A DNA stretch of 64,000 bases from Alphaproteobacteria bacterium (GTDB lineage: Bacteria > Pseudomonadota > Alphaproteobacteria > Rhizobiales > Xanthobacteraceae): the NCBI GenBank assembly GCA_005884765.1, contig VAZV01000145.1:1-64000 (forward strand). Reading direction: 5' to 3'. Made by a program: the position numbers and the translations under genes. Shown piece by piece: positions 1 through 64,000 of this stretch (the first letter of the stretch is position 1; each line of letters opens with the position of its first letter). The notes below the pieces were generated by a model, which was not told the origin of the DNA, did not search any database, and worked only from the letters and a program-made list of their open reading frames with translations.

Positions 1-659
1 AGCCGCTTGACGTGGTCGAGCACCGAATGAATATTGACCGGGCCGCGCGCCACCGGGCGGTCGTCGCCGAACACTTCCATGCGATCGACCAGCGTGACGA
101 TGCGATCGGCCTCATCGCAGATCAATCGCGTCAGCATGCGGTCCTCTGAGGAGGCCTGCTGCTCCAATAGTTGGGCCGCGCCACGGATACCGGACAGCGG
201 ATTTTTGATCTCGTGGGCCAGCATGGCGGCCAGCGCGATCACACTTCGCGCCGCGCTGCGATGGGTCAATTGCCGGTCCATCTTGTCGGCGATGGTGCGT
301 TCCTGCAGCATCACCACGATGTGGCCTGGCCTCTCGGTAAGAGGAGCGACATGAAGATCGACCTGGCGATCGCCACCTATCCGCGGCGTGCCGAGATCGA
401 CCTTGTATTCGTTGACAGGGGAGCCGGTCGCGCGCACCTGATCGATCAGTGTCAATAGCGGACTGCCGAACGGCACCAGTTCCTTTAACGACTGCCGTTG
501 CAGGAACTGCGTGGAAATCTCGAAGAACGATTCCGCGGCGATGTTGGCGTCGACGATCTTGCCGTCGGGAGCGATCAACAGCACCGGGTTGGGCAAGGCA
601 TTGAGGATGGCCTCGCCGTCCGACGGCACCACCCGGCGATGTTCTGCTGACGACGTCAT
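1..659 (-). CDS. ntrB: Nitrogen regulation sensor kinase NtrB (3' part outside window)
   Basis: This is the amino-terminal part of the two-component sensor kinase that phosphorylates NtrC in the nitrogen-starvation response. The frame is open from the start at 659 to the window edge, about 219 residues. A PAS-like segment near the start ([18 protein letters not shown]) is followed by the kinase H-box with the phospho-accepting histidine ([19 protein letters not shown]). The ATG overlaps the dusB stop (ATGA), so translation is probably coupled. The dusB-ntrB order is the classical nifR3-ntrB arrangement of alphaproteobacteria. The ATP-binding domain lies beyond the edge and cannot be checked. 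Assignment rests on motif recognition plus gene order. Confidence 0.9.
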
Positions 660-1726
660 GCGGCAGCGCTCCATGCAAAGTCGTCGAACGCGTCCTTGAG
701 GGATCGATCCACGCGATGAGGATCCTCCGATGTCAGTATCCTCCCGCGCCAGGCTTTCAGCTTTTGCGCCGGCGCCTCGCTACATCGGGCCGCGATTTCC
801 AGCGCCCAGGAAAGATGCTTGCGCGCATGACGAAGCCCGATGCGCAGTCCATAATGACGGCACACCTCGGCATAGAGCTCGCGGATATGATCGAGCTGCT
901 GGCCCAGCGACGGGACCGCCTCCGCCACGCCGCTCTCAAGCCGGCGCCCGATCTGGCCTGGCAACCAGGGTTGGCCCTGCGCGCCGCGGCCGATCATCAC
1001 CGCGTCGGCATCAGACATTTCGAGCGCGGCAATGGCGGTTTCGAACGAGGTGATGTCGCCATTCACGACCAGCGGAATTCGAACAGCTTGCTTGACCGCC
1101 CGCACTGCGCCCCAATCGGCCTCGCCCTTGTAGAACTGACAACGGGTGCGGCCATGCACGGTAATCATCTGCACGCCGGCCGCCTCCGCGCGGCGCGCCA
1201 GTTCGCCCGCGTTGTGCGAGCGCTCATCCCAGCCGAGCCGCATCTTCAGTGTCACGGGCACTTTGACCGCCGATATCGTGGCCTCGATCAATCGCACCGC
1301 GTGATCGAGATCGCGCATCAAGGCCGAGCCGGATTGACCGCCCGTCACATGGCGCGCCGGACAACCCATATTGATATCGATAATGTCGGCGCCGCCGGCC
1401 TCGGCGATTCGCGCGCCTTCGGCCATCCAACCGGCCTCGCAGCCCGCGAGCTGAACCACATGGGGGCCAATTCCAGCGGCCTCAGCGCGCAGCCGCGACA
1501 TTGGGCGACCTCTGGCGAGATCGTCGCTGGCGGTCATCTCGGAGACCACGAGTCCCGCCCCAAGCGCCGCTGCCAGACGTCGGAAAGGTGCGTCGGTAAC
1601 GCCGGACATCGGCGCGAGAAGGACCCGATTGGCGATCCGAATATCGCCTATTTTCAATGGCTTAGAGCTGCTATTGGCCGAGCCGGTCACGGGCTTCTCG
1701 TTTTCCTGGCAGGCGCCGCATCGCAC
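656..1726 (-). CDS. dusB: tRNA-dihydrouridine synthase DusB (NifR3)
   Basis: An FMN-dependent enzyme that reduces uridine to dihydrouridine in the D-loop of tRNAs. Visible family motifs in order are the FMN-binding [16 protein letters not shown] near residues 38-53, the active-site cysteine in [35 protein letters not shown] and [11 protein letters not shown]. Length is about 356 residues from the upstream ATG, or some 12 fewer if the in-frame GTG (VTGSANSS) is used; the first residues before [11 protein letters not shown] are not conserved in type. It lies directly upstream of ntrB with a 4-base overlap and is the historical nifR3. The name does not imply a role in nitrogen fixation. Confidence 0.95.
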
Positions 1727-1928
1727 CTGCGAATATTCATTTTGCGCACAATTCTTGTGCAGTCAAGTTGCATGCCTACACTTTAGACAATTCCTATAAT
1801 CTTGCAAGTGCACTGCAGCAAAAACTGCTTTTCCCACACTTGCCGCGCTGTTCTCTCGGCGACAGCGTGATAAGGGCAGTGCTCAACCGACCGTTTATCC
1901 ACTGCTTTCACCCCGCAATTTGAGTCCC

Positions 1929-3125
1929 ATGGCGAAATCTGAACGGACCGCAGCCATCCTTGTCGCAGCCGGGCGCGGGTTGCGCGCCGGCGCGGGAGAA
2001 CCGAAACAATACCGTTCGATCGGCGGACAGAGCGTGATGTTCCGCGCCATGGAGCCATTCTGCCGCCATCCGCAAATCTTTGCCGTGCAGCCGGTGCTCA
2101 ATCCCGATGACACCGCGATGTTCAACACGGCCGCCAGCGGCTTGCGTCACGAGCCGCCGGCCAAGGGCGGGGCGACCCGCCAGGCCTCGGTGCATGCCGG
2201 ACTTGAAGCGCTTGCGGCGCAGAAGCCTGATGTCGTTCTGATCCACGATGCGGCCCGGCCCTTTGTCTCACCGGCACTGATTTCGCGAGCGATCGAAGCT
2301 GCCGGCCGCACTGGCGCGGCGATCCCGGCGATCGCGGTTACCGATACTATCAAGCTGATCGGCGCGAACGGCGATGTCGAGGCCACGCCGGAACGGGCGC
2401 GGCTGCGCATCGCGCAAACGCCGCAGGCATTCCGCTTCGGTGCTATCCTCGAGGCCCACCGCCGCGCGGCGCGCGAGGCGAGAGGCGATTTCACCGACGA
2501 TGCGGCGCTTGCAGAATGGGCGGGATTGACGGTGGCGACATTTGAAGGCGATGTTGCCAACATGAAATTAACGACGCCAGAAGACTTTGTCCGTGAGGAA
2601 GCCCGGCTCGGCGCCATGCTTGGCGATATCAGGACCGGCACCGGCTACGACGTCCACGCCTTTGGCGCGGGCGATCATGTGATGATTTGCGGCGTTCGCG
2701 TGCCGCATACACGCGGCTTTCTCGCGCATTCCGACGGCGATGTCGGCCTGCATGCGCTGGTCGACGCCATCCTCGGCGCGCTGGCCGACGGCGATATCGG
2801 CTCGCATTTTCCGCCGAGCGACCCGCAATGGAAAGGAGCATCCTCCGACCGCTTCCTCAAATACGCGGTGGATCGCCTGAGTGCCCGCGGCGGCCGCATC
2901 GCCAATCTTGAGGTGACGCTGATCTGCGAACGCCCGAAGATCGGACCGTTGCGCGACACCATGCGCGCACGGATAGCCGAGATTACCGGACTAGACATCT
3001 CGCGCGTGGCGGTCAAAGCCACCACCAGCGAAGGGCTCGGCTTCACCGGCCGCGAGGAAGGCATCGCCGCGACCGCCGGCGCCACCATCCGCCTGCCTTG
3101 GCAGGACAAAGATTGGAGCGCATGA
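1929..3125 (+). CDS. ispDF: Bifunctional IspD/IspF isoprenoid enzyme
   Basis: A fused enzyme of the MEP isoprenoid pathway. The amino half is 2-C-methyl-D-erythritol 4-phosphate cytidylyltransferase (AILVAAGRG and [10 protein letters not shown] nucleotide loop, [13 protein letters not shown]). The carboxy half, from about residue 237, is 2,4-cyclodiphosphate synthase, with metal ligands in GYDVHAF and [12 protein letters not shown] and the terminal [13 protein letters not shown]. IspE is not here. An in-frame TTG exists nine bases upstream, but the ATG giving [11 protein letters not shown] is the better start. The fused form of about 400 residues is common in alphaproteobacteria. The next gene, pncC, starts 3 bases after the stop, so the two are probably cotranscribed. 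Confidence 0.96.
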
Positions 3126-3128
3126 GCC

Positions 3129-3731
3129 ATGAGCGGCAGCGACGCCCGCGCCCTCGCCCGCTCGCTGCTCGATCTTTGCCGGATGCGGAAGCTGACGATC
3201 GCGACCGCAGAATCGTGTACCGGCGGCCTCGTCGCCGGGGCGCTCACGGATATTCCAGGCTCCTCCGACGTTATCGACCGCGGATTCATCACCTATTCCA
3301 ACGAGGCCAAGCGGGCGATGTTGGGCGTCAACGCGACGACGCTTGCGACCTTCGGCGCGGTCAGCAAGGAAACCGCGACCCAGATGGCGGTCGGCGCGCT
3401 GGAGCGGGCCGGCGTCGATCTCGCCGTCTCCATCACCGGCATTGCCGGCCCCGGCGGCGCCACACCGGGCAAGCCCGTTGGCCTGGTACATCTTGCGGTC
3501 GCCGCCCGCGATGGCCGGATCCTGCATCGGGAGCATCGTTTCGGCGCGATTGGCCGCAGCGCGGTGCGCGAGCGCTCGGTGGTGGAGGCATTGCGGATGC
3601 TGATGGAGCTGGCGCGCGGACCGCAGGCACTCACAAAACCCCGCCTCGAAGCGGCAAGCCGGCTTCGTGCGCGCGTGGCGCGCTCGCCGCGACGGCACGC
3701 GGTGAAGCGGCGAAGGCCGCCACGGGCGTGA
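3129..3731 (+). CDS. pncC: CinA C-terminal family nicotinamide-nucleotide amidohydrolase
   Basis: This matches the PncC/CinA carboxy-terminal domain, which deamidates nicotinamide mononucleotide in pyridine-nucleotide recycling. Family motifs are TAESCTGGLVAGALTDIPG near residue 25, FITYSNEAKRAMLGV, and the substrate loop SITGIAGPGGATPGKPVGLV. The competence/damage domain of full CinA is absent, which is usual for the stand-alone enzyme. The last 35 or so residues are a basic Arg/Ala-rich tail beyond the normal domain end and may be an unusual extension. It follows ispDF after 3 bases. The enzymatic name is by family; activity is not demonstrated here. Confidence 0.9.
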   Translation: MSGSDARALARSLLDLCRMRKLTIATAESCTGGLVAGALTDIPGSSDVIDRGFITYSNEAKRAMLGVNATTLATFGAVSKETATQMAVGALERAGVDLAVSITGIAGPGGATPGKPVGLVHLAVAARDGRILHREHRFGAIGRSAVRERSVVEALRMLMELARGPQALTKPRLEAASRLRARVARSPRRHAVKRRRPPRA

Positions 3732-3757
3732 GCTCTGTGGCAGCTGGGGGCGCTGCG

Positions 3758-4225
3758 TTATCCTGCGCCGGCCGGCTTCCCGTAAATTGCATCCGCGCGC
3801 TTTTCGAACGCCGCGGCAAAACGCCCAAACGCGGCGTCGAACATCGAGCCCATCAGCACGGCCAGCATCCGGCTCTTGAATTCGTAAGCGAGGTAGAACG
3901 TGACGTCGCAGGCGCCCTCGCCCTTCGGCTCGAACGTCCAGCGATTTTCGAGATTGGAAAACGGCCCCCGCAAATACCTGACCGCGATCTTCAGATTGGG
4001 ACGGTCGAGCACTACTTCGCTGGTGAAGGATTCCCGCACCAGCTTGAACGACACGGTCATGTCGGCCACCAAGATCTCGCTGCCATTGGGCTTTGACTTG
4101 CGCTGACGGATTTTCAGCGACTGGCACAGCGGCACGAATTCGGGATAACGCTCGACATCGGCGACGAGATCGAACATTTGGCTGGCGCTATGCCGGACCT
4201 GGCGCTTGCTGGAGACTCTCTGCAT
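3758..4225 (-). CDS. RatA/COQ10-family START-like protein
   Basis: A 155-residue single-domain protein of the polyketide cyclase/START superfamily. The opening VRHSASQMFDLVADVERYPEF is the signature of the COQ10/RatA family, and the hydrophobic cavity region (YLRGPFSNLENRWTF, DVTFYLAYEFKS) follows. In mitochondria COQ10 binds ubiquinone; in E. coli RatA was described as a ribosome-association toxin. The alphaproteobacterial members are usually called type II toxin-antitoxin RatA family protein, but no RatB antitoxin gene is next to it, so the COQ10 role is more likely. It lies just downstream of lipA on the same strand with a 12-base gap, so the two are probably cotranscribed. Confidence 0.88.
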   Translation of the reverse strand: MQRVSSKRQVRHSASQMFDLVADVERYPEFVPLCQSLKIRQRKSKPNGSEILVADMTVSFKLVRESFTSEVVLDRPNLKIAVRYLRGPFSNLENRWTFEPKGEGACDVTFYLAYEFKSRMLAVLMGSMFDAAFGRFAAAFEKRADAIYGKPAGAG

Positions 4226-4237
4226 TTCCTAACCCGC

Positions 4238-5197
4238 TCAGCGGGATGCCGCCGCGCGCGCCGCCTTGAGCCTGGCAAAGTCATCGCCGGCGTGATGCGA
4301 AGAGCGGGTCAGCGGACTCGCCGACACCATCAGAAATCCCTTGGTATAGGCGACCTTCTCAAGGCTTGAGAATTCATCCGGCGGCACGTAGCGCATGACG
4401 GCATGATGCTTGCGCGTCGGTTGCAGATATTGGCCGATGGTCAGGAAATCCACATCCGCCGAGCGCAGATCGTCCATTACCTGCAGGACTTCATGGCGCT
4501 CCTCGCCGAGGCCCACCATGATGCCCGACTTGGTGAAGATGGTGGGGTCGATCTCCTTGACCCGCTGCAACAGCCGGATCGAATGGAAGTAGCGCGCGCC
4601 TGGGCGCACGCTAAGATAGCGCGAGGGCACGGTCTCGAGATTGTGGTTGAAGACATCCGGTTTCGCCGCGACGACAACCTCGAGCGCGCCGTCCTTGCGC
4701 AGAAAATCGGGCGTGAGAAGTTCGATCGTCGTGGCCGGACAGCGCGAGCGGATCGCGCGAACGGTCTGGGCGAAATGCTCGGCACCGCCGTCATCGAGGT
4801 CGTCGCGGTCCACCGAAGTGACGACGATGTGGCTAAGCCCGAGCTTGAAAGTCGCCTCCGCGACGTGCTCGGGCTCCGACGCATCGAGCATGCCGGGCAA
4901 ACCGGTCTTGACGTTGCAGAAGGCGCAAGCGCGGGTGCAGGTGTCGCCCATGATCATGAAGGTGGCGTGCTTCTTGTCCCAGCACTCGCCGATGTTCGGG
5001 CAGCCCGCCTCCTCGCACACCGTGACGAGGCCGTTTTCCTTGACGATATTTCGCGTGTCGGCATAGCCGCGCGTAGTCGGCGCGCGCACGCGGATCCAGT
5101 CCGGCTTCGGCGGCGACAGCGCATCCGGCCGGTTCGCCTTTTCCGGATGACGGGGGCGCAACGGCGTCATTGAGACAGTATCGATGATGACGGCCAT
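4238..5197 (-). CDS. lipA: Lipoyl synthase
   Basis: A radical-SAM enzyme that inserts two sulfur atoms into protein-bound octanoyl groups to make lipoate for pyruvate and 2-oxoglutarate dehydrogenases. Both iron-sulfur motifs are visible: the auxiliary cluster ligands in [12 protein letters not shown] and the radical-SAM [10 protein letters not shown]. Also present are [22 protein letters not shown] and the terminal [18 protein letters not shown]. At 319 residues it is of normal length. The gene is followed by the RatA/COQ10 gene. No lipB is present in the window. Confidence 0.97.
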
Positions 5198-5331
5198 ACG
5201 AGTCCGCTTGCGGTTTTGCAGTGTTTAGCTAGTCGGTCTCGCCGCGGCCCGCAACCCGGCTCGCTTAGCCTAGCAGAACATGCCACAGTTAGGCAGCATT
5301 CCCGCCTTTTCGCCGCTGATTCCTGCTCAAA

Positions 5332-5946
5332 ATGGTGCAAAAGCTGAAGCCGGCCGCTCCGATTTCCCCATCCCTCGGGAAGCCGCTCAAACGTTCATTT
5401 TTAGACCGCAGTGTGCATGAGGTGGCGCCGGACCTGATCGGCGCGACGCTGCTGGTCAACGGCATCGGCGGCCTCATCGTCGAGGTCGAGGCCTATCATC
5501 ACACCGATCCAGCCGCGCACTCGTTCCGTGGCCCGACACCGCGCAACCGGGTGATGTTCGGCCCCGCAGGCTTCACTTACGTCTATCGCTCCTACGGCAT
5601 CCATTGGTGCCTGAATTTCGTCTGCGAGGAGGAAGGCTCGGCCAGTGCCGTGCTGATCCGTGCGCTTGAGCCAACCCACGGCATTGCCGCGATGCGCCGC
5701 CGCCGCGGCCTGCACGACGAGCGATCGCTGTGCTCGGGCCCGGGCAAGTTGACCGAGGCACTCGGCATCACGATTGCACATAGCGAGCTGCCGCTCGATC
5801 AACCGCCGTTCGCGTTGCACGCGCGTACCGGCAAGGCGGACATCATCTCGGGCGTGCGGATCGGCATCACCAAGGCGGCCGACCTGCCCTGGCGTTACGG
5901 GATGCAGGGTTCGAAATTTCTCAGCAAGCCGTTCGCCGCGATCTAG
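5332..5946 (+). CDS. 3-methyladenine DNA glycosylase (MPG/AAG family)
   Basis: A base-excision repair glycosylase of the alkyladenine family that removes alkylated purines. Typical segments are [20 protein letters not shown], the [14 protein letters not shown] motif, the tyrosine-rich [16 protein letters not shown] that intercalates into DNA, and [14 protein letters not shown]. The protein is 204 residues. The gene stands alone, divergent from lipA across about 135 bases, and its end overlaps the convergent methyltransferase gene by four bases. Confidence 0.92.
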
Positions 5947-6782
5947 CGCTGGGCTCGCACAACATGCGCGCCCGGCCCGATCGGAATGCCCGCTTTCAGC
6001 GCGCCGTAGTAGCGATCGCTGAGTTCGGCAACGCCGAGATCCTCGACGAGCGCAAAGCCCTTGTCGTGGAGCAGCTTTGCAAGCTCGGCGGGATCGAAGT
6101 GGCTCAGCCACGGTTCGCCCCGCGCCGCTGCCCTCTCGGCGACGCCCATGATGTGGGCACGGCGATCGGGTGGATAATTTTCAAACGGCTCGGCATAGTC
6201 GAACACGAATTCCGACCGCGGAATGCCGGCGATAAAATCGAGCGTGCCCGAAATCGCTTGCCGCGTTAGATAGGGGACAACGCCGAGCCACTGGAAGAAC
6301 GCAGGCTGGTCAACACGAAAACCTGATTGCGCCAATCCTTCGGCGATGCTTTGCCGCTCGAAGTCAACGGGCGCGAAGGTGAGCCAGCCGGGCAACGCAA
6401 GCGCGGCCTGGCTGAGCTGCTCGCGCTTCCACTGCTGCGTCGCCGGAAAATCGACCTCGAATACACGAACGCCCTGACCGGCAAAGGGGTTACGTAGTGA
6501 AAACGTATCGAGGCCGGCGCCGAGCACCACCACCTGTCGTATGCCGCGCGCGACACTTGCGCCAAGTGCATCCTCGGAAAACCGGCTGCGCGCAGCGACG
6601 AACAGCCGCATCGGCTTAAGCGATGGATCAGCCGCCATCTCATCGAGCGTGGCGAGCATCCTTGCGTCGAGAATCCGGGATGCAAACGGGTCATGGAAGA
6701 TCGTTCCGCCCTCCAGCGTCTGGTGGATCGCGCGATAGGCTGCCGTTCGGCGCGCCGTCTGACTGGGTTGTCCTGCGCGCAA
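5943..6782 (-). CDS. Class I SAM-dependent methyltransferase, LCMT/TIGR00027-like
   Basis: A 279-residue methyltransferase resembling the leucine carboxyl methyltransferase superfamily. The amino region [15 protein letters not shown] followed by [10 protein letters not shown] is characteristic of the TIGR00027 group. The SAM-binding motif I is [14 protein letters not shown], followed by [12 protein letters not shown]. The substrate is unknown; members of this group in other bacteria are mostly uncharacterised, some linked to secondary metabolism. It is convergent with the glycosylase gene and followed upstream by valS on the same strand. Confidence 0.87.
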
Positions 6783-6825
6783 TCCGCGACCTCGCTCTGA
6801 CCGGCGTTTGGAGCGCCAGCGCTCT

Positions 6826-9693
6826 TTAGGAAGCGTTTTTCAACCTCTGCAGAGCTTCGACGATCTTGGCCCGGCGCTCAACGGCCGCTTCGCGTTTTTC
6901 TTTTTCTTCCTCGACGATTTCTTCCGGGGCGTTGGCGACGAATTTCTCGTTCGACAGTTTTGCATCGACCCGCTTGATATCGGCTTCGGCCTTGGCGATT
7001 TCCTTGTCGAGGCGAGTTCGCTCAGCGGAGAGGTCGATCACCCCCTTCAACGGCAGTGCCGCGACCTCGCCACGCACCAGAAGCTGCACTGCGCCTTCCG
7101 GCGTGCGGTCGGCGAAGGAGATATCCGACAGGCGGGCCATCCGCTTGATGACGTCGCTCCAGCGCGGCGCGCGCTCCGTGATTTCTTCGGACGCGTTGGC
7201 CAAGACCAGCGGCGTCAGCGTAGCCGGCGGAATGCTCATTTCCGCGCGCACCGAGCGGATCGAGGTGACGAGATCGACCACCCAGCCGATTTCCGCTTCG
7301 GCGTCGGGGTCACTGAACTCGCCGGCATCGAGCGCGATAATCACGGGAGAGATCAGCGCATCGCTCGGGCTTGTGGTCGATATCGCGGCCAGTTGCTCCG
7401 GCGTCAGGGTGCCTGCCTTACGCGGCCACGCAGCCAATGCCAGCAGGCCCTCGCGTTTGGCCGTCACCGCCCAGAGCTCTTCGGTGATGAAGGGCATGAA
7501 GGGGTGCAGCAGCTTCAGGATCTGGTCGCGCGCCCAGGCCACCATGGCGCGGGTCTCAGCCTTCGCCGCCCCCTCCTCCTCCAGCAGCACGGGCTTGGCA
7601 AGTTCGAGATACCAATCGCAGTAGACGTTCCAGACGAAACGGTAGGTTGCGTTCGCAGCATCGTTGAAACGATAAGTTTCGACCGCCTCGGTGACTTCGC
7701 GCGTCGCCCGCGAGGTCTCATGCGCGATCCAGCGGTTCAATGTTTGCTTGGCCTGGTGCGGATCGAACCCCGCCGGCTGCACGCAACCGTTCATCTCCGC
7801 AAAACGGCAGGCGTTCCAGAGCTTGGTCGCGAAATTGCGGTTGGTTTCGACCAGATGCGGCGAAAGGCGGATGTCGTGGCCTTGCGCGGCCTCGCGGGTC
7901 AGCGCAAAGCGCAGGGCGTCGGCGCCATAGTCATCGATGACGCCAAGCGGGTCGATGACGTTGCCCTTCGACTTCGACATCTTGGCGCCCTTCTCGTCGC
8001 GAACCAGGCGGTGGATGTAGATGGTCGAGAACGGCGCCTCCTTCATGAAATGCAGGCCCATCATCATCATCCGGGCGACCCAGAAGAAGATTATGTCAAA
8101 GCCGGTCACCAGCGCATTGGTCGGGTAGTAGCGCTTGACCTCCGGCGTCTCATCGGGCCAGCCCAGCGTCGAGAACGGCCACAATGCGGAGGAGAACCAG
8201 GTATCGAGCACATCTTCATCGCGGGTGATGAAACCTTCGCGCTTTGAAGGATCGAGCGCCATCTCGCGCCCCTGCTCCGGCGTAATGACCTCCTGCTCGA
8301 CGTAATAGCCGAGCGCGTTGCCGACGGCTTCGTCTTCGCTCTCAGCCACGAAGGCCTTGCCATCGGGCCCGTACCATGCCGGAATCTGGTGGCCCCACCA
8401 GAGCTGGCGGGAGATGCACCAGGGCTGGATGTTCTCCATCCACTCGAAATAGGTCTTTTCCCAATTCTTCGGCACGAACGTCGCGGCCCCTGAGCGCACC
8501 GCCGCGATCGCCGGCTGTGCCAGGGTCTTGGCGTCGACGTACCACTGGTCGGTGAGGAATGGCTCGATGACGACGCCGGAACGATCGCCATGCGGCACCA
8601 TGTGCGTGTTCGGCTCGATCTTCTCGAGGAAGCCGAAATCTTCCAGCCGCGCCACGATCCGCTTGCGCGCCGCGAAGCGATCGACGCTGTGCATTTCCTC
8701 CGCAAACTGCGTCGAGCCTTCTGGCAATCCGCGCAAATAATCTTCGTTGCCGACGAGCGCGAGCCTGCCTTCCTGATCGAGCACGCTGATCTGCGGCAGG
8801 GCGTGCCGCTTGCCGATCTCGAAATCGTTGAAGTCGTGCGCTGGCGTAACTTTCACTGCGCCCGAGCCCCTTTCGGGATCGGAATATTCATCCGCCACGA
8901 TCGGAATCCTGCGTCCGACCAGCGGCAGGATCACGTGTTTGCCGATCAGATGCGTGTAGCGATCATCATCCGGATGCACGGCGACGGCGGTATCGCCGAG
9001 CATTGTCTCGGGGCGCGTGGTTGCGACCACGATGAAAGTCGCGGGATCGTCCGGGCTGAAGGTCTTGCCCTCGATCGGGTAGCGCAGATACCAGAGGCTG
9101 CCCCTGACCTCGACCTGCTGCACCTCGAGATCGGAGATCGCGGTTAGGAGCTTGGGGTCCCAGTTCACCAGCCGCTTGTCTTTGTAGATCAGCCCCTGGC
9201 GATGCAGTTCGACGAAAACTTTTACGACCGCGCGCGACAGGCCCTCGTCCATGGTAAAACGCTCGCGCGACCAATCGCAGGACGCGCCCAGCCGCTTCAG
9301 CTGATTGACGATCACGCCGCCGCTTTCGGCCTTCCATTGCCAGACGCGTTCGAGGAACTTGGTGCGCCCCATCGCGCGCCGGCCCGGTTCCTGCCGTTCC
9401 GTCAATTGCCGCTCGACCACCATCTGGGTCGCAATCCCGGCGTGATCGGTGCCGGGCTGCCAGAGCACGTCGCGGCCGCGCATCCGCTCGAAACGGCAGA
9501 GAATGTCCTGCAAGGTGTTGTTGAGCGCGTGGCCCATATGCAGTGAGCCCGTCACGTTCGGCGGCGGGATCACAATGGTGAAAGGCTGCGCGTCGCGCCG
9601 CTCCGGGCGCCCGGCCTTGAACGCGCCGGCCTCCTCCCAGAGACGGGACATGCGGCCTTCGATATCGGCAGGCTGGTAGTTTTTCTCGATCAT
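6826..9693 (-). CDS. valS: Valyl-tRNA synthetase
   Basis: A class I aminoacyl-tRNA synthetase that charges tRNA-Val and edits mischarged threonine. The HIGH motif appears as NVTGSLHMGHAL and the KMSKS loop as KMSKSKGNVIDPLG. The editing (CP1) domain lies between them, with TTRPETMLGDTAVAVHP. The carboxy end is a charged coiled coil (KGVIDLSAERTRLDKEIAKA) typical of ValS. Length 955 residues is normal. A long open frame on the opposite strand (6808-8247) is a composition shadow. Confidence 0.98.
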   Translation of the reverse strand: MIEKNYQPADIEGRMSRLWEEAGAFKAGRPERRDAQPFTIVIPPPNVTGSLHMGHALNNTLQDILCRFERMRGRDVLWQPGTDHAGIATQMVVERQLTERQEPGRRAMGRTKFLERVWQWKAESGGVIVNQLKRLGASCDWSRERFTMDEGLSRAVVKVFVELHRQGLIYKDKRLVNWDPKLLTAISDLEVQQVEVRGSLWYLRYPIEGKTFSPDDPATFIVVATTRPETMLGDTAVAVHPDDDRYTHLIGKHVILPLVGRRIPIVADEYSDPERGSGAVKVTPAHDFNDFEIGKRHALPQISVLDQEGRLALVGNEDYLRGLPEGSTQFAEEMHSVDRFAARKRIVARLEDFGFLEKIEPNTHMVPHGDRSGVVIEPFLTDQWYVDAKTLAQPAIAAVRSGAATFVPKNWEKTYFEWMENIQPWCISRQLWWGHQIPAWYGPDGKAFVAESEDEAVGNALGYYVEQEVITPEQGREMALDPSKREGFITRDEDVLDTWFSSALWPFSTLGWPDETPEVKRYYPTNALVTGFDIIFFWVARMMMMGLHFMKEAPFSTIYIHRLVRDEKGAKMSKSKGNVIDPLGVIDDYGADALRFALTREAAQGHDIRLSPHLVETNRNFATKLWNACRFAEMNGCVQPAGFDPHQAKQTLNRWIAHETSRATREVTEAVETYRFNDAANATYRFVWNVYCDWYLELAKPVLLEEEGAAKAETRAMVAWARDQILKLLHPFMPFITEELWAVTAKREGLLALAAWPRKAGTLTPEQLAAISTTSPSDALISPVIIALDAGEFSDPDAEAEIGWVVDLVTSIRSVRAEMSIPPATLTPLVLANASEEITERAPRWSDVIKRMARLSDISFADRTPEGAVQLLVRGEVAALPLKGVIDLSAERTRLDKEIAKAEADIKRVDAKLSNEKFVANAPEEIVEEEKEKREAAVERRAKIVEALQRLKNAS

Positions 9694-9808
9694 GGCGAAC
9701 GATTGGGGGTTCGGAGATGGCTACAAAGCCGCACGCGCCCGCCAAGTCAACACGACAGGCCGACGGAAAAGCACAATAAAGCTGGTCGGGATGGCTAAAC
9801 GGGGACCG

Positions 9809-10603
9809 TTACCGGCCGCGCGAGACCCGCTCGATTTCCGCCTTCACGATACGCTCCACCAGCCCGGGCAGATTGTCATCGAGCCAGGATTTGAGCATCG
9901 GCCGCAGCATTTCCTTGACCAGATCTTCCAACGTCCGCGCATTGTTGCTGAGCACGGTATGGGCCAGCGTATTAAACGCGGATTCAACGGCCGATACCGT
10001 CGTGCGCGATAGAATTGCCGCCGCCGGCGGAGCTGCCGTACCTTCAAAGACCGGCGGCGGTTGGAACAGGGGTTGCCGCTGGATGGCGCGGGCCGCGGCG
10101 GTCTCGGTGAATTCGAGATCGTCCTGCGGTTCCACCTTGCGAAACGCAGGCTGCGGGGCGGCCGGCACAGCCATCTCATCGGTCAGTTCCAGCACGTCGC
10201 CGTCCGGCTGCGGCGGGCGTATTTCTTCCGGCGATGTCGCCTCATCGAGGCCGTTCAGCAGCGCATCGATGTCGTCCTGGCTGTTGCTTGCAGCGGCTGG
10301 CGGCGGTGGCGGCGCGGCTGGCGGCGGCGCAGGACGCGGTGGCGCGGGACGCGGTGGCGCAGCCACTTTTGCCGCAGCAGTGACGGCTGCTGATATCGCC
10401 GAAGGCGGGACATTGCTCATCACCGACGGTTTGGCCGCCGGCGGCGCTGCCGCAGGCTTTTCCGATTTCGCTGGCGCTACCGACGCGGCGGGGCTCGCGG
10501 GCTTTTCTGCCGGCGGCTTTGCCTCGTCGTCGGCGATGATGCGCCGGATCGACGCCAGAATCTCCTCCATCGAGGGTTCCTGGACCTTTGCAGGCTGCGT
10601 CAT
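9809..10603 (-). CDS. popZ: PopZ-family (DUF2497) polar organizing protein
   Basis: A low-complexity protein with the PopZ architecture: a short conserved amino helix (SMEEILASIRRIIADDEAK), a long acidic, proline- and alanine-rich linker, and a conserved carboxy region (VESAFNTLAHTVLSNNARTL and EEMLRPMLKSWLDDNLP-type sequence) used for self-assembly. PopZ forms a polymeric matrix at cell poles that anchors the ParB-origin complex. The start chosen is MTQPAKVQEP; four more residues would come from an upstream ATG. Location beside valS matches the Caulobacter arrangement. The proline/alanine linker is longer than I would expect, but such linkers vary widely. Confidence 0.85.
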   Translation of the reverse strand: MTQPAKVQEPSMEEILASIRRIIADDEAKPPAEKPASPAASVAPAKSEKPAAAPPAAKPSVMSNVPPSAISAAVTAAAKVAAPPRPAPPRPAPPPAAPPPPPAAASNSQDDIDALLNGLDEATSPEEIRPPQPDGDVLELTDEMAVPAAPQPAFRKVEPQDDLEFTETAAARAIQRQPLFQPPPVFEGTAAPPAAAILSRTTVSAVESAFNTLAHTVLSNNARTLEDLVKEMLRPMLKSWLDDNLPGLVERIVKAEIERVSRGR

Positions 10604-10892
10604 CTCCGACTCCACATCATCAACGTGCTAATTTACACCAAGCACGAGGGGATTCGCCGGTCCCGACTGCACAGGCTGGCATTTTCATCGCACAAGCCTG
10701 ACTTGTCCCCAGATCAAGCGCCCAGCGAATGATCGCACGGTTCTCCCCCAGCTTGAGGCACCCAAGCGCACAGCCCATTGACGCGAGAAACGGCGCGAAT
10801 CGCCCGGTTGCCTCGCGGCAGGCTACGTCATGGCCGCAAACGATTGCAAGCAATGGAGCTCAGAGGCACTGCATGCTTGTGATGAGATACGA

Positions 10893-12299
10893 TCAGCGGC
10901 CGTCCGGCGTGCGAACGCCGTACCAGCTATCGCGAACCTGCTGGTAGTGCACGCTGGGATCATAGCTGGTGGTGGACAGATTGAGCACCTGCGGCGACAA
11001 CCTTCCGACCGCGCTCAACACCGAATAGGACGCCACCACGCGATCGTGCTGCGCCGTGACCAGCGCGACCCGCGCATTCACCAGCGCCTGCTGGGCATTC
11101 AACACGTCGAGCGTGGTGCGCTGTCCGGCCTTGGCCTCCTCGCGCACGCCGTTGAGCGCGATCTCGGACGCGGTCACCTGCGCCTGCGCCGACGCCACCT
11201 GCGCCTTGCCGGCCACCAGTTGGCCCCACGCAGTGACCGTGTTGGCGCGGGTCTGGTCGCGCACCTGCTCGAGATTGAGACGCTGCTGCGCCAGGTTTTC
11301 CTTGGACTGGCGGATCAGCGAGTACTCGGCGCCGCCCTGGTAGATCGGCGCCGAAATCTGCGCGATCGCGGACGCGCCGAACGTCCGGAAGATCGTCATC
11401 TGCTGCTCATAGGATTGCTGCACCGACGCCTGCAAGGTGACCGTCGGCAGCAGCGCGCCTTCGTTCACCTTGACCTGCAGAAAGTTGACGTCGATACCGT
11501 ACATCGCCGCCGTCACGTTCGGGTTTTCAATGAGGCTGAGCTCGATCGCGGCCGGCAATGTGGCCGGCAAGAAGCGATCGACCGGCGAGCCCGGGGCGAG
11601 CGCCACCGGCTCGTTGCCGATGATGCGGCGGAAATTCGAGCGCGTCGTGGTCAGGTTGGATTCGGCGGTAAGTTCCTGGGTCTTGCCTGCGGCAAGCTGG
11701 GCTTCCGACTGGGCAACGTCGGTGCGGGTAACCTCACCGACGTTGAAGCGATCGCGGGTCTGCTTCAGCGTCTGTTCGAGAACGCGGACGTTGCTTTTCT
11801 GCACCTCGACGATGGCGGAATCGCGCAAATAGTCCATGTAGATGGTTGCGGCCGACAACAGCACCGCCTCATCGAGCACACGCAATCCCTCGCGCGCACC
11901 CGAGACCTGGCTCTCCGCCGCGCGGGTCTTGTTGGCGGTCTGATTGCCGTTGTAAAGGGTCTGCGTAACCGTGAGGCCGGCGGCGCGCGGTGCGTTAGCG
12001 CCGTGGACTTCGGTTCGCACGATCGCGGTCGGCGAACCGCCGGACGTCAGGTTGGTGTCGGTATACTGATAGCCGGCAGAGGCCGTGAGCGCGACCTTGG
12101 GGCGATAGCCGGAGAGCGCCTGCGGCACGTTTTCGTCGGTGGACCGCACCGAGGCGCGCTGCGCGTTGAGCTGCGGATTGTTCTGATAGGCCCGCACCAA
12201 TGCAGCCTCGATCGTATCCGCCAGCACAGGCGTCGGACCCGCACAAGCGATTAGAAGGACCGCAGCCGCTGCTCCGGTGAATGCCTTCACCCCATACAT
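10893..12299 (-). CDS. TolC-family outer-membrane efflux/secretion channel
   Basis: An outer-membrane channel of the TolC family, serving type I secretion or RND/ABC efflux systems. The start MYGVKAFTGAAAAVLLIACAG gives a signal peptide ending near VLADTIEAALVRAYQNNP; the longer frame upstream adds 20 residues that do not look like a signal. The two repeated halves are visible, with NVPQALSGYRPKVALTASAGY early and GALLPTVTLQASV later, separated by helical regions rich in Ala, Gln and Asn. About 468 residues is usual. No inner-membrane partner is adjacent. The next upstream gene on the strand is the isoaspartyl-methyltransferase-like gene, about 210 bases away. Confidence 0.92.
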   Translation of the reverse strand: MYGVKAFTGAAAAVLLIACAGPTPVLADTIEAALVRAYQNNPQLNAQRASVRSTDENVPQALSGYRPKVALTASAGYQYTDTNLTSGGSPTAIVRTEVHGANAPRAAGLTVTQTLYNGNQTANKTRAAESQVSGAREGLRVLDEAVLLSAATIYMDYLRDSAIVEVQKSNVRVLEQTLKQTRDRFNVGEVTRTDVAQSEAQLAAGKTQELTAESNLTTTRSNFRRIIGNEPVALAPGSPVDRFLPATLPAAIELSLIENPNVTAAMYGIDVNFLQVKVNEGALLPTVTLQASVQQSYEQQMTIFRTFGASAIAQISAPIYQGGAEYSLIRQSKENLAQQRLNLEQVRDQTRANTVTAWGQLVAGKAQVASAQAQVTASEIALNGVREEAKAGQRTTLDVLNAQQALVNARVALVTAQHDRVVASYSVLSAVGRLSPQVLNLSTTSYDPSVHYQQVRDSWYGVRTPDGR

Positions 12300-12510
12300 T
12301 CCTGGTATTCCATTCGTTTTCGTCACCGGCTCGAGTATAGGAACCGGGTCCCGCCTCACTTTGAGTCAGTGCCCCGCCGCAACATAGGACGCGCACAAGA
12401 GCAACGGAACCACCGGATTGCTCTTGGCGGTGGAAACTCTTCACGTGCAGCTTCCCTGCCACACTTCTGATTCAGAACGGTATTTTAACAGCGATCCTAA
12501 GGCCGAACGG

Positions 12511-13176
12511 TTAAAAAACGAAGGCTGGAAGGCGTTCCAGCCCCGGCAAGACCGGGGCAGTGGCGTCGAAAAGCGCCCGATTTCCGAAATCACCGTGGGA
12601 GCGCGTCACGATGGTGGCCCGTGCCGGCATGCTCAACGCAAAGACTCCGACCAGCCGCCCGCCCTCTTTGAGCTGCCGGTAGAGCCCGCCTGGCGCCACC
12701 TCGGTCGCGCCATTGAGGACGATCACATCATAGGGCGCATTGGCCGGGTCGCCATCGGCAGCCGCCGCGGCTTTCACGACCACATTGCCGACCCCGAGCT
12801 GGCTCAAAATACCCTTGGCCCGTTCGGCCAGCGCCGAATCGCATTCGGTCGCCGTCACCCGCGCCGCAAGGCGGGCAACCAGCGCCGCGACATAGCCGGT
12901 CGCGCAGCCCACCACCAGGACCTGGTCGGCATCCCCGATTCGGGCTGCCTGTAGCAGTTTCGCTGTCACCGCTGGCTTGATCAGGAAACGCTTGGCCGTG
13001 CCACCGTCGCTGACCGCGAGATCGAGATCGAGATAAGCGAGCGGCTGTTGTTTCGGCGGAACAAACGCCTCGCGCGGCACTGCGAGCATCGCGTCGATGA
13101 TCCTGGGGTCTGTCACGTCGCTGGTGCGTACCTGGCCATCGACCATTTTCTGGCGTGCAATTGAGAAGCCGGACAT
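12511..13176 (-). CDS. Protein-L-isoaspartate O-methyltransferase family protein
   Basis: A 221-residue methyltransferase of the PIMT family, which repairs isoaspartyl residues in aged proteins. Evidence is the start MSGFSIARQKMVDGQVRTSD, a substrate-type segment VPREAFVPP, SAM motif I as VLVVGCATGYVAALVA, and VTATECDSALAERAKGIL. Motif I has Val-Val-Gly rather than the usual Leu-Asp/Glu-Gly, a known variation in the rhizobial group. The ATG at 13176 was preferred to the ATG 87 bases upstream because it begins the conserved sequence. It commonly sits next to tolC in rhizobia, as it does here. Confidence 0.87.
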   Translation of the reverse strand: MSGFSIARQKMVDGQVRTSDVTDPRIIDAMLAVPREAFVPPKQQPLAYLDLDLAVSDGGTAKRFLIKPAVTAKLLQAARIGDADQVLVVGCATGYVAALVARLAARVTATECDSALAERAKGILSQLGVGNVVVKAAAAADGDPANAPYDVIVLNGATEVAPGGLYRQLKEGGRLVGVFALSMPARATIVTRSHGDFGNRALFDATAPVLPGLERLPAFVF

Positions 13177-13332
13177 TGGTGAACCCCGAAGGCCGGGCGG
13201 CTGATAGCCGCGGGAAGGAGAAATCGCGGCATCATTGATACAAGGCCAATAAAAACGCAACACAGCGATCGGCTCGCGCAGCCGATCTGCCGCGCTGTCC
13301 TGCGACGCCCAGCCCTTCGCGGAAATTCCCGG

Positions 13333-13515
13333 CTATTCGATGGTCACCATGAGCCGCCCGATCAGCTGCGCGACCTCGTCCAATTGAGCGAAATCGTGCA
13401 CCTCGACGGCTTGCGCCAAACGCGCCAGGCATTCGTCGTCGCTCAGCGCGGGGACATCGGCGGGAATGATCGAGGGCACCGGCCTGACGAGTTTGGCCTG
13501 CGTGGTGTCTTGCAT
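13333..13515 (-). CDS. Small conserved-type hypothetical protein (60 aa)
   Basis: A 60-residue acidic cytoplasmic protein beginning MQDTTQAKLVRPVPSI. I do not recognise a domain. The start is supported by a clear GGAGG ribosome site five to eight bases upstream; the frame extends further upstream but without such a signal. The body (DDECLARLAQAVEVHDFAQL) is predicted helical with no membrane segment. It precedes the methyltransferase gene on the same strand by about 150 bases. Function unknown. Confidence 0.6.
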   Translation of the reverse strand: MQDTTQAKLVRPVPSIIPADVPALSDDECLARLAQAVEVHDFAQLDEVAQLIGRLMVTIE

Positions 13516-13786
13516 CGAATCGCCTCCGTAAAAACCCGGCGCCACCGAACCTTCGTGGCAAATAAGTCGATTTGGCGTCCGCACTGCGCACAGGCAAGTG
13601 ATCGGCCAGTTGCGCGGCTCTTCCGGTGGAACCGCCGGTGCAGCATCAACAGGCAATGGCAAACCGCTGCCTTATATAGCGTTTCCGCCGCCGGCCGGAG
13701 GCCGCCGGCGCGCGCCGAATTGGTCCTATGCAAGCGCGAGGGCCTTTGTTATACGCTGCCCGCTTGCGAACATCCGTTTCGCCTAT

Positions 13787-13861
13787 TCCTCGGTAGCTCA
13801 GCGGTAGAGCATTCGACTGTTAATCGAATGGTCGCTGGTTCGAATCCAGCCCGGGGAGCCA
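13787..13861 (+). tRNA. tRNA-Asn (anticodon GTT)
   Basis: A complete 75-base cloverleaf. The acceptor arms are TCCTCGG and CCGGGGA, the D-arm region is GCTCAGCGGTAGAGC, and the anticodon arm is TTCGACTGTTAATCGAA with GTT in the loop. The T-arm is CTGGTTCGAATCCAG, the discriminator is G, and CCA is encoded. The integrase gene begins about 230 bases downstream in the same direction, so the 3' end of this tRNA is the likely chromosomal attachment site of the element. Confidence 0.97.
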
Positions 13862-13997
13862 GACACCTTCTTCGCCGCTATTCGCCAGAAGCCGCCGATA
13901 GCCGCCAAGGTTTTGAAGAACCACTAGAAATCGTAGCCACTTGCTCTGCTGGCCACCGCTGGCGAGCGCAGCTGTCCGCCTCCAGCCGCTGCTCGCT

Positions 13998-14072
13998 GCT
14001 GGTAAGAGGCGCTGGTAATTTTGCCCGTTACCGGCACAATGACGACCAATTACCAGCACGCGAATTACCAGC
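13998..14072. repeat. Repeated GCTGGTAATT motifs before integrase
   Basis: Four copies of a ten-base motif lie just upstream of the integrase start: GCTGGTAA at 13998, GCTGGTAATT at 14011, and the inverse AATTACCAGC at 14048 and 14063. The first pair is 13 bases apart and the second pair 15. Oriented short repeats beside an integrase gene are what arm-type integrase binding sites, or an integrase/excisionase autoregulatory operator, look like. This role is inference. Confidence 0.6.
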
Positions 14073-14089
14073 AGCACGGGGACATTGTT

Positions 14090-15418
14090 GTGGGGAAACT
14101 GACCGACAAGGCGATCAAGGGGGCCAAGCCGAAGACGAAGCGGTTCAAGCTTAGCGACGGTGACGGACTCTATCTGGTTGTCATACCGAAAGGCTCGAAG
14201 TGGTGGCGCTTCGACTATCGATTTGAGGGCAAGCAACAAACGATCTCGCTCGGCGTCTATACCGCAGCGGAAGGCAGGAAAGTCAGTCTTACCCAAGCCC
14301 GCGACAAGGCAATCGACATGCGCCGGCTGCTCAAGCAGGGCATCAATCCATCGGAGAAGCGCAAGGCCGAGAAGGCACCGACTCAAGAAGCGAGTACGTC
14401 GCGCCTTTTCGGCGAAGTCGCGGACGATTGGCTCAAGACCCGCATTCCGCCCAAGCACAACGATAAAGACCCCGAACAACTGAAGAAAGTCAGCAAGACG
14501 TACGCGCGGGATGCGCGGATGGTCGGCTACCTGAGTGAAGGCAAGGAAACCGCGGACGGATTCGGCAAGGTGCCGATCGTTGAAGTCGATTACGCGCTCC
14601 ACCTGTTGCCGCTATTGAAAGTCGCCAACCATCCGACCCGCATCCGCCTGCATTCGACCGCGCGCAACATCTTCAAGTTTGCGAAGGCGCATGGCGAATG
14701 GCCCAAGGATCGCCCGTCGCCGTTCGCCGACGTCGATTTCGAGGCGGGCTTCGCCAAACACAAAGAAAAGCATCGCCCGGCGATCATTGATCCCGTCAAG
14801 TTCGGCCAACTCCTTCGCAAGATCGACCTTTATGAGGGGCGCGGCGACAATCTGGTCGGCTACGCGCTCGAGTTGCTCGCTCTAACCTTCGTGCGCCCAG
14901 GTACCATCGCCTCCGCCAAATGGGCGCACTTCAATCTGAAGGGCCCGATGTGGCTGGTCCCCTTCGACGGCTTGAAGATGGCGACGGAGCGGGCGGAAGC
15001 GGGTAAATCCGAGGATGACCATATCGTCCCGCTTTCGCGCCAAGCGGTCGCGCTGTTGCGCGAACTGCACAAGATCACGGGCAACGGCGAATATCTTTTC
15101 CCCGGGCGTGGCGGTAGTCGCACGATCAGCGAGAACACCTTGAACTATGCGCTGCATGGATTCGGCTACAAAGGCATTCATTGCGCCCATGGGTTCCGTT
15201 CCACCGCCTCGACCATGCTCAATCGCGAGCGGGTCAATGGCCGTCGCCGCTTCGAGCCCGAACTGGTTGAGATGCAGCAAGACCGTCTCGATGCCTCGAC
15301 CCGCGCGGTTTACGACCGCGATGACCGTTTACCGGAGCGCATCGAATTGATGCAGTTCTGGGCCGATCGCATCGACGGGATGCGGGCGGCGAACGTGTTT
15401 CCGATGAAGGCGGCGTAA
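14090..15418 (+). CDS. P4-type tyrosine recombinase integrase
   Basis: A site-specific recombinase of the phage P4/DUF4102 class that integrates elements at tRNA genes. The amino arm-binding domain is KLTDKAIKGAKP followed by LSDGDGLYLVV and WRFDYRFEGKQQTISLG. The catalytic domain carries the first arginine in LTFVRPGTIASAKW, His-x-x-Arg in HGFRSTASTML, and the nucleophilic tyrosine in RAVYDRDD. The GTG at 14090, preceded by GGGGA, begins where the family begins. An upstream ATG (14039) and TTG (14021) are alternatives, but they would translate through the repeated motifs. It appears intact. It sits downstream of tRNA-Asn in the standard orientation for its att site. Confidence 0.93.
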   Translation: MGKLTDKAIKGAKPKTKRFKLSDGDGLYLVVIPKGSKWWRFDYRFEGKQQTISLGVYTAAEGRKVSLTQARDKAIDMRRLLKQGINPSEKRKAEKAPTQEASTSRLFGEVADDWLKTRIPPKHNDKDPEQLKKVSKTYARDARMVGYLSEGKETADGFGKVPIVEVDYALHLLPLLKVANHPTRIRLHSTARNIFKFAKAHGEWPKDRPSPFADVDFEAGFAKHKEKHRPAIIDPVKFGQLLRKIDLYEGRGDNLVGYALELLALTFVRPGTIASAKWAHFNLKGPMWLVPFDGLKMATERAEAGKSEDDHIVPLSRQAVALLRELHKITGNGEYLFPGRGGSRTISENTLNYALHGFGYKGIHCAHGFRSTASTMLNRERVNGRRRFEPELVEMQQDRLDASTRAVYDRDDRLPERIELMQFWADRIDGMRAANVFPMKAA

Positions 15419-15554
15419 GCAAGTTTCGCCCCAACCCCGGCAACGATCCCAACACGGCTTATGACGTCGTCTGAATTGCGCGAGGAGCGGCACGATCCGC
15501 GCTGCTAAAGCTTCGTCAAAAAGTGGAGTTGGTCGCACTTAAGTCGCACTCGCT

Positions 15555-15821
15555 TCACCTCGATATGTTCGTCTCCAGGAGCGACAGAAGTGAGCGCACC
15601 ATTACCAGTCGCCGGCGTCCGACGGTTGTTGTAAGAAGATGTCCAGCTCCTATCAGTTCGTAGAGCTTCGTGCGTCCCAAGCCGGTCACTTGGCATGCTT
15701 CGCTAATCGTGCAGGTGAGCCGCTGGGCGAACGGAATCGTCTTCGGTTCTCGGGCTTCCGAAGTGGATGGAGTCAACTGCGACTGTCCTCCTCCGTCGTT
15801 CTCTCGTCGGTTGCTCTTCAT
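15555..15821 (-). CDS. AlpA/excisionase-type helix-turn-helix protein
   Basis: An 88-residue DNA-binding protein. The carboxy two-thirds is a winged HTH_17 domain (CTISEACQVTGLGRTKLYEL, then LLTTTVGRRRLVMVRSLLSLL), the class that includes phage excisionases and AlpA regulators. The start MKSNRRENDGG is preceded by AGGAG at good spacing; the longer frame upstream is not supported. It lies convergent to the integrase gene, 136 bases beyond its end, and is the natural candidate for the element's directionality factor or integrase regulator. Which of the two it is cannot be told from sequence. Confidence 0.8.
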   Translation of the reverse strand: MKSNRRENDGGGQSQLTPSTSEAREPKTIPFAQRLTCTISEACQVTGLGRTKLYELIGAGHLLTTTVGRRRLVMVRSLLSLLETNISR

Positions 15822-16271
15822 AAACTCTCCTGCTCGCACAACACGCGACAGGCCGAGAGTTGGCCGTGCGATCAACAACGTCAATGCGAGCATCCGAGGA
15901 CTGTCGCGTACAGCAGCGCGCATCAGCAGCCGTTCGAAGACTTCGGGACATCAACGGCGGCTACAGATTTTTTTCACGATCGGTTGCGAGGAGACACCGC
16001 ACGATGGCGGCTTGAGCTACGCCTTCGATGATACCTTTAGCGCCGAATTGCGGTTGCTTCCGCAATCATTGACCGCGCGCTCCGCGGAGGCTGACCGGGA
16101 AGGAGGAACGACCCGCGTTTGGCCGAACAGAGGAACAACGCGCGGGCAGATTTGTCCAAAAGCCGAGTACTCCGTTCGAAAGGAACCCAGATTTCCACCA
16201 AGCCTTAACCGCGCGGAGGGCCTCTGCCGGTCCGGCCCAATCACCCCAAGCGGATGAGGTCTGCGAGCGAC
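15822..16271. other. No supported gene
   Basis: This stretch between the HTH gene and the relaxase 3' end contains only short overlapping open frames on both strands with no ribosome sites, recognisable domains or repeats. It may be remnant island DNA. Confidence 0.4.
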
Positions 16272-18392
16272 TTACAACTCCAGTCCGCGCTTTCTGCCAA
16301 AACTCCACTCGATGCCGCCATCCTCGCGCTGGAGGCCGGTGATGTGCTGGCCGATGCGCTTCTCGAGGAGGGGTTGCCAGGGCACGAGTTGGAAGCCGAG
16401 CCCGTTCTCGATCATGGCGAAGCGTCCGCTGACGAGGCTGGCGACGCCGGCTAGGCGGCCATTAACGTACTCGCCAGCGCTGGCTGGCACAAAGGCTAGG
16501 CCGCGATCTGCCGCCATTTGCTGGCCCGCGCGATCGACCTCCTGTCGCTCAAGCGTCGCCACGGTGTGGACAGGAACGTGGGCCTTGCCATCCTTGGCCG
16601 TCGCAAGGCCCATCTCCACAAGCCGCTGTGCCCGACGACTGATAGCCTTGTTGACCTCCCGACCAAAACCGCTGTCCCTGATTTCCGAGCGGTCGCCAGC
16701 AACAATCTGTCGGTCGAGCCAGGTCGCGCTGTCGCTGGCAATCTGCCGGTCGAGGCTGATGACCGAGAGCGTCCGTATCCTCAGCCCGTCACCGCCTTGG
16801 CTGAGGTCATAGGCCTGCCCACGCTCGACGATGTTCTTCGGGACCTTCCAATTATCGGCATCGATCCGTTCGACATGACCAGCCCGGCGCAGCGCCTCCA
16901 GGCGACGGACATGGGAGCGCACATAAGCCTCGGGGTCCTTGCCCTGGCGTTCGAAGTTGTCATGGATATGCTCCAGGTGCCGGCTCGGCCGGTAGATGCC
17001 ATCGCCGTCGGCCGCGTTGGCAGCGATGTTGCGGTCAGCCGGTCTTGGACCCGAGACAACAGGAGCGGCTTCCACGATGATGTCCCGCCCCACCTCTTCG
17101 ATCCTGTTCGGGTCCTTGAACTCGATGTGATGAACGCGGCCATCGATGCCGTCGACGACCAGATAGACCCGCTCGCCCATCTCGTCTCCGGCCAAGCCCT
17201 TGGCCAGGACGCGGCCGATGATCTTCTGGCCTGAGCCTTCGCCGTGAAGGGCGAATTGGCCGGTACCACGCTCCTCGGCGAGACCATTCTTGGTGAGGGC
17301 CCGGTGGATAGAGTTGATGACCTCATTGCGGTGGTCCATATCCTTCAGGACTTGCTCGGCCCGCTCGGAAAGGGCCCATCGTCCCGGCTCAATCTCGGTG
17401 GCCACTCCGTAGCGCTCCAGGTGCCTTACCCGGCCGATCATGAGGTTACGGTTCTCACGCACGAGGAAGGTCGCACCTTCCCCTGGCCGCAGATCGATCA
17501 CGCCCTGCTCCTGCTGCTCGGTCAAGAGTAGCTTATCGAGCCTCGTCACGCGCTCGGCTTCGACCTCGTTCTGCAGCTTTGTCTGAAGCTCGATCTCGCT
17601 CTGGTGGCCCAATTCCCGGGTGACCAATTCGCTGGCCCGATGGCGGATGCCATGGCCGATATAGTCGCCAGCGATATTGAGGGTGCGGCCGTCATCGAGC
17701 ACGCCGCGGACGATGATGTGGGTGTGAGGATGGCCGGTGTTGTGATGGTCGACCGCGATCCAGTCGAGGCGGGTAGCCAGATCCAATTCCATCTGGCGCA
17801 TGAGGTCGCGGGTGAACCCGCGAAGGTCAGCCATCTCGGCAGAATCGTCCGGCGCCACGATGACGCGAAACTGATGGCGATCACCTCGGCCGCGCTCCAC
17901 GAAAGCTTTGCCGTCGGCCTCGTTCTCGAAAGCGGAATAGGCCTTGCCCCGCTCGCCGTCCCGCGTGACCCCATCCCGTTCGAGATAGCGAAGATGGGCG
18001 TCCATGACTCTGCTAACGACCCGGCGCATCTTGGGCCTACCCGCACCCCTCCGCTGCGGATTGAGCCGGACTACTCTTGCCTTGATCACCACACGACGCG
18101 AGCGAAAGCGCCCTGAGGAATCCCTTTGCCACCCTCCGTTTCCGCCCGCCCGAGGAAACGAGGCAACGACTTTCGCACCCCGGCCGCGCGCGTTGAAGCG
18201 ACCTGTTCTCCCTCCTTCCCGGGTGCCGCCCGATCTTGATCCGACACCTATCTGGCGCGGATCGCCGCCTGCTTTCCGAACCGCGAACTCGACCTGTTTC
18301 AAAAACGGCTGGGTGCGCGGATTCGGGCGCGCTCCACGACTGCGGGACCGCCCTGGCCTGACCCGAAAATTCTCGCTCTCATCCCTTACCAT
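16272..18392 (-). CDS. VirD2-like relaxase with DUF3363 domain
   Basis: A 706-residue mobilisation relaxase that would nick at oriT and pilot single-stranded DNA. The diagnostic metal-binding motif is DHHNTGHPHTHIIVRG near residue 218, preceded by YSAFENEADGKAFVERGRG and HQFRVIVAPDDSAEM. The rest is the long DUF3363 region typical of relaxases on rhizobial integrative elements. The amino end is basic and Arg-rich. No coupling protein, TrbB-type ATPase or pilus genes are nearby, so the element could at best be mobilised by a helper. No clear ribosome site precedes the ATG, and the start is therefore uncertain. Confidence 0.9.
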   Translation of the reverse strand: MVRDESENFRVRPGRSRSRGARPNPRTQPFLKQVEFAVRKAGGDPRQIGVGSRSGGTREGGRTGRFNARGRGAKVVASFPRAGGNGGWQRDSSGRFRSRRVVIKARVVRLNPQRRGAGRPKMRRVVSRVMDAHLRYLERDGVTRDGERGKAYSAFENEADGKAFVERGRGDRHQFRVIVAPDDSAEMADLRGFTRDLMRQMELDLATRLDWIAVDHHNTGHPHTHIIVRGVLDDGRTLNIAGDYIGHGIRHRASELVTRELGHQSEIELQTKLQNEVEAERVTRLDKLLLTEQQEQGVIDLRPGEGATFLVRENRNLMIGRVRHLERYGVATEIEPGRWALSERAEQVLKDMDHRNEVINSIHRALTKNGLAEERGTGQFALHGEGSGQKIIGRVLAKGLAGDEMGERVYLVVDGIDGRVHHIEFKDPNRIEEVGRDIIVEAAPVVSGPRPADRNIAANAADGDGIYRPSRHLEHIHDNFERQGKDPEAYVRSHVRRLEALRRAGHVERIDADNWKVPKNIVERGQAYDLSQGGDGLRIRTLSVISLDRQIASDSATWLDRQIVAGDRSEIRDSGFGREVNKAISRRAQRLVEMGLATAKDGKAHVPVHTVATLERQEVDRAGQQMAADRGLAFVPASAGEYVNGRLAGVASLVSGRFAMIENGLGFQLVPWQPLLEKRIGQHITGLQREDGGIEWSFGRKRGLEL

Positions 18393-19084
18393 GACGCGAC
18401 GATTGACGTCGGAACGCGCTCGTACAAGAGCTGCCGAGCATTGGTCGCGTCAGATCGCATCAACGCGCATGATGGCGAACAGACAGCGGGACTCTTCATC
18501 GACGCACATTGCGAGCGCCGTCGCTCGGACGATTGAAATCCATCAGGAAAGTTCGGAGGGCGGCACCTGCACACCTTTCACAGTGCCGTCCAGACGCCAC
18601 CGCAAGGTGCAAAAACCAATGTGCAGACAAACCCTTTACGACCGCAGGGCGCGCGGATCGAAGATCCGCTTTATCTTGCCCTCTTAATCGGTCGGGAATC
18701 TTTTGATATTTCATCCATCTTCGTCGCTCCTCTCTGCTAAGACAACCCACTCTGATCCACCCTGCAACAGCCTTCCACGCGAGACGAGAATCTTGGTACG
18801 CCGTGCACTGTTCCGCGCTCGTCGACGGGGCGATGGTGGTGCATCGCTGCAGCACTGGATCCGTCGCGACGCATTTTCCATCGGTATGACGGAACGACTT
18901 CAAAGGCACTCCGGCGTGGTCCACTTCGCTTGTGAAGCGCGCGGCCACGGGCAAGATAGTGTGCGTTCCGTCGTTCTTGGTCTGCGCCAGTTCTCATCCG
19001 CTCACGCGGAGCTCCGTCGTTCAAAAGCTGCAAGCACAGTGTCGATCATTCGCTCAGCTGGCGTCACAGGTCATGATAGGCTCC
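18393..19084. other. No confident gene; possible remnant DNA
   Basis: Nothing recognisable is encoded here. The best frame is 152 codons on the minus strand (18496-18954), without a ribosome site or a family I know, so I do not call it. The origin of transfer that a relaxase requires would be expected upstream of the relaxase, that is in this interval, but I did not find a convincing nick-site inverted repeat by eye. Confidence 0.35.
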
Positions 19085-19372
19085 CAGTAACTTGCGGTCC
19101 TTGACGGCGGCGCGCGCACACATCCGCTGCGCGCGCCGCCGGATCGCCACAGTAAAACGTGCCGTCAACCCACATCGCATGCATGATCACCGCCAGTTTG
19201 CGCGTCACCGCGACGGTCGCCTTGCGGTGACAGAAGCGCTTGGCCAGTGCCTGGCGCCAGCTCTCTTGACCTTGTCCTTGCGCTTAAAGCGGGTGAGCAG
19301 TGCGGAGGCCGCCTCGTACAGCGCGCGGCGCACATCCGGATCGCCGACCTTGCTGATCCGCCCCTGCACATC
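19085..19372 (-). pseudogene. IS110-family transposase, 3' fragment with frameshift
   Basis: Translation of the minus strand gives the carboxy-terminal domain of an IS110-family transposase: DVQGRISKVGDPDVRRALYE and AASALLTRFKRKDK in one frame. After a one-base slip it continues as SWRQALAKRFCHRKATVAV and TRKLAVIMHAMWVDGTFY in the next. The catalytic DEDD amino half is missing. It is therefore a dead fragment left near the end of the island. It is not the same copy as the IS110 pseudogene at 38.9-39.7 kb, which lacks this end. Confidence 0.8.
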
Positions 19373-19572
19373 GATCAAGGAGCACGACGCTGGTCTGCTT
19401 CACGCCATTGATGCGACTAATTCGCTACCCGAGAGCCGCTAACCATTGGCAATGAGGCTGCTGACGGAGACCTTGCAAATAGGCTTGCCTAGTTCACGCA
19501 ATCAACGCTCCGCCGTTATGGTGCGACCTTGCACAAACACCGCGCGCAGGCTTCAATGCCGCACGGGTATTC

Positions 19573-20061
19573 ATGACAAAAAACCTGCATGCACACTCGA
19601 TATCCGCCGCGTTTGCGCTGCTGACCGTCGCAGGGCTGATCGCGCTTGGCGCCTCGCCGGCGCGCGCCGACCACCGCTGCGACGACATCGCCAACCAGCT
19701 CAAGAGCCACATCGACGGCCTCAAGGTCGGCATCACCGCCGCGAACACTATCTATCTGTCACATCCGCAAGCCAGCGAACTCTCGCTGGGCTGTTCCGGC
19801 CGCAACTTCAAGAATGAACTGTATGCCAAGGCGCACGGCCGGAATCCGACACCCGCCTTCCTCGACCGCGTCGGCAGCGCGGCCGCTATCATATTTACCG
19901 TGCCCAAGGACAATACCCTGACCGGCGCCACGCGCTGCATCAAGCGGATGGGGCTGCTGCGCGGCGACACTGCCAGGATGCGCTATCGCCGCCTTGACTT
20001 TGAATGCACCCGTAACAAGACCGAGGCGTCGATTGCGATCTCGCGCCGCGCGGATGAGTGA
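19573..20061 (+). CDS. Secreted hypothetical protein with signal peptide
   Basis: A 162-residue protein with an obvious Sec signal peptide: a basic start MTKNLHAHS, a hydrophobic core AFALLTVAGLIALGA, and a probable cleavage after ASPARA before DHRCDDIANQL. The mature part is mixed and contains four cysteines (RCDD, LGCSG, TRCIK, FECTR), possibly two disulfides, and is basic near its end. I do not recognise the family. It is probably a periplasmic protein. It stands alone between the IS110 fragment and the sensor kinase gene. Confidence 0.75.
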   Translation: MTKNLHAHSISAAFALLTVAGLIALGASPARADHRCDDIANQLKSHIDGLKVGITAANTIYLSHPQASELSLGCSGRNFKNELYAKAHGRNPTPAFLDRVGSAAAIIFTVPKDNTLTGATRCIKRMGLLRGDTARMRYRRLDFECTRNKTEASIAISRRADE

Positions 20062-20381
20062 AGAAGCGCGCGGATAGACTGCTCATCGGTACGATTTTAG
20101 GCAGTCCCATCTCTCGGCCGCGCAGCCTGCTGATCGCACCAGGCGACGGCTGTTCGCTCCAATGCTGCAAAGATTGCTGCCCTGTCGCATTGTGTTGGCG
20201 AACTATAGCCGATGCAGTCAGAGCAAAACTGCCCAAGCTTTCGCGCCACAACGTATCGAATCCGCTCGCTTCCGCGAGGCTGCACAGAGCGACAACCGGC
20301 CGTGAGCGCCTCTTTGAAGGAATGTACATAACATAGCCGTTGTGCCGAAGGGCTAGTGTTCGCAAGGGGTCCCAGAAACAG
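20062..20381. other. No supported gene
   Basis: Downstream of both flanking genes. Two overlapping short frames (20058-20336 plus, 20097-20285 minus) occupy it but neither has a ribosome site or family likeness; the plus frame overlaps the preceding gene's end. I see no repeat or terminator with a T-run. Confidence 0.35.
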
Positions 20382-22232
20382 TCATTTCGGCAGCGCCGCC
20401 AGTGGCAGTCTGATACGAAATGCCACGCCGCGTCCCGCCTGGTTCTCTGCGGATAGCTGCCCGCCGTGAGCCTCGACAATGGTTCGCGCAATCGACAAGC
20501 CCATACCCATGCCTTGGGGCTTTGTCGTGAAAAACGGCTCGAATACCTCTTTGAGTTTGTCGACGGGAATGCCGGGACCGGCATCCGATACAAAGATATC
20601 CCCAGAATTGCCGTCGCGCGCGGTCGAGACCACAATCCTGCGTTCAGCGACCGGCATGCCTGACATCGCATCCATAGCATTAACGATCAGATTTAGGATG
20701 ACCTGTTGAACTTGAACCAGGTCGCCTCGGATAGGAACTGGCGTCGGCGCAATGGAACTGGTCAGGTTAACTTCCCGCGCGATCGCCAACGCCGAAAGAA
20801 ACTGGATGGTCTCGCGGGCAACTTCGTTGAGATCGATAGGCTTGAGCTCAAATGGCGCCTTCGTCAGCAGGCTCCGCAATCGGCCGATGACTTCGCTGGC
20901 GCGCTGGTCGTCGCGGCGAATATCAGCGAGGATTTCCCCGATTTCTTGCAGATCGGGGGACGGAGATTTGACCATCAATTCCGCGGTTTCGATGTTGACC
21001 CGAATAGCGCCGAGCGGCTGATTGATCTCGTGCGCGATCGTTGCGGTGAGTTCACCCGCCGTGGAAAACCGATTGACGTGAGCAAGTTCAGACATGCGCT
21101 GCCGGGATTGCACCTCGGCGAAAGATCGTCGTCCGCGCTCATGGAGAAGAAGTGAAATTAGCAACGTTTGCACCAGGACCACCGCGCAGATGAGGATAAT
21201 CTGCCAACGATAGCTCTCCCAGGTCGAAGGCACGCGGAAGTCGACCTCGGCGCCAGGCGGCAAGAGGCGCTCGCTGATGTTCCAGCGGTGCAGTTCGCGC
21301 CAATCATATTTGGCCGGCGCGAAATCGCTAGGCCGCGTCTTGATGGTCCCAGGCTTTTCGCCGCCCAGAATACGCATTGCGACCGCAACAGCTCGTTTGC
21401 TGCCCGCCAGCGCGGAGTGCATGGGACCGCCGACAATTTCGCGACCGAAGAATGCGTCGTCATGGCTGAAGATCGGCGCGTTGGCGGTGGCATAAAGCCT
21501 TTGAAGGGCTCTGTCCCCCTCGTGCGCGATCCCCGCCCCGTCGGCAATCATTTGGTACCAGAAGATCGCGGAATGAGGCGGCAGCGCCGCCGTCTGCTTC
21601 AACAGATCTTCGTAGGACAGCTTGTCAAACCATCGGATTTCGATGCGGCCTTCCAGCGGCTGTAACTCCCGGCGCATCTCGCCTTGCCAGAAACGTTCGT
21701 TTGGCGAGTCGCCATTCACGATCGCCACGATTTTCGTGTCGGGGGATATGCGCAGGAAGCTTTCGAACAGGACACGAAAGTCGTGCCTCACGGCGACAAC
21801 GGTGTCGTACTCGGTCAGGTCGGAAGCCAGAACGCGACGCTGTTCCACCACCGTGAAAAGCATCGGTGTAGTCGAAAACAGTTCACGTCGGTGCCGCTGG
21901 ATGAAGCCAGCCGACGGCGCCCCAACGCTGATGATCAAATCCGGCGGGCGCTTGCCGTACAACGCGCTTAGGTATTCGACAAATGGTGCCTCCGAATTCT
22001 GATCGTCCGGGCGGGCGGCGATCAGGGAGTGCTCCTGTACATCGAGCGGCCAAGGTGATTGGCGATCCAATTCGGCGCGGATGTCCTTCGCATATTCATT
22101 CCACGGCCTGAACTCGCGTCCCACCGAATGAAGGATCATGACGCGCCTGTGCTCGGCCGCACCGGCGTTCAGCACGCTCAAGGAATAGGCGATCGCAACG
22201 AGACAGAATTTGGCGATCGGTCTCATGGTCAT
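20382..22232 (-). CDS. Sensor histidine kinase with periplasmic ABC-binding-like domain
   Basis: A membrane-bound sensor kinase of about 616 residues. A signal/anchor (IAKFCLVAIAYSLSVLNAGA) leads into a periplasmic region resembling ABC-type substrate-binding proteins (RRVMILHSVGREFRPWNEYA, PPDLIISVGAPS). A transmembrane helix follows (WQIILICAVVLVQTLLISLL), then the transmitter with H-box TAGELTATIAHEINQPLGAI, N-box VILNLIVNAMDAM, and G-boxes DAGPGIPVDK and GMGMGLSIARTIVEAHGG. The transmitter is of the FixL/NodV type, which usually partners FixJ-like regulators, and an orphan FixJ-type regulator lies at 51.7 kb. That pairing is inference. Start is MTMRPIAKF; a TTG 42 bases upstream is possible. 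Confidence 0.9.
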   Translation of the reverse strand: MTMRPIAKFCLVAIAYSLSVLNAGAAEHRRVMILHSVGREFRPWNEYAKDIRAELDRQSPWPLDVQEHSLIAARPDDQNSEAPFVEYLSALYGKRPPDLIISVGAPSAGFIQRHRRELFSTTPMLFTVVEQRRVLASDLTEYDTVVAVRHDFRVLFESFLRISPDTKIVAIVNGDSPNERFWQGEMRRELQPLEGRIEIRWFDKLSYEDLLKQTAALPPHSAIFWYQMIADGAGIAHEGDRALQRLYATANAPIFSHDDAFFGREIVGGPMHSALAGSKRAVAVAMRILGGEKPGTIKTRPSDFAPAKYDWRELHRWNISERLLPPGAEVDFRVPSTWESYRWQIILICAVVLVQTLLISLLLHERGRRSFAEVQSRQRMSELAHVNRFSTAGELTATIAHEINQPLGAIRVNIETAELMVKSPSPDLQEIGEILADIRRDDQRASEVIGRLRSLLTKAPFELKPIDLNEVARETIQFLSALAIAREVNLTSSIAPTPVPIRGDLVQVQQVILNLIVNAMDAMSGMPVAERRIVVSTARDGNSGDIFVSDAGPGIPVDKLKEVFEPFFTTKPQGMGMGLSIARTIVEAHGGQLSAENQAGRGVAFRIRLPLAALPK

Positions 22233-22325
22233 GAAACAGTTGGCGTCGTCCCGCCTCTCGGAGTTGTGCGCCAATCTCGGCGCCCACTTCTAACGCCTTT
22301 TATCGAGTACCGGTATGGTTTTCAA

Positions 22326-22718
22326 TCAGTTCTCGTTCGGCTTTTTCCGGAGATAGACGAACCAGTAAACCGCCGCGACCATCAGCGATCCACCGATGAT
22401 GTTTCCGGCAGTAACCGGAACCAGATTAGCTGGAAAATTGCCCCAGGTTAGGCCTGGTGCGCCAACAATGTCGAGGGATGCTTCGCGTCGACCGCAAGCA
22501 CGCCCTTCTTTCTCTCTTCCGCAAAAGGCTGCAGCTTCGCCCACACGGCCTTCGTGCGCGGCGTAGAGCCAGCTAGGAATTTCTCATCGCCTGCATAAGG
22601 CGTGACATTGCGGACGATAAAATCGCGAACCTTGATCGACATACACCATCGCCCGGTCGGAAACCTCTCCAGAAATCGCCTTCCCCGGATTCCTTCTCAG
22701 ATCTGCGCTGCTCTCCAT
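22326..22718 (-). pseudogene. Fused remnants of pyruvate formate-lyase 5' end and FNT channel 3' end
   Basis: Reading the minus strand, an ATG with a GGAG ribosome site at 22718 opens MESSADLRRNPGK, the start of a formate C-acetyltransferase (PFL). After a small frameshift it continues as VRDFIVRNVTPYAGDEKFLA and KHPSTLLAH, matching the PFL amino end. The frame stops and is followed directly by TWGNFPANLVPVTAGN, NIIGGSLMVAAVYWFVYL and RKKPNEN, the carboxy terminus of a formate/nitrite transporter of the FocA/NirC type. Catalytic PFL parts and most of the channel are gone. The arrangement reads as a deletion joining two neighbouring anaerobic-metabolism genes. Confidence 0.8.
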
Positions 22719-22948
22719 GACGTCTCTCCCATCGCAGAGTTTGTTTGTTCCAGACTGGAAGCAGCGCGAGTACAAGCGTTGATCTATGTCAGGCTTGGTT
22801 TGCGCGGTCTTTACCGACGGGTCTCAGATCGAAAAGCCCTGCTGTGGTTGAGCGAATCCAAAGCATGCGATTTGTCAGCCTCCTGTCCCGGCTGCAGGGC
22901 ACTGTGTACGCGTAAAGAGATGCGTCTCGTGGTCAGACTGAGTTGTGT

Positions 22949-23380
22949 CTACTCAAACGCAATCCGGATGCCGCTCAGGTTCGCAGCAAATTCCAGCCCT
23001 GCCCTCACGCCATGCAGCGTGATGATGACGCCTTTTTCATTCTTGAGCTGCACGCCGCCGCCGCCACCCACCAGCGCGCCGCCGACACCGACGGATGAAT
23101 AGGTACCCTCGAAGTCGCTCAATTGATCCAAATATGCTGCGCGTCCGGCCAGCTTTGCGACCGAAACTCCGATCGTGACGCCGATGCTGACGCCATAGAC
23201 CCGGAATCGGTGTTCCCGCCCATCATAGGTCAATACGCCGCGTCCGACGCCGCCTCCCGCAACAAGCGCAGCCTTCGTGAAGACGACGCGAACAGAGCCC
23301 GTTTTGGCGTCGGCCGTCGGAGCGAATATGGTCAATACAAACAGCGCCAGTAAAACGAGCCTGATGGCATACTTGTTCAT
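22949..23380 (-). CDS. Glycine-rich secreted protein, paralogue of the 33.0 kb gene
   Basis: A 143-residue exported protein. Signal peptide MNKYAIRLVLLALFVLTIFA is cut near TADA before KTGSVRVVFTKA. The mature part is beta-rich and glycine-rich (VGVGGALVGGGGGVQLKNEK, then GVIITLHGVRAGLEF). It is clearly related to the protein at 33031-33435, which shares GSVRVVFTK-, GVLTF/Y and GGVQL(K/Q)NEKGVI-type segments. I do not recognise a named family with certainty. It lies after the DUF2950 gene on the same strand, 30 bases away, and is probably the last gene of the DUF3300-DUF2950 operon. Confidence 0.78.
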   Translation of the reverse strand: MNKYAIRLVLLALFVLTIFAPTADAKTGSVRVVFTKAALVAGGGVGRGVLTYDGREHRFRVYGVSIGVTIGVSVAKLAGRAAYLDQLSDFEGTYSSVGVGGALVGGGGGVQLKNEKGVIITLHGVRAGLEFAANLSGIRIAFE

Positions 23381-23410
23381 ACAATGATCTTTCCTGCAGC
23401 GGCGCATTCC

Positions 23411-24352
23411 TCAGGGGTTTGCGACCTCTACCCTCTTCCAGGTTTGATCGGGGTCGAACGACTTCATGCGCTTCGCGATGGCCTCAGTCAGCTCGCCCAG
23501 ATCCTTTTGATAAACCGTGCCGGCGTGATTGACCTCGAAGGTCATGACGCCGGAATTGCCGTATTCGGCGGGGTAAGCGATGAGCGCGAAACCGCCGATC
23601 ATCTTGCCATTGACGACATAGTCCAGTTCGCCGCCGGGAGCGTATGGCCCCTGTTTCGTCAGGATGCGAAAGTAATAGCCGTGGTAAGGCTGCGGCTCGC
23701 CGCTGCCGACCTTGTAGCCTTCTGCCGACGCCTGCGCGGCAAGTTCACCCAACGGACTCTGGTCACCATCCGACGGCCAGTAGAGGCCATCCTTCTTGCC
23801 AGGGCCGGAGACAGTGCGCTGCGCATAGACTCCCGGCCCCGCGCCGCGGTCCTTGTCGGCATATTCATTCTGCGCGTCGACATAGGCGAGAGAGGTCTGG
23901 ATCGCGTCGAGCTCGTTGCGTCCAATCCGACGATAGAGAATCTCGATGCGGCCGGCGGCCGTGTCAAACTCCCAGCCCGTTTTCGTGTGGTAAAGCGGGA
24001 TCGGAAACGGGAAGTCGTCCTTGCCGAGCATCAGGATCGCTTTCTTGTTGCCCTCCATGCTGATGGAATGCTTGGCGTCATAGGCAGCGACGAAACGCTG
24101 TCGCGTATCGGTATCGGCCACCATGTCTCCGGACTCGACGATATCAGCGGCGTCACGACCGAGCAGCTTAACGAAGTCTCGCGTTTCACCCGATTTTGCC
24201 GCAGCAGCCAGTGCCGTCGCCGCATCCTCGGGCGACTGGAAGGATTGCTGGGCCGATGCAGCCGGAATTGCCAGAACCAGCATGGCGGCCGCGATCAGGC
24301 CCGCGGACCAACACCGATCAGGTCGCGTCGAAAAAAGCGTTGTCATGGTCAT
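23411..24352 (-). CDS. DUF2950 domain-containing exported protein
   Basis: A 313-residue exported protein with signal peptide (WSAGLIAAAMLVLAIPAASA, cut before QQSFQSPEDAA). The body matches the DUF2950 family: DFVKLLGRDAADIVESGD, DDFPFPIPLYHTKTGWEFD, IGRNELDAIQTSLAYVDAQ, DGLYWP, GYYFRILTKQGPYAPGG and the carboxy GVMTFEVNHAGTVYQKDLG. Function is unknown. DUF2950 genes commonly sit next to DUF3300 genes, as here: the ATG overlaps the DUF3300 stop (ATGA), so the two are translationally coupled. The FixK-type site at 25975 probably governs the operon. Confidence 0.93.
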   Translation of the reverse strand: MTMTTLFSTRPDRCWSAGLIAAAMLVLAIPAASAQQSFQSPEDAATALAAAAKSGETRDFVKLLGRDAADIVESGDMVADTDTRQRFVAAYDAKHSISMEGNKKAILMLGKDDFPFPIPLYHTKTGWEFDTAAGRIEILYRRIGRNELDAIQTSLAYVDAQNEYADKDRGAGPGVYAQRTVSGPGKKDGLYWPSDGDQSPLGELAAQASAEGYKVGSGEPQPYHGYYFRILTKQGPYAPGGELDYVVNGKMIGGFALIAYPAEYGNSGVMTFEVNHAGTVYQKDLGELTEAIAKRMKSFDPDQTWKRVEVANP

Positions 24353-25919
24353 ATCCCCGATCGCATTGGGATTCGTGCGCCGGCAGCGAGCCAATCTTGA
24401 TAGGTGCGAAATTTGATTCCGAGCCTGCCGTAATGGACCCTGAGATAGCCATCACTCCCGCGCGTGACTGCATCGGGCTTCACCGCCTCCACCTCCTGCG
24501 CGATGACGCCGACGTAAGCCTTGTTGCTGCCCGTATAGCTAAATCGATAGTAGCCAAGCCCGTTCTCGAGACGACCGAGCAAGACGACGTCGTGCTTCAA
24601 CCACAGATCGGACCGCCGGCCGCCGCCGCCCCCGCCGCCACCTCCGCGAAAACCACCACCTCCTCCTCCGCCGCCTCCACCGCCACCACGGAAGCCGCCT
24701 CCGCCGCCTGCGGAGATAGCTCGGCCTCCACCACCGGCGCTTGCAAAGCTGGCTCTACCGCGCGCGGACTGCATATTTGCAGCGCGGCCCGATGAGATGT
24801 TACCCATTGCGTTGTCGCGCCCGCCGCCCCTGGCGCCTCCGGAGGGGCGCGCGCGATCGGCTGGCCGTGCCTGCTTGGCGCCACCGCCCTTCCGCGATCA
24901 CCGCCCCCAACACGGTCGCCGCCACGGTCGCCACCGCCGACGCGATCGCCTCCACGATCACCTGCTCCGACGCGATCGCCACCGGGTTTGAGCACTTGCT
25001 CGCCGCCGCGGCCGCGGAAATCCATCCGGTCAGCGGCGCCGGCACGCGCTTTATCGCCGCCGAACCGCTGCGCCACGTTAGCACTGTTGTAGCGGACACC
25101 CTGGCGGTGGTTCACGTTGTGCGACCAGTTGATGTTGTTGTTGCCGCGGTTGATGAAAAAGTTGCTGTTGGCCCAGTTGCAGCCCCCGCCCCAATAGTTG
25201 CCCAAGCGCCCGAGCGCGTAGCCGGCACCGAAAGCCAATCCGGCTGCAATCACGCCTGCGCCGATATAGGGGGGATATCCGAAATAGTAGGGTGGATAGG
25301 CGGCGTACGGCCAGGTGCCGTAGACCACCGCCGGATCATAATAAGGAACGTACATGGTATTGGGATCGGTCGGTTCGATCACGATGACCTGCTTGTTCTC
25401 GACCTTTTGAACCGTGACCTTCTGTTGCTTGGTGGACGGCAGCTTGTTGTTCGCCTGCGCCCTCGCCCGCAGGCGCTGGATCGCATCCATCACGTCCGGC
25501 TGCTGAGCAAGCACGGCGTCGCCGAGAGATTGGGTCCAGTCGAGCTTGTCGTTCATCATCTCGAGCACGCTCGGCGTGCCGGTCAGCGCCTTGACGCTGT
25601 CGTCCCAGGATTGCTTGTCGACTTCCGCTTTCAGCTGATCGCCTTTGAGGTTCTTGTGCTCTTTGACCCAGCGGGCGGCTCCCACCACTTCCAGCGGATA
25701 GGTCGAAGCCGCCAGCATGTTGGCGAGCAACGCGTCAGGATAGAGCGCGATCGGCGCAACCAGCGCATCCAACTGCTCGGGCTTCAGCAAAGTATCGCCT
25801 GATTGCGGAGGCGGCGTACCGGTGGATGGCGGCGGCGTACCAGTTCCCTGTGCAACCGCGGCGAGCGGCGTTGCGAGAACGATTGCCAAAGCCAACAAGG
25901 TTCTCCTGCAGCGCAACAT
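24349..25919 (-). pseudogene. DUF3300 domain-containing exported protein, frameshifted
   Basis: The DUF3300 domain is intact in the first frame: signal peptide LLALAIVLATPLAAVAQ, then LLKPEQLDALVAPIALYPDA, LLANMLAASTYPLEVVGAAR, VIVIEPTDPNTMYVPYYDP and a Tyr/Gly-rich membrane-like segment. Near 24886-24892 the reading frame slips. The natural carboxy half (RPADRARPSGGARGGGRDN, glycine repeats, then SDLWLKHDVVLLGRLENGLG) continues in another frame to the stop overlapping the DUF2950 start. Without correction the first frame ends at 24597 with about 95 meaningless residues. The slip lies in a G/C run inside repetitive GDRGGDR codons, so either a real mutation or a read error is possible. Confidence 0.78.
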
Positions 25920-25974
25920 GACCTACCTCCATCCAACCTCAACCACGAGCGAACCGCGGCTGGAGATCGGACAT

Positions 25975-25988
25975 TTGATTAAGATCAA
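25975..25988. promoter_or_regulatory. FixK/FNR-type box before the DUF3300 operon
   Basis: Exact TTGAT-TAAG-ATCAA palindrome, centred about 62 bases before the DUF3300 start at 25919. This spacing fits an activator site near -41.5 of an unmapped promoter. It lies in the divergent intergenic region shared with the DUF2092 gene. Confidence 0.75.
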
Positions 25989-26091
25989 GGGTCGAACTTT
26001 GAACCGGACCGGCGACCCCTCGCGTGTCAGGCGACATTTCGAACGTTTTGTGAACTCGCAGCAGCCCTTGCGAGCCGATCTCCCACTGCCC

Positions 26092-26105
26092 TTGATCTAA
26101 ATCAA
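26092..26105. promoter_or_regulatory. FixK/FNR-type box before the DUF2092 gene
   Basis: Exact TTGAT-CTAA-ATCAA palindrome, centred about 57 bases before the ATG at 26156. It is the second of two boxes in the 236-base divergent region, so each direction has its own site. Confidence 0.75.
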
Positions 26106-26155
26106 GCAGACCTCTCGTCGCGGTCCGAATGTGCGCCGGGCACAGGAGGATCGTC

Positions 26156-26960
26156 ATGAATGCAGGAGTTCTCTCGCGAACGCTCGCTCGCGCACCAGCG
26201 ATCGCTGCTTCCGCGATCGTTGTCGCGTTTTCAGTGGCAGGCGTCGCACGCGCCGAGGATGATTCCGCGAAAATCCTCCAAGCCTCGACGAACTACGTGG
26301 CGGCGCAGAAGTCGATTTCTGCGACCTTCGACAGCGACATCGAAATCATCACGCCCGACCTTCAGAAGATTCAATTTACGAGTTCGGGGCAGATGAAGCT
26401 CAGTCGTCCCGACAAGCTGCGTATCAGGCGAACCGGCGGCTACGCGGATGTCGAGCTGACCTATGACGGCAAAACGCTGACGATCTATGGCAACAACGCA
26501 AAGTCCTATGTCCAGGCCGATGAGCCCGGCACCGTCGATCATGTCATCGATGTGATCCAATCCGCAGCCGGCACCGGCATGCCCGGCACCGATCTCCTGC
26601 TGACCAACGCCTATGACGAGATGATGGCAAACGTTCTCGACGCGAAGCATATCGGCCAGGGCGTGGTGGACGGCGTCGAATGCGAACACCTCGCCTTCCG
26701 GGGTCGACACAGACTGGCAGATCTGGATTGAGGCCGGCGCCCGACCCATTCCCCGGAAATATGTGATCACGAGCAAAGTGCTCACGGGCGCGCCACAATA
26801 CACGCTCCGCATCAAGGACTGGAACACTGACGCGATCGCCGATGCGAATGCGTTCGTGTTCAAGCCACCTGCCGACACGGCAAGGGCCAGCATCAGCCCC
26901 GAAAACATGAAGGATTTCGACAAACTTCCGCCGGGAACCGCCGCAGGAGCAAAGAAATGA
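26156..26960 (+). pseudogene. DUF2092 domain-containing exported protein, frameshifted
   Basis: An exported protein of the DUF2092 (LolA-like fold) family. ATG at 26156 follows AGGAGG; the signal peptide is AIAASAIVVAFSVAGVARA. Family segments include ILQASTNYVAAQKSISATFD, GQMKLSRPDKLRIRRTGGYA and GVECEHLAFR. At the run of four G at 26700-26703 the frame breaks and ends soon after (26731). The natural continuation DTDWQIWIEAGARPIPRKYV and TGAPQYTLRIKDWNTDA is in the next frame up to 26960. Removing one G restores a full protein. The final ATGA overlaps the next gene. Confidence 0.85.
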
Positions 26961-27244
26961 GCAACAGATCACGCAAAGTCATCAATTTTGTTGCGGCTTC
27001 GATCGCTGCGTTGGGCGGCCTGTGCGTCGATGTCAAACGGTCTCCAGATGTCCGCCTCACGTCACCGGCCGAAGCCCGCGTCGGACGTCCCTTGACGCCA
27101 ATGAGTTACGCCGGCGTCGCGCGGAGAACGACGCGCCGCGCCGTCGTCTTTGGCGGTGCAGCCGCTGCCGCCGGCGCCTATGTGGCAACGCCTGGCTGCG
27201 CGCAAGTGACCGACGCGTACGGGCGGGTCTACGCCCAGTGCTAG
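26957..27244 (+). CDS. Small exported hypothetical protein downstream of DUF2092
   Basis: A 95-residue protein starting MSNRSRKVINFVAAS with a weak signal-like hydrophobic stretch (VAASIAALGGLCVD). The middle VGRPLTPMSYAGVARRTTRR precedes an Ala/Gly-rich hydrophobic segment, VFGGAAAAAGAYVATP. This RPLTP-x-AGVARRTTRR arrangement is common in small proteins encoded after DUF2092 genes in Bradyrhizobium, from memory rather than search. The ATG overlaps the DUF2092 stop, so expression should be coupled, unless the upstream frameshift disrupts it. Confidence 0.68.
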   Translation: MSNRSRKVINFVAASIAALGGLCVDVKRSPDVRLTSPAEARVGRPLTPMSYAGVARRTTRRAVVFGGAAAAAGAYVATPGCAQVTDAYGRVYAQC

Positions 27245-27311
27245 GCAAGATGCTTCCTCGCTGAGTTGCCCCCCGCCGCGGTCGTGGGTTGCCGGCGACA
27301 GAAGCGGCGTC

Positions 27312-27974
27312 TTACGCTTCTGGCGGCGCTTGCTCGTCCGTAAGAATGCAGACGCTGACGAGGAGGACCCATAGCGGGAACACCAGAAGGCTCCAGTCGA
27401 AATAATAGCTTCCGATCAGGAGCACCACCGCAACCGCGTATCCGCCGATTGCAAGCCAGCGCGGCGTGAGGCGCGTGTAGAGGGCGATGGTCGATGTCGT
27501 AATCATGAAGACCGACGCCGTCTTGACCACGTAAATGTTGATCATTCCATAGGCCAGCCCCCGGCCAAAATGAAAGGTCGCCGAATCGATCATAGCTTCG
27601 GGTGCGGCATGGAACGCGATGATGATGGCGCCGACCACGCCCGCGGCGGCGAAAAGCATGGCCAGCACCAGGAGACCGCTGCCCAAGAACACCGTTGCAA
27701 AAAATCGATCTTCGCGCGCGCCGAGCCTGTCACGCAGCGCCCCGATAAACCAAAGGAACGCGACGCCGGCAAAGGGCACCAGATTCAGCGCGACAACCAC
27801 AGAGCTTACGCTGCCCTTGAGCCATGCACCGGGCTCGTAGGGATCAGCAGGTACCGAAAGCCGCATCAGCCAGAAAACGGCCAGCAACAGCACCGAAAAC
27901 ACGACGCCGGCGACCGCGGCAGCCCTTGGTGTCCGTAGCTGTGCGCGGGTCAATCCGAATTGATTGTCTGTCAT
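27312..27974 (-). CDS. Multi-pass membrane protein of unknown function
   Basis: A 220-residue integral membrane protein starting MTDNQFGLTRAQLRTPRAAA. Hydrophobic segments include VAGVVFSVLLLAVFWLMRL, VVVALNLVPFAGVAFLWFIG, VFLGSGLLVLAMLFAAAGVV, VFMITTSTIALYT, IGGYAVAVVLLIGSYYF and LLVFPLWVLLVSVCILT, about six helices. I do not know a named family. It follows the DUF2254 gene on the same strand (26-base gap), so they are probably an operon under the box at 29312. Confidence 0.8.
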   Translation of the reverse strand: MTDNQFGLTRAQLRTPRAAAVAGVVFSVLLLAVFWLMRLSVPADPYEPGAWLKGSVSSVVVALNLVPFAGVAFLWFIGALRDRLGAREDRFFATVFLGSGLLVLAMLFAAAGVVGAIIIAFHAAPEAMIDSATFHFGRGLAYGMINIYVVKTASVFMITTSTIALYTRLTPRWLAIGGYAVAVVLLIGSYYFDWSLLVFPLWVLLVSVCILTDEQAPPEA

Positions 27975-28000
27975 GGCGAGACTCCCGGGGCGCGCGGTCC

Positions 28001-29254
28001 TCAATCCTCCTGTCGGTGCGACAGCCCCAATCCCTGTCGGTCCTCGACCCGAGCCGCTGCACGATCCTGAGGATCGAAATCGGAACGCTCGATGCTGCGG
28101 TCGAGATGATCGAGATAGGCATTGACGAGTTGAGCTCTTTCGCCGCCGACGGCGTCGGCGAGGTCCGCGAGGGCAGATCGCAAGCGTCGCATCACCTGGA
28201 TCGAATCCCTGCCATACTGGCGGATTTCATCGAGCGCGAGCGCGAGATAATCGCCCCAGCCTGGCATCTGGAACACGACCCGCAAGGTGCCGTCTGCGTC
28301 GAAGGCGCGGGACGTCTCGAGGTCGCATTTTGCCAGCCGCACCAGCAGATCCTCGATCTGATCGATGGCCTGGACAGCGGTCGTCGGATCGTTGATCGCG
28401 GGAGAGAGGGCCTTGACGGCGATGTCGACCAAAAGCCGCAACGCATATTTGGGATCCTGCTCCAAGGTCCGCTGATCCCCGACGCGGATGCACTTCCTCA
28501 GTTCCGTTTCTGAGAGCGTCGATTTTGCTCTGGAGCCACGCAGCAGCAGAGTGTCCTCGAGGAGCGTGTCGCCGACAGCACAATCCACGAGGATCGTGCA
28601 GTCAGCCTGCCTGGCTTGCCTGACCAATCCGTCGATATCGATCCGGGTGACGGCGCAAGGCTTTCCCTGATGTTTGATTGAAAGGGAAAAAGGTCCGGAG
28701 ATGCGGCGGAGATTGGCATCAGAGCTCTTGCGCGACCCCGTATCGGCGACGGCCCTATATGTTTCGTGTATCACCTCGCGGCCCTTGTCCGCGATAATGC
28801 GCAGGACCTGCGTGATCTGCAGGCTGTTGAGACGCTGCACGAGCTGCGCAAGCAGGAGAACGCTCGCAATCAGCATGGAGGCCACCAGCATGCAGGAGAC
28901 GAATGGCACAACGCCGTTTCCCCCACGGTCGACCCAGGCGAGCGTTCCCAGACTATAGGTGAAGGTTGCGACGAATACGCCCATCGAGTGGAACAGCAGG
29001 CGGTCGCGCGCAAACCAGACCACGAGCCGAGGGGAGTAAACGATGGCGTTGAACTGCACCATGACGAAGGCAATGGAGAAAACGATTCCCGTCAACGCCA
29101 TCATTCCGGACGCGACCGCCGACAAGAAGGCCTGCGCCGAGGAGATCGACAGATCAAGATCATGGGCGAAGTACCGCGCCTCAAGGCGCGGCAGGACCAA
29201 GCTGCTGACAACGCTGGCCGCGGCGTAAAGGGAGGGTATAAGCCAAAGCTGCAT
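28001..29254 (-). CDS. DUF2254 family membrane protein
   Basis: A 417-residue protein with an amino half of four membrane helices (LIPSLYAAASVVSSLVLPRL, ASGMMALTGIVFSIAFVMVQ, MGVFVATFTYSLGTLAWV, MLVASMLIASVLLLAQLV) and a cytoplasmic carboxy half. DUF2254 signatures are the SPRLV segment after helix 2 and DPKYALRLLVDIAVKALSPA followed by INDPTTAVQAIDQIEDLL. The family is predicted to be membrane-embedded and is uncharacterised. The start was placed at MQLWLIPSL; an upstream in-frame codon adds five residues. A FixK-type box lies 64 bases upstream. Confidence 0.9.
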   Translation of the reverse strand: MQLWLIPSLYAAASVVSSLVLPRLEARYFAHDLDLSISSAQAFLSAVASGMMALTGIVFSIAFVMVQFNAIVYSPRLVVWFARDRLLFHSMGVFVATFTYSLGTLAWVDRGGNGVVPFVSCMLVASMLIASVLLLAQLVQRLNSLQITQVLRIIADKGREVIHETYRAVADTGSRKSSDANLRRISGPFSLSIKHQGKPCAVTRIDIDGLVRQARQADCTILVDCAVGDTLLEDTLLLRGSRAKSTLSETELRKCIRVGDQRTLEQDPKYALRLLVDIAVKALSPAINDPTTAVQAIDQIEDLLVRLAKCDLETSRAFDADGTLRVVFQMPGWGDYLALALDEIRQYGRDSIQVMRRLRSALADLADAVGGERAQLVNAYLDHLDRSIERSDFDPQDRAAARVEDRQGLGLSHRQED

Positions 29255-29311
29255 GGCGGGTCCCGCCAATCGAGGTGCCGCATAATCCGGTCACAGAGTG
29301 CACCGCTCACG

Positions 29312-29325
29312 TTGATTCGCATCAA
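29312..29325. promoter_or_regulatory. FixK/FNR-type box before DUF2254 gene
   Basis: Exact TTGAT-TCGC-ATCAA, centred about 64 bases before the DUF2254 start at 29254, oriented for the minus-strand operon. Confidence 0.72.
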
Positions 29326-29385
29326 GCTCAACAGCAGGAGAAGGACGCTCAACCGGCACCTGACTAGAAGACGCAAGCGTCTGAG

Positions 29386-30615
29386 CTAGTGGCCGCTCAG
29401 CACCAGGGTCTTGATCGGCAGCAGCAGCGCCTGAATGCGAAGAAGCAAAGCGTGCACCAGCCCGATCGCGTCGATGGCATGCAGGACGAAACCCTGAAGC
29501 GCGCCGGTATCCTTTGAAGCAATCTTGTCGTGGTTGCTTGTATACGCATTGACAATGCAGGAGCTGCCGGCCGTCACATCCGCAAGACCGTCCTTGTCGA
29601 TCGGCTCAAGAAACACAAGAATCGTGCCGGGCCTCGCCAGGCTCGGATCGATCAGCTGCTCTCCACCACGGAACTGACCGGCGGCGATATAATCCTGAAC
29701 GCCGGTGATGACCATCGGGATAATCGTCCATGGCAGGGACACGCACGCGGCCTCGGCGATCATTCCAGGCTTCAGCACCTGGGCCTCGATCTGTCCGAAC
29801 CCGGCCTGCAGGGCACGCCCGCCTGCCCCTTCAGGAATCAAGACGCCGGCGGGGCGCATCAGCGGATTGACGATGTCGCCGGGTCTAAGCAAGAACTGCT
29901 CGACGCGCCCATCAACGCCGGCGCGAACGACGGTCTTGTCAAGTTCGACCTGGGCCTGTGCGAGCGCTGCTTCGGCGCTTGCCTTTTCCGCCGGCAGAAG
30001 CGTGACCACCTTGATCTCCGCGGATTGCTTCGAGGCCGTGGCTGCATCGATCGCAGCCTGCCGTCCGTCGACAAGGACCTGCAATTTTTCAATATCACGC
30101 TGTGGCACGATGCCCGGGTTGCGCCGCTGCAGCTCGCTTTTGACGTCGAGCTCGTCCCTGGCCTGCTTGTAGTCGGCGTTCGCCTGGCCGATCTGCGCCT
30201 CGGCTTTGACCACATCCATCCTCGCGGCGACGAACTCGGCGTCGACCTCGGCTATCTTGGCCTTGGCTGCTGTAACGGCCGCTTCCTGCTTCGAGCTATC
30301 CAGCGTGAACAGCACGCTGCCCTTGGCGACCGACTGGCTGAAACCAACTTTCACCTCCGCTACACGTCCCACCGTCTCGGGAGCGACCGGGATCGTCCGG
30401 AAGAACAACATCGCTGACGTGGTCGAGGGATGGAAATAGAAGATCAAGGTGATGAGAGAGATCGTGAGCATCAGGCAGCCCGTAATCCCCCATCGCAGTT
30501 CGTACCATACGGAGAAGAAGGTGATTTCCTTGCCCAGGCGCTTGCCCTGGACATAGCGCCGGTACAGGTAGTCCGGCAGCAATGTGAACAGGGAGCAGAG
30601 GATCAGCTCAAGCAT
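29386..30615 (-). CDS. HlyD-family membrane fusion/secretion protein
   Basis: A 409-residue periplasmic adaptor. After an amino membrane segment (WGITGCLMLTISLITLIFYF) comes the first barrel/lipoyl half (VAPETVGRVAEVKVGFSQSV, VAKGSVLFTLDSSKQEAAV), a long coiled coil (about residues 108-210, with the hairpin tip RRNPGIVPQRDIEKLQVL), and the second lipoyl half TVVRAGVDGRVEQFLLRPGD. Such proteins bridge an inner-membrane pump to a TolC channel, but no pump gene is adjacent; its partner here is the small membrane protein at 30608-31066, whose stop overlaps the start by eight bases. It is the third gene of a minus-strand operon starting at 31583. Confidence 0.9.
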   Translation of the reverse strand: MLELILCSLFTLLPDYLYRRYVQGKRLGKEITFFSVWYELRWGITGCLMLTISLITLIFYFHPSTTSAMLFFRTIPVAPETVGRVAEVKVGFSQSVAKGSVLFTLDSSKQEAAVTAAKAKIAEVDAEFVAARMDVVKAEAQIGQANADYKQARDELDVKSELQRRNPGIVPQRDIEKLQVLVDGRQAAIDAATASKQSAEIKVVTLLPAEKASAEAALAQAQVELDKTVVRAGVDGRVEQFLLRPGDIVNPLMRPAGVLIPEGAGGRALQAGFGQIEAQVLKPGMIAEAACVSLPWTIIPMVITGVQDYIAAGQFRGGEQLIDPSLARPGTILVFLEPIDKDGLADVTAGSSCIVNAYTSNHDKIASKDTGALQGFVLHAIDAIGLVHALLLRIQALLLPIKTLVLSGH

Positions 30616-31066
30616 GTCCGCGCGCCTCCTTCTTCGGGATACTACCTGACTCCCTCGAAGCGCCCGGCTCGGTCTGATCCAGCGCCGTCACGGCCTCGGC
30701 GGTGCGCTCTTCGTCCGTGGCTTCCTGCTTACCCGCTCCTTCTGAGGAATCGGCGATCTTCTCGACCGATCCGGCAATGCTGCGCAAGGGGGTACCAAAA
30801 TCCGGCAAGTCGATTAGCGCGAGCAGCAGCGCCGCAATCCAGAACAGATGGATGTGGGTGAAGAGCGCAAGCAATCCCAGAACCGCCACGATCTCGAACT
30901 GCAGCTTCTGCGATTTGTGCGCCATCTGCTCCGGCAGCGAATGCAGACGCAAGTAAAGATTGCCGGCGCCGAGGACGGCAGCGATCAGAAAAATGGCCGT
31001 CACGATCATCAGCACGTCCGTCTCGCCGGGTTTGGCAATGTAAAACGGCAGATGGTGAGGCGTCAT
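30608..31066 (-). CDS. Small membrane protein, DUF-type partner of HlyD
   Basis: A 152-residue protein starting MTPHHLPFYIAKPGETDVL. Two hydrophobic segments (VLMIVTAIFLIAAVLGAGNL and LQFEIVAVLGLLALFTHIHL-FWIAALLLALIDL) are followed by an acidic, probably cytoplasmic tail ending in GSIPKKEARGHA. No named domain is recognised. The frame is open further upstream (to 31243), but that would overlap the upstream gene in a different frame; ATG 31066 is preferred. It overlaps the HlyD gene, so it is likely the inner-membrane partner or accessory of that adaptor. Confidence 0.72.
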   Translation of the reverse strand: MTPHHLPFYIAKPGETDVLMIVTAIFLIAAVLGAGNLYLRLHSLPEQMAHKSQKLQFEIVAVLGLLALFTHIHLFWIAALLLALIDLPDFGTPLRSIAGSVEKIADSSEGAGKQEATDEERTAEAVTALDQTEPGASRESGSIPKKEARGHA

Positions 31067-31163
31067 CGGGTGAAACTGCTCGTGCAATCGACCCTCCCAG
31101 AGCTTCGAGCGGGCTGCGAACACGCGCTCGCTTACCCGCGCAACTTCGAAGAAACCGTAATCT

Positions 31164-31583
31164 TCAAAGCTGACAGCGGTAGTAGTAGATTTCCATGTCC
31201 GGCATTCCCGGAAAAAGCCGCTGAATCTTGTCCTGATTGACAACGTTCAATTGGAATTGGACGCTGGAGAGCATGATGTCGGTCGCACAGCTTGCGACAA
31301 TGTTCACGGTCTGACCATCGTCTTTTTTCGCCTTGATCGTGCATTTTGCGGTGCGTCCGATCAGTCGATTCTGCTCGGCGATAAAGCCTCCGCCATGGAC
31401 TTCGGACATCGGGGCAAAGGTGGTCTGGTTCGCCTTGCCTTTCCGAACGAAGACGTTTTTGCATTCGTCCGCGCTGGTCGCCCAGGCGCCGGTGAGGTCG
31501 GTCGCTCTCGCCTGCCCGAAAGGAGCCAGGATTGCCCCGGACAACATAGCCGCCGCCAATGCGGCTTTTTGGCTCACTCGCAT
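31164..31583 (-). CDS. Exported hypothetical protein
   Basis: A 139-residue protein with signal peptide MRVSQKAALAAAMLSGAILA ending at FGQARA before TDLTGAWATSADECK. The mature part has four cysteines (DECK, AKCTI, ASCATD, YRCQL) and a LTGAW-ATSADECKNVF opening common among secreted Bradyrhizobium proteins. Start support is AGGAGG just upstream. The longer open frame to 31904 is antisense to the plus-strand gene and is rejected. It heads the operon with the small membrane protein and the HlyD gene, and the box at 31644 is 67 bases upstream. Confidence 0.78.
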   Translation of the reverse strand: MRVSQKAALAAAMLSGAILAPFGQARATDLTGAWATSADECKNVFVRKGKANQTTFAPMSEVHGGGFIAEQNRLIGRTAKCTIKAKKDDGQTVNIVASCATDIMLSSVQFQLNVVNQDKIQRLFPGMPDMEIYYYRCQL

Positions 31584-31643
31584 TCCATTCCTCCTCGTGG
31601 GACCGGTCCAATGCAAGGCTGCAGGGCGGCGCCGGAAGGAGGC

Positions 31644-31657
31644 TTGATTTGGATCAA
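31644..31657. promoter_or_regulatory. FixK/FNR-type box between divergent genes
   Basis: Exact TTGAT-TTGG-ATCAA centred about 67 bases from the minus-strand start (31583) and 72 bases from the plus-strand start (31723). One site could therefore activate both directions. Confidence 0.75.
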
Positions 31658-31722
31658 AGGCCCCCGGTCTCCGGGCTCTCAGCATGTTTGGAGAAGATGC
31701 CGAGCCCTGCGAGGAGAGACCC

Positions 31723-32175
31723 ATGCCCGAAAAGATCGACGATCTACTGCCCATGGCAAAGGAGATCCAGAAACAGGCTGCAATCAAGGAGGCGGAAAAG
31801 GCCGACCAGGAGGCAAGAGCGGCTGCCGCTGCCGAAGCCGAGAAAAGAGCGCTGATCGAGAGGCTCAGCCAGCCGTCCGGGCTTTCGGAAGATGAGAAAG
31901 TCAAGCTCGCCTCCAGCGTGATTCAGCGGGCGGTCCGCAACGGCCTGACCGAGGTCCAGGTCTATCGATTTCCCAACATGCTCTGCACCGACAAGGGCCG
32001 GGCCATCAACCAGATGGAGCCGGGTTGGGAGAAAACGCTGACGGGAATCCCGAAGGAAATCTTCCAGCTTTGGACCGACTATTTGAAGCCCCGCGGCTAC
32101 CGCATCGGTTATCAGATCATCGATTTTCCTGGCGGTGTCCCTGGAGATATCGGCATCACCATCAGCTGGGCATAG
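31723..32175 (+). CDS. Hypothetical protein upstream of ppk2
   Basis: A 150-residue soluble protein without signal or membrane segment, starting MPEKIDDLLPMAKEIQKQ. Residues 10-45 form a strongly helical, alanine/glutamate-rich coiled coil. The rest (SDVIQRAVRNGLTEVQVYRF-type sequence, QMEPGWEKTLTGIPKEIF and GYRIGYQIIDFPGGVPGD) is a compact globular region whose family I do not recognise. GAGGAGAG precedes the start. The PPK2 gene follows after 27 bases, suggesting cotranscription from the shared box at 31644. Confidence 0.75.
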   Translation: MPEKIDDLLPMAKEIQKQAAIKEAEKADQEARAAAAAEAEKRALIERLSQPSGLSEDEKVKLASSVIQRAVRNGLTEVQVYRFPNMLCTDKGRAINQMEPGWEKTLTGIPKEIFQLWTDYLKPRGYRIGYQIIDFPGGVPGDIGITISWA

Positions 32176-32202
32176 TCCCGATCCAACCCGGAGGTGACCC
32201 AT

Positions 32203-33003
32203 ATGGCGCGAGGCGCAGAGTCGGCACGGATGAAGCGGAAGGACTACGAGAACGAACTCCGCAAGCTTCAAGTCAAGCTTTGCCATCTCCAGGAATTTGT
32301 GAAAGCCAAGAAGCTCCGGGTCATTATCCTGTTCGAGGGACGAGACGCTGCCGGCAAGGGCGGCACCATCAAGGCGATCACCGAGAAGGTCAGTCCGCGC
32401 GTGTTTCGCGTGGTCGCCCTCCCGGCTCCTTCCGACCGGGAAAAAACCCAGATGTTCGTGCAGCGCTACATGCAGCACTTCCCGGCGGGAGGCGAAATCG
32501 TGATCTTCGACCGGAGCTGGTACAACCGGGCCGGCGTCGAACATGTCATGGGCTTTTGCAGTGAAGATGAGCATGAACGCTTCCTGTCGCTTTGCCCGGA
32601 AGTGGAAAAATACATCGTGGACGGCGGCATCACCCTGATCAAGCTCTGGCTCGAGGTCGGGATGGAAGAACAGGAGCGGCGGTTCAGGGCGCGGATCGAT
32701 GATCCGCTCCGGCACTGGAAACTGAGCCCGATGGATACCGAATCCTACCGGCTCTGGTACGACTATTCGCGCGCGCGCGACATGATGCTCAAGGCGACGA
32801 GTTCGAAGCATGCGCCCTGGACTCTCATCAGGTCGGACGACAAGCGACGCGCACGCCTGAATTGCATCGCCCATCTCCTGGACACTATCCCCCACAACCG
32901 CCTGCAGCATGAGCGCGTGCGCTTGCCGAAACGCTCGACCAAGGGACGCTACGACGATCAGGCGGCGCTGCGCGGATTGAAATTCGTCGAAGAGCGATAC
33001 TGA
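32203..33003 (+). CDS. ppk2: Polyphosphate kinase 2 (PPK2)
   Basis: A PPK2-family kinase that transfers phosphate between polyphosphate and nucleotides. The P-loop is FEGRDAAGKGGTIKAI, the lid region is PAPSDREKTQMFVQRYMQHF and the second acidic motif is IVIFDRSWYNRAGVEHVMGF, followed by KLWLEVGMEEQERRF. At 266 residues it is a single-domain enzyme. The ATG (MARGAESARMKRKDYENEL) follows GGAGG at eight bases; a GTG nine bases earlier is in frame. It follows a hypothetical gene under the FixK-type box. Which direction it runs (polyphosphate use or synthesis) cannot be decided from sequence. Confidence 0.95.
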   Translation: MARGAESARMKRKDYENELRKLQVKLCHLQEFVKAKKLRVIILFEGRDAAGKGGTIKAITEKVSPRVFRVVALPAPSDREKTQMFVQRYMQHFPAGGEIVIFDRSWYNRAGVEHVMGFCSEDEHERFLSLCPEVEKYIVDGGITLIKLWLEVGMEEQERRFRARIDDPLRHWKLSPMDTESYRLWYDYSRARDMMLKATSSKHAPWTLIRSDDKRRARLNCIAHLLDTIPHNRLQHERVRLPKRSTKGRYDDQAALRGLKFVEERY

Positions 33004-33030
33004 GCCAGAGCGCGCCGGGTGGCCCTACGC

Positions 33031-33435
33031 TCACTTGAGCGTAATCGTCACTCCGCCCACCGCGGCCGACAGCTCGACGCCGACCTTGCCGCCAGTCAGC
33101 TGCAGGATGACGCCCTTCTCGTTCTGCAATTGCACGCCGCCAGCACCCGCCGCCAGCGCACCACCGGCACCGATCACGGCGTAATTGCCCTGGATGTCAC
33201 CTGGACTCCTGAGGTTCAAGGCATGCCCAGCCAATTGGGTGGTCGATGCGCCGATCGTGAAGCCCACGCTCATGCCGGACACGTTAAAGCGGTAGTGATG
33301 CCCACGGAATGTGAGGACGCCCTCACCGCCGCCGACCCCCACGATGAACCCACCTTTTGTAAAAACTACGCGAACGGCGCCAGTTTCGGCCTGAGCAGTG
33401 GTTGGCAGGAGTCCTGACACCAGCAGTCCAGCCAA
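33031..33435 (-). CDS. Glycine-rich secreted protein, paralogue of the 22.9 kb gene, with damaged 5' end
   Basis: A beta/glycine-rich protein whose mature part is like that at 22949 (ETGAVRVVFTKGGFIVGVGG, GVQLQNEKGVILQLTGGKVG). The expected signal peptide start is ATG at 33471, but the second codon is TAA (33466-33468), so the frame stops at once. Beyond the stop the signal continues QHQRLLVRLVLAGLLVSGLL. The only in-frame starts left are non-ATG, such as TTG at 33435, which cut into the signal peptide (MAGLLVSGLLPTTAQA). Unless the TTG is used, this is a pseudogene. A FixK-type box sits 77 bases before the original ATG, the normal distance here. Confidence 0.6.
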   Translation of the reverse strand: MAGLLVSGLLPTTAQAETGAVRVVFTKGGFIVGVGGGEGVLTFRGHHYRFNVSGMSVGFTIGASTTQLAGHALNLRSPGDIQGNYAVIGAGGALAAGAGGVQLQNEKGVILQLTGGKVGVELSAAVGGVTITLK

Positions 33436-33541
33436 GACAAGTCGAACAAGGAGACGTTGATGCTGTTACATTTGTTCTTCGCTCACGCTTTAGCGCCGGC
33501 TCGTCGTCTTGACGAATGAAGCAACGCGCGCACGAGCCCGC

Positions 33542-33555
33542 TTGATTTAGATCAA
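33542..33555. promoter_or_regulatory. FixK/FNR-type box before the 33.0 kb secreted-protein gene
   Basis: Exact TTGAT-TTAG-ATCAA, about 77 bases before the ATG at 33471 that is followed by a stop codon. The retained box supports that ATG as the ancestral start. Confidence 0.7.
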
Positions 33556-33719
33556 AGCCCCGGCCGAGCGTCGCGGAAGCCTGCGACCATTGATCGAGAC
33601 GCTCACCCATGCTTCACCCAACAGGATATTGATGAATAAACAGGCCGAGAGGGAGTCCGACAACTATTGGTTTTGAACGTTCGCCGCCGCGCGCCGACGA
33701 TTTAAGATAGTCAGGTAGT

Positions 33720-34085
33720 ATAGGCATTTCTTTCCGCCAAGCCGGGATCGTGCCGCGTGCCGGATCCGCCTCCTCCTCCAACGATCCTAAAGGTCTGCTC
33801 GCGACCGTCATCACGGACGATCGTGACAGTATGACCAAATCGAACGACGGAATTGCCCTCTGGCTCAGGCGCCACCACAGCGGTTGAACGCCGCGCCGTC
33901 CAGTACCGGAGGGTCCGGCCGGCGCTGCCAAGTCCTTCCCGGTCGCCAACCAACTGCGCTGCTGCAAAGGCTTCCTGGGCGGCCGTCAGCGCCGATTCAA
34001 TGCGCCGAAATCCTTCTCGTCACCTCGTTGGGATGTGCAGAGATCGGCCGGTCTGGCAGCTCGTCGATCGCGTCCGCGTCTTTAA
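33720..34085 (-). pseudogene. GreA/GreB-family elongation factor, degraded
   Basis: Three minus-strand pieces join into one GreA-like protein. The first, in one frame, is ELPDRPISAHPNEVT; then REGFRRIESALTAAQEAFAA and TARRSTAVVAPEPEG with VVRFGHTVTIVRDDGREQTF in a second frame; then EEADPARGTI in a third after a G-rich run near 33770. Frameshifts lie near 34010 and 33765-33775. The expected carboxy end after ARGTI is gone. The amino end has lost its ATG. GreA/GreB proteins rescue stalled RNA polymerase; this copy is dead. Confidence 0.75.
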
Positions 34086-34088
34086 CGA

Positions 34089-34370
34089 ATGACCACCCGC
34101 GTCATCAGTCGCGTCGAGGACATGATATGGAACGCGAATAGCAACGGCTTTTCGTTCGTGATCGGTTACGAGAGCCGCAGCGGTCCCGGCCTTCACGGAC
34201 GCACCGGCTTCGTGGCGTCGTCGCGGCCGATCCATCGGAACAGATGCGCCGTGAGAGTTGTGGGCTCGCCCGTTAAAACGCGAGTTGAGGCCGAAGAAGC
34301 CTGCGAGGCCATGCTGCAAGTCGAGCTCGGGCTGAAGGTGAAAAATGACAAAAATACCGGGCGAGTTTGA
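34089..34370 (+). CDS. Small hypothetical protein (93 aa)
   Basis: A 93-residue protein starting MTTRVISRVEDMIWNANSNG with an Arg-rich middle and a carboxy VKTRVEAEEACEAMLQVELG. No recognised domain, signal or membrane segment. Its codon pattern looks coding and its end overlaps the next small gene by 26 bases. It starts close to the degraded GreA gene on the opposite strand. The ribosome site is weak. Existence moderately supported; function unknown. Confidence 0.5.
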   Translation: MTTRVISRVEDMIWNANSNGFSFVIGYESRSGPGLHGRTGFVASSRPIHRNRCAVRVVGSPVKTRVEAEEACEAMLQVELGLKVKNDKNTGRV

Positions 34371-34569
34371 ACCTCCCAAGCCGATTACCAAGGCTGAGCG
34401 CGAAGCGCGTAAGGCGTTTCGCCAACTCGATGCCGAAAAGGCAATGACTGAGCACGAGATTGCACAGAAGGCGTTTTCTGCCAACCGGGAGCCGCTCAAG
34501 GCTGAGCGGCTGGCGCGGGAGGCTGCCGAGCCGCCGGTCACAGCAAAGAAAATCAAGCCCAAGAAGTAA
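34345..34569 (+). CDS. Small lysine/alanine-rich hypothetical protein
   Basis: A 74-residue basic, helical protein starting MTKIPGEFEPPKPITKAERE. The core is KAFRQLDAEKAMTEHEIAQ followed by REPLKAERLAREAAEPP and a lysine tail. I recall very similar small proteins as common in Bradyrhizobium genomes, but no function is known. No signal or membrane segment. It overlaps the preceding short gene. Confidence 0.65.
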   Translation: MTKIPGEFEPPKPITKAEREARKAFRQLDAEKAMTEHEIAQKAFSANREPLKAERLAREAAEPPVTAKKIKPKK

Positions 34570-34703
34570 GGTTAAATAGCGCCGCGAATGCCGGTCCAGG
34601 AAGCGCACTGACTCGCGACGGTATCTGGGCCTCCTGGGCTTAAAAAACAATTCCCCACCTTTGTGGAAACGTGCTCGCATGCCGGCTTCAGCGAGGAGCG
34701 TCA

Positions 34704-34850
34704 GATGACCGCGCACCTCTACCAGCTTTCGATTTGGACGCTTGAGGTCGACAGCAAAACCCACATTGGCTTTTGAAGCCAAAAAGTATCGCGAAGCGAA
34801 CGATCTCTGCCATCAGGATGGGCGGCGACTCGCCTCCCGCGGTATATGCT
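34704..34850 (+). pseudogene. Small conserved-type protein with frameshift
   Basis: ATG at 34704 follows GAGGAG and reads MTAHLYQLSIWTLEVD, then hits a stop at codon 24. A one-base slip near 34750 restores KPTLAFEAKKYREANDLCHQ, which I associate with small proteins of the form Trp-Thr-Leu-x-Val-Asp-x-Lys-Pro-Thr-Leu-Ala-Phe found in Bradyrhizobium. After that the frame decays again. No function is known. The rest of 34570-34921 holds nothing else I can support. Confidence 0.5.
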
Positions 34851-34921
34851 TCGACCATCTTCGATTTCGGAGCGGGGCTTGCCGGATTCGAACCATCTTC
34901 ACGACATTCAGGGGGCGACAA

Positions 34922-35113
34922 ATGAAAGTTCGATGCATCGATAGCTTGTTCCAGACCGATGTGCTGGTCGAGGGCGGAGAATACGAAGTCCGCGCTGATC
35001 GCGACGACTGCTACATCCTTTCCGGCTTCGACAAAGGATTCAGCAAAAAGCGGTTTGAGATCGTGTCGCCGACAGTCGAGCTCGGCGGTCGTCTCGCTGC
35101 GGCGCGACATTGA
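34922..35113 (+). CDS. Small hypothetical protein (63 aa)
   Basis: A 63-residue protein starting MKVRCIDSLFQTDVLVEGGE and containing YEVRADRDDCYILSGFDKGF. It looks like a small beta-barrel-type fold. No family named. The ATG follows AGGGGG at about eight bases. The frame is open upstream, but the only good start is here. Confidence 0.6.
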   Translation: MKVRCIDSLFQTDVLVEGGEYEVRADRDDCYILSGFDKGFSKKRFEIVSPTVELGGRLAAARH

Positions 35114-35245
35114 GGTCGAGGCGCACGCTGATGCCGCGCTGATCAAGGAGGCGGACGGCCGAGCCATTCCGATAAACGCTTTGAAACTATCTCGCACGAC
35201 GAGAGTCATAATGCCGGGAGCGACCTATTGTGCGGAGTTACGACG

Positions 35246-35620
35246 ATGTTGCGAAAAACGGTGATAGCTCTGTTGGCAGTTGTCTTAGTTGGCCTGTCGC
35301 CGACCGGCGCCTCGGCGCGTGGCTTTGGCGGCCACGGCTTTGGCGGCGGTGGTTGGCACGGAGGCGGCTGGGGCCATAGAGGTTTCGGAGGCTGGGGCTT
35401 GGGAGCGGGCGTGTTGGCTGGCGCCGTAATCGGTGGCGCGATCGCGAGTAGCGCCTATGGCTATGATGGTCCGTATTACGATCCCGGCTACAGCTACTAT
35501 CCGGCATACGTCGGCTATAGCCCCTATTACGATTACGGTCCTTGGCAAGCAATCCAGGAACCCGGGGCCGCCCGCTTCTCCAGGCCTTACGGATACGGCT
35601 GGCGGCCTTGGGGCTACTAG
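35246..35620 (+). CDS. Glycine/tyrosine-rich secreted protein
   Basis: A 124-residue exported protein. Signal peptide MLRKTVIALLAVVLVGLSPT ends near GASA before RGFGGHGFGGGGWHGGGWG. The middle has a hydrophobic glycine-zipper (LGAGVLAGAVIGGAIASSAY) and the end is Tyr-rich (DGPYYDPGYSYYPAYVGYSP). Proteins of this type are common in Bradyrhizobium and may associate with the outer membrane, but function is unknown. A strong hairpin lies 31 bases after the stop. Confidence 0.75.
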   Translation: MLRKTVIALLAVVLVGLSPTGASARGFGGHGFGGGGWHGGGWGHRGFGGWGLGAGVLAGAVIGGAIASSAYGYDGPYYDPGYSYYPAYVGYSPYYDYGPWQAIQEPGAARFSRPYGYGWRPWGY

Positions 35621-35650
35621 TAAGCGGGAATTGCCGGACACGCGAAGAAT

Positions 35651-35681
35651 CGGCCCCAGCGGGGGCTCGAAGCTGGGGCCG
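35651..35681 (+). terminator. Strong stem-loop after the glycine/tyrosine-rich gene
   Basis: CGGCCCCAGC at 35651 pairs perfectly with GCTGGGGCCG at 35672 across an 11-base loop. It lies 30 bases past the stop codon. There is no T-run, so it is a terminator-like or RNA-stabilising hairpin rather than a classical intrinsic terminator. Confidence 0.55.
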
Positions 35682-35896
35682 ACCCTTAAGGTGCCGACTG
35701 GAGGCAACCGGCACCCATCTCTGATGTAGGTTCGTGGTCCGCCGATCCCATTAAATTCTGCGTGAAGAGCTTGGGCTTCGCTCAGTTCGGAAGGTGCGAC
35801 AGTCCGTCCTGCCCGCGGCAGTGATCTGGTTCACCCTTTTGCCGCCAAGAGTGTGATAACGCGCGCCGAGCGATGATCAAATGACGGGGTTCGATC

Positions 35897-36088
35897 ATGC
35901 CCACCATATTCGACCTGCTGTACCACGAATATTGCCGTGCCCGCCTCGCTGAAATGCGGAAACAACTCTTGATCCGGCCTGCGAGCTATGAAGCCCCGGA
36001 GGCGAGTTGCGATGCCGGCCATCCCGACTGCCCGGCCGATCAGGGCGGCGGCCTTTTAGACGACTCGCGGCGCGAAGCCGGCCACTAG
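35897..36088 (+). CDS. Small hypothetical protein (63 aa)
   Basis: A 63-residue acidic protein starting MPTIFDLLYHEYCRARLAEM with the tail DAGHPDCPADQGGGLLDD. It is preceded by a weak ribosome site. No family is recognised. It directly abuts the ParB-like remnant, and its last codons may have been altered by the same rearrangement. Low-to-moderate confidence. Confidence 0.45.
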   Translation: MPTIFDLLYHEYCRARLAEMRKQLLIRPASYEAPEASCDAGHPDCPADQGGGLLDDSRREAGH

Positions 36089-36441
36089 CCAACGCCACCC
36101 ACGGCGTGCCGCGCACGAATGGGGACAAGCGCCGCGCGGTAATGAAGCTGCTGCATGGCGCCGAATGGTCTCATTGGAGTGACCGCGAGATTGCGCGGCA
36201 TGCGAAAGTCGACAACAAGACCGTCAGCCGGTTGCGGGAAGAGATCGCGCCAAAGGTCACCGAGGAAATCCTCAGTGAGCCTCGCACCTTCACAACCAAA
36301 CACGGCACGACCGCGAAGATGAAGACCGGCAAGATTGGCGTGGGCAGGACGCCGAGCACACACTCGGGATTCCCCGGGCCCTTTGCCCCCAAGCTAGCGA
36401 ACCGGAGGGAGAGCGGTCCCGCCGCGTCCCTGTGGGCGTGA
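36088..36441 (+). pseudogene. ParB/Srx-like protein, 3' fragment
   Basis: The frame encodes VPRTNGDKRRAVMKLLHGAE, WSHWSDREIARHAKVDNKTV and SRLREEI, then RTFTTKHGTTAKMKTG. This is the helix-turn-helix and tail of phage/plasmid ParB-like (Srx) proteins of the type TNADKR-x-A-V-x-x-LL. The amino nuclease domain is missing and no proper start is present. A 48-base relative recurs at 36759, so the same locus seems to have been duplicated and lost. Confidence 0.65.
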
Positions 36442-36513
36442 CGGGGCCGTTTTATGCATGGCTGCCGCGCGAAGTCGAGGCGCGCGCGCCGACGCCGCGC
36501 ATCAGGCGGCCTT

Positions 36514-36600
36514 TCAGATGACCACGAACGCGAAAGCTGCCCCCATAACGATCAGTGTATTTACGCCAGCGATCGCGATGCCGAGATAAACGTCGGCCAT
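36514..36600 (-). CDS. Single-helix membrane peptide (28 aa)
   Basis: A 28-residue frame reading MADVYLGIAIAGVNTLIVMG and then AAFAFVVI-stop. It is almost wholly hydrophobic and would form one transmembrane helix. The codon sense is strong, but the ribosome site is weak, so I hold it as a candidate small protein. Confidence 0.4.
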   Translation of the reverse strand: MADVYLGIAIAGVNTLIVMGAAFAFVVI

Positions 36601-36758
36601 GAGGTTCTCAGACTGGAACTTGGTTTGTCTACTGGACACCGCGCTTCTCCGCGCAATTGTCTACGTCAAGTAGCAGATGGGAATTCGAGGAAAGGTCGAA
36701 AAGTATACTTAGGTATTGATTCCAATTCGCGATCTGGACACCGCCGCGATCGGGCACG

Positions 36759-36806
36759 CGTCGCGCGATGATGAAGCTGCTGCAGGATGCCGAGTGGTCG
36801 CCACGT
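36759..36806 (+). repeat. Second copy of the ParB-like fragment core
   Basis: About 48 bases resemble 36130-36177 (shared ATGAAGCTGCTGCA core; translation MMKLLQDAEWSPRS against VMKLLHGAEWSHWS). It has no open frame of its own and is a remnant. Confidence 0.55.
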
Positions 36807-36860
36807 TCCGGCGGCGAGACCGTCAGCGCCTTTGATGGTCGCTGGAGAGCAATCGCTGCG

Positions 36861-37139
36861 TTACTGCATTCGCGCCGAAGAACCCGATTGGTGGTGGTGG
36901 GCGCGCGCCCGCTTCGGTGCCATGCCGACGGTTTCGCCGCTCGACCAGCCCTGCGCCCCTTGATTGCGGTGGAAGTTCGGATCGGTATAGGGGCTGTCCG
37001 GCCCTTTGTTCTGGCAGTTCGCATTGGGATAGAAAAACGCGCAATAGCCGGGTTCGGAAATCACCGGCTGCGCGGTAACCGGCGTAACGATCGCGGTCGA
37101 CAGAACAGCCATCACTCCAAGGAGCCTAGAGGTCGACAT
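36861..37139 (-). CDS. Small exported hypothetical protein
   Basis: A 92-residue exported protein with signal peptide MSTSRLLGVMAVLSTAIVTP ending at VTAQ. The mature part PVISEPGYCAFFYPNANCQN, then PDSPYTDPNFHRN, has two cysteines and is tyrosine/proline-rich, a type I recall as common in Bradyrhizobium. GGAGG stands just before the ATG. Function unknown. Overlap with the ParB scrap on the plus strand is not relevant, as the latter is a remnant. Confidence 0.68.
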   Translation of the reverse strand: MSTSRLLGVMAVLSTAIVTPVTAQPVISEPGYCAFFYPNANCQNKGPDSPYTDPNFHRNQGAQGWSSGETVGMAPKRARAHHHQSGSSARMQ

Positions 37140-37315
37140 TGTGTTCCTCCGCTGTGAATCTGTGGGTATACGGAGAATAACACCTCTGCGGAGCGCTCTT
37201 CCTGATCTCGCCGATCACTCAGCCGTGAAGGCGTTTGCGGCGGCGTGCAGCGCCAATGCTGTGGCGGGCGCATGTGCCGTTGGCCCGCATGCCTATCGCA
37301 GAGCGGAGGGCAACG

Positions 37316-37522
37316 ATGTTCATTGTGCAAGGTAAGCCCCGCGAACCCGAGGGGATCGAAAAAGCCACTGCGGATAGCCGAGAAGAAGCCTTGGAGACGG
37401 CAAGCGATTTCCTGAATCGGGGATTCCCCTTCGTCACCGTCGTGGCCGACGGCCGCGTCTACCCGGTCGATGAATTCGCCATGACCGTAGTCAGCCGTCG
37501 AAAGCACGGTCGCTCGCTGTAG
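37316..37522 (+). CDS. Small hypothetical protein (68 aa)
   Basis: A 68-residue soluble protein starting MFIVQGKPREPEGIEKATAD. The core ALETASDFLNRGFPFVTVVA followed by DGRVYPVDEFAMTVV suggests a small alpha/beta fold. I recall near-identical small proteins in many Bradyrhizobium genomes, with no known function. GGAGG precedes the ATG at good spacing. It diverges from the exported-protein gene upstream. Confidence 0.7.
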   Translation: MFIVQGKPREPEGIEKATADSREEALETASDFLNRGFPFVTVVADGRVYPVDEFAMTVVSRRKHGRSL

Positions 37523-37598
37523 TACGATCAGGCCAACACCCGCTGCACTACGCTGGTGCCGACGCCAACCTCGCGGCCCCCCGGCATCGTGCCTGCGA

Positions 37599-37724
37599 TC
37601 ACAAAAACAGAAAGACGCCGATCAGCAAACCTGCTGCAAATGACCAGAGGCCCAATGTGCAAGCTGAGATAACGCGGACGAGGTTACGGAGGTCCTGCGG
37701 GATCTCGTGGGATCGATCCGTCAT
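37599..37724 (-). CDS. Small membrane protein (41 aa)
   Basis: A 41-residue frame: a soluble amino part MTDRSHEIPQDLRNLVRVIS and a hydrophobic helix ACTLGLWSFAAGLLIGVFLF. AGGGGG lies about 13 bases upstream. The order polar head then helix is like a small single-pass protein. No homologue recognised. Confidence 0.55.
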   Translation of the reverse strand: MTDRSHEIPQDLRNLVRVISACTLGLWSFAAGLLIGVFLFL

Positions 37725-37916
37725 TGCCGCCGCCCCCTGCAGGCCGCTAGCGCGTTACGGAAGAATTGGAAATCCTTGCCTAAGGCCGTCACCCTCCTCC
37801 TCATAGGTGCCCAAAAGAAGGCAATAGATGATCACGGGGGGATCACGATTTGCACCACGAGCGAACCAGGGCGGCCATGGCCGCGCATACTGGCCGCAAT
37901 ACCGGCGCGGCCAGCG

Positions 37917-38063
37917 CTACATTGAAGAGCTGACTGATCCGCAGGGTTTAAGGGTTTTGATCCAGCGCCCTTGCCAGCACTCTTCATGTTTCTGGGCGTA
38001 GGCAAGCAAGCCCATGATAATCAAAACCGCTATGACACATCCGGCTACGACGTTCTTCATCAT
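37917..38063 (-). CDS. Small membrane-anchored peptide (48 aa)
   Basis: A 48-residue frame MMKNVVAGCVIAVLIIMGLL then AYAQKHEECWQGRWIKTLKP and a short tail. The start is a signal-anchor or a cleavable signal (AYA-Q). Two cysteines follow. GGAG precedes the ATG by about eight bases. It closely resembles the style of the neighbouring small membrane proteins. Confidence 0.55.
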   Translation of the reverse strand: MMKNVVAGCVIAVLIIMGLLAYAQKHEECWQGRWIKTLKPCGSVSSSM

Positions 38064-38788
38064 TGCTGCCACTCCACGGGATTAGCGCACTACGTAGTAG
38101 GCGACCGTGCGGCCAAAGATGATGAACACCACGGGCGCGGGCCGTCAATGCGACACCGCAAATCCGCAATTTAGTTAGTTCGCTGCCTCGTAGAATGCCA
38201 CTCAGCGCGAGTCGCTGGTGCGTTTCGTCTTAAGCACCGTGCGCTGTATCTCATACCTTCGTGCAAAATCTCCTTCGACAGCATCTGGCAATGTTGCCAG
38301 ATAAACCAACTGATCGGTCAGTCACCCGCAACGGCATCACCTATACCCAGAACACCGCGAACATCGGCAAGCGTCCAAAGTCTGCTATAAGCGCCGCCGG
38401 GCTTCCCGTGAGATGGACCTTCACCCCATCATTGGCCAAACGAGTAAAGCACGACGGCACACAAGAGGATGGTGCCAACGATGGCCGCGATCCCCACCAC
38501 TTCGATGTAGTCAAATTGTCGATGAGCCGTCATCCGCCCCAATATGCGCCTCGAATCCCCCGGTTGCCAGCCCGGACCGCGCGGCTTGACGCCTGTAGAA
38601 GGGCCGCTAGTGGCGGCGGGACAGCGCGCGCGTCGAGTCAACACCGGGCCGATCAGTGCAACCGCGAGATCATGGCCCGCATCATCCGCTACGCCGAGAT
38701 CGCCGAGCCGGGCATTGTTCGCCGTTCGTGGAACTATTTTGGCCGTCACGAATTGAATGAGGGCCACCGCGCTTCGAGGAGTGCTACC
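38064..38788. other. No confident gene
   Basis: A stretch of intergenic DNA. The plus-strand frame from 38261 has no coding character before 38789. On the minus strand a 34-codon frame at 38429-38533 would encode a one-helix peptide (GIAAIVGTILLCAVVLYSFG) but has no convincing ribosome site; it could be another of the small membrane peptides of this region. Confidence 0.35.
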
Positions 38789-38947
38789 ATGCACCTTCAC
38801 ACCTATCGGGACGAAAGCCGCTCCAGACACCTCGACCTGACCGGCGGAGGCCGCCACCGTTGGTCAATTGACCTGGTCTCCGCAACAGCTTCGGGCATTC
38901 TGGTGCTGGGCTTCGCCTGTGCCTTCGTAGCCCTTTGGGTCCACTAA
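38789..38947 (+). CDS. Small membrane protein (52 aa)
   Basis: A 52-residue frame starting MHLHTYRDESRSRHLDLTGG after GAGGAG at eight bases. It ends with one hydrophobic helix TASGILVLGFACAFVALWVH. The gene overlaps the end of the IS110 open frame, suggesting that the IS element's tail was cut at about this point. Function unknown. Confidence 0.5.
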   Translation: MHLHTYRDESRSRHLDLTGGGRHRWSIDLVSATASGILVLGFACAFVALWVH

Positions 38948-39697
38948 AACAATCCAGGCCGAGAAGTTACGCCCTGATCGGAAGGTCCGAGGGTCAGCAA
39001 TGCTCGCGACCAGGGCGGTCGCCAGCATTGGACCGCCCCCGGGAATGTAATGAAGGCGTTTGCTCGTCTGGTTGGACCGGTGCCAGGCCATGATCATTCG
39101 ATCAAACTCCAAGATCTGCTCCTTGAGGTCGACCAGCTGAGTGCCGAGCGCGGCAAGGCACGCACGGGCAATCTCAGATACCCGTTTGTCGCTCGGGTCG
39201 GCAACGATATGCAGTAGTTCCCTGACACCTCTACGCCCGACCGGCGCGACAATGCCGAACTCGGCAAGGTGAGCTCGGATCGAGTTAATCACCGCGGTCT
39301 GCTGGCGAATGAACAGATGGCGGGTGCGGTGAAGCATCAGGCAGCTCTGCTGCTCAGGTGTCTTTGTTGGCACGAAGCGCATGTTGGCTCTGGTGACCGC
39401 TTCGCAAATCGCTTCTGCGTCAGCCATGTCGTTCTTCTGCCGTCTGACGTAGGGCTTCACTTAAGCCGGTGGCATCAATCGCACGGTATGGCCGAGTGCC
39501 TGCAGCTCACGCGACCAATGGTGAGACGAGGCGCAAGCTTCTATGCCAACCAGGCATGGTGACAGCTTCTGAAAAAAAGCCAGGACAGACCGCCGCTTCA
39601 GTTGACGACGGATGATCACTTGGCCGCCAGCGTCAACACCGTGAACCTGGAAAACTGATTTGGAAATGTCGAGACCAATTGTCGTTGTCGTTTGCAT
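38864..39697 (-). pseudogene. IS110-family transposase with internal stop and lost 3' end
   Basis: ATG at 39697 after GAGGAG gives IGLDISKSVFQVHGVDAGGQ, the RuvC-like start of IS110 transposases, through GIEACASSHHWSRELQALGH to RLMPPA. A TAA codon stands where a tyrosine is expected, and the protein resumes in the same frame as VKPYVRRQKNDMADAEAICE, PEQQSCLMLHRTRHLFIRQQ and LHYIPGGGPMLATALVASIA. After RSGRNFSAWIVLV the family sequence ends and unrelated codons follow. The serine-bearing carboxy domain is lost, so the element is not active. Confidence 0.88.
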
Positions 39698-40008
39698 GGT
39701 TAGCTCCTCCGAATCGTGGGAGCGCTCAACAGCGCCCACATCCATGGCACTCTCGTGCCGGTGGAGGAGCCGTCCACAGCATCAATAACGGACGCATGCA
39801 CCGCAGCAATGACCGGCTTCGCGGCAGGGACGCTCATTGCCGAGCGCCCCCGCACGCAGCGCGCTGCGAACTTCAGCGCTTCATGGCCTCTGATCTGGAT
39901 CAGGCTGCCGATTTACGAGTGCGCGATAAGCGAGACGATCTTCTCTCGGACTGCCCTTCCTTTTTGCCAGTCCTGGTGTAGGCTCGGACGTGTCGGGAGG
40001 GCTGTCAG
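39698..40008. other. IS-flank and upstream region of luxR-type gene
   Basis: No gene. It contains an imperfect FixK-like palindrome CTGAT-CTGG-ATCAG (39890-39903), about 112 bases before the LuxR-family start, farther than at the other genes. I treat it as a possible weak or unrelated operator. Confidence 0.35.
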
Positions 40009-40746
40009 ATGGACAGACGTGTCGCTGATATCCGCCGCAGTGCGTTTGAGTTCATTCAAGGCATCGAGCGTCTTTCCAACACGGGAGAGATTATGGATGC
40101 GATGGGCGCGCTTCTGAAAAAACACGGATTCGAATACCATTGCGTCAGCTTCCTTGCCACTGCGACAGAGACTCTTGAAGATGTCCTGCTGTCCAACCGG
40201 CTACCGGAAGAGTGGCTTAAGCTCTACATCGAAAGAGAGTATGTGCACGATGATCCTGCTTTCCGCTACGCCAAGACGGTGGTTCGACCGTTCCGATGGT
40301 TCAAGGAATCTCCCTACGATCCCGAGCTAGAACCCCGCGCCGCTGAAGTGGTGCAGCGTGCGAGGGACTTTGGCATCTTGGATGGTTTCGTGATCCCGGT
40401 CGCTTCAACTGCGGGCAGGATGGGCCAAATATGGTTTGGAGGTCGGACGCTCGATCTGCCGGAGCGCCAATTTCCGGCCCTGCACCTCATGGCGATCTAT
40501 GCGTTTGACCGAATCCTCAAACTTCATGGCTCGCCTGCGCGGCACCAAGCAAGGCTGACGCCGCGTGAACGGGAAATCTTGACATGGGTCGCCAACGGCA
40601 AGTCAACGTGGGAGATTAGCGAGGCGCTTCACATCAGCAGCCGAACAGTCAAAGAACACATCAAGCATCTTTGTCCAAAGCTTGGTGCAGTGAGCCGCAC
40701 CCAAGCTGTGATGATCGCTGTTCGCGACAAGATCATTCAACCATGA
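40009..40746 (+). CDS. LuxR-family transcriptional regulator with autoinducer-binding domain (solo)
   Basis: A 245-residue regulator. The amino half is the autoinducer-binding domain, with conserved residues in EEWLKLYIEREYVHDDPAF and VRPFRW (Trp, Tyr, Asp-Pro and Trp of the acyl-homoserine-lactone pocket are all visible). The carboxy half is a LuxR HTH (LTPREREILTWVANGKSTWE, then ISEALHISSRTVKEHIKHL). No luxI synthase is within the window, so it is a LuxR solo that may sense foreign or distantly made signals. It lies directly beyond the IS110 remnant. Confidence 0.9.
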   Translation: MDRRVADIRRSAFEFIQGIERLSNTGEIMDAMGALLKKHGFEYHCVSFLATATETLEDVLLSNRLPEEWLKLYIEREYVHDDPAFRYAKTVVRPFRWFKESPYDPELEPRAAEVVQRARDFGILDGFVIPVASTAGRMGQIWFGGRTLDLPERQFPALHLMAIYAFDRILKLHGSPARHQARLTPREREILTWVANGKSTWEISEALHISSRTVKEHIKHLCPKLGAVSRTQAVMIAVRDKIIQP

Positions 40747-40782
40747 AGCTGCAGCGGAGCTAAGCATATGCGTTTCCGCAAT

Positions 40783-40878
40783 GGGTCAATCGCGTCACTT
40801 TGACCGCGCGCAGCTCACTTCCGGTCTTCCCCGATTAGCGGACTTCCTCAAGGTCATTCGGCATGTCTCAAAGGTGCC
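40783..40878 (+). repeat. Dispersed intergenic repeat, copy 1
   Basis: A 96-base block containing CTTCCGGTCTTCCCCGATTA and CGGCATGTCTCAAA matches 45827-45922 over its whole length (roughly 85% by eye). A third, more divergent relative lies at 49913-49972. Function unknown. Confidence 0.75.
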
Positions 40879-40883
40879 GATAG

Positions 40884-41092
40884 TGTTGCAAAAGTCCCAA
40901 AACGCCGTGCGGCAAAATTTCCGCTAAACGACAAAAACAAGCGGCAACCGTCGTCGATGTAGCCTCAAACGCGCCACCGAAGTCGTCAGCGAGTTCGCCA
41001 CACAATGGAGTGGTCCCCCACATCAATATTCGATCGCCGCGCCTACAGCCCGAAAAATTTGTGATCGGTGAGGCAAAAAGACTTTTGCAACA
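40884..41092. repeat. Small element with inverted TGTTGCAAAAGTC ends
   Basis: TGTTGCAAAAGTC at 40884-40896 and its exact complement GACTTTTGCAACA at 41080-41092 bound a 209-base non-coding segment. A 16-base relative (CTTTTGCAACACTATC) is at 43138. This resembles a MITE or the remains of an insertion-sequence pair of ends. Confidence 0.6.
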
Positions 41093-41163
41093 AAATCTGC
41101 CAGAAACTGACATTGTTATCGCTCGGTGACTCAGGCAAGGTTGTTGGCAGCAGAGGTGGGGTC

Positions 41164-41943
41164 GTGGGACACCTGTACAACTACTTCTTTCTTGTCGTTT
41201 TTCTTATTGGCATCGCCATTGTCTTTTTAGCGAGCGAATTTGGATGGCGACTGGGCACACGGACCGAGGGTCACGCTGCGAGCGGCAACATTTCCGCACT
41301 GGAGCAGTCGCTTCTAGGATTGCTCGCTTTGATTGTTGGGTTCACCTTTTTGATGGCGCTCACGCGTTTCGAAGCGCGGCGCGAAGCGGTTCTCAATGAA
41401 GCGAACGCGATTGGCACGACGGCTTTGCGAGCACGCCTGCTGCCAGAACCTCATCGGACGGAATCACTGAAGCTACTTCGGGAATATGCCCAGATACGGA
41501 TCGATTACATCCCGACGGGCAAGTCTTTTGCGGAACTACCGACTCTTATTGAGCGTTCGAACAATATCCAAGAAGCGCTATGGCAGCAGGTGAAAGCACT
41601 TTCGGCCAAGGATAATAATATGGTGCCGACTGGCTTATTTATCCAAGCGCTCAACGAGATGATCGACAACCAAGGAAAGCGTCTTTCAGCACTGCGAAAC
41701 TATATTCCTGACGTTGTGTTGCTATCGCTTTTCGGGATAGCTGCTGTCGCCTGCGGCTTTGCGGGTTATGCGAGCGGGCTTGACCCGCTCCGGACTCGAC
41801 TGCCTGTCTTCATTACCGCTTTTCTAGTTTGTAGCGTCATATTTGTAATACTTGATCTTGACCGTCCAAATGTTGGCTTCATTACCATCAGTCAACAACC
41901 AATGATCGATACGGTAGCAAGCCTTTCAGCTTTTAACGAGTAA
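41164..41943 (+). CDS. DUF4239/bestrophin-like membrane protein
   Basis: A 259-residue membrane protein. An amino helix (YFFLVVFLIGIAIVFLASEF) and a second (LEQSLLGLLALIVGFTFLMA) are followed by the cytoplasmic FEARREAVLNEANAIGTTAL motif, then two carboxy helices (VLLSLFGIAAVACGFAGYAS, LPVFITAFLVCSVIFVILDL) and the end NVGFITISQQPMIDT. This is the bestrophin-like (DUF4239) pattern; channel activity is not shown for this group. The start chosen is the GTG (VGHLYNYFFL) at 41164; the open frame upstream runs through the inverted-repeat element and is unlikely to be translated. Confidence 0.8.
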   Translation: MGHLYNYFFLVVFLIGIAIVFLASEFGWRLGTRTEGHAASGNISALEQSLLGLLALIVGFTFLMALTRFEARREAVLNEANAIGTTALRARLLPEPHRTESLKLLREYAQIRIDYIPTGKSFAELPTLIERSNNIQEALWQQVKALSAKDNNMVPTGLFIQALNEMIDNQGKRLSALRNYIPDVVLLSLFGIAAVACGFAGYASGLDPLRTRLPVFITAFLVCSVIFVILDLDRPNVGFITISQQPMIDTVASLSAFNE

Positions 41944-42101
41944 AGTTGTTGGTCTACGCTGTCGGCACTAGTCCGAGTTGGTAGATCGGTCTCCGAAAGG
42001 CACGGTTCCGATCGTTCGCAATGTGATGAGTGACATCCAGCGACGCCGTGTTCGTTGTCTTCTCCGTTTTCATTGAGCGTTGACTGAATTGGCAGTTACC
42101 A

Positions 42102-42115
42102 TTGATCTAGATCAA
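42102..42115. promoter_or_regulatory. FixK/FNR-type box before the 42.3 kb secreted-protein gene
   Basis: Exact TTGAT-CTAG-ATCAA (a fully symmetric inner sequence), about 150 bases before the ATG at 42259. Either the leader is long or the target promoter lies between. Confidence 0.65.
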
Positions 42116-42258
42116 GCAAATAAACAGGGCGCACCGGAAAATAGCGTCACGTGCTGTTTCGGCTCATCGCGCTTGGCGAGCATCGTTGATCAACGCCCGC
42201 GCATCCGGTTCTGAGCAGAGGAGTATGCACGGAACCCCAATCGTAAGGAGCAAATGTC

Positions 42259-42594
42259 ATGTTTCGTTATGCTCTCACCGCTCTAGCGGCCATTGTTCTC
42301 GTTTGTGCAACCCTTGGTCCCGATGATGCGCTTGCCCGCGGCGGCGGTCGCGGTGGCGGGTTCCATGGAGGTGGGGCTCACCGTGGCGGGGCCGTTCACG
42401 CTGGACATTACCACGGTGTTGCGGGGCACCCTGTAGCGCGTACGGCGGCGCGCAGAGGAGTCTACCGCGGTGCGGCTTACGGTGCCGCAACGGTAGGAGC
42501 CGCTGCGGCCGGCGCGGCTTACTACGGCCGCTATAACAAGAACGGCTGCTACCAAGACAGCTACGGCTCTTGGGTCTGCCCAAATCAGTATTGA
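42259..42594 (+). CDS. Glycine/alanine-rich secreted protein
   Basis: A 111-residue exported protein. Signal peptide MFRYALTALAAIVLVCATLG is cut near DDALA before RGGGRGGGFHGGGAHRGGA. The middle has repeated HGVAGHPVARTAARRG, a hydrophobic glycine zipper (GAATVGAAAAGAAYYG), and the end NKNGCYQDSYGSWVC carries a cysteine pair. AAGGAG stands eight bases before the ATG. It is related in design to the protein at 50414-50707. Function unknown. Confidence 0.78.
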   Translation: MFRYALTALAAIVLVCATLGPDDALARGGGRGGGFHGGGAHRGGAVHAGHYHGVAGHPVARTAARRGVYRGAAYGAATVGAAAAGAAYYGRYNKNGCYQDSYGSWVCPNQY

Positions 42595-42612
42595 AGCGCG
42601 CGACGAGAGTGC

Positions 42613-42645
42613 CGGGCGGCGATCTGTCTAGACTGTCGCCGCCCG
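42613..42645 (+). terminator. Stem-loop terminator after the 42.3 kb gene
   Basis: CGGGCGGCGA at 42613 pairs with TCGCCGCCCG ending at 42645 across a 13-base loop, followed by CTTT. It lies 18 bases after the stop codon. Confidence 0.65.
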
Positions 42646-43199
42646 CTTTGACGGTGTCCTTGGATGGTCGCCGGAGCTGTGGCCTTGTGACGCGCTTCTA
42701 GCGTGACCAAATCTTTGTGCAGCAGACAAACACATAGGGGCGGATAGGGAATTGGGCAGAACTTTTGCGTAAGCGCATGGAGGGGCTGCCCGCGTGCCGC
42801 GCGGCTACAATGATCCGCATCGGATGCACCCTCAAAAACCCCGCTCCGCCTAAAGGCGATCGGACGAGCTTTTGGTAGGCCGTCACAGATCGCGTAGACC
42901 GGTTCGCAAGGATTCCACGGATTTTGCAGACCCGGTAGCTGACGCAGAGCCCAGAAAACCGATCCGCGCGATCCTGCCGAGCGGCTGCGCATACAAAAAT
43001 AAGCGGCCACGCTGCCGCTATTCCGCCAACGAGCGACATGAAATGGCGCGCCGCTGCATAAGTCCCTCGGGATTCGCGATCACGCCGTGATCAGAAGATA
43101 GCAGACTGTGAGGCGTGGCCCAGTGGCATTAGGTGGCCTTTTGCAACACTATCTGTAGAGTCGAGGTGTGACGCGGTAGCTTTAGGTTCGAACATATCT
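42646..43199. other. No gene; IS-end-like repeat at 43138
   Basis: Only shadow frames occur here. CTTTTGCAACACTATC at 43138-43153 is an exact inverted copy of 40879-40894, so a relative of the small element's end lies here too. Confidence 0.45.
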
Positions 43200-45068
43200 G
43201 TTTCCGCCCCTTTCGTCCGGCGGTGCCTCACTGGTTCGACCATGGCCCCGTTTTCACACCCCGCTCATCGAACTGGACAGGCAGATTTCCCGCATCCAGC
43301 TCTCGGACAAAACTTCACGCCTTCACCCACGGCACGTCGTGCCCAAGCCTGCTCAGACGTACGAGCCCAAAGTGCCCGTAAAGATGCGAGAGTGGATAGG
43401 TCCCGCCCTTGCGACGCCTGGTTTTGTGCTTGAACTGCAACCACCGGCGCAACCGCATCGCTGTATAGCTGTCGAGTGCCCGATCCGCCTTGCTGACGGT
43501 GCCTACTTGGAAGTAGTTCGCCCATCCGCGCAGCGTGCGGTTCACCTCACCCACCAGCCTTGTGGTTTCTTGCCAGGTCCCCGTTCGGTCCGTCAGGGCA
43601 TGGATTTTCTCAACCATGCGCTTGATGCTCTTCTTCGATGGCCGGTACCCCAGGCGCGCCTGGCCGGTTCTCGCAGAATACATTCGTCCGAACGTGTAGC
43701 CCAGAAAATCGAACTCTCCTTCCGGGACCTTGCAGATTCGTGTCTTCTCCTCGTTGACCGTTAGCTTCAGCTTTCCCATGATCTCGCGCAGTCGCGACAA
43801 GGCCTCTTCGGCTTTGCCTCTCCGGCACAGGATCACGAGGTCGTCGGCGTAGGTCACGATGCGAGAGCCGAGGCTTTGCTCCAGCTCGAGCATCTTCCAT
43901 CCCAACACGAACCGGCGCATGTAGAGATTCGCCAGCAATGGGGAGATGGGTGAACCTTGCGGAATGCCGCGCCGGTTGTCCCGGGCCTCGGTCGTGCGTG
44001 TCTTCCTTCCTCGATCATCGGTTTCTTCCACGGGGCATTCCAGCCACATCTTGATCAGATGCAGCACGCGCCGATCAACAATCCGGCGCGCTACCGACTT
44101 TAGAAGTTCGGCATGCGGAATGCTCCCGAAGTAGTCCGCGAGGTCGGCGTCAACGACTTCCGGATGGCCGCGGAACAGCTGCGCTTCCACCTCGACCACC
44201 GCCTGTTGGGCATTTCGCCCGGGACGGTAGGCATACTGTTCGGGTGGAAGATCGGCTTCAAAGATCGGTTCCAGCACCAGCATTGCTGCCGTCATGCAGA
44301 CCCGATCTCGCACGGTCGAGATGCCCAGCGGCCTGAGCTTGCCGTTGGCCTTCGGGATGAACACTCTTCTGATAGGATCCGGTTGGTAGCTCTCCTCCCG
44401 GAGCGCAAGCGCCAGTTCGCCAAGCCACCGCTCGACGCCATACGCCTCGATGTCCGCGAAGTCCTGACCGTCTACCCCCGGTGCGCCCTTGTTCGAGCGA
44501 CACTGCGCGTAGGCGTGTGCCAGGATGTCCTCGCGGCTGATCTTGTCGTACAGCGCGTAAAAGCGATACCCGGCTTCTGCCTTCGCTTTTGCGTGTAACG
44601 CCATCTGCAGTTTCTGAACACTTTTCGGAGTTGTTAGGTTGCCCAATCTCCAGGTCCCTCAACCTCTCCGCCACCCCAAGGCGCCCGACCTGTCCCTCGC
44701 GGGCGTTCGGTTGGTCATCGCTGACCACGCCATGGGGCTTCCCGTGTTGCGTACGCTTTCCTTGTGTACATGCCGCCGCCAATACCCCGGTGTAGCAACT
44801 GGACGTAATCTTCGCCCAACTCGTCCAGCCATTTCAGCCTTCCCCGATATGGCCGTCGGGTCGGCCTACACATCGTCCTTTTCGGGGCTTGCTCAGCGTT
44901 CACTCGCGTTGCGGCCTGCACACTCGCGCTGTCACCGTATATCGTGACACGCTAATCGAAGGCTTCAGCCACTTCGTTACCTCCATGACTGCTCCGATTG
45001 CTTCCGGCTGGAGCGATTGCCGGGTGGGATTTTCACCCACTGGAAAGCGCCGCCTTTGCACGGCGCAC
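43200..45068 (-). mobile_element. Group II intron
   Basis: The intron surrounds its reverse-transcriptase gene. On the minus strand a 5' end GTGCGCCG begins at 45068, the usual GUGYG start, and is followed by a GTGGGTGAAAATCCCAC hairpin of domain I. Just after the RT gene (43302-43270) is domain V: GAGCTGGATGCGGG, AAATC, TGCCTGTCCAGTTC, an 8-base helix with the catalytic AGC near its 5' end. Domain VI and the exact 3' boundary were not resolved; about 43200 is a guess. It lies downstream of the CBS gene in the same direction. Confidence 0.8.
43315..44646 (-). CDS. ltrA: Group II intron reverse transcriptase/maturase
   Basis: A 443-residue LtrA-type protein that splices its intron RNA and copies it into DNA. 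Reverse-transcriptase blocks are visible: [77 protein letters not shown], and the active site [13 protein letters not shown]. The maturase (X) domain follows with [11 protein letters not shown]. No carboxy endonuclease (HNH) domain is present, as in many rhizobial introns. All motifs are intact, so it may be active. Confidence 0.97.
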
Positions 45069-45191
45069 GCCAATAGCAGACATCACCAGGTGCGCGCGAG
45101 CATGCAGGGCAAGCCCAAGCGGGTTGGCCGTCGTTCAAATTGGAACAAGATCGGGAAACACGGGCACGCCTATGAGCCGACGCCCGAGCCG

Positions 45192-45623
45192 TCAACGCGC
45201 GGCGTTGTAGACATCACGTAGGACGTTCGTCTCAAGCTCCAGATCCTCCAGTCGATGCTTGACTACATCGCCGATGCTGATGATACCAACAAGGTTGCCG
45301 TCGCGCAGAACGGGCATGTGGCGCACGCGATGGCGGGTCATCAGGCTCATCACGTGAGAGACAGTGTCGGTCGGGGAGACGGTGATCACGCCGTGTCGCA
45401 TGATTTCGCTCACAGGCATCGACCCGGCTGTCTCGCCATAGCGAGAAAATGCATCAACGATTTCACGTTCGGAAATGAGACCAAGAACTGCGTTCCCACT
45501 CGTCACCACGAGAGCGCCAATATTCTTTGCGCGGAGCCAGCCCGCCGCGCTCTTGATATTGGCTTCCGGACCTATTGTTGTGACGTCGGTGCCCTTCCGC
45601 CTCAGAATCCTTTCGATGGACAT
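45192..45623 (-). CDS. CBS-domain pair protein
   Basis: A 143-residue protein made of two CBS domains (residues about 8-62 and 75-132), ligand-sensing modules that bind adenosyl compounds. Motifs are IKSAAGWLRAKNIGALVVTS, VLGLISEREIVDAFSRYGE, then VSEIMRHGVITVSPTDTVSH and GIISIGDVVKHRLEDL. GGAGG lies six bases before the ATG; the longer frame to 45695 is not needed. CBS proteins of this type are often seen in stress or low-oxygen clusters, but no FixK-type box precedes this one. The group II intron lies 124 bases downstream. Confidence 0.9.
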   Translation of the reverse strand: MSIERILRRKGTDVTTIGPEANIKSAAGWLRAKNIGALVVTSGNAVLGLISEREIVDAFSRYGETAGSMPVSEIMRHGVITVSPTDTVSHVMSLMTRHRVRHMPVLRDGNLVGIISIGDVVKHRLEDLELETNVLRDVYNAAR

Positions 45624-45826
45624 AGCCACCTCCATGGTGTGGCCCAGCCGCCTATCGCGTTGATTTGCGTGGCAGTGCCGGTCTCGCCCCCGCAATTGGG
45701 GCGCACGCCATGACGCCGTTCTCCTCTATGAGGAGCATTAGCATATCATATCGGCGGCAAGCAGTCAGCCAGCATCGGGGACCGTGGAACCGATCAGTCG
45801 TTGGCAAACTGGTGCGTGACCGGTTC

Positions 45827-45922
45827 GGGTCATTCGCGCCGTTTTGACCGTGGGCCGCTCACTTCCGGTCTTCCCCGATTAACGGACATCTTCAGAACCG
45901 GTCGGCATGTCTCAAACGTGCC
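45827..45922 (+). repeat. Dispersed intergenic repeat, copy 2
   Basis: A 96-base block matching 40783-40878 over its full length, with the same CTTCCGGTCTTCCCCGATTA core. It lies between the atpB-like gene and the CBS gene. Confidence 0.75.
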
Positions 45923-45979
45923 ATTTCCGGACCTATCGGCAACACGTCCTGAGGTGTGGGTGGAAATTCCCCGGGCGGT

Positions 45980-46735
45980 TCAGTGTCCTGGATGAATAGC
46001 GTCGTTGAGATAGATGCAGGTAAGGATGGCAAACACGTAAGCCTGCAGGAACGCGACCAGAAGTTCGAGCGCGGTCATCGCAACCGTCAACGTGAGCGGT
46101 AGTATGCCGCCGATCCAACCGATCGCGCCAAGCGAGGTGCCGAGCAGCGCAACGAATCCGGCGAACACCTTGAGCGTGATGTGGCCGGCCAACATGTTGG
46201 CAAACAGACGCACGCTGTGTGAGAGCGGCCGCGTTAGGAAGGAGATGATTTCGATCACGACGACAAGTGGCAGGATGTAGATCGGAATGCCCGAGGGCAC
46301 GAAGAGCCTAAAGAATTTCAGGCCGTTCCTGTAGAAGCCGTAGATTACAACCGTGAAGAACACGAGCAGCGCCAATGTGGCAGTAACGATGATGTGGCTC
46401 GAGACCGTGAAGGTGTAGGGAATGATGCCGATCACGTTTGAGACTAGGATGAACATGAACAGTGAGAACACTAGCGGGAAGAACTTCATCCCATCCGCGC
46501 CGGCGTTGGAGCGGATCATAGAGGCCACGAACTCGTAGCTCACTTCGGCCATTGATTGGAAACGCCCGGGAACCAATTGCCGGCCTGCAGCGCCACCCAC
46601 CATCAGCAAGCAAATTGCTGCCACCGAGACCAACATGTAGACGGACGAATTGGTGAAGTAGATGGCCTGATTTCCGATCTGGCCGATTTTGAAGAGGTTG
46701 TCGATATTGAACTGGTGAATTGGATCGAGAGTCAT
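45980..46735 (-). CDS. atpB: F0F1 ATP synthase subunit a, isolated copy
   Basis: A complete 251-residue subunit a of ATP synthase. The essential arginine is in the [14 protein letters not shown] motif, with helices visible in [33 protein letters not shown] and [16 protein letters not shown], and the typical carboxy end [15 protein letters not shown]. No atpI, atpE or atpF gene is adjacent, which is abnormal: the canonical operon places them together. The gene is therefore probably a second, isolated copy. The start at [10 protein letters not shown] is preferred over one four codons upstream. Confidence 0.9.
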
Positions 46736-46839
46736 GCGCGGTTCCATGTCAAGCGGCCCAGCCGCTAGGCGAATTCGGCATTAGCGAACGCGAGGTTATA
46801 GAAGCAGTCTTTCAGATTCCACCGAAAAGGCGTAGTTCT

Positions 46840-47045
46840 CCGAGCCGAGCTTTCGGCCAAGCGGCTGGAGGTCCTTAAGGATACGTTTCCGAGCTTGAGC
46901 AAGATTGCCATGCTGTGGAACGCAGACGACCTTGGAATGACCTTGCGCTACAGATCGGCCGAAACGGCAGCGCGGACGCTGGGTCTCGAAGTACAGCCGC
47001 TTGGCGTGCGGGAGCCGGAGGATTTCGCTGCCGCGTTCGCCGCCC
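46840..47045 (+). pseudogene. ABC_sub_bind-type substrate-binding protein, internal fragment
   Basis: Plus-strand codons from about 46840 read AELSAKRLEVLKDTFPSLSK, IAMLWNADDLGMTLRYRSAE and TLGLEVQPLGVREPEDFAAA. This is the central section of the tryptophan/tyrosine-type ABC substrate-binding protein family (ABC_sub_bind). The amino lobe with its signal peptide and the carboxy lobe are missing, and no ATG matches. It is a remnant beside the atpB copy. Confidence 0.7.
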
Positions 47046-47134
47046 GAAGCGTACTTGGGGAAGCGTACTTGGGAAAAGGCTTCGGGATTGCCTGCGCCGT
47101 AAGGGTACTCGTCCACTCATCGGCCGACTTCAGT

Positions 47135-48355
47135 CTACTTTTGGGCGTTGGAGAAAGCCGTTTCGAGCACTTCGCCAATCGGTTGCCACGTGCGGCCGTC
47201 GAATTGAACTAGTCGTAGGTGTTTGATCGGCCGAAAGTTCCAAGGTCCAGTGCTGATTTTGATCCCAGGTAGCAAAATGGAGCCTTGGTAGTTTTCGAGG
47301 GACTCTGCTTGCTTCATGACGTTCTCGCGAGATAGGTCATTGCCGCACTGTTTGAGCACTTGGGCCAATGTCTCGGCGGCCGCGTAGCCGAAGACGGCGG
47401 CACTGTCGTCTTTGCCTCCGGCCCGATTGTATTTGTCAACAAATGCCTGCCAGTCCTTGGTGGCTTGTTCGTCCTTCCAAGCCGGATCATTGGCATCCTT
47501 CAAGAAGGCGGCTGTAATTACGCCCAAGGCGTTTTCCAAGCCGGCAGGCTTTAGCACCGTCGCAATCGACGAAGCCATATAGTTCGTTATGAACACAGGA
47601 TGCCAATTGAGATCCGCCGCTTTTCGGATTACTTTCGCAGCGTTTGCAGGCACTCCTGCAAATACAAAAATCTCGGCTCCTGATCGCTTTAAGACCGATA
47701 CGTGCGTGTCCAGATGCTCATCTGCGATATCGTACGCAATATCGACCCTGATCATCCGGGCGATGTCACCGAGCCCGTCTTCCAACCCCTTGAATAGTTC
47801 TCGACCGAATTGATCGTTCTGCCAAAGAGCTACAATCCCTTTTCCGGGGTAGGACGCCTGTATGTAGTTGGCGTAGATGCGCCCCTCTTCCCGAATTGAG
47901 GGCTGCCAACCCATTGTCCACGGGAACAGCGATGGATCGCTCAGATGGTCGTCTCCGGAGGCGACAAAGAGTTGAGGAATTTGCTTATCGTTCAAGTATG
48001 TGCGAACGGCAAAGTTTCCCGGAGTTCCGAAAGAACCGAACATCAAGAGCACGTTGTCTTTCTCGATAAGATCGCGCGCAAGGTCTAGGGCGGCCGCCGG
48101 ATCGGATTTGTCATCATATGAGATAAAGCGCACCTTACGGCCGTTGATCCCGCCACGCTCGTTGATCATCTCAAAATACGCTGCTTCGGCTTTCCCAATC
48201 GCTCCGAAGACCTCCAAACTCCCGCTATATGGCATAACATTCCCGATGCGAATTTCAGTGTCGGTCACGCCTTGTTCACGCACTTGCTCCGAGATCGCGC
48301 TCAATGACGTAAGCGCTAAGAGAATAGCAATCAGCGTTCGGACCCAAGTTTGCAT
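47135..48355 (-). CDS. Leu/Ile/Val-type ABC transporter substrate-binding protein
   Basis: A 406-residue periplasmic binding protein. Signal peptide WVRTLIAILLALTSLSAIS is followed by the binding lobe: VTDTEIRIGNVMPYSGSLEV, INERGGINGRKVRFISYDDK, LMFGSFGTPGNFAVRTYLN and a hinge region. This is the LivJ/branched-chain type; in rhizobia such proteins bind amino acids, amides, aromatic acids or other small molecules, so the ligand is open. No LivH/M/G/F genes are adjacent. A FixK-type box lies 68 bases before the start. Confidence 0.9.
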   Translation of the reverse strand: MQTWVRTLIAILLALTSLSAISEQVREQGVTDTEIRIGNVMPYSGSLEVFGAIGKAEAAYFEMINERGGINGRKVRFISYDDKSDPAAALDLARDLIEKDNVLLMFGSFGTPGNFAVRTYLNDKQIPQLFVASGDDHLSDPSLFPWTMGWQPSIREEGRIYANYIQASYPGKGIVALWQNDQFGRELFKGLEDGLGDIARMIRVDIAYDIADEHLDTHVSVLKRSGAEIFVFAGVPANAAKVIRKAADLNWHPVFITNYMASSIATVLKPAGLENALGVITAAFLKDANDPAWKDEQATKDWQAFVDKYNRAGGKDDSAAVFGYAAAETLAQVLKQCGNDLSRENVMKQAESLENYQGSILLPGIKISTGPWNFRPIKHLRLVQFDGRTWQPIGEVLETAFSNAQK

Positions 48356-48416
48356 CGGATGAGCTTAATTACAAAAGAGTGCAGCCAGATTTCAAGACAT
48401 ATTGGAGGCGCTCAGC

Positions 48417-48430
48417 TTGATTTAGATCAA
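48417..48430. promoter_or_regulatory. FixK/FNR-type box before the binding-protein gene
   Basis: Exact TTGAT-TTAG-ATCAA, centred about 68 bases before the start at 48355. Confidence 0.75.
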
Positions 48431-48485
48431 ACGCCAAGAGATTGACGGGTGACCGAAGCAACGTCCTTGCCAAAAGCAACGCCAA

Positions 48486-49733
48486 CTAGGGTGGCGGGCG
48501 CTCCCAGTCGATGAATTCAACTTTGTCAGTAACGTATTGTCGCGGACCGAGAAAAACGACGACTCGCAGGCCATCCGTCACATAGGGATCAAATCCCAGG
48601 TTTGTGCGGGGATTGGTTGGGCTTGATAAACCCACGCCGCGCGCGAACCCGAACCGGTAAGCTTCGCCGGTCAACAAGAGATCCTGTAGAAGATAATAAC
48701 GATCTTGATCTACCTCGGGGCTGATCCTGTGCGTGGTGAATGACCAGCTTTGCGTCGTCAGCTTCGTTCCAATGTCGCGACTGATCTGCCCCACCCAGAC
48801 ACCTTGAGCCTCGACGGTGAATGGCGCGCGCCATACACGCAAATGATTGCGTAGGCTGATGTTGTTACGAGCCTTTTGCAAGGCAATGTCTTGTGGTCGC
48901 CCAAAAACGTAAAGCGGGCTAATCGGCGAGGTCGTATACTCCGTTCCGAATATAAAAGCGCTGATCGTTCTCAGTACGCTGTGAATATCGAGCGGCTCAT
49001 CAAGCCGCCATCCCCGTTCGATGAACGGGAAGATTGCGTCCGCGCCGTTGCCGACGATCACAAGGTTAAGCGGATCACCTGATCTGTTACTCTCTTTATT
49101 AGACGTACAGCAAGGCAGTGCCTCCAGCTTGGCGCGCAGGCCCGCGAGATCGATGTTCTCGCCGGCAGAAGGCAGGGCGTTGAAATCGACATTTTGCGCA
49201 GCATAGAGTTTGCTGCTCAGCTGTATCACGAAACGAAACTCGAACCGCTGACCAAGGCTGACAAAGCCAGCACGAACAAACTTCGCGCCACCCTCGCGAT
49301 GCGTCAGAACAAATCCCGAGGCGTTCTGGCCGGGGGCAATCACGTCAGGCATGGCTTCCCGTGCGAACAACAATTCCCTCTCTCTGTCGGCCTCGCCAGA
49401 CCACCACGCTCGAAATATTCGTGACGCCTCCGGCGGCGTGTAATAGTCCGCATCGGTCGTAGCAGGCAGGTAGTATAGCATTCTATCGCTATCGTTTTTG
49501 ACACTAAACCATACGGCTTGCATGCCCTTGTCAGCCAGTGAAACGCCAAAGAAACGGCTGCTCTCTTCATCGCCGAGCACCGCCGCGCGCACGGTCACCT
49601 GACCCTGCAGCTGTGCGGTCGCGCGCGACTCGAAAGCGTCGCGGCCGGATGGATCGGGCGGCGTTTTGGTACAGCCGCTGCAAGCAAGCAAGACCACCGA
49701 TACGATCGGAAACCATCTAAAAAACGCGCCCAC
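48486..49733 (-). CDS. Lipoprotein with LssY-type carboxy domain
   Basis: A protein of about 415 residues. The GTG start at 49733 (after AAGGAG) gives a lipoprotein signal (FFRWFPIVSVVLLACSGC) with lipobox Leu-Leu-Ala-Cys; the TTG 27 bases upstream is a poorer start. The carboxy part resembles the LssY C-terminal domain: GDPLNLVIVGNGADAIFPFI, RGWRLDEPLDIHSVLRT, SPISPLYVFGRPQDIALQKA and VWVGQISRDIGTKLTTQSW. Function is unknown; in other bacteria this domain follows phosphatases. With the GTG start the FixK-type box at 49797 is 70 bases upstream, the usual distance here. Confidence 0.78.
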   Translation of the reverse strand: MGAFFRWFPIVSVVLLACSGCTKTPPDPSGRDAFESRATAQLQGQVTVRAAVLGDEESSRFFGVSLADKGMQAVWFSVKNDSDRMLYYLPATTDADYYTPPEASRIFRAWWSGEADRERELLFAREAMPDVIAPGQNASGFVLTHREGGAKFVRAGFVSLGQRFEFRFVIQLSSKLYAAQNVDFNALPSAGENIDLAGLRAKLEALPCCTSNKESNRSGDPLNLVIVGNGADAIFPFIERGWRLDEPLDIHSVLRTISAFIFGTEYTTSPISPLYVFGRPQDIALQKARNNISLRNHLRVWRAPFTVEAQGVWVGQISRDIGTKLTTQSWSFTTHRISPEVDQDRYYLLQDLLLTGEAYRFGFARGVGLSSPTNPRTNLGFDPYVTDGLRVVVFLGPRQYVTDKVEFIDWERPPP

Positions 49734-49796
49734 TCTGATTGGACTCCTTGAGGGCTGCAACTGGACTTGCGGTTAGCTGCGCGAGCTTGATCTCGC

Positions 49797-49810
49797 TTGA
49801 TTTGAATCAA
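49797..49810. promoter_or_regulatory. FixK/FNR-type box before the LssY-type lipoprotein gene
   Basis: Exact TTGAT-TTGA-ATCAA, centred about 70 bases before the GTG start at 49733. Confidence 0.75.
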
Positions 49811-49912
49811 GCTCCCGACCGAAACTCCATTCCCTGCTTTTGGTGGCAATGCTAGTATGCGGCTCAATTTCCGCTCCCGGTCAAAAGCGAAGGTTTAACC
49901 GCGTACCGACGG

Positions 49913-49972
49913 CTTCCGCTCTACCCATATAAACAGACATCGTCACTGTGCGTCGGCAGGTCCGAAAGGTGC
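49913..49972 (+). repeat. Dispersed intergenic repeat, copy 3 (divergent)
   Basis: About 60 bases share CTTCCG-, CTACCC, AAACAGACATCGTC and GTCGGCA- segments with the repeats at 40783 and 45827, in the same order and with the same ending GGTGCC. Several substitutions make it the weakest of the three. Confidence 0.5.
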
Positions 49973-50038
49973 CAACGGAAGTGATCGGGCCGAGCCCGTA
50001 AGTGTGATTCGAGATGGTCTTGCCGCCTTGGGCGCCCT

Positions 50039-50170
50039 CTAGAATCCGAAAAGCCGAACCGCAACAATCCCCGCGACCAAAATGGCTAGAGCTGAGACGA
50101 CGACGGTTACGCCGGAAATACGGCGAGCCGGCTTTGGCCTATCGAGCATTCTGCCGCGCCAGTGAGTCAT
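50039..50170 (-). CDS. Small membrane protein (43 aa)
   Basis: A 43-residue frame starting MTHWRGRMLDRPKPARRIS, a basic head, followed by one hydrophobic helix GVTVVVSALAILVAGIVAVR and the end LFGF. The head-then-helix layout matches the other small membrane peptides of this region. The upstream frame gives a longer protein, but the ATG at 50170 follows a purine-rich site. Function unknown. Confidence 0.5.
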   Translation of the reverse strand: MTHWRGRMLDRPKPARRISGVTVVVSALAILVAGIVAVRLFGF

Positions 50171-50413
50171 AAACGGGCCTTTATCCTGCGGAGAGCATGG
50201 CCTTGCCCGTGCCCGCTTGTCTGGCGGCCACCACGAAACGGCGTGACCCAAACTCTAGGTTTGGTCTTGAGGCCCCAAGATTCTTCCTCCGCAAGCAGCC
50301 GGCGCTTATCGACCCGATTTGGATCACGCTCGCCCTCGGCCTATCCGGCTGTATTTCGGAACCAGTCGCAGCTTTGTGTTGTGCGGCTGGTCCTTGAAGC
50401 ACAACCAAAATGT

Positions 50414-50707
50414 CTAGTAGCAGGGTGGATAGGGGTAGTATCCGCACCGTTGCCCGCCATAGTAAGCGCCGGCAGCAGCTCCGGCGGCGGCGGCACCGAC
50501 GCCTACCGCCACTCCACGGCGTACGGCCGCTCCACGGTAAACGCGTCCGCGATACACACCACCGCGGTGAACACCAGCGTGGTGAACACCACCGCCGTGA
50601 TACCCGCCACCGCCTCTTCGAGCGAAGGCATCCGTTGGAACAGTCGCAAGACATGCGATCGCCATGATAACGGAGGCAGCAAGCGAAACACTGGTTCGAT
50701 GTGACAT
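50414..50707 (-). CDS. Glycine-rich secreted protein, relative of the 42.3 kb gene
   Basis: A 97-residue exported protein. Signal peptide MSHRTSVSLAASVIMAIACL ends near TDAFA before RRGGGGYHGGGVHHAGVHRG. A run of Gly, His, Val and Arg (VYRGRVYRGAAVRRGVAVGV) is followed by a glycine zipper (GAAAAGAAAGAYYGG) and RCGYYPYPPCY. It is similar in design to the 42259-42594 protein (RGGGRGGGF then zipper then cysteines). It lies on the minus strand, after a longer open frame that I judge upstream noise. Confidence 0.72.
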   Translation of the reverse strand: MSHRTSVSLAASVIMAIACLATVPTDAFARRGGGGYHGGGVHHAGVHRGGVYRGRVYRGAAVRRGVAVGVGAAAAGAAAGAYYGGQRCGYYPYPPCY

Positions 50708-51102
50708 GATTGATCTCCCCATTCCCTGGTGAGATGCGGGCCGGCCATTAACAGCGCGTATGACGAAGTCGCCCGCGTGGTGGTGAAATCGACGAGAACT
50801 CCAAGCGGTTCCCAGAAAGCTGTGCCTTGTATCGGGACCGGCGAGCTGCCACTTCCGGAACTCACCCACGCACCGAAGCATCCATGTCATGAACGCGCAC
50901 GATCAATTTGTGCGGGATACGCGTCGCTTTGAAAGGCCAGAAGGCATGGCCCAGTTGCCATTTTCCAGTCATATTTGAAAAACGGGTTGTTGCACCCAAG
51001 GCACAGAATCTCAGCCGCTAGTCGCTTAGAAATCGAGATAAATCAGATGGATAGATGCTTTTGATGGCGGAGAAGGAACCGCCGAGCCTAGTCCCGCCTT
51101 CA
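50708..51102. other. No supported gene
   Basis: Open frames are short and lack ribosome sites. It is the promoter region of the secreted-protein gene on one side and the 3' region of the stand-alone receiver on the other. I see no FixK-type box here; a half-like TGG-ATCA at 50320 lies downstream and is not convincing. Confidence 0.35.
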
Positions 51103-51534
51103 CTACGCCGGCCCCGCGGCCGCACGCGCGATCAGCTCGATCAGCAACTTCGCTGGGAACGGTTTCGTCAGGTAAGCAATGCATCCTGACTCCATCGCGG
51201 CCGTGCGAATGGCATCGCTATCGTTGGCGGTGATGTAGATCACCGGCAGTGAGATCCCCGCCTCGGCCAATCGATACCTGATCTCTATTCCTGACTCGCC
51301 GTCCAACTGGATGTCGAGAACAACGCAGATCGCACCGCCGAAATCGTCGTGAGCTTGAAATGCCTTTGCGGATTGAAATAGCAAACTATCGTAGCCGTAT
51401 TCTCTGAGCAGCCGCTTAAGGCCTCTGAGAATGCCCGGGTCATCGTCGACCACAAAGACGAGTTTTCGATTCGACAAGATCAATCCCCCTGCTCCTCGGC
51501 ATCGGGCAACAGAGCAGTTCGTCAATCGACGCAT
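51103..51534 (-). CDS. Stand-alone receiver-domain response regulator
   Basis: A 143-residue protein that consists only of a CheY-like receiver. Motifs are VVDDDPGILRGLKRLL with the acidic pocket, the phospho-acceptor aspartate in VVLDIQLDGESGIEI, PVIYITANDSDAIRT and the lysine in YLTKPFPAK. There is no output domain. A later TTG (LSNRKLVFV) is the alternative start. The neighbouring FixJ-type regulator at 51698 is on the same strand upstream, and the palindrome at 51645 lies in between, so this gene has its own promoter. Confidence 0.88.
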   Translation of the reverse strand: MRRLTNCSVARCRGAGGLILSNRKLVFVVDDDPGILRGLKRLLREYGYDSLLFQSAKAFQAHDDFGGAICVVLDIQLDGESGIEIRYRLAEAGISLPVIYITANDSDAIRTAAMESGCIAYLTKPFPAKLLIELIARAAAGPA

Positions 51535-51644
51535 CCGTAGCCGTTTCGTAAGCTAGATGAATGATATACTCAGCATAGCTTTTTGATTTGGGCTGACAGG
51601 CGTCAATAGCTTCGTGTGCAGTATGTTCCGCGCAATTCCACTTG

Positions 51645-51666
51645 CTATTGTCCTTCAGGACAATAG
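51645..51666. promoter_or_regulatory. Perfect palindrome CTATTGTCC-N4-GGACAATAG
   Basis: A 22-base perfect inverted repeat (nine bases each side, four between) lies about 120 bases before the receiver gene (51534). The same motif with small changes recurs before the fixK-like gene at 52595. It looks like the operator of a dimeric regulator, probably one of this module's own; I do not recognise a published consensus. Confidence 0.65.
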
Positions 51667-51697
51667 TTCCAACGAATCTTGCGATATCTCAATTCGG

Positions 51698-52336
51698 TCA
51701 GCCCTGCTGAACTTCGCCGGAGAGGCGTTGGAGCACGCCGAGCCGTGCGGCGATGGAGACCAGCTCGGCAAGCGATTGAACACCCATCTTCTCCATCACC
51801 TTGTAGCGGTGAGCCTTGATGGTGCGTTCGGTCGTTCCCAATCGCTGCGCGATCTGCTTGTTGATCTTGCCCTGAACGACAAGATCGAAGACCTGATGCT
51901 CACGAGGCGTCAGAGATTCAAGCAGGGTGCGAAGCGCATTCAGCCTATGCGTGGTAGCGCGCAAGCTCTGATGATGGGCCATCGCTCGCTCGATGGCGCT
52001 GAGGATTTGTTCTGAGGTGACCGGCTTGGTCAGAAAATCCTCAGCGCCCGCCTTGATGGTCTTCACGGTGGTGCGCACATCCGCAAAGCCCGAGAGAAAG
52101 ATGATGGGGAGCGTAGACCCGAGCTCGGCGAGCCGCGTCTGCAGCTCCGGACCGCTTAATCCCGGCATTCTGACATCAAGGAGAATGCAGCCGGGTCCAT
52201 TGTCGTCGGGCAGACGATCGAGCAGTTGCTGCGCGGAGGGATAAGTCGCCACCTCGTAGCCGGCCTTCTTGAGACGGCGTTCGAGTGCTGTCCGGAGCGA
52301 CGCGTCATCGTCGACGATATGAATCGTGCCGAACAA
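51698..52336 (-). CDS. FixJ-type response regulator (receiver + LuxR HTH)
   Basis: A 212-residue response regulator. The receiver has the acidic pair HIVDDDASLRTALER, phospho-acceptor CILLDVRMPGLSGPEL, PIIFLSGFADVRTTV and the lysine in FLTKPVTSEQ. The carboxy HTH is LTPREHQVFDLVVQGKINKQ followed by IAQRLGTTERTIKAHRYKV. This is the FixJ/NodW/TodT type, which in rhizobia switches on fixK under low oxygen. No cognate kinase is adjacent; the FixL/NodV-type kinase at 20382 is one candidate. The fixK-like gene lies divergently, 400 bases away. Confidence 0.92.
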   Translation of the reverse strand: MFGTIHIVDDDASLRTALERRLKKAGYEVATYPSAQQLLDRLPDDNGPGCILLDVRMPGLSGPELQTRLAELGSTLPIIFLSGFADVRTTVKTIKAGAEDFLTKPVTSEQILSAIERAMAHHQSLRATTHRLNALRTLLESLTPREHQVFDLVVQGKINKQIAQRLGTTERTIKAHRYKVMEKMGVQSLAELVSIAARLGVLQRLSGEVQQG

Positions 52337-52594
52337 GCAGGTCTCCTATGGTCAAGACGGCAGCAATGAAGTCAAAAATTCCTTAAGCTTGTCCGGTGGA
52401 ATGCCCGGATCTTTATCGACGTCTCGCCAGCCATCAGCCCGCGGAATTCCATAGGCATCGTATCCGAGCCGGGCCGGAGGCTTGAGATACCGTAACATCC
52501 GATTGTGACCCGCGGAACGTGCACGCTGGCACTGCGACAGCTGATCGCAGTCCCGGGCATGCTGCGCTTGCGAATATCTGCCCAACAGCGTGCA
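52337..52594. other. No confident gene (possible 48-codon leader frame)
   Basis: A minus-strand frame (52352-52498) would encode MLRYLKPPARLGYDAYGIPR and end 15 bases before the FixJ-type start. It has no ribosome site and I do not call it. The rest is the divergent promoter region. Confidence 0.3.
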
Positions 52595-52625
52595 TTGTAC
52601 CTTAGGACAATGTCCCAAGGGACAA
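52595..52625. promoter_or_regulatory. Two overlapping copies of the GGACAAT palindrome before fixK-like gene
   Basis: Site one (52595-52612) is ATTGTAC-CTTA-GGACAAT, 15 of 18 positions like the one at 51647. Site two (52612-52625) is TGTCC-CAAG-GGACA, sharing bases with the first; their centres are 15 bases apart. They lie about 120-130 bases before the fixK-like ATG. Presumed regulator: the adjacent FixJ-type protein or an autoregulating factor. Confidence 0.6.
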
Positions 52626-52735
52626 TGGCTCTCAAGGCAATAGTGCGCCGCACCCACACTGTCGTACATGATCTCGACAGGGGCGGCGGCTCCCTGACGG
52701 ACGCGAACAAGTCCAATCAAACAGGGAGACAATCC

Positions 52736-53407
52736 ATGTTTGTCAATATCAACGCCACTCCGGCCGCCCGGCCAAGATTTCTCGGCGAACACGATGACCA
52801 GTCCCGCGCATCAGTCCTCGTGACGGAATTCAAATACATCCGGGGCGCCGAGATTTTTGGCGAGGCCGAGCCCGCGGAATATGTGTACCAGGTCGTCGAA
52901 GGCGCCGTGCGGAGCTACAAGCTGCTCTCCGACGGCCGTCGCCAGATCGGCGCATTCCACCTTGTGGGCGACATTTTCGGTCTGGAGAACGGCGCGATGC
53001 ACCGATTTACAGCTGAAGCGATCGTCGATACGAGCGTGCGGCTGGCGAAGCGTATCAATCTTGAGCACGCCGCGAGAGCGGACGCGTTGGTCTCACGCGA
53101 GCTCCTGAGCATGACGACAAGCAACCTGCAGCACGCCGAGAATCACATGCTGCTTCTGGGACGCAAGACCTCGCTTGAGCGGGTCGCGGCATTCCTGCTC
53201 GAAATGGACGGTCGAGTGTCAGCCGCGGGCGTGATGGCGCTGCCGATGAGCCGCCGCGATATCGCGGACTATCTTGGGCTCACGCTCGAGACAGTATCCC
53301 GCGCGCTCTCAAGTCTTCACGAGAAGGGATTCCTCGAGTTCCTCGGCCAAACCCAGCGGCAGATCGTCCTGCGCAATCGATCCGAACTCGCCAAGCTGGA
53401 TCTATAG
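52736..53407 (+). CDS. FixK-type Crp/Fnr-family transcriptional regulator
   Basis: A 223-residue Crp/Fnr-family activator. The amino cyclic-nucleotide-like barrel (VYQVVEGAVRSYKLLSDGRR, then AFHLVGDIFGLENG) leads to a dimer helix and a winged HTH (MSRRDIADYLGLTLETVSRA). The recognition helix contains E-T-V-S-R, the residues that read TTGAT half-sites. I see no cysteine in the whole sequence, so it cannot hold an FNR-type iron-sulfur cluster; it is FixK-like, its activity controlled by expression. TTGAT-N4-ATCAA sites are abundant in the surrounding genes. Start is ATG 52736, after AGGGAG. Confidence 0.92.
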   Translation: MFVNINATPAARPRFLGEHDDQSRASVLVTEFKYIRGAEIFGEAEPAEYVYQVVEGAVRSYKLLSDGRRQIGAFHLVGDIFGLENGAMHRFTAEAIVDTSVRLAKRINLEHAARADALVSRELLSMTTSNLQHAENHMLLLGRKTSLERVAAFLLEMDGRVSAAGVMALPMSRRDIADYLGLTLETVSRALSSLHEKGFLEFLGQTQRQIVLRNRSELAKLDL

Positions 53408-53848
53408 CTCGTCGGAACGATCGGGCTCCGATGTGTATTTGCCGATCGCCTTGATCAGTACCTCGAAGATGAGCGCCGTGGACCAGCCGAACATCAAGAC
53501 GCCATTCATGGCCGTCATCGGCCCGAGCAGGCGCCATTTCGCCAGCGGCGTCACGTCGCCATAACCCAAGGTCGTGTAGTTGACGAACGCGAAATAGACC
53601 AGGTTGGCGTTATCAGGGGCCGCATTCACGATCGCATAGGCGACAGACCAGACAAAGACTTCCGTCGTATGTGCGGCCATCAGCACGAGGGAGGTCGCGA
53701 TCATCACGCCGGCCAGATACAGCGGGGGGCTCGATGTGCTTCGGCGCGCCGCGGCGCGCGCGATCCGGATGGCGGCTATCGTGACCATTGCGTGAACAAC
53801 GATATTGAGCGCGCTGACCGCTGAGCCCACCAGTAGTTGAACGAGCAT
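53402..53848 (-). CDS. Pore-loop ion channel (two-helix, K+ channel type)
   Basis: A 148-residue membrane protein. Membrane helices appear in SAVSALNIVVHAMVTIAAIR, LYLAGVMIATSLVLMAAHTT and MNGVLMFGWSTALIFEVLIK, and a pore helix with the selectivity filter TTLGYGDVTPLAKWR is between them. Such a filter is the signature of potassium channels. The start MLVQLLVGSAV at 53848 was chosen because the box at 53907 is then 65 bases away, the usual distance. It is convergent with the fixK-like gene, overlapping it by six bases. Confidence 0.85.
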   Translation of the reverse strand: MLVQLLVGSAVSALNIVVHAMVTIAAIRIARAAARRSTSSPPLYLAGVMIATSLVLMAAHTTEVFVWSVAYAIVNAAPDNANLVYFAFVNYTTLGYGDVTPLAKWRLLGPMTAMNGVLMFGWSTALIFEVLIKAIGKYTSEPDRSDEL

Positions 53849-53906
53849 GCCGGTTCCTCGAGCTGCCGCACTGCGGCAGACATGATCTTGAGGTTGGTCC
53901 GGACCA

Positions 53907-53920
53907 TTGACGCAGATCAA
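53907..53920. promoter_or_regulatory. FixK/FNR-type box between channel and CoA-transferase genes
   Basis: TTGAC-GCAG-ATCAA, one base off consensus, centred about 65 bases before the channel start (53848) and 63 bases before the CoA-transferase start (53977). It can serve both directions. Confidence 0.65.
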
Positions 53921-53976
53921 AGGGCCGCGTGATGGCGGTCGCAACATTCTAGAGCACGATGATCGGAGCCGCCAGC

Positions 53977-54624
53977 ATGAGGAACGTCTCCACAGAAGAA
54001 GCTGTCGCCATGATCCCCAACGGCGCGAAGCTGATGGTCGGTGGTTTCATGGGTGTCGGCACGCCGGAGCGGCTGATTGACGAGCTCGTCCGGCAGCACA
54101 AGTCCGAACTTTTGCTCGTTTGCAACGACGCAGCGGTGCCAGGCAAGGGAGTCGGTAAGCTGATTGACGCAGCGCTCGTGTCGACACTGACCACTAGCCA
54201 TATCGGTCTGAACCCGAAGGTGCAGGCGCAGATGATGGCGAACAAGATCGCGGTCGATCTGGTGCCCCAGGGCACGCTGGTCGAGCGCATCCGCGCCGGC
54301 GGTTGCGGACTAGGCGGCGTGCTCACCCCGACCGGCGTCGGAACGATCGTTGAGGGGGACAAGCGTCAGATCGCGATCGGCGGCAAGACCTTCCTGGTCG
54401 AGACGGCGCTTCGCTCGGATTTCGCCCTGATCCATACATTCCTGGCCGACTATCTCGGCAACCTCGCTTACGCGCTCACCGCGCGCAATTTCAATCCCGT
54501 GATGGCGATGGCCGCCGACACCGTCATTGTCACGGCAGAGCACATCGTTCCGGTCGGCGTGATCGCTCCGGATCACGTCATGACCCCAGCGCCTCTTGTC
54601 GACTATCTCGTCGCGAACGGGTGA
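53977..54624 (+). CDS. Acyl/acetate CoA-transferase, subunit A
   Basis: The alpha subunit of a family I CoA-transferase of the acetoacetate/acetate or succinyl-CoA:3-ketoacid type. Motifs are MIPNGAKLMVGGFMGVGTPE, RLIDELVRQHKSELLLVCND, the glycine-rich ERIRAGGCGLGGVLTPTGVG and ETALRSDFALIHTFLADY. The start MRNVSTEEAVAM is favoured by GGAG eight bases upstream; an ATG six codons earlier is possible. Subunit B follows after 4 bases. Together they move CoA between short-chain acyl donors and acetate or ketoacids; the precise substrate cannot be read from sequence. Confidence 0.92.
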   Translation: MRNVSTEEAVAMIPNGAKLMVGGFMGVGTPERLIDELVRQHKSELLLVCNDAAVPGKGVGKLIDAALVSTLTTSHIGLNPKVQAQMMANKIAVDLVPQGTLVERIRAGGCGLGGVLTPTGVGTIVEGDKRQIAIGGKTFLVETALRSDFALIHTFLADYLGNLAYALTARNFNPVMAMAADTVIVTAEHIVPVGVIAPDHVMTPAPLVDYLVANG

Positions 54625-54628
54625 AAAC

Positions 54629-55279
54629 ATGGACGCACAAACGCTGATCGCCCGACGGGTCGCGCTTGAACTGCGCTCAGGAAATCTCGTCAATCTCGGC
54701 ATCGGTATTCCGACTCTCGTCGCAAACTACCTTCCGCCGGGACTGAACGTCTTCTTCCAGTCGGAGAACGGGCTGATCGGCACGGGGCCGATCCCCGAGC
54801 AGGGCATGGCCCATCCTCTGCTGACCGATGCCGGGGGACGCCCGATCAGCGCGCTACCCGGCGCATCGACCTTTGACAGCGCGATGTCGTTCGGGTTGAT
54901 CCGTGGCGGGCACGTCGATGTCACCGTGCTAGGCGGCCTGCAGGTCGACGCCGAAGGTCATCTCGCCAACTGGATGATCCCCGGCAAGATGGTGCCGGGC
55001 ATGGGCGGCGCGATGGATTTGGTGACGGGAGCCAAGCGCGTGATCGTCGCTATGCAACACGCGGCCAAGGGAAAGTCGAAGATCGTCCAGAAGTGCAACC
55101 TTCCTCTTACGTCCTCGCGGTCGGTCGATCTTGTGGTCACCGATCTCGCCGTAATTGGCTTCCCTGACGGGCGGATCACGCTGCTCGAGACGGCACCAGG
55201 CATCAGCGTGGCTGAGGTTGTGGCGGTTACCGAGGCAGATCTCCTGATCCCGGACACCGTTCCACAAATGAGATTCTAG
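54629..55279 (+). CDS. Acyl/acetate CoA-transferase, subunit B
   Basis: The beta subunit, with the catalytic glutamate in FQSENGLIGTGPIP and the glycine-rich NLGIGIPTLVANYLPPGLNV near the start. Other family motifs are GASTFDSAMSFGLIRGGHVD and VLGGLQVDAEGHLANWMIPG. The gene begins four bases after subunit A. The carboxy end (GISVAEVVAVTEADLLIPD) is normal. A gap of 31 bases separates it from the MaoC-type hydratase gene. Confidence 0.92.
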   Translation: MDAQTLIARRVALELRSGNLVNLGIGIPTLVANYLPPGLNVFFQSENGLIGTGPIPEQGMAHPLLTDAGGRPISALPGASTFDSAMSFGLIRGGHVDVTVLGGLQVDAEGHLANWMIPGKMVPGMGGAMDLVTGAKRVIVAMQHAAKGKSKIVQKCNLPLTSSRSVDLVVTDLAVIGFPDGRITLLETAPGISVAEVVAVTEADLLIPDTVPQMRF

Positions 55280-55310
55280 GAATAGCTGCAGAGCGAACGC
55301 GGCACACAGC

Positions 55311-55769
55311 ATGAGAATATTCGATGGTTTCGACGAGATCAGGTCCGCCGTCGGCCAGGAAATCGGCGCGAGCGAGTGGGTCGAGATTACCCAGGATCGC
55401 ATCAATATGTTCGCGGAAGCAACCTGCGACGAGCAGTGGATCCATGTCAATCAAGCGAGAGCGGAAAAAGAGCTTCCGGGTGGCAGGACCATCGCACACG
55501 GGCTCCTCTCCCTCAGCCTCGCGCCGATGTTCGTTCGCTCCGTGATGGGCCTCAAGGGCCTGAAGAATACGCTCAACTATGGCGCCGACCGGATCCGCTA
55601 CCTCGCACCGGTTCCGGCAGGTTCACGAATAAGAGGCCGCACCATGATCGCGGCGGCCGAGGAGGTTCCGCCCAATGGGTTGCGTGTGAACTACCGCATG
55701 GTGATCGAGATCGAGGGAGGGCAACGACCAGCTTGCGTCGCCGAGCTGATCGCCCTGCACTATCGCTGA
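55311..55769 (+). CDS. MaoC-like (R)-specific enoyl-CoA hydratase
   Basis: A 152-residue single hot-dog-fold hydratase. The catalytic motif is FAEATCDEQWIHVNQARAEK (Asp and His of the MaoC site), then GGRTIAHGLLSLSLAPMFVR and RYLAPVPAGSRIRGR. Such enzymes make (R)-3-hydroxyacyl-CoA, the precursor of polyhydroxyalkanoates, or the reverse. It is the third gene of the CoA-transferase operon and is convergent with fabI, whose stop lies 27 bases beyond. Confidence 0.9.
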   Translation: MRIFDGFDEIRSAVGQEIGASEWVEITQDRINMFAEATCDEQWIHVNQARAEKELPGGRTIAHGLLSLSLAPMFVRSVMGLKGLKNTLNYGADRIRYLAPVPAGSRIRGRTMIAAAEEVPPNGLRVNYRMVIEIEGGQRPACVAELIALHYR

Positions 55770-55796
55770 GCTTCTCTTGTCGACTCGCAAGCAACC

Positions 55797-56588
55797 TCAA
55801 TCAATAATATGGTACCCACCGTCGATGTACGTGACATCGCCGGTAATGAGCTTTGCACCATCGAGCGCGAGAAATGCGGTCGCGGCACCGACGTCATCGA
55901 TGCTGACCAGGCTTCGAGCCGGCGCCTTGCTCTGCGCCTTGTCCAAGAGTTCATCGAACTCCGGAATGCCTGACGCGGCGCGCGTCGCCAATGGGCCGGG
56001 CGAGATCGCATGGACGCGAATGCCCTTGGGACCGACCTCCGCGGCGATATAACGGACCGCAGCTTCGAGCGCGGCCTTTGCAACCCCCATCACATTATAG
56101 TTCTCCACGACCATCTGGCTGCCGTAATAGGTCATCGTGAACAGGGTGCCGCCATTCTTCATCAACGGCTCTGCGAGATGCGCCATGCGCATGAATGACC
56201 AGCAGGACACATCCATGGTCTTGAGAAAGCCGTCGCGCCCGACGTCAATGACTCGCCCGTGCAACGCCTCCTTCGGCGAGAAGGCGATCGAGTGCAGCAG
56301 GAAATCCAGTTTGCCCCATTCCTTCTCGATCCGTTCGAAGACCTGCTCGGTCTGACCTTCCACGGTCACATCGAGCGGCATGAAGATCGGCGCTTCAAGC
56401 GCCTGGGCAAGCGGCTCGACAAACCTCTTTGCCCGATCGTTCAGATATGTCACCGCGAGGTCCGCGCCCAACGCCCGAAACGCCTTGGCGCATCCCCAAG
56501 CGATCGACTGATCGTTGGCAATGCCCACGATCAGTCCCTTCTTGCCCTTCAGGGCGACCTTCGTCTCGGGGAACACTGGAATATTCAT
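55797..56588 (-). CDS. fabI: Enoyl-ACP reductase (FabI type)
   Basis: The NADH-dependent enoyl-acyl-carrier-protein reductase of fatty-acid synthesis. Motifs are [20 protein letters not shown] (nucleotide site), [35 protein letters not shown] with the catalytic Tyr and Lys six residues apart, [19 protein letters not shown] and [12 protein letters not shown]. The 263-residue length is right. The ATG overlaps the ackA stop by four bases, so it is translated with ackA. This copy is not in a fab operon; FabI, Pta and AckA genes linked to DUF3141 form an unusual module that may replace or supplement the housekeeping enzyme. Confidence 0.93.
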
Positions 56589-57796
56589 GACGCGATCTCA
56601 CGTTTGGCATTTGAGTTCGTGGCCCAGAGGACCGACAGCGTGTGCTCGGCAATCATCCGTTCCTCGTCCGTGGGAATGACGTAGACGGGAACGCGGCTGC
56701 CTCTCTGCGATATCTTCAGCGCGTGTTTGGCGTTTTCAGTAGGATCGAGAGAGACACCTAGCCATGCGAGCTTCTCGGCTACGCAGGCACGGATAGCGTT
56801 GGAGTTCTCCCCGATCCCTGCCGTGAAAACGAACGCATCGATACCCTGTAGTGCGGCCGCGAGCATTCCGGCTGAAAGCCCAACTCTGTAAGCGAAATAG
56901 TCGATGGCAAAGCTGGCACGCGGATCGCGGCTCTCCAGCAGCTCGCGCATGTCATTGCTTACGCCGGACAATCCTTTCAATCCGCAATCGCGATAAAGAA
57001 AGTCCTGCACTTTTCCGGCATCCATCCTCTTTTCCGACATCAAATAGAGCACCACGCCGGGATCGATCTGGCCCGGTCGCGTTCCCATGGGCAAGCCATC
57101 CAGCGCGGTAAAGCCCATGGTGCTTTCAACGCTGCGGCCACCCTTCAAGGCGCACATCGAGGCGCCGCTTCCGAGATGCGCAACGATCACGCGCCCCGCG
57201 GTGATTTCGGGCGCGACCTTCGGCAATGTTCTCGCGATGTATTCGTACGAGAGACCATGGAAACCGTAACGCCTGACTCCCTCTTCGTAGAGCTGATAGG
57301 GGATGGCGTACTGGTCCGCGACCCCGTCATGGCCGCGATGAAAAGCAGTGTCGAAGCAGGCGACCTGCGGAAGCGTCGGGAAGTTCGCAAGGAGGGATTT
57401 GATCGGCGCGAGATTGTGGGGCTGATGAAGCGGTGCCAGCGCAATGTATCGCTCGAGGCGCGCGACCAGCCCATGATCGACCGGAATGGGCCGGTCATAG
57501 TCGGGACCACCATGAACCACACGATGTCCGACCGCCATCGGTGTGATGCGGAGTTCGTCACGAAGCCAGGAACCCGCCACCATCAATGCGGCCGAAACAT
57601 CCGCAACCGCCTCGATCGGATAGGCGCGATCGGCTAGCGCGTCACCCTTCGCCCCGGTCGCGCGGAGCCGCGGCCGGCTTCCAATCCCGTCCATCTGCCC
57701 CTTGAGCTGCCGCTGGAGCCCGCCGTCTCCATCGACCGCAAAGACCTGAAACTTCACGCTCGACGAACCTGCATTGACGACAAGGATCGTATCCAT
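56585..57796 (-). CDS. ackA: Acetate kinase (acetate/propionate kinase family)
   Basis: The kinase that makes ATP from acetyl-phosphate. The start [20 protein letters not shown] is followed by [63 protein letters not shown] and the end [20 protein letters not shown]. All conserved active-site segments are present. The upstream in-frame codons to 57865 lie inside the pta gene and are unlikely to be used. Pta and DUF3141 precede it on the same strand, fabI follows. Confidence 0.95.
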
Positions 57797-57801
57797 GGCA
57801 A

Positions 57802-58764
57802 TCACGCGGCAGCGCTGATGGCCCGGCGGCGACGCGCGTCTGCATAGAGCGTCGCTACCGCGCACGAAGCCATGCGGGCTCTTGGCGTGTCCGCACGGGA
57901 GGTCAGCACGATCGGAACACGGGCGCCAAGAACGATCCCGGCCCCGTCGGCTTTTGCGAAATAGGCCAAATTCTTGGCCAGCATGTTGCCGGATTCAAGG
58001 TCGGGCACCACGAGGATCTGGGCACGTCCCGCGACTTCCGACTTGATGCCCTTAATCCTCGCTGCTTCGGTGTCGACCGCATTGTCGAACGCCAGCGGCC
58101 CATCGAGCAGGCCGCCGGTGATCTGCCCGCGATCGGCCATCTTGCAAAGCGCCGCAGCCTCGACGGTGGACGGGATCTTGGAGGTGACGGTCTCCACCGC
58201 TGACAAAATGGCCACTCTGGGAAGCGTGCCGAAGCCGGTATGAGTGAACAAATCGATGGCGTTTTGAATGATGTCGCGCTTGCAATCGAGATCCGGGAAA
58301 ATGTTGATGGCGGCGTCGGTGATGAAGACGGTCTCGGCATAGGTCGGCACATCCATTACGAACACATGGCTGATGCGCCGGTCAGTCCGAAGGCCCGTTG
58401 CTTTCGCCGTCACGCTGCGCATCAGTTCGTCGGTATGCAGGCTGCCCTTCATCAATATTTCGCCCTTGGCCGCGTGGATGAGCTCGACCCCCTTCGCGGC
58501 GGCCTCTTCGCTATGCTCGGCATCGACGACCTCGTAGCCCGAGATATTGATGTTATGCTTGGCGGCGACGCTTGCGATCTTCGACGCGGGACCGACGAGG
58601 ATCGGTTTGATGATTCCCGCTTCCGCCGCGTCGGCTGTGCCTCGTAGCGAGGTCTCGTCGCAGGGATGCACCACGATCGTCGTGACCGCCGGGACAGCCT
58701 TTGCTGCCGCAATCAGCCGGTCGTATTTTGAAGGCCGTGCTTCACCTGCCGCTTGTGTGCTCAT
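57802..58764 (-). CDS. pta: Phosphate acetyl/butyryltransferase, single-domain
   Basis: A 320-residue phosphotransacetylase of the short type (Pta/Ptb family, comparable to the carboxy part of bifunctional enoyl-CoA hydratase/phosphate acetyltransferases). Motifs are [59 protein letters not shown] and [13 protein letters not shown], then [13 protein letters not shown] and [20 protein letters not shown]. It converts acyl-CoA to acyl-phosphate. The ackA start is five bases beyond its stop. Substrate could be acetyl or butyryl; acetyl is favoured because ackA follows. Confidence 0.9.
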
Positions 58765-58778
58765 TGCCTGGCTCCCGG

Positions 58779-61001
58779 TTAAGAGGCCTTCGCCTGCGGA
58801 TCGAAAGGGCCTGTATTCGCCTGCGAGGTGGAATCTTCGGTCACTCCAAACAGCTCGGTCACGCGGCGCAGCCGCTTTGCGACTTCGCCGGAAATTTCGG
58901 CACTTGCGGAAAGCACATCGCGGATCACGGCGAGGCCGGAACGGCGCGCCTCTGCATCCCGCGGCAGCATTTTCGGAATAGCCGTCAGGCTTGCTTCCTG
59001 GTCGAGCAGCAGCATGAAGAACTGCTCGCGCACCATGGATTTGAACTCAGCCAGCGTTAGCCGCGGTCCTTTGTCATTCGTCCGTGCTCGACGTAACGCT
59101 TCGAGGCTACGCTCATCGACCATACCGCGCGGGGCGCCGACATAGAGTAGACCGCGGATAACGCACTCCCTCAAGCCGCCGCTCGGAATCCGCGATTTTA
59201 GTTCCGCGATGCGTGCGTCGAGACGCCTACGATGTTCCTGCGACATCTCTGGCGTCGGCGACGGATCCGCCTCAGGATCGATCCCGACCGCGGCCTGCAG
59301 CGCAGGCGAGCCATAGACCGAGAGAAAGATTTTTTCGCTGAGCGCTTCTTGCGCGTCGCGCCACTGATCGAGCGCGCCGACAATACTTTTCGAAACGGTC
59401 TCCTGAAACGCGAGGAACGCATTGTCGGATGTTGCTGGCTTGCGGTGCTCACGGATTTTTTCCGCGGTCGTCTCGATCGCCTTTGTCAGCGGATTTTGGC
59501 CCGCGAGCGCCTCATATTGCACGCGGAGCGGATGCCACTGACGGGCCAATTCCGCCATCTGCGGCGTCGCCATGGTCTTGATCCAGGGCTGCACAAACTT
59601 GCGATAGTTGGCAAGATTGATCTCCGACACGCGGGCGGCGGTCGCAAAGCGCCGCTCATCTTCGAGGCTGTTGCCGCCCATCGCTCGGATGTCGTCGAGC
59701 GAGCGCTGCTCGCAGCGCATGATCCATTGTCCGGACGCCATATCCGGATTGGCCGTATCGGCGGATTTGGCCTCAAACGTCGCTTCATAGAGTCCGGGTG
59801 GCAGCACATCGATCAGATCGATGTTGCTTGAAAACTCGCTGTGCTCCTTCTTCGCAACACCGCCCGAAACGAAGATTCCCAGATGGCCGACTGTCTCATG
59901 CACCGTATAGACGATCGTCTGCCCGTATGCCCTGATCTCGTCGACATCATGGTAGAGATCAAGGATCCAGCCAAGCGCCTGCTGCGGCGGCGTGATGTTG
60001 TCGCCCTTTGAGCAGAATACGACGATCGGTGAGCGGATGCTGCGTAGATCGACGACTTGGCCGTCGGAAGTCTTGATACAGCCCGTCGCGAGACGGTTGC
60101 CGACAAAGAGCTCATCGACGATGAACTGGATTTCTTCGGCATTCAGGTTGACGTGTCCGCCCCACCATTTTTCGAATTCGAGATAGCGCTCCGCTTCGGT
60201 ATCGACCCTCGAGTACACGTTGTATTGCTTGGTCCAGAGTGTGTTCGAGGGATTCATGTTCTCGAAGTTCTGAACCAGCCAGGCTCCGTCAAACTTGCCG
60301 GCGCCGAGATCGCTGGTGAGTGCAGTCAGCCAGCTCCCTCCCAGGAGGCCACCGGAATAGCGCATCGGATTCTTGCCATGGACGCCGGCCCAGTAGGATA
60401 GCGGGGCGCCCGCAACGATGATCGGGCCGAACAGCTCTGGCCGCAGCGAAGCCAGAATCATCACCGCCCAGCCGGCCTGGCAGTTGCCGATCACGCACGG
60501 CTTGCCATCGGCCTCGGGATGCAATGCAATCACTTTCTCGAGGAACACCCCCTCGGCGCGGGCAATGTCCCCGATCGTCTGTCCTGGCATGGGTTCCGGC
60601 ATGAATCCGACGAAATAGCAGGGATGGCCCGCCTTCATCGCCACGCCGATCTCGCTGTCGGCCTTGAATCCCCCGATACCGGGGCCATGCCCAGCGCGCG
60701 GATCGACGACGACGAAGGGACGCCGTTTCAGATCGATCTCGACTCCCTTTGGCGGCGTTATTCTCACCAGACCGTAATTGACGGGCCGCTCGAGAGTTCT
60801 GCCGTCAACGACCAGCTCCACACTGTAGTCGAGGACATGCGGCACGGTTTCGGCCAAATGTTCGCGGTATTGCTCGCCGCGCCGGCGCATCACATCCAGG
60901 AACAGCACACTGCGCTGTCCCGCATCGACCATGTATTCCATGGCGGAGGCAAAGAACGAGGGCGGAGCACCGTCCGGGATTTTTGGCAGTTCCATTGACA
61001 T
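58779..61001 (-). CDS. DUF3141 alpha/beta-hydrolase, PhaC-like
   Basis: A 740-residue protein of the DUF3141 family. An alpha/beta-hydrolase core is visible: GVEIDLKRRPFVVVDPRAGH, then the nucleophile elbow IGNCQAGWAVM with a cysteine (Gly-x-Cys-x-Ala-Gly), the aspartate in VVFCSKGDNITPPQQAL and the histidine in YTVHETVGHLGIFVSGG. This Cys-Asp-His set is like PHA synthases. The long carboxy half is helical and Arg-rich, of unknown use. It begins the pta-ackA-fabI operon, with the box at 61064 about 70 bases upstream. Suggested role, inferred: acyl transfer or polymer formation in low-oxygen metabolism. Confidence 0.88.
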   Translation of the reverse strand: MSMELPKIPDGAPPSFFASAMEYMVDAGQRSVLFLDVMRRRGEQYREHLAETVPHVLDYSVELVVDGRTLERPVNYGLVRITPPKGVEIDLKRRPFVVVDPRAGHGPGIGGFKADSEIGVAMKAGHPCYFVGFMPEPMPGQTIGDIARAEGVFLEKVIALHPEADGKPCVIGNCQAGWAVMILASLRPELFGPIIVAGAPLSYWAGVHGKNPMRYSGGLLGGSWLTALTSDLGAGKFDGAWLVQNFENMNPSNTLWTKQYNVYSRVDTEAERYLEFEKWWGGHVNLNAEEIQFIVDELFVGNRLATGCIKTSDGQVVDLRSIRSPIVVFCSKGDNITPPQQALGWILDLYHDVDEIRAYGQTIVYTVHETVGHLGIFVSGGVAKKEHSEFSSNIDLIDVLPPGLYEATFEAKSADTANPDMASGQWIMRCEQRSLDDIRAMGGNSLEDERRFATAARVSEINLANYRKFVQPWIKTMATPQMAELARQWHPLRVQYEALAGQNPLTKAIETTAEKIREHRKPATSDNAFLAFQETVSKSIVGALDQWRDAQEALSEKIFLSVYGSPALQAAVGIDPEADPSPTPEMSQEHRRRLDARIAELKSRIPSGGLRECVIRGLLYVGAPRGMVDERSLEALRRARTNDKGPRLTLAEFKSMVREQFFMLLLDQEASLTAIPKMLPRDAEARRSGLAVIRDVLSASAEISGEVAKRLRRVTELFGVTEDSTSQANTGPFDPQAKAS

Positions 61002-61063
61002 GCTTGAAATCCCTTGCTGTCTGAATTTTGCAGCTCAGGTTGGCCCCCGCTGTGCGAGCCCCT

Positions 61064-61077
61064 TTGACATAGGTCAA
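61064..61077. promoter_or_regulatory. FixK/FNR-type box before the DUF3141 operon
   Basis: TTGAC-ATAG-GTCAA, symmetric but with C/G at the inner ends. It is centred about 70 bases before the DUF3141 start. Confidence 0.62.
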
Positions 61078-61153
61078 GGGAGACAAGCGGTCACAGGCGG
61101 GCGCACGCTTGCATGCAGACGGTATCTCGCTATTCGGAGACGTCGCAAAAACT

Positions 61154-62254
61154 TCATTCGGCCGGGACTTGCCCTGAGGGAGCATCGCCGGCCTGGTCGT
61201 CGCGGATCCAGGCCATCATCAATTCCCAGCCAACGGCCAGGACGATCGGACCGATGAACAGGCCGACGATTCCGTGTGCAAGAGTTCCCCCCAGTAATCC
61301 GACAAACAGGACAGGCATCGGCGTCGTCAAGCCGCGCGACATCAACAGCGGCTTCAGCACGTTATCCATCAAGCCGACCAGCACCAGATAGACAGTGATG
61401 AGAAGCGCCGGCGCGACATCCTGGGTCATCCAGATCCAGACAATACAAGGGACCAGAACGATGGCTGCCCCGACCTGCAGGATGGACAAGATCATCACCA
61501 CGAAGGCCAACAGGCCGGCGTTGGCGAAGCCCGCAAATTTCAGTCCGATTCCAAACAGGAAAGCTTGCACCAGCGCGATGCCGATCACGCCCTGGGAGAC
61601 CGAGCGTATGGTTTTTCCCGCCAGCGCGACGAAGTCTTCGCTCCGCTCCGGCAACAACCGCGCCATGATGGACTTGCTTGCCTCCACCAGCCGCGGCCCC
61701 GACGGAAGCAGAAAGCCCGCCAAAATCACCGCGACGACAAATTTAAGCGCGCCGAGGCCCATGCCTCCCACCATGGCAAGCGTGGAGAGAAGCAGCGGCT
61801 TCAGATGGGGCGCAAGCTGGGTGAGGACGGCTTCAAGATTGGTGGACGCCTGGTTCCATAGATCGTAAAGCCGCTCGCCGACGACCGGCCAATCCTTGAT
61901 GGCGGTGGGAGGCGAAGGCACCAGCGGCCGCTCTGAACCGAGTTGCTCGGAGATTGTTTGCAATCCCTCGACGAGGCCGACGCCAAGCCACGTCGCGGGA
62001 GCGATCACGATCGCGGCCGCCAATACTGTGACGATGCAGGCCGCGAGCGTCAGCCTCCGGCCGAGATGGCCGGACAGCCATGTGTGGACCGGATACAGCG
62101 CCACCGCGAGGACCACGCTCCAGGCCAGGATGCCTATGAAGGGACGAACAAGGACGAAGCACCAGAAGATGAGCGCGGCGAGCAAGCCAAGGCGAAAGGC
62201 GATCTGGATCACCTCCCCGCCCGACCGGTTCTGCCGAAATGCGCGCAATGGCAT
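61154..62254 (-). CDS. AI-2E family transporter (permease)
   Basis: A 366-residue integral membrane protein of the AI-2 exporter/PerM superfamily. Several transmembrane helices are visible, such as GLLAALIFWCFVLVRPFIGI, LAACIVTVLAAAIVIAPATW, LLAFVVMILSILQVGAAIVL and PMPVLFVGLLGGTLAHGIVG, ending GPIVLAVGWELMMAWIRDD. The family name does not prove autoinducer transport; members also export ions or other small molecules. The start is ATG 62254. The FixK-type box at 62313 is 65 bases upstream and shared with the divergent GNAT gene. Confidence 0.9.
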   Translation of the reverse strand: MPLRAFRQNRSGGEVIQIAFRLGLLAALIFWCFVLVRPFIGILAWSVVLAVALYPVHTWLSGHLGRRLTLAACIVTVLAAAIVIAPATWLGVGLVEGLQTISEQLGSERPLVPSPPTAIKDWPVVGERLYDLWNQASTNLEAVLTQLAPHLKPLLLSTLAMVGGMGLGALKFVVAVILAGFLLPSGPRLVEASKSIMARLLPERSEDFVALAGKTIRSVSQGVIGIALVQAFLFGIGLKFAGFANAGLLAFVVMILSILQVGAAIVLVPCIVWIWMTQDVAPALLITVYLVLVGLMDNVLKPLLMSRGLTTPMPVLFVGLLGGTLAHGIVGLFIGPIVLAVGWELMMAWIRDDQAGDAPSGQVPAE

Positions 62255-62312
62255 TGCCCACCATCCATCGGCGTTGACCGGCCAGCCTATCGATCCGTGT
62301 CAAACGTCAGGC

Positions 62313-62326
62313 TTGATCCAGATCAA
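62313..62326. promoter_or_regulatory. FixK/FNR-type box between AI-2E permease and GNAT genes
   Basis: Exact TTGAT-CCAG-ATCAA, 65 bases from the permease start and 76 bases from the GNAT start at 62396. Confidence 0.75.
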
Positions 62327-62395
62327 GCGCCCGCCGGCAACCGCGGTCCCTTAGTTCGTAAGAGGATGTCACCGGCCACGATATTTGCGAGAACG

Positions 62396-62920
62396 ATGAT
62401 GGCAAGCACAGCCGACTATTCCGCCGTCGAATGTCTCCGCGACGGCAGCACGATCGAAATCCGGGCGTTACGGCCAGACGACCAGGACGACATGCTCGCA
62501 GCGGTCAACCGAACCAGCCTCCAATCGCTGCAGCGCCGCTTCTTCGTCCCGAAGCGCGGCTTCTCGGACAAGGAGATCGCGTTTTTCATGAATATCGATT
62601 TCACCAGTCACGTTGCTCTGGTTGCGCAGATCGACGAAGAAGGCCGGCCGGTGATCGCAGGCGGAGGCCGTTATATCGTCACGCAGCCGGGCCAGGCTGA
62701 ACTCGCCTTTGTCGTGGTCGATGCCCATCAGGGCAAGGGAATTGCGAAGTCGCTCATGCGCCATCTGCTTGCGATCGCCCGCGACGCAGGGTTGAAGGAG
62801 TTGACCGCGGAAGTTCTCCCGGAGAATGCGGCGATGCTCAAGGTGTTCAGCGGTTTCGGCTTCCGTTCAAGAGCCGGCGGCGATCCGCAGGTCCGACACT
62901 TGGTGTTGCAACTTTCGTGA
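62396..62920 (+). CDS. GNAT-family N-acetyltransferase
   Basis: A 174-residue acyltransferase. The GNAT fold is seen in IEIRALRPDDQDDMLAAVN at the start, the acetyl-CoA loop in FVVVDAHQGKGIAKSLMRHL (the Gln-x-x-Gly-x-Ala core as QGKGIA), and LKELTAEVLPENAAMLKVFS at the end. The substrate is unknown; some members of this type acetylate proteins. The start used is ATG 62396 (MMASTADYS); a further ATG at 62366 is possible but its ribosome site touches the codon. The gene is divergent to the AI-2E permease. Confidence 0.85.
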   Translation: MMASTADYSAVECLRDGSTIEIRALRPDDQDDMLAAVNRTSLQSLQRRFFVPKRGFSDKEIAFFMNIDFTSHVALVAQIDEEGRPVIAGGGRYIVTQPGQAELAFVVVDAHQGKGIAKSLMRHLLAIARDAGLKELTAEVLPENAAMLKVFSGFGFRSRAGGDPQVRHLVLQLS

Positions 62921-63155
62921 ACGCGAGAGCGCGTTCGTTTGGATCCACAGCCTCGTTCAACGAAGCCCGAGCGGGGATCTGCGATAGCCGCTGCTCGGTG
63001 CCTCGTTTCGACCGTCAGAAGCGCCACCGCAAGAACGGTTCGAATACCAAGACGACGTCCCATGAAAGCTGCTTCGCGATAACCGGCACGAGCGAAGAAA
63101 GCCCGTTCGTTCTCCCCCTACCGGGCACACCGGGCCAAGACTTGCCGCGGCCTGC

Positions 63156-63169
63156 TTGAGATAGATCAA
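63156..63169. promoter_or_regulatory. FixK/FNR-type box before the SulP gene
   Basis: TTGAG-ATAG-ATCAA, one base off consensus, about 105-118 bases before the possible SulP starts. The greater distance makes its relevance less sure. Confidence 0.5.
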
Positions 63170-63279
63170 AGCTCCTCGGCGAGGTCAGCAAAATCCTGCC
63201 CTCGTACCCGCCTCCGGTCAATCGTCGACAACCGACGCCGCGCCGGCTGGGTGGCGTTCCATGTGAGATGAGGTGGACG

Positions 63280-64000
63280 GTGAAGACATTGATCCGCTGG
63301 TTGCCAGGGATCGACACGCTCCGGCGCTATGAAGCGGCGCGGCTGCCGCACGACATTTTCGCCGGACTCGTGCTGGCGACGATGTTGGTCCCGGTTGGCA
63401 TCGCCTATGCGGCAGCATCTGGCGTGCCCGGCATCCATGGCCTCTACGCGACTATCGTCCCGCTCCTGGCCTACGCACTGTTCGGTCCAAGCCGCATCAT
63501 CGTTCTCGGGCCCGATTCCGCTCTCGCGGCAGTCATCCTTGGTGTTGTCGCACCGCTGGCCGGCGGCGATCCCGTTCGTGCCGCAACGCTCGCCGCCTTG
63601 ATGGCCCTGGTTTCCGGGACCATGCTGATTCTGGCTGGCCTTTTGCGCCTCGGCTTTGTGACCGAGCTTCTCTCCAAGCCGATCCGCTACGGCTACATGA
63701 ACGGCATTGCGCTGACCGTCCTGATCAGCCAACTGCCGAAGCTGCTCGGCTTCTCCATCGAGAGCGCAGGACCTTTGCGGGACCTGTGGGCAATTTTCAA
63801 CGCAATCCTCGACGGAAAAACAAACTGGATCGCATTCGCCGTCGGGCTCGGCACGTTGACCGTCATCCTGCTGCTACAGAACAACAAGCGGGTGCCGGGC
63901 ATTCTGATCGCGGTGGTCGGGGCGACTATCGTCGTCGGAGCGCTTGGTCTTGCGGCCCGGTACGGCGTGAAGGTCTTGGGGCCTCTGCCGCAGGGTCTAC
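63280..64000 (+). CDS. SulP-family anion transporter (3' part outside window)
   Basis: The amino part of a SLC26/SulP transporter, an inner-membrane permease for sulfate, bicarbonate or other anions. Motifs are LPHDIFAGLVLATMLVPVGI, then AYAAASGVPGIHGLYATIVP, LLAYALFGPSRIIVLGPDSA and LRLGFVTELLSKPIRYGYMN. About 240 residues are visible; the rest, with any STAS domain, lies beyond the edge. The GTG start follows GAGG at six bases; an ATG twelve bases upstream is possible. Confidence 0.9.
   Translation, partial: MKTLIRWLPGIDTLRRYEAARLPHDIFAGLVLATMLVPVGIAYAAASGVPGIHGLYATIVPLLAYALFGPSRIIVLGPDSALAAVILGVVAPLAGGDPVRAATLAALMALVSGTMLILAGLLRLGFVTELLSKPIRYGYMNGIALTVLISQLPKLLGFSIESAGPLRDLWAIFNAILDGKTNWIAFAVGLGTLTVILLLQNNKRVPGILIAVVGATIVVGALGLAARYGVKVLGPLPQGL

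Follow-up and report, generated by a model that had tools for sequence, protein, structure and literature searches.

In rhizobia, regulators of the FixJ family that act on FixK have a central role in life at low oxygen. The 64,000-nucleotide stretch of DNA analyzed here (the window), which belongs to a 110-kb contig (C24) of a 6.65-Mb assembly, contains a FixJ/FixK-type module in which one inverted repeat, ATTGTCC-N4-GGACAAT, recurs at two promoters. The question raised by this arrangement is which protein binds the repeats and which genes it controls. The answer argued for below, which is considered likely from the sequence comparisons, is that the repeats would be operators of the StyR/FixJ-type regulator encoded between them, and that this regulator would act on both the fixK-like gene and the receiver gene.

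Operator Sites and Neighboring Genes

An earlier note on this DNA described a perfect 22-base palindrome before a stand-alone receiver gene, a close copy before a fixK-like gene and a second copy overlapping the latter; all of these elements are present. The single operator (51645..51666, no strand; CTATTGTCCTTCAGGACAATAG) lies between the stop of the FixJ-type gene and the start of the receiver gene. Its two 9-base arms are perfect but its 4-base center is not palindromic, so "9-4-9 inverted repeat" is the more exact name. Upstream of the fixK-like gene, ~110-140 bp before its ATG, the left operator of the pair (52594..52611, no strand) agrees at 15/18 positions and the right one (52609..52626, no strand) overlaps it, with the two centers 15 bp apart. 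Matches to ATTGTCC-N4-GGACAAT start at 51647 (no mismatch), 52594 and 52609 (one mismatch each), and the shorter form TTGTCC-N4-GGACAA (6-N4-6) is exact at 51648 and has two further copies with one mismatch each.

The neighboring genes are, by Pfam, those named beforehand. The receiver gene (51103..51534, minus strand; Response_reg) is given as its longest frame, and its true start is perhaps further in. The FixJ-family response regulator (51698..52336, minus strand) combines a receiver with a LuxR-type helix-turn-helix (HTH), and the fixK-like gene (52736..53407, plus strand) encodes a CRP/FNR regulator of the FixK2 class. This last protein matches FixK2 (4i2o) with 280 bits over 197 residues, the stretch DYLGLTLETVSRALS being identical, and falls below the equivalog cut-off of the NCBIfam Caulobacter FixK model (213.2 of 300); it is the single FixK2-class protein of its own genome at E ≤ 1e-80 (assembly 95.7% complete). 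An open reading frame at 52352-52792 (minus strand) was not taken as a gene, having no Pfam match and only one weak match among 80 loci (37%, L012).

How far such repeats exceed chance depends on the measure. Allowing up to three mismatches, the motif matches the window eight times against 1.90 expected, a number reached in 0/100 shuffles. Perfect 9-4-9 repeats number two against 0.45 expected (20 mononucleotide shuffles), and a lone repeat of this kind is poor evidence by itself; the claim is carried by recurrence at these promoters and by conservation among relatives. A site at 31228 with one mismatch falls inside the coding frame of a small protein and was dropped as a chance match. In the genome search for the motif proposed in the earlier note, the 12-letter core (at most one mismatch) shows no excess across the genome (12 places against 13 for the reversed control). 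Profile sites hardly occur outside the module. With a 57-site profile and 150 of 798 candidates scored, four places were found at E ≤ 10, namely the three window sites and C91:34062 (E 0.08-0.11), ~390 bp before a 102-aa frame that looks H-NS-like. All profile searches scored 150 first-look candidates per genome, so weak sites may have been missed; sites from these loci and the window served to train both the profile and the score matrix, on neither of which the mismatch counts depend. A promoter scan called no promoter at the operator sites, a search of a plasmid collection returned no record spanning 80% of the module, and the motif appears as an operator in no paper among the matches listed by a literature search, to which letters inside figures are invisible.

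Conservation among Relatives

Of the 295 relatives obtained with the fixK-like protein, the best 80 were used, each with flanks of up to 6 kb; the nearest of them are from Bradyrhizobium, and the FixJ-type gene lies upstream of the fixK-like gene in 79/80 loci. One record titled Frankia sp. RB7 (L032) holds a Bradyrhizobium-like module (fixK-like identity 74%), and its label looks wrong.

Loss of the palindromes from orthologous regions had been named as one observation that would refute a shared operator. Phylogenetic footprinting found the sites kept at both promoters and the 15-bp doublet kept as well. All 81 fixK-like upstream regions (window and 80 relatives) contain a site with at most 4/14 mismatches (shuffled sequences, 7.6%), 39/81 contain one with at most 2/14 (shuffled, 0.05%), and in an alignment of these regions conservation peaks at the site columns. 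At a distance of exactly 15 bp, 77/81 regions have another site with a score of at least 5 (control, 1.2%) and 62/81 have one with a score of at least 12 (control, 0.1%); one locus (L021) has three sites in 15-bp steps. Because the loci are related, such counts do not represent independent events.

On the receiver side, 80 regions were counted (79 loci and the window; L081 was left out, its locus having no FixJ-type gene), with the receiver scored as missing when no tblastn match at 1e-8 lay within the locus. The space separating the FixJ-type and receiver genes holds a site with at most four mismatches in 65/71 receiver loci (shuffled, 4.9%), leaving six with no recognizable site before the receiver; after the FixJ-type gene of receiver-less loci, a site stands in 0/9 (p = 2e-8 for the difference). 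At both promoters the half-site closer to the controlled gene is the better conserved.

Extra operator-like sites occur ~2.4 kb after the fixK-like start in L078, L086 and L087, in the last of these ~100 bp before a Gly- and Tyr-rich frame, and ~2.9 kb after it in L018; their scores, that of L018 included, range over 17.0-19.9.

Candidate Binding Proteins

The simplest idea had been that the neighboring FixJ-type regulator binds the sites. The family assignment holds and can be refined, as the protein is nearer to StyR (158.5 bits) than to FixJ (131.3 bits) among solved structures; its top NCBIfam model is FixJ, at 184.9 bits and under the equivalog cut-off of 255. The site has a geometry proposed for this branch: StyR, TodT, TutB and TmoT are described as possibly recognizing ATAAACN4GTTTAT (PMC5874301), an inverted repeat that shares the 6-N4-6 form but has ATAAAC in place of TTGTCC as its half-site. 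The residues listed as StyR contacts are Lys175, Val176 and His179 (PMC5874301), which align with K/A/Y in the window protein (one of three kept) and K/A/H in 76/77 readable relatives. Contact residues that differ in this way from those of StyR would fit a changed half-site. StyR-P is reported to bind several sites cooperatively (PMC2442086). The StyR, TodT and TmoT type also differs in what it controls, a catabolic operon there and a fixK-like and a receiver gene here, with sites overlapping at 15 bp.

Orthologues of the FixJ-type and fixK-like genes occur in the same 28/40 genomes of the genus, the fixK orthologue cut having been chosen after the values were seen (best matches up to 3.4e-90 against 1.1e-83 and weaker). 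At E ≤ 0.5, a cut likewise chosen after inspection, the site profile matches in 24/28 genomes with the orthologues and 0/12 others (p = 3e-7), and at E ≤ 1 in 24/28 against 2/12; the modules of the four unmatched genomes do contain sites, though weaker ones. Near-confinement of the motif to one module argues that its regulator is encoded in that module. A regulator encoded elsewhere, such as another FixJ-family paralogue, is for this reason a quite improbable binder, although genomes of the genus have several such paralogues each and one profile match in the genome of the window, on C91, lies on a different contig. Furthermore, two other paralogue classes carry distinct elements of their own at the equivalent place. 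Five paralogous FixJ-receiver pairs (L161, L166, L172, L173, L174), whose regulators are 43-45% identical to that of the window (two measured), have TTGGCC-N4-GGCCAA or TTGGAC-N4-GGTCAA at the corresponding place. A third class (L155, L156, L165, L168, L175-L203) has a CCTAAGTATGAT-like / AACCTAAGTATGATTTTAC-like consensus after the FixJ-type gene in a 33-locus alignment, the element being absent from some loci, e.g., L180. Thus, the letters of the operator appear to change with the regulator. It counts against the proposed binder that most of the more distant FixJ homologues (down to 43-65% identity) have no such site.

Since the FixJ-type and fixK-like genes occur together, co-occurrence alone cannot separate these two candidates, and none of the 40 genomes has the FixJ-type gene without the fixK-like one. 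FixK2 is, moreover, reported to repress its own gene (PMC9104804), which would suit a FixK-like protein that binds the sites and controls both its own gene and the receiver gene. The letters speak against this reading, which is very unlikely: the FixK-like protein has the DNA-binding stretch DYLGLTLETVSRALS of FixK2, whereas the FixK2 consensus, given as TTGA/C-N6-T/GCAA (PMC9104804), differs from the operators, which read TTG-N10-CAA with other inner letters, and strict FixK boxes are plentiful nearby. Loci in which the genes are separated point the same way. In L163, a FixJ-receiver pair keeps its site with no fixK gene within 3.6 kb of sequence. L163 belongs to the same genome as L081 and holds, beside a receiver, the orthologue of the FixJ-type gene that is missing from the fixK locus of L081; the site is found at both places. 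One genome (G027) has three further fixK copies with the site, 0.25-1.6 Mb from its single FixJ-type gene at E ≤ 1e-70, and another (G012) has one. These four are among 20 fixK-type upstream regions examined (of 30 non-orthologous rows). The remaining 16/20 are without the site: all six in genomes lacking the FixJ-type gene, as binding by the FixJ-type regulator would predict, and, counting against it, ten in genomes with that gene.

That the repeat after the FixJ-type gene is an RNA hairpin (a terminator or processing site) and no operator is extremely improbable: it does follow the FixJ-type stop directly, the window copy folds well (z -2.54) and two variable pairs, if read from the plus strand with G-U pairing permitted, persist in 49/51 and 48/51 relatives, but the genes there lie on the minus strand, where these pairs are kept in only 17/51 and 28/51, no terminator-like site is called at the repeat, its presence tracks the receiver gene and not the FixJ-type stop, and the same element also stands before the fixK-like gene. 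The FixJ-type neighbor is thus the best-supported predicted binder, through a StyR-like protein, a StyR/TodT-like geometry, near-confinement of the sites and their persistence where the genes are unlinked.

A Proposed Circuit

From the sites, their conservation and near-confinement to the module, and the kinship of the proteins, all obtained by computation, we infer the following circuit. A histidine kinase would phosphorylate the FixJ-type regulator, which would then bind the 6-N4-6 site as a dimer. At the fixK-like promoter, two dimers may sit side by side on the overlapping sites, 15 bp apart, and binding would most likely activate the fixK-like gene, the direction of control being a prediction. 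The FixK-like product would in turn act on TTGAY-N4-RTCAA boxes before many of the surrounding genes. The single site would put the receiver gene under the same signal, and by analogy with FixT the receiver probably provides feedback on the kinase or serves as a phosphate sink. The earlier proposal of one circuit for receiver and fixK-like gene is supported at the level of sequence, and the predicted circuit is larger than proposed, with a kinase gene in some relatives and a field of FixK boxes downstream.

The kinase gene is suggested by the relatives. The gap between the FixJ-type and fixK-like genes is 1.5-2.4 kb in 12/79 loci, and the two looked into (L014 and L089) contain a histidine kinase gene that points toward the FixJ-type gene and whose product has a sensor of the ABC_sub_bind type. 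The operators there lie within a divergent kinase/fixK promoter, so that the system may also regulate itself. The window has no kinase gene between the FixJ-type and fixK-like genes. A candidate partner is the histidine kinase at 20382..22274 (minus strand; HisKA + HATPase), which is 42% identical to the L014 module kinase over most of the length. Among 39 matches in its own genome, it alone has an alignment that takes in the sensor region of the L014 kinase; Pfam names its kinase part only. In four genomes that lack a kinase at the module (G310, G311, G289, G314, with G312 left out of this comparison), a relative of the kinase lies at a distance of ~15-18 kb, provided that the contig numbers match the named contigs; the match in G310 is partial.

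The downstream part of the circuit rests on the boxes. The window holds 11 strict FixK boxes (TTGAY-N4-RTCAA) where 0.11 would be expected, at 25975, 26092, 29312, 31644, 33542, 42102, 48417, 49797, 53907, 61064 and 62313 (no strand; span 25975..62326). There are 39 genome-wide against 4 in a reversed control, and 14/39 fall at contig 25975-70334, a 44-kb stretch that includes the module. Among the relatives, 225 boxes occur in the 999 kb of the 80 loci. Eight of the 11 window boxes stand 37-173 bp before mechanically called minus-strand starts. The box at 31644 precedes the start of a small protein by ~60 bp, and that at 42102 is near no called start. The box at 53907 precedes a plus-strand frame (53959) by 52 bp and also falls within the upstream portion of an ion-channel frame. 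Both subunits of cytochrome bd, I and II, are encoded past the right end of the window, and a box stands ~330 bp ahead of subunit I. The FixK-like protein would be expected to act on these boxes, and such boxes, including one near cytochrome bd, make a low-oxygen role of the module likely by analogy.

An Apparent Genomic Island

The module appears to lie on an integrated element. At its left end a tRNA-Asn gene (13787-13861, plus strand) is followed directly by a tyrosine integrase gene (14021-15418, plus strand), after which comes a gene with a relaxase domain (16272-18392, no strand given). On the same strand, ~57 kb away (contig position 71016), the tRNA end recurs as a perfect 22-bp direct repeat, so the tRNA gene, adjacent integrase and far-side repeat that mark an island are all in place. 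All 14 boxes of the 110-kb contig fall between tRNA-Asn and the repeat; the module and 14/39 of the genome's boxes thus seem to share one ~57-kb element. Inside it, a frame at 38864-39745 resembles by eye an IS110-type transposase, and one at 43315-44646 a group II intron reverse transcriptase. There is perhaps an even chance that this is a tRNA-Asn-integrated, possibly mobilizable ~57-kb island with a low-oxygen program and its own regulatory chain: a kinase, a StyR-like regulator whose operators (TTGTCC-N4-GGACAA, in pairs 15 bp apart) would form a new class, a relay of the FixK2 class, receiver feedback and ~14 FixK-box promoters, one of them near cytochrome bd.

Relation to Known Circuits

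The module resembles the rhizobial FixLJ-FixK system in having a FixJ-family regulator ahead of a FixK gene and FixK boxes downstream, and differs from it in operator and sensor. FixJ sites are described as TAAGTAATTTCCCTTA, GTAGTTTCCC and GTAMGTAG (PMC4999443) and also as GTACGTAG (PMC13327599), efforts to define the site having given varying results (PMC4999443). None of these FixJ sites equals TTGTCC-N4-GGACAA, and by direct comparison the window sites are not of the canonical TAAGTA..CCCTTA or GTAMGTAG type. The module-locus kinases scanned here carry an ABC_sub_bind-type sensor. In the hFixL-FxkR-FixKf system of Rhizobium, an alternative regulator likewise stands above FixK, and its consensus, quoted as GTTACA-N4-GTTACA (PMC4999443), also has two 6-base parts 4 apart, although it is a direct repeat with other letters; the likeness concerns the consensus. 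FixT of C. crescentus, reported as a feedback inhibitor of FixL (PMC7078487), is a receiver protein expressed under a FixJ-type system, an arrangement predicted here from the receiver domain and the shared operator.

The comparisons support, at the level of prediction, a new variation on a known circuit, in which a StyR-like member of the FixJ family would be connected through its own class of operator to a receiver and to a relay of the FixK2 class. It would provide a strict, testable operator for the StyR-like branch of the FixJ family, and since paralogous regulators have differing operators at the equivalent place, a recognition code could be derived. The operator would also be linked to a FixK regulon packed on an apparently mobile island, and, if this is true, a recipient of the island would gain regulator and regulon together.
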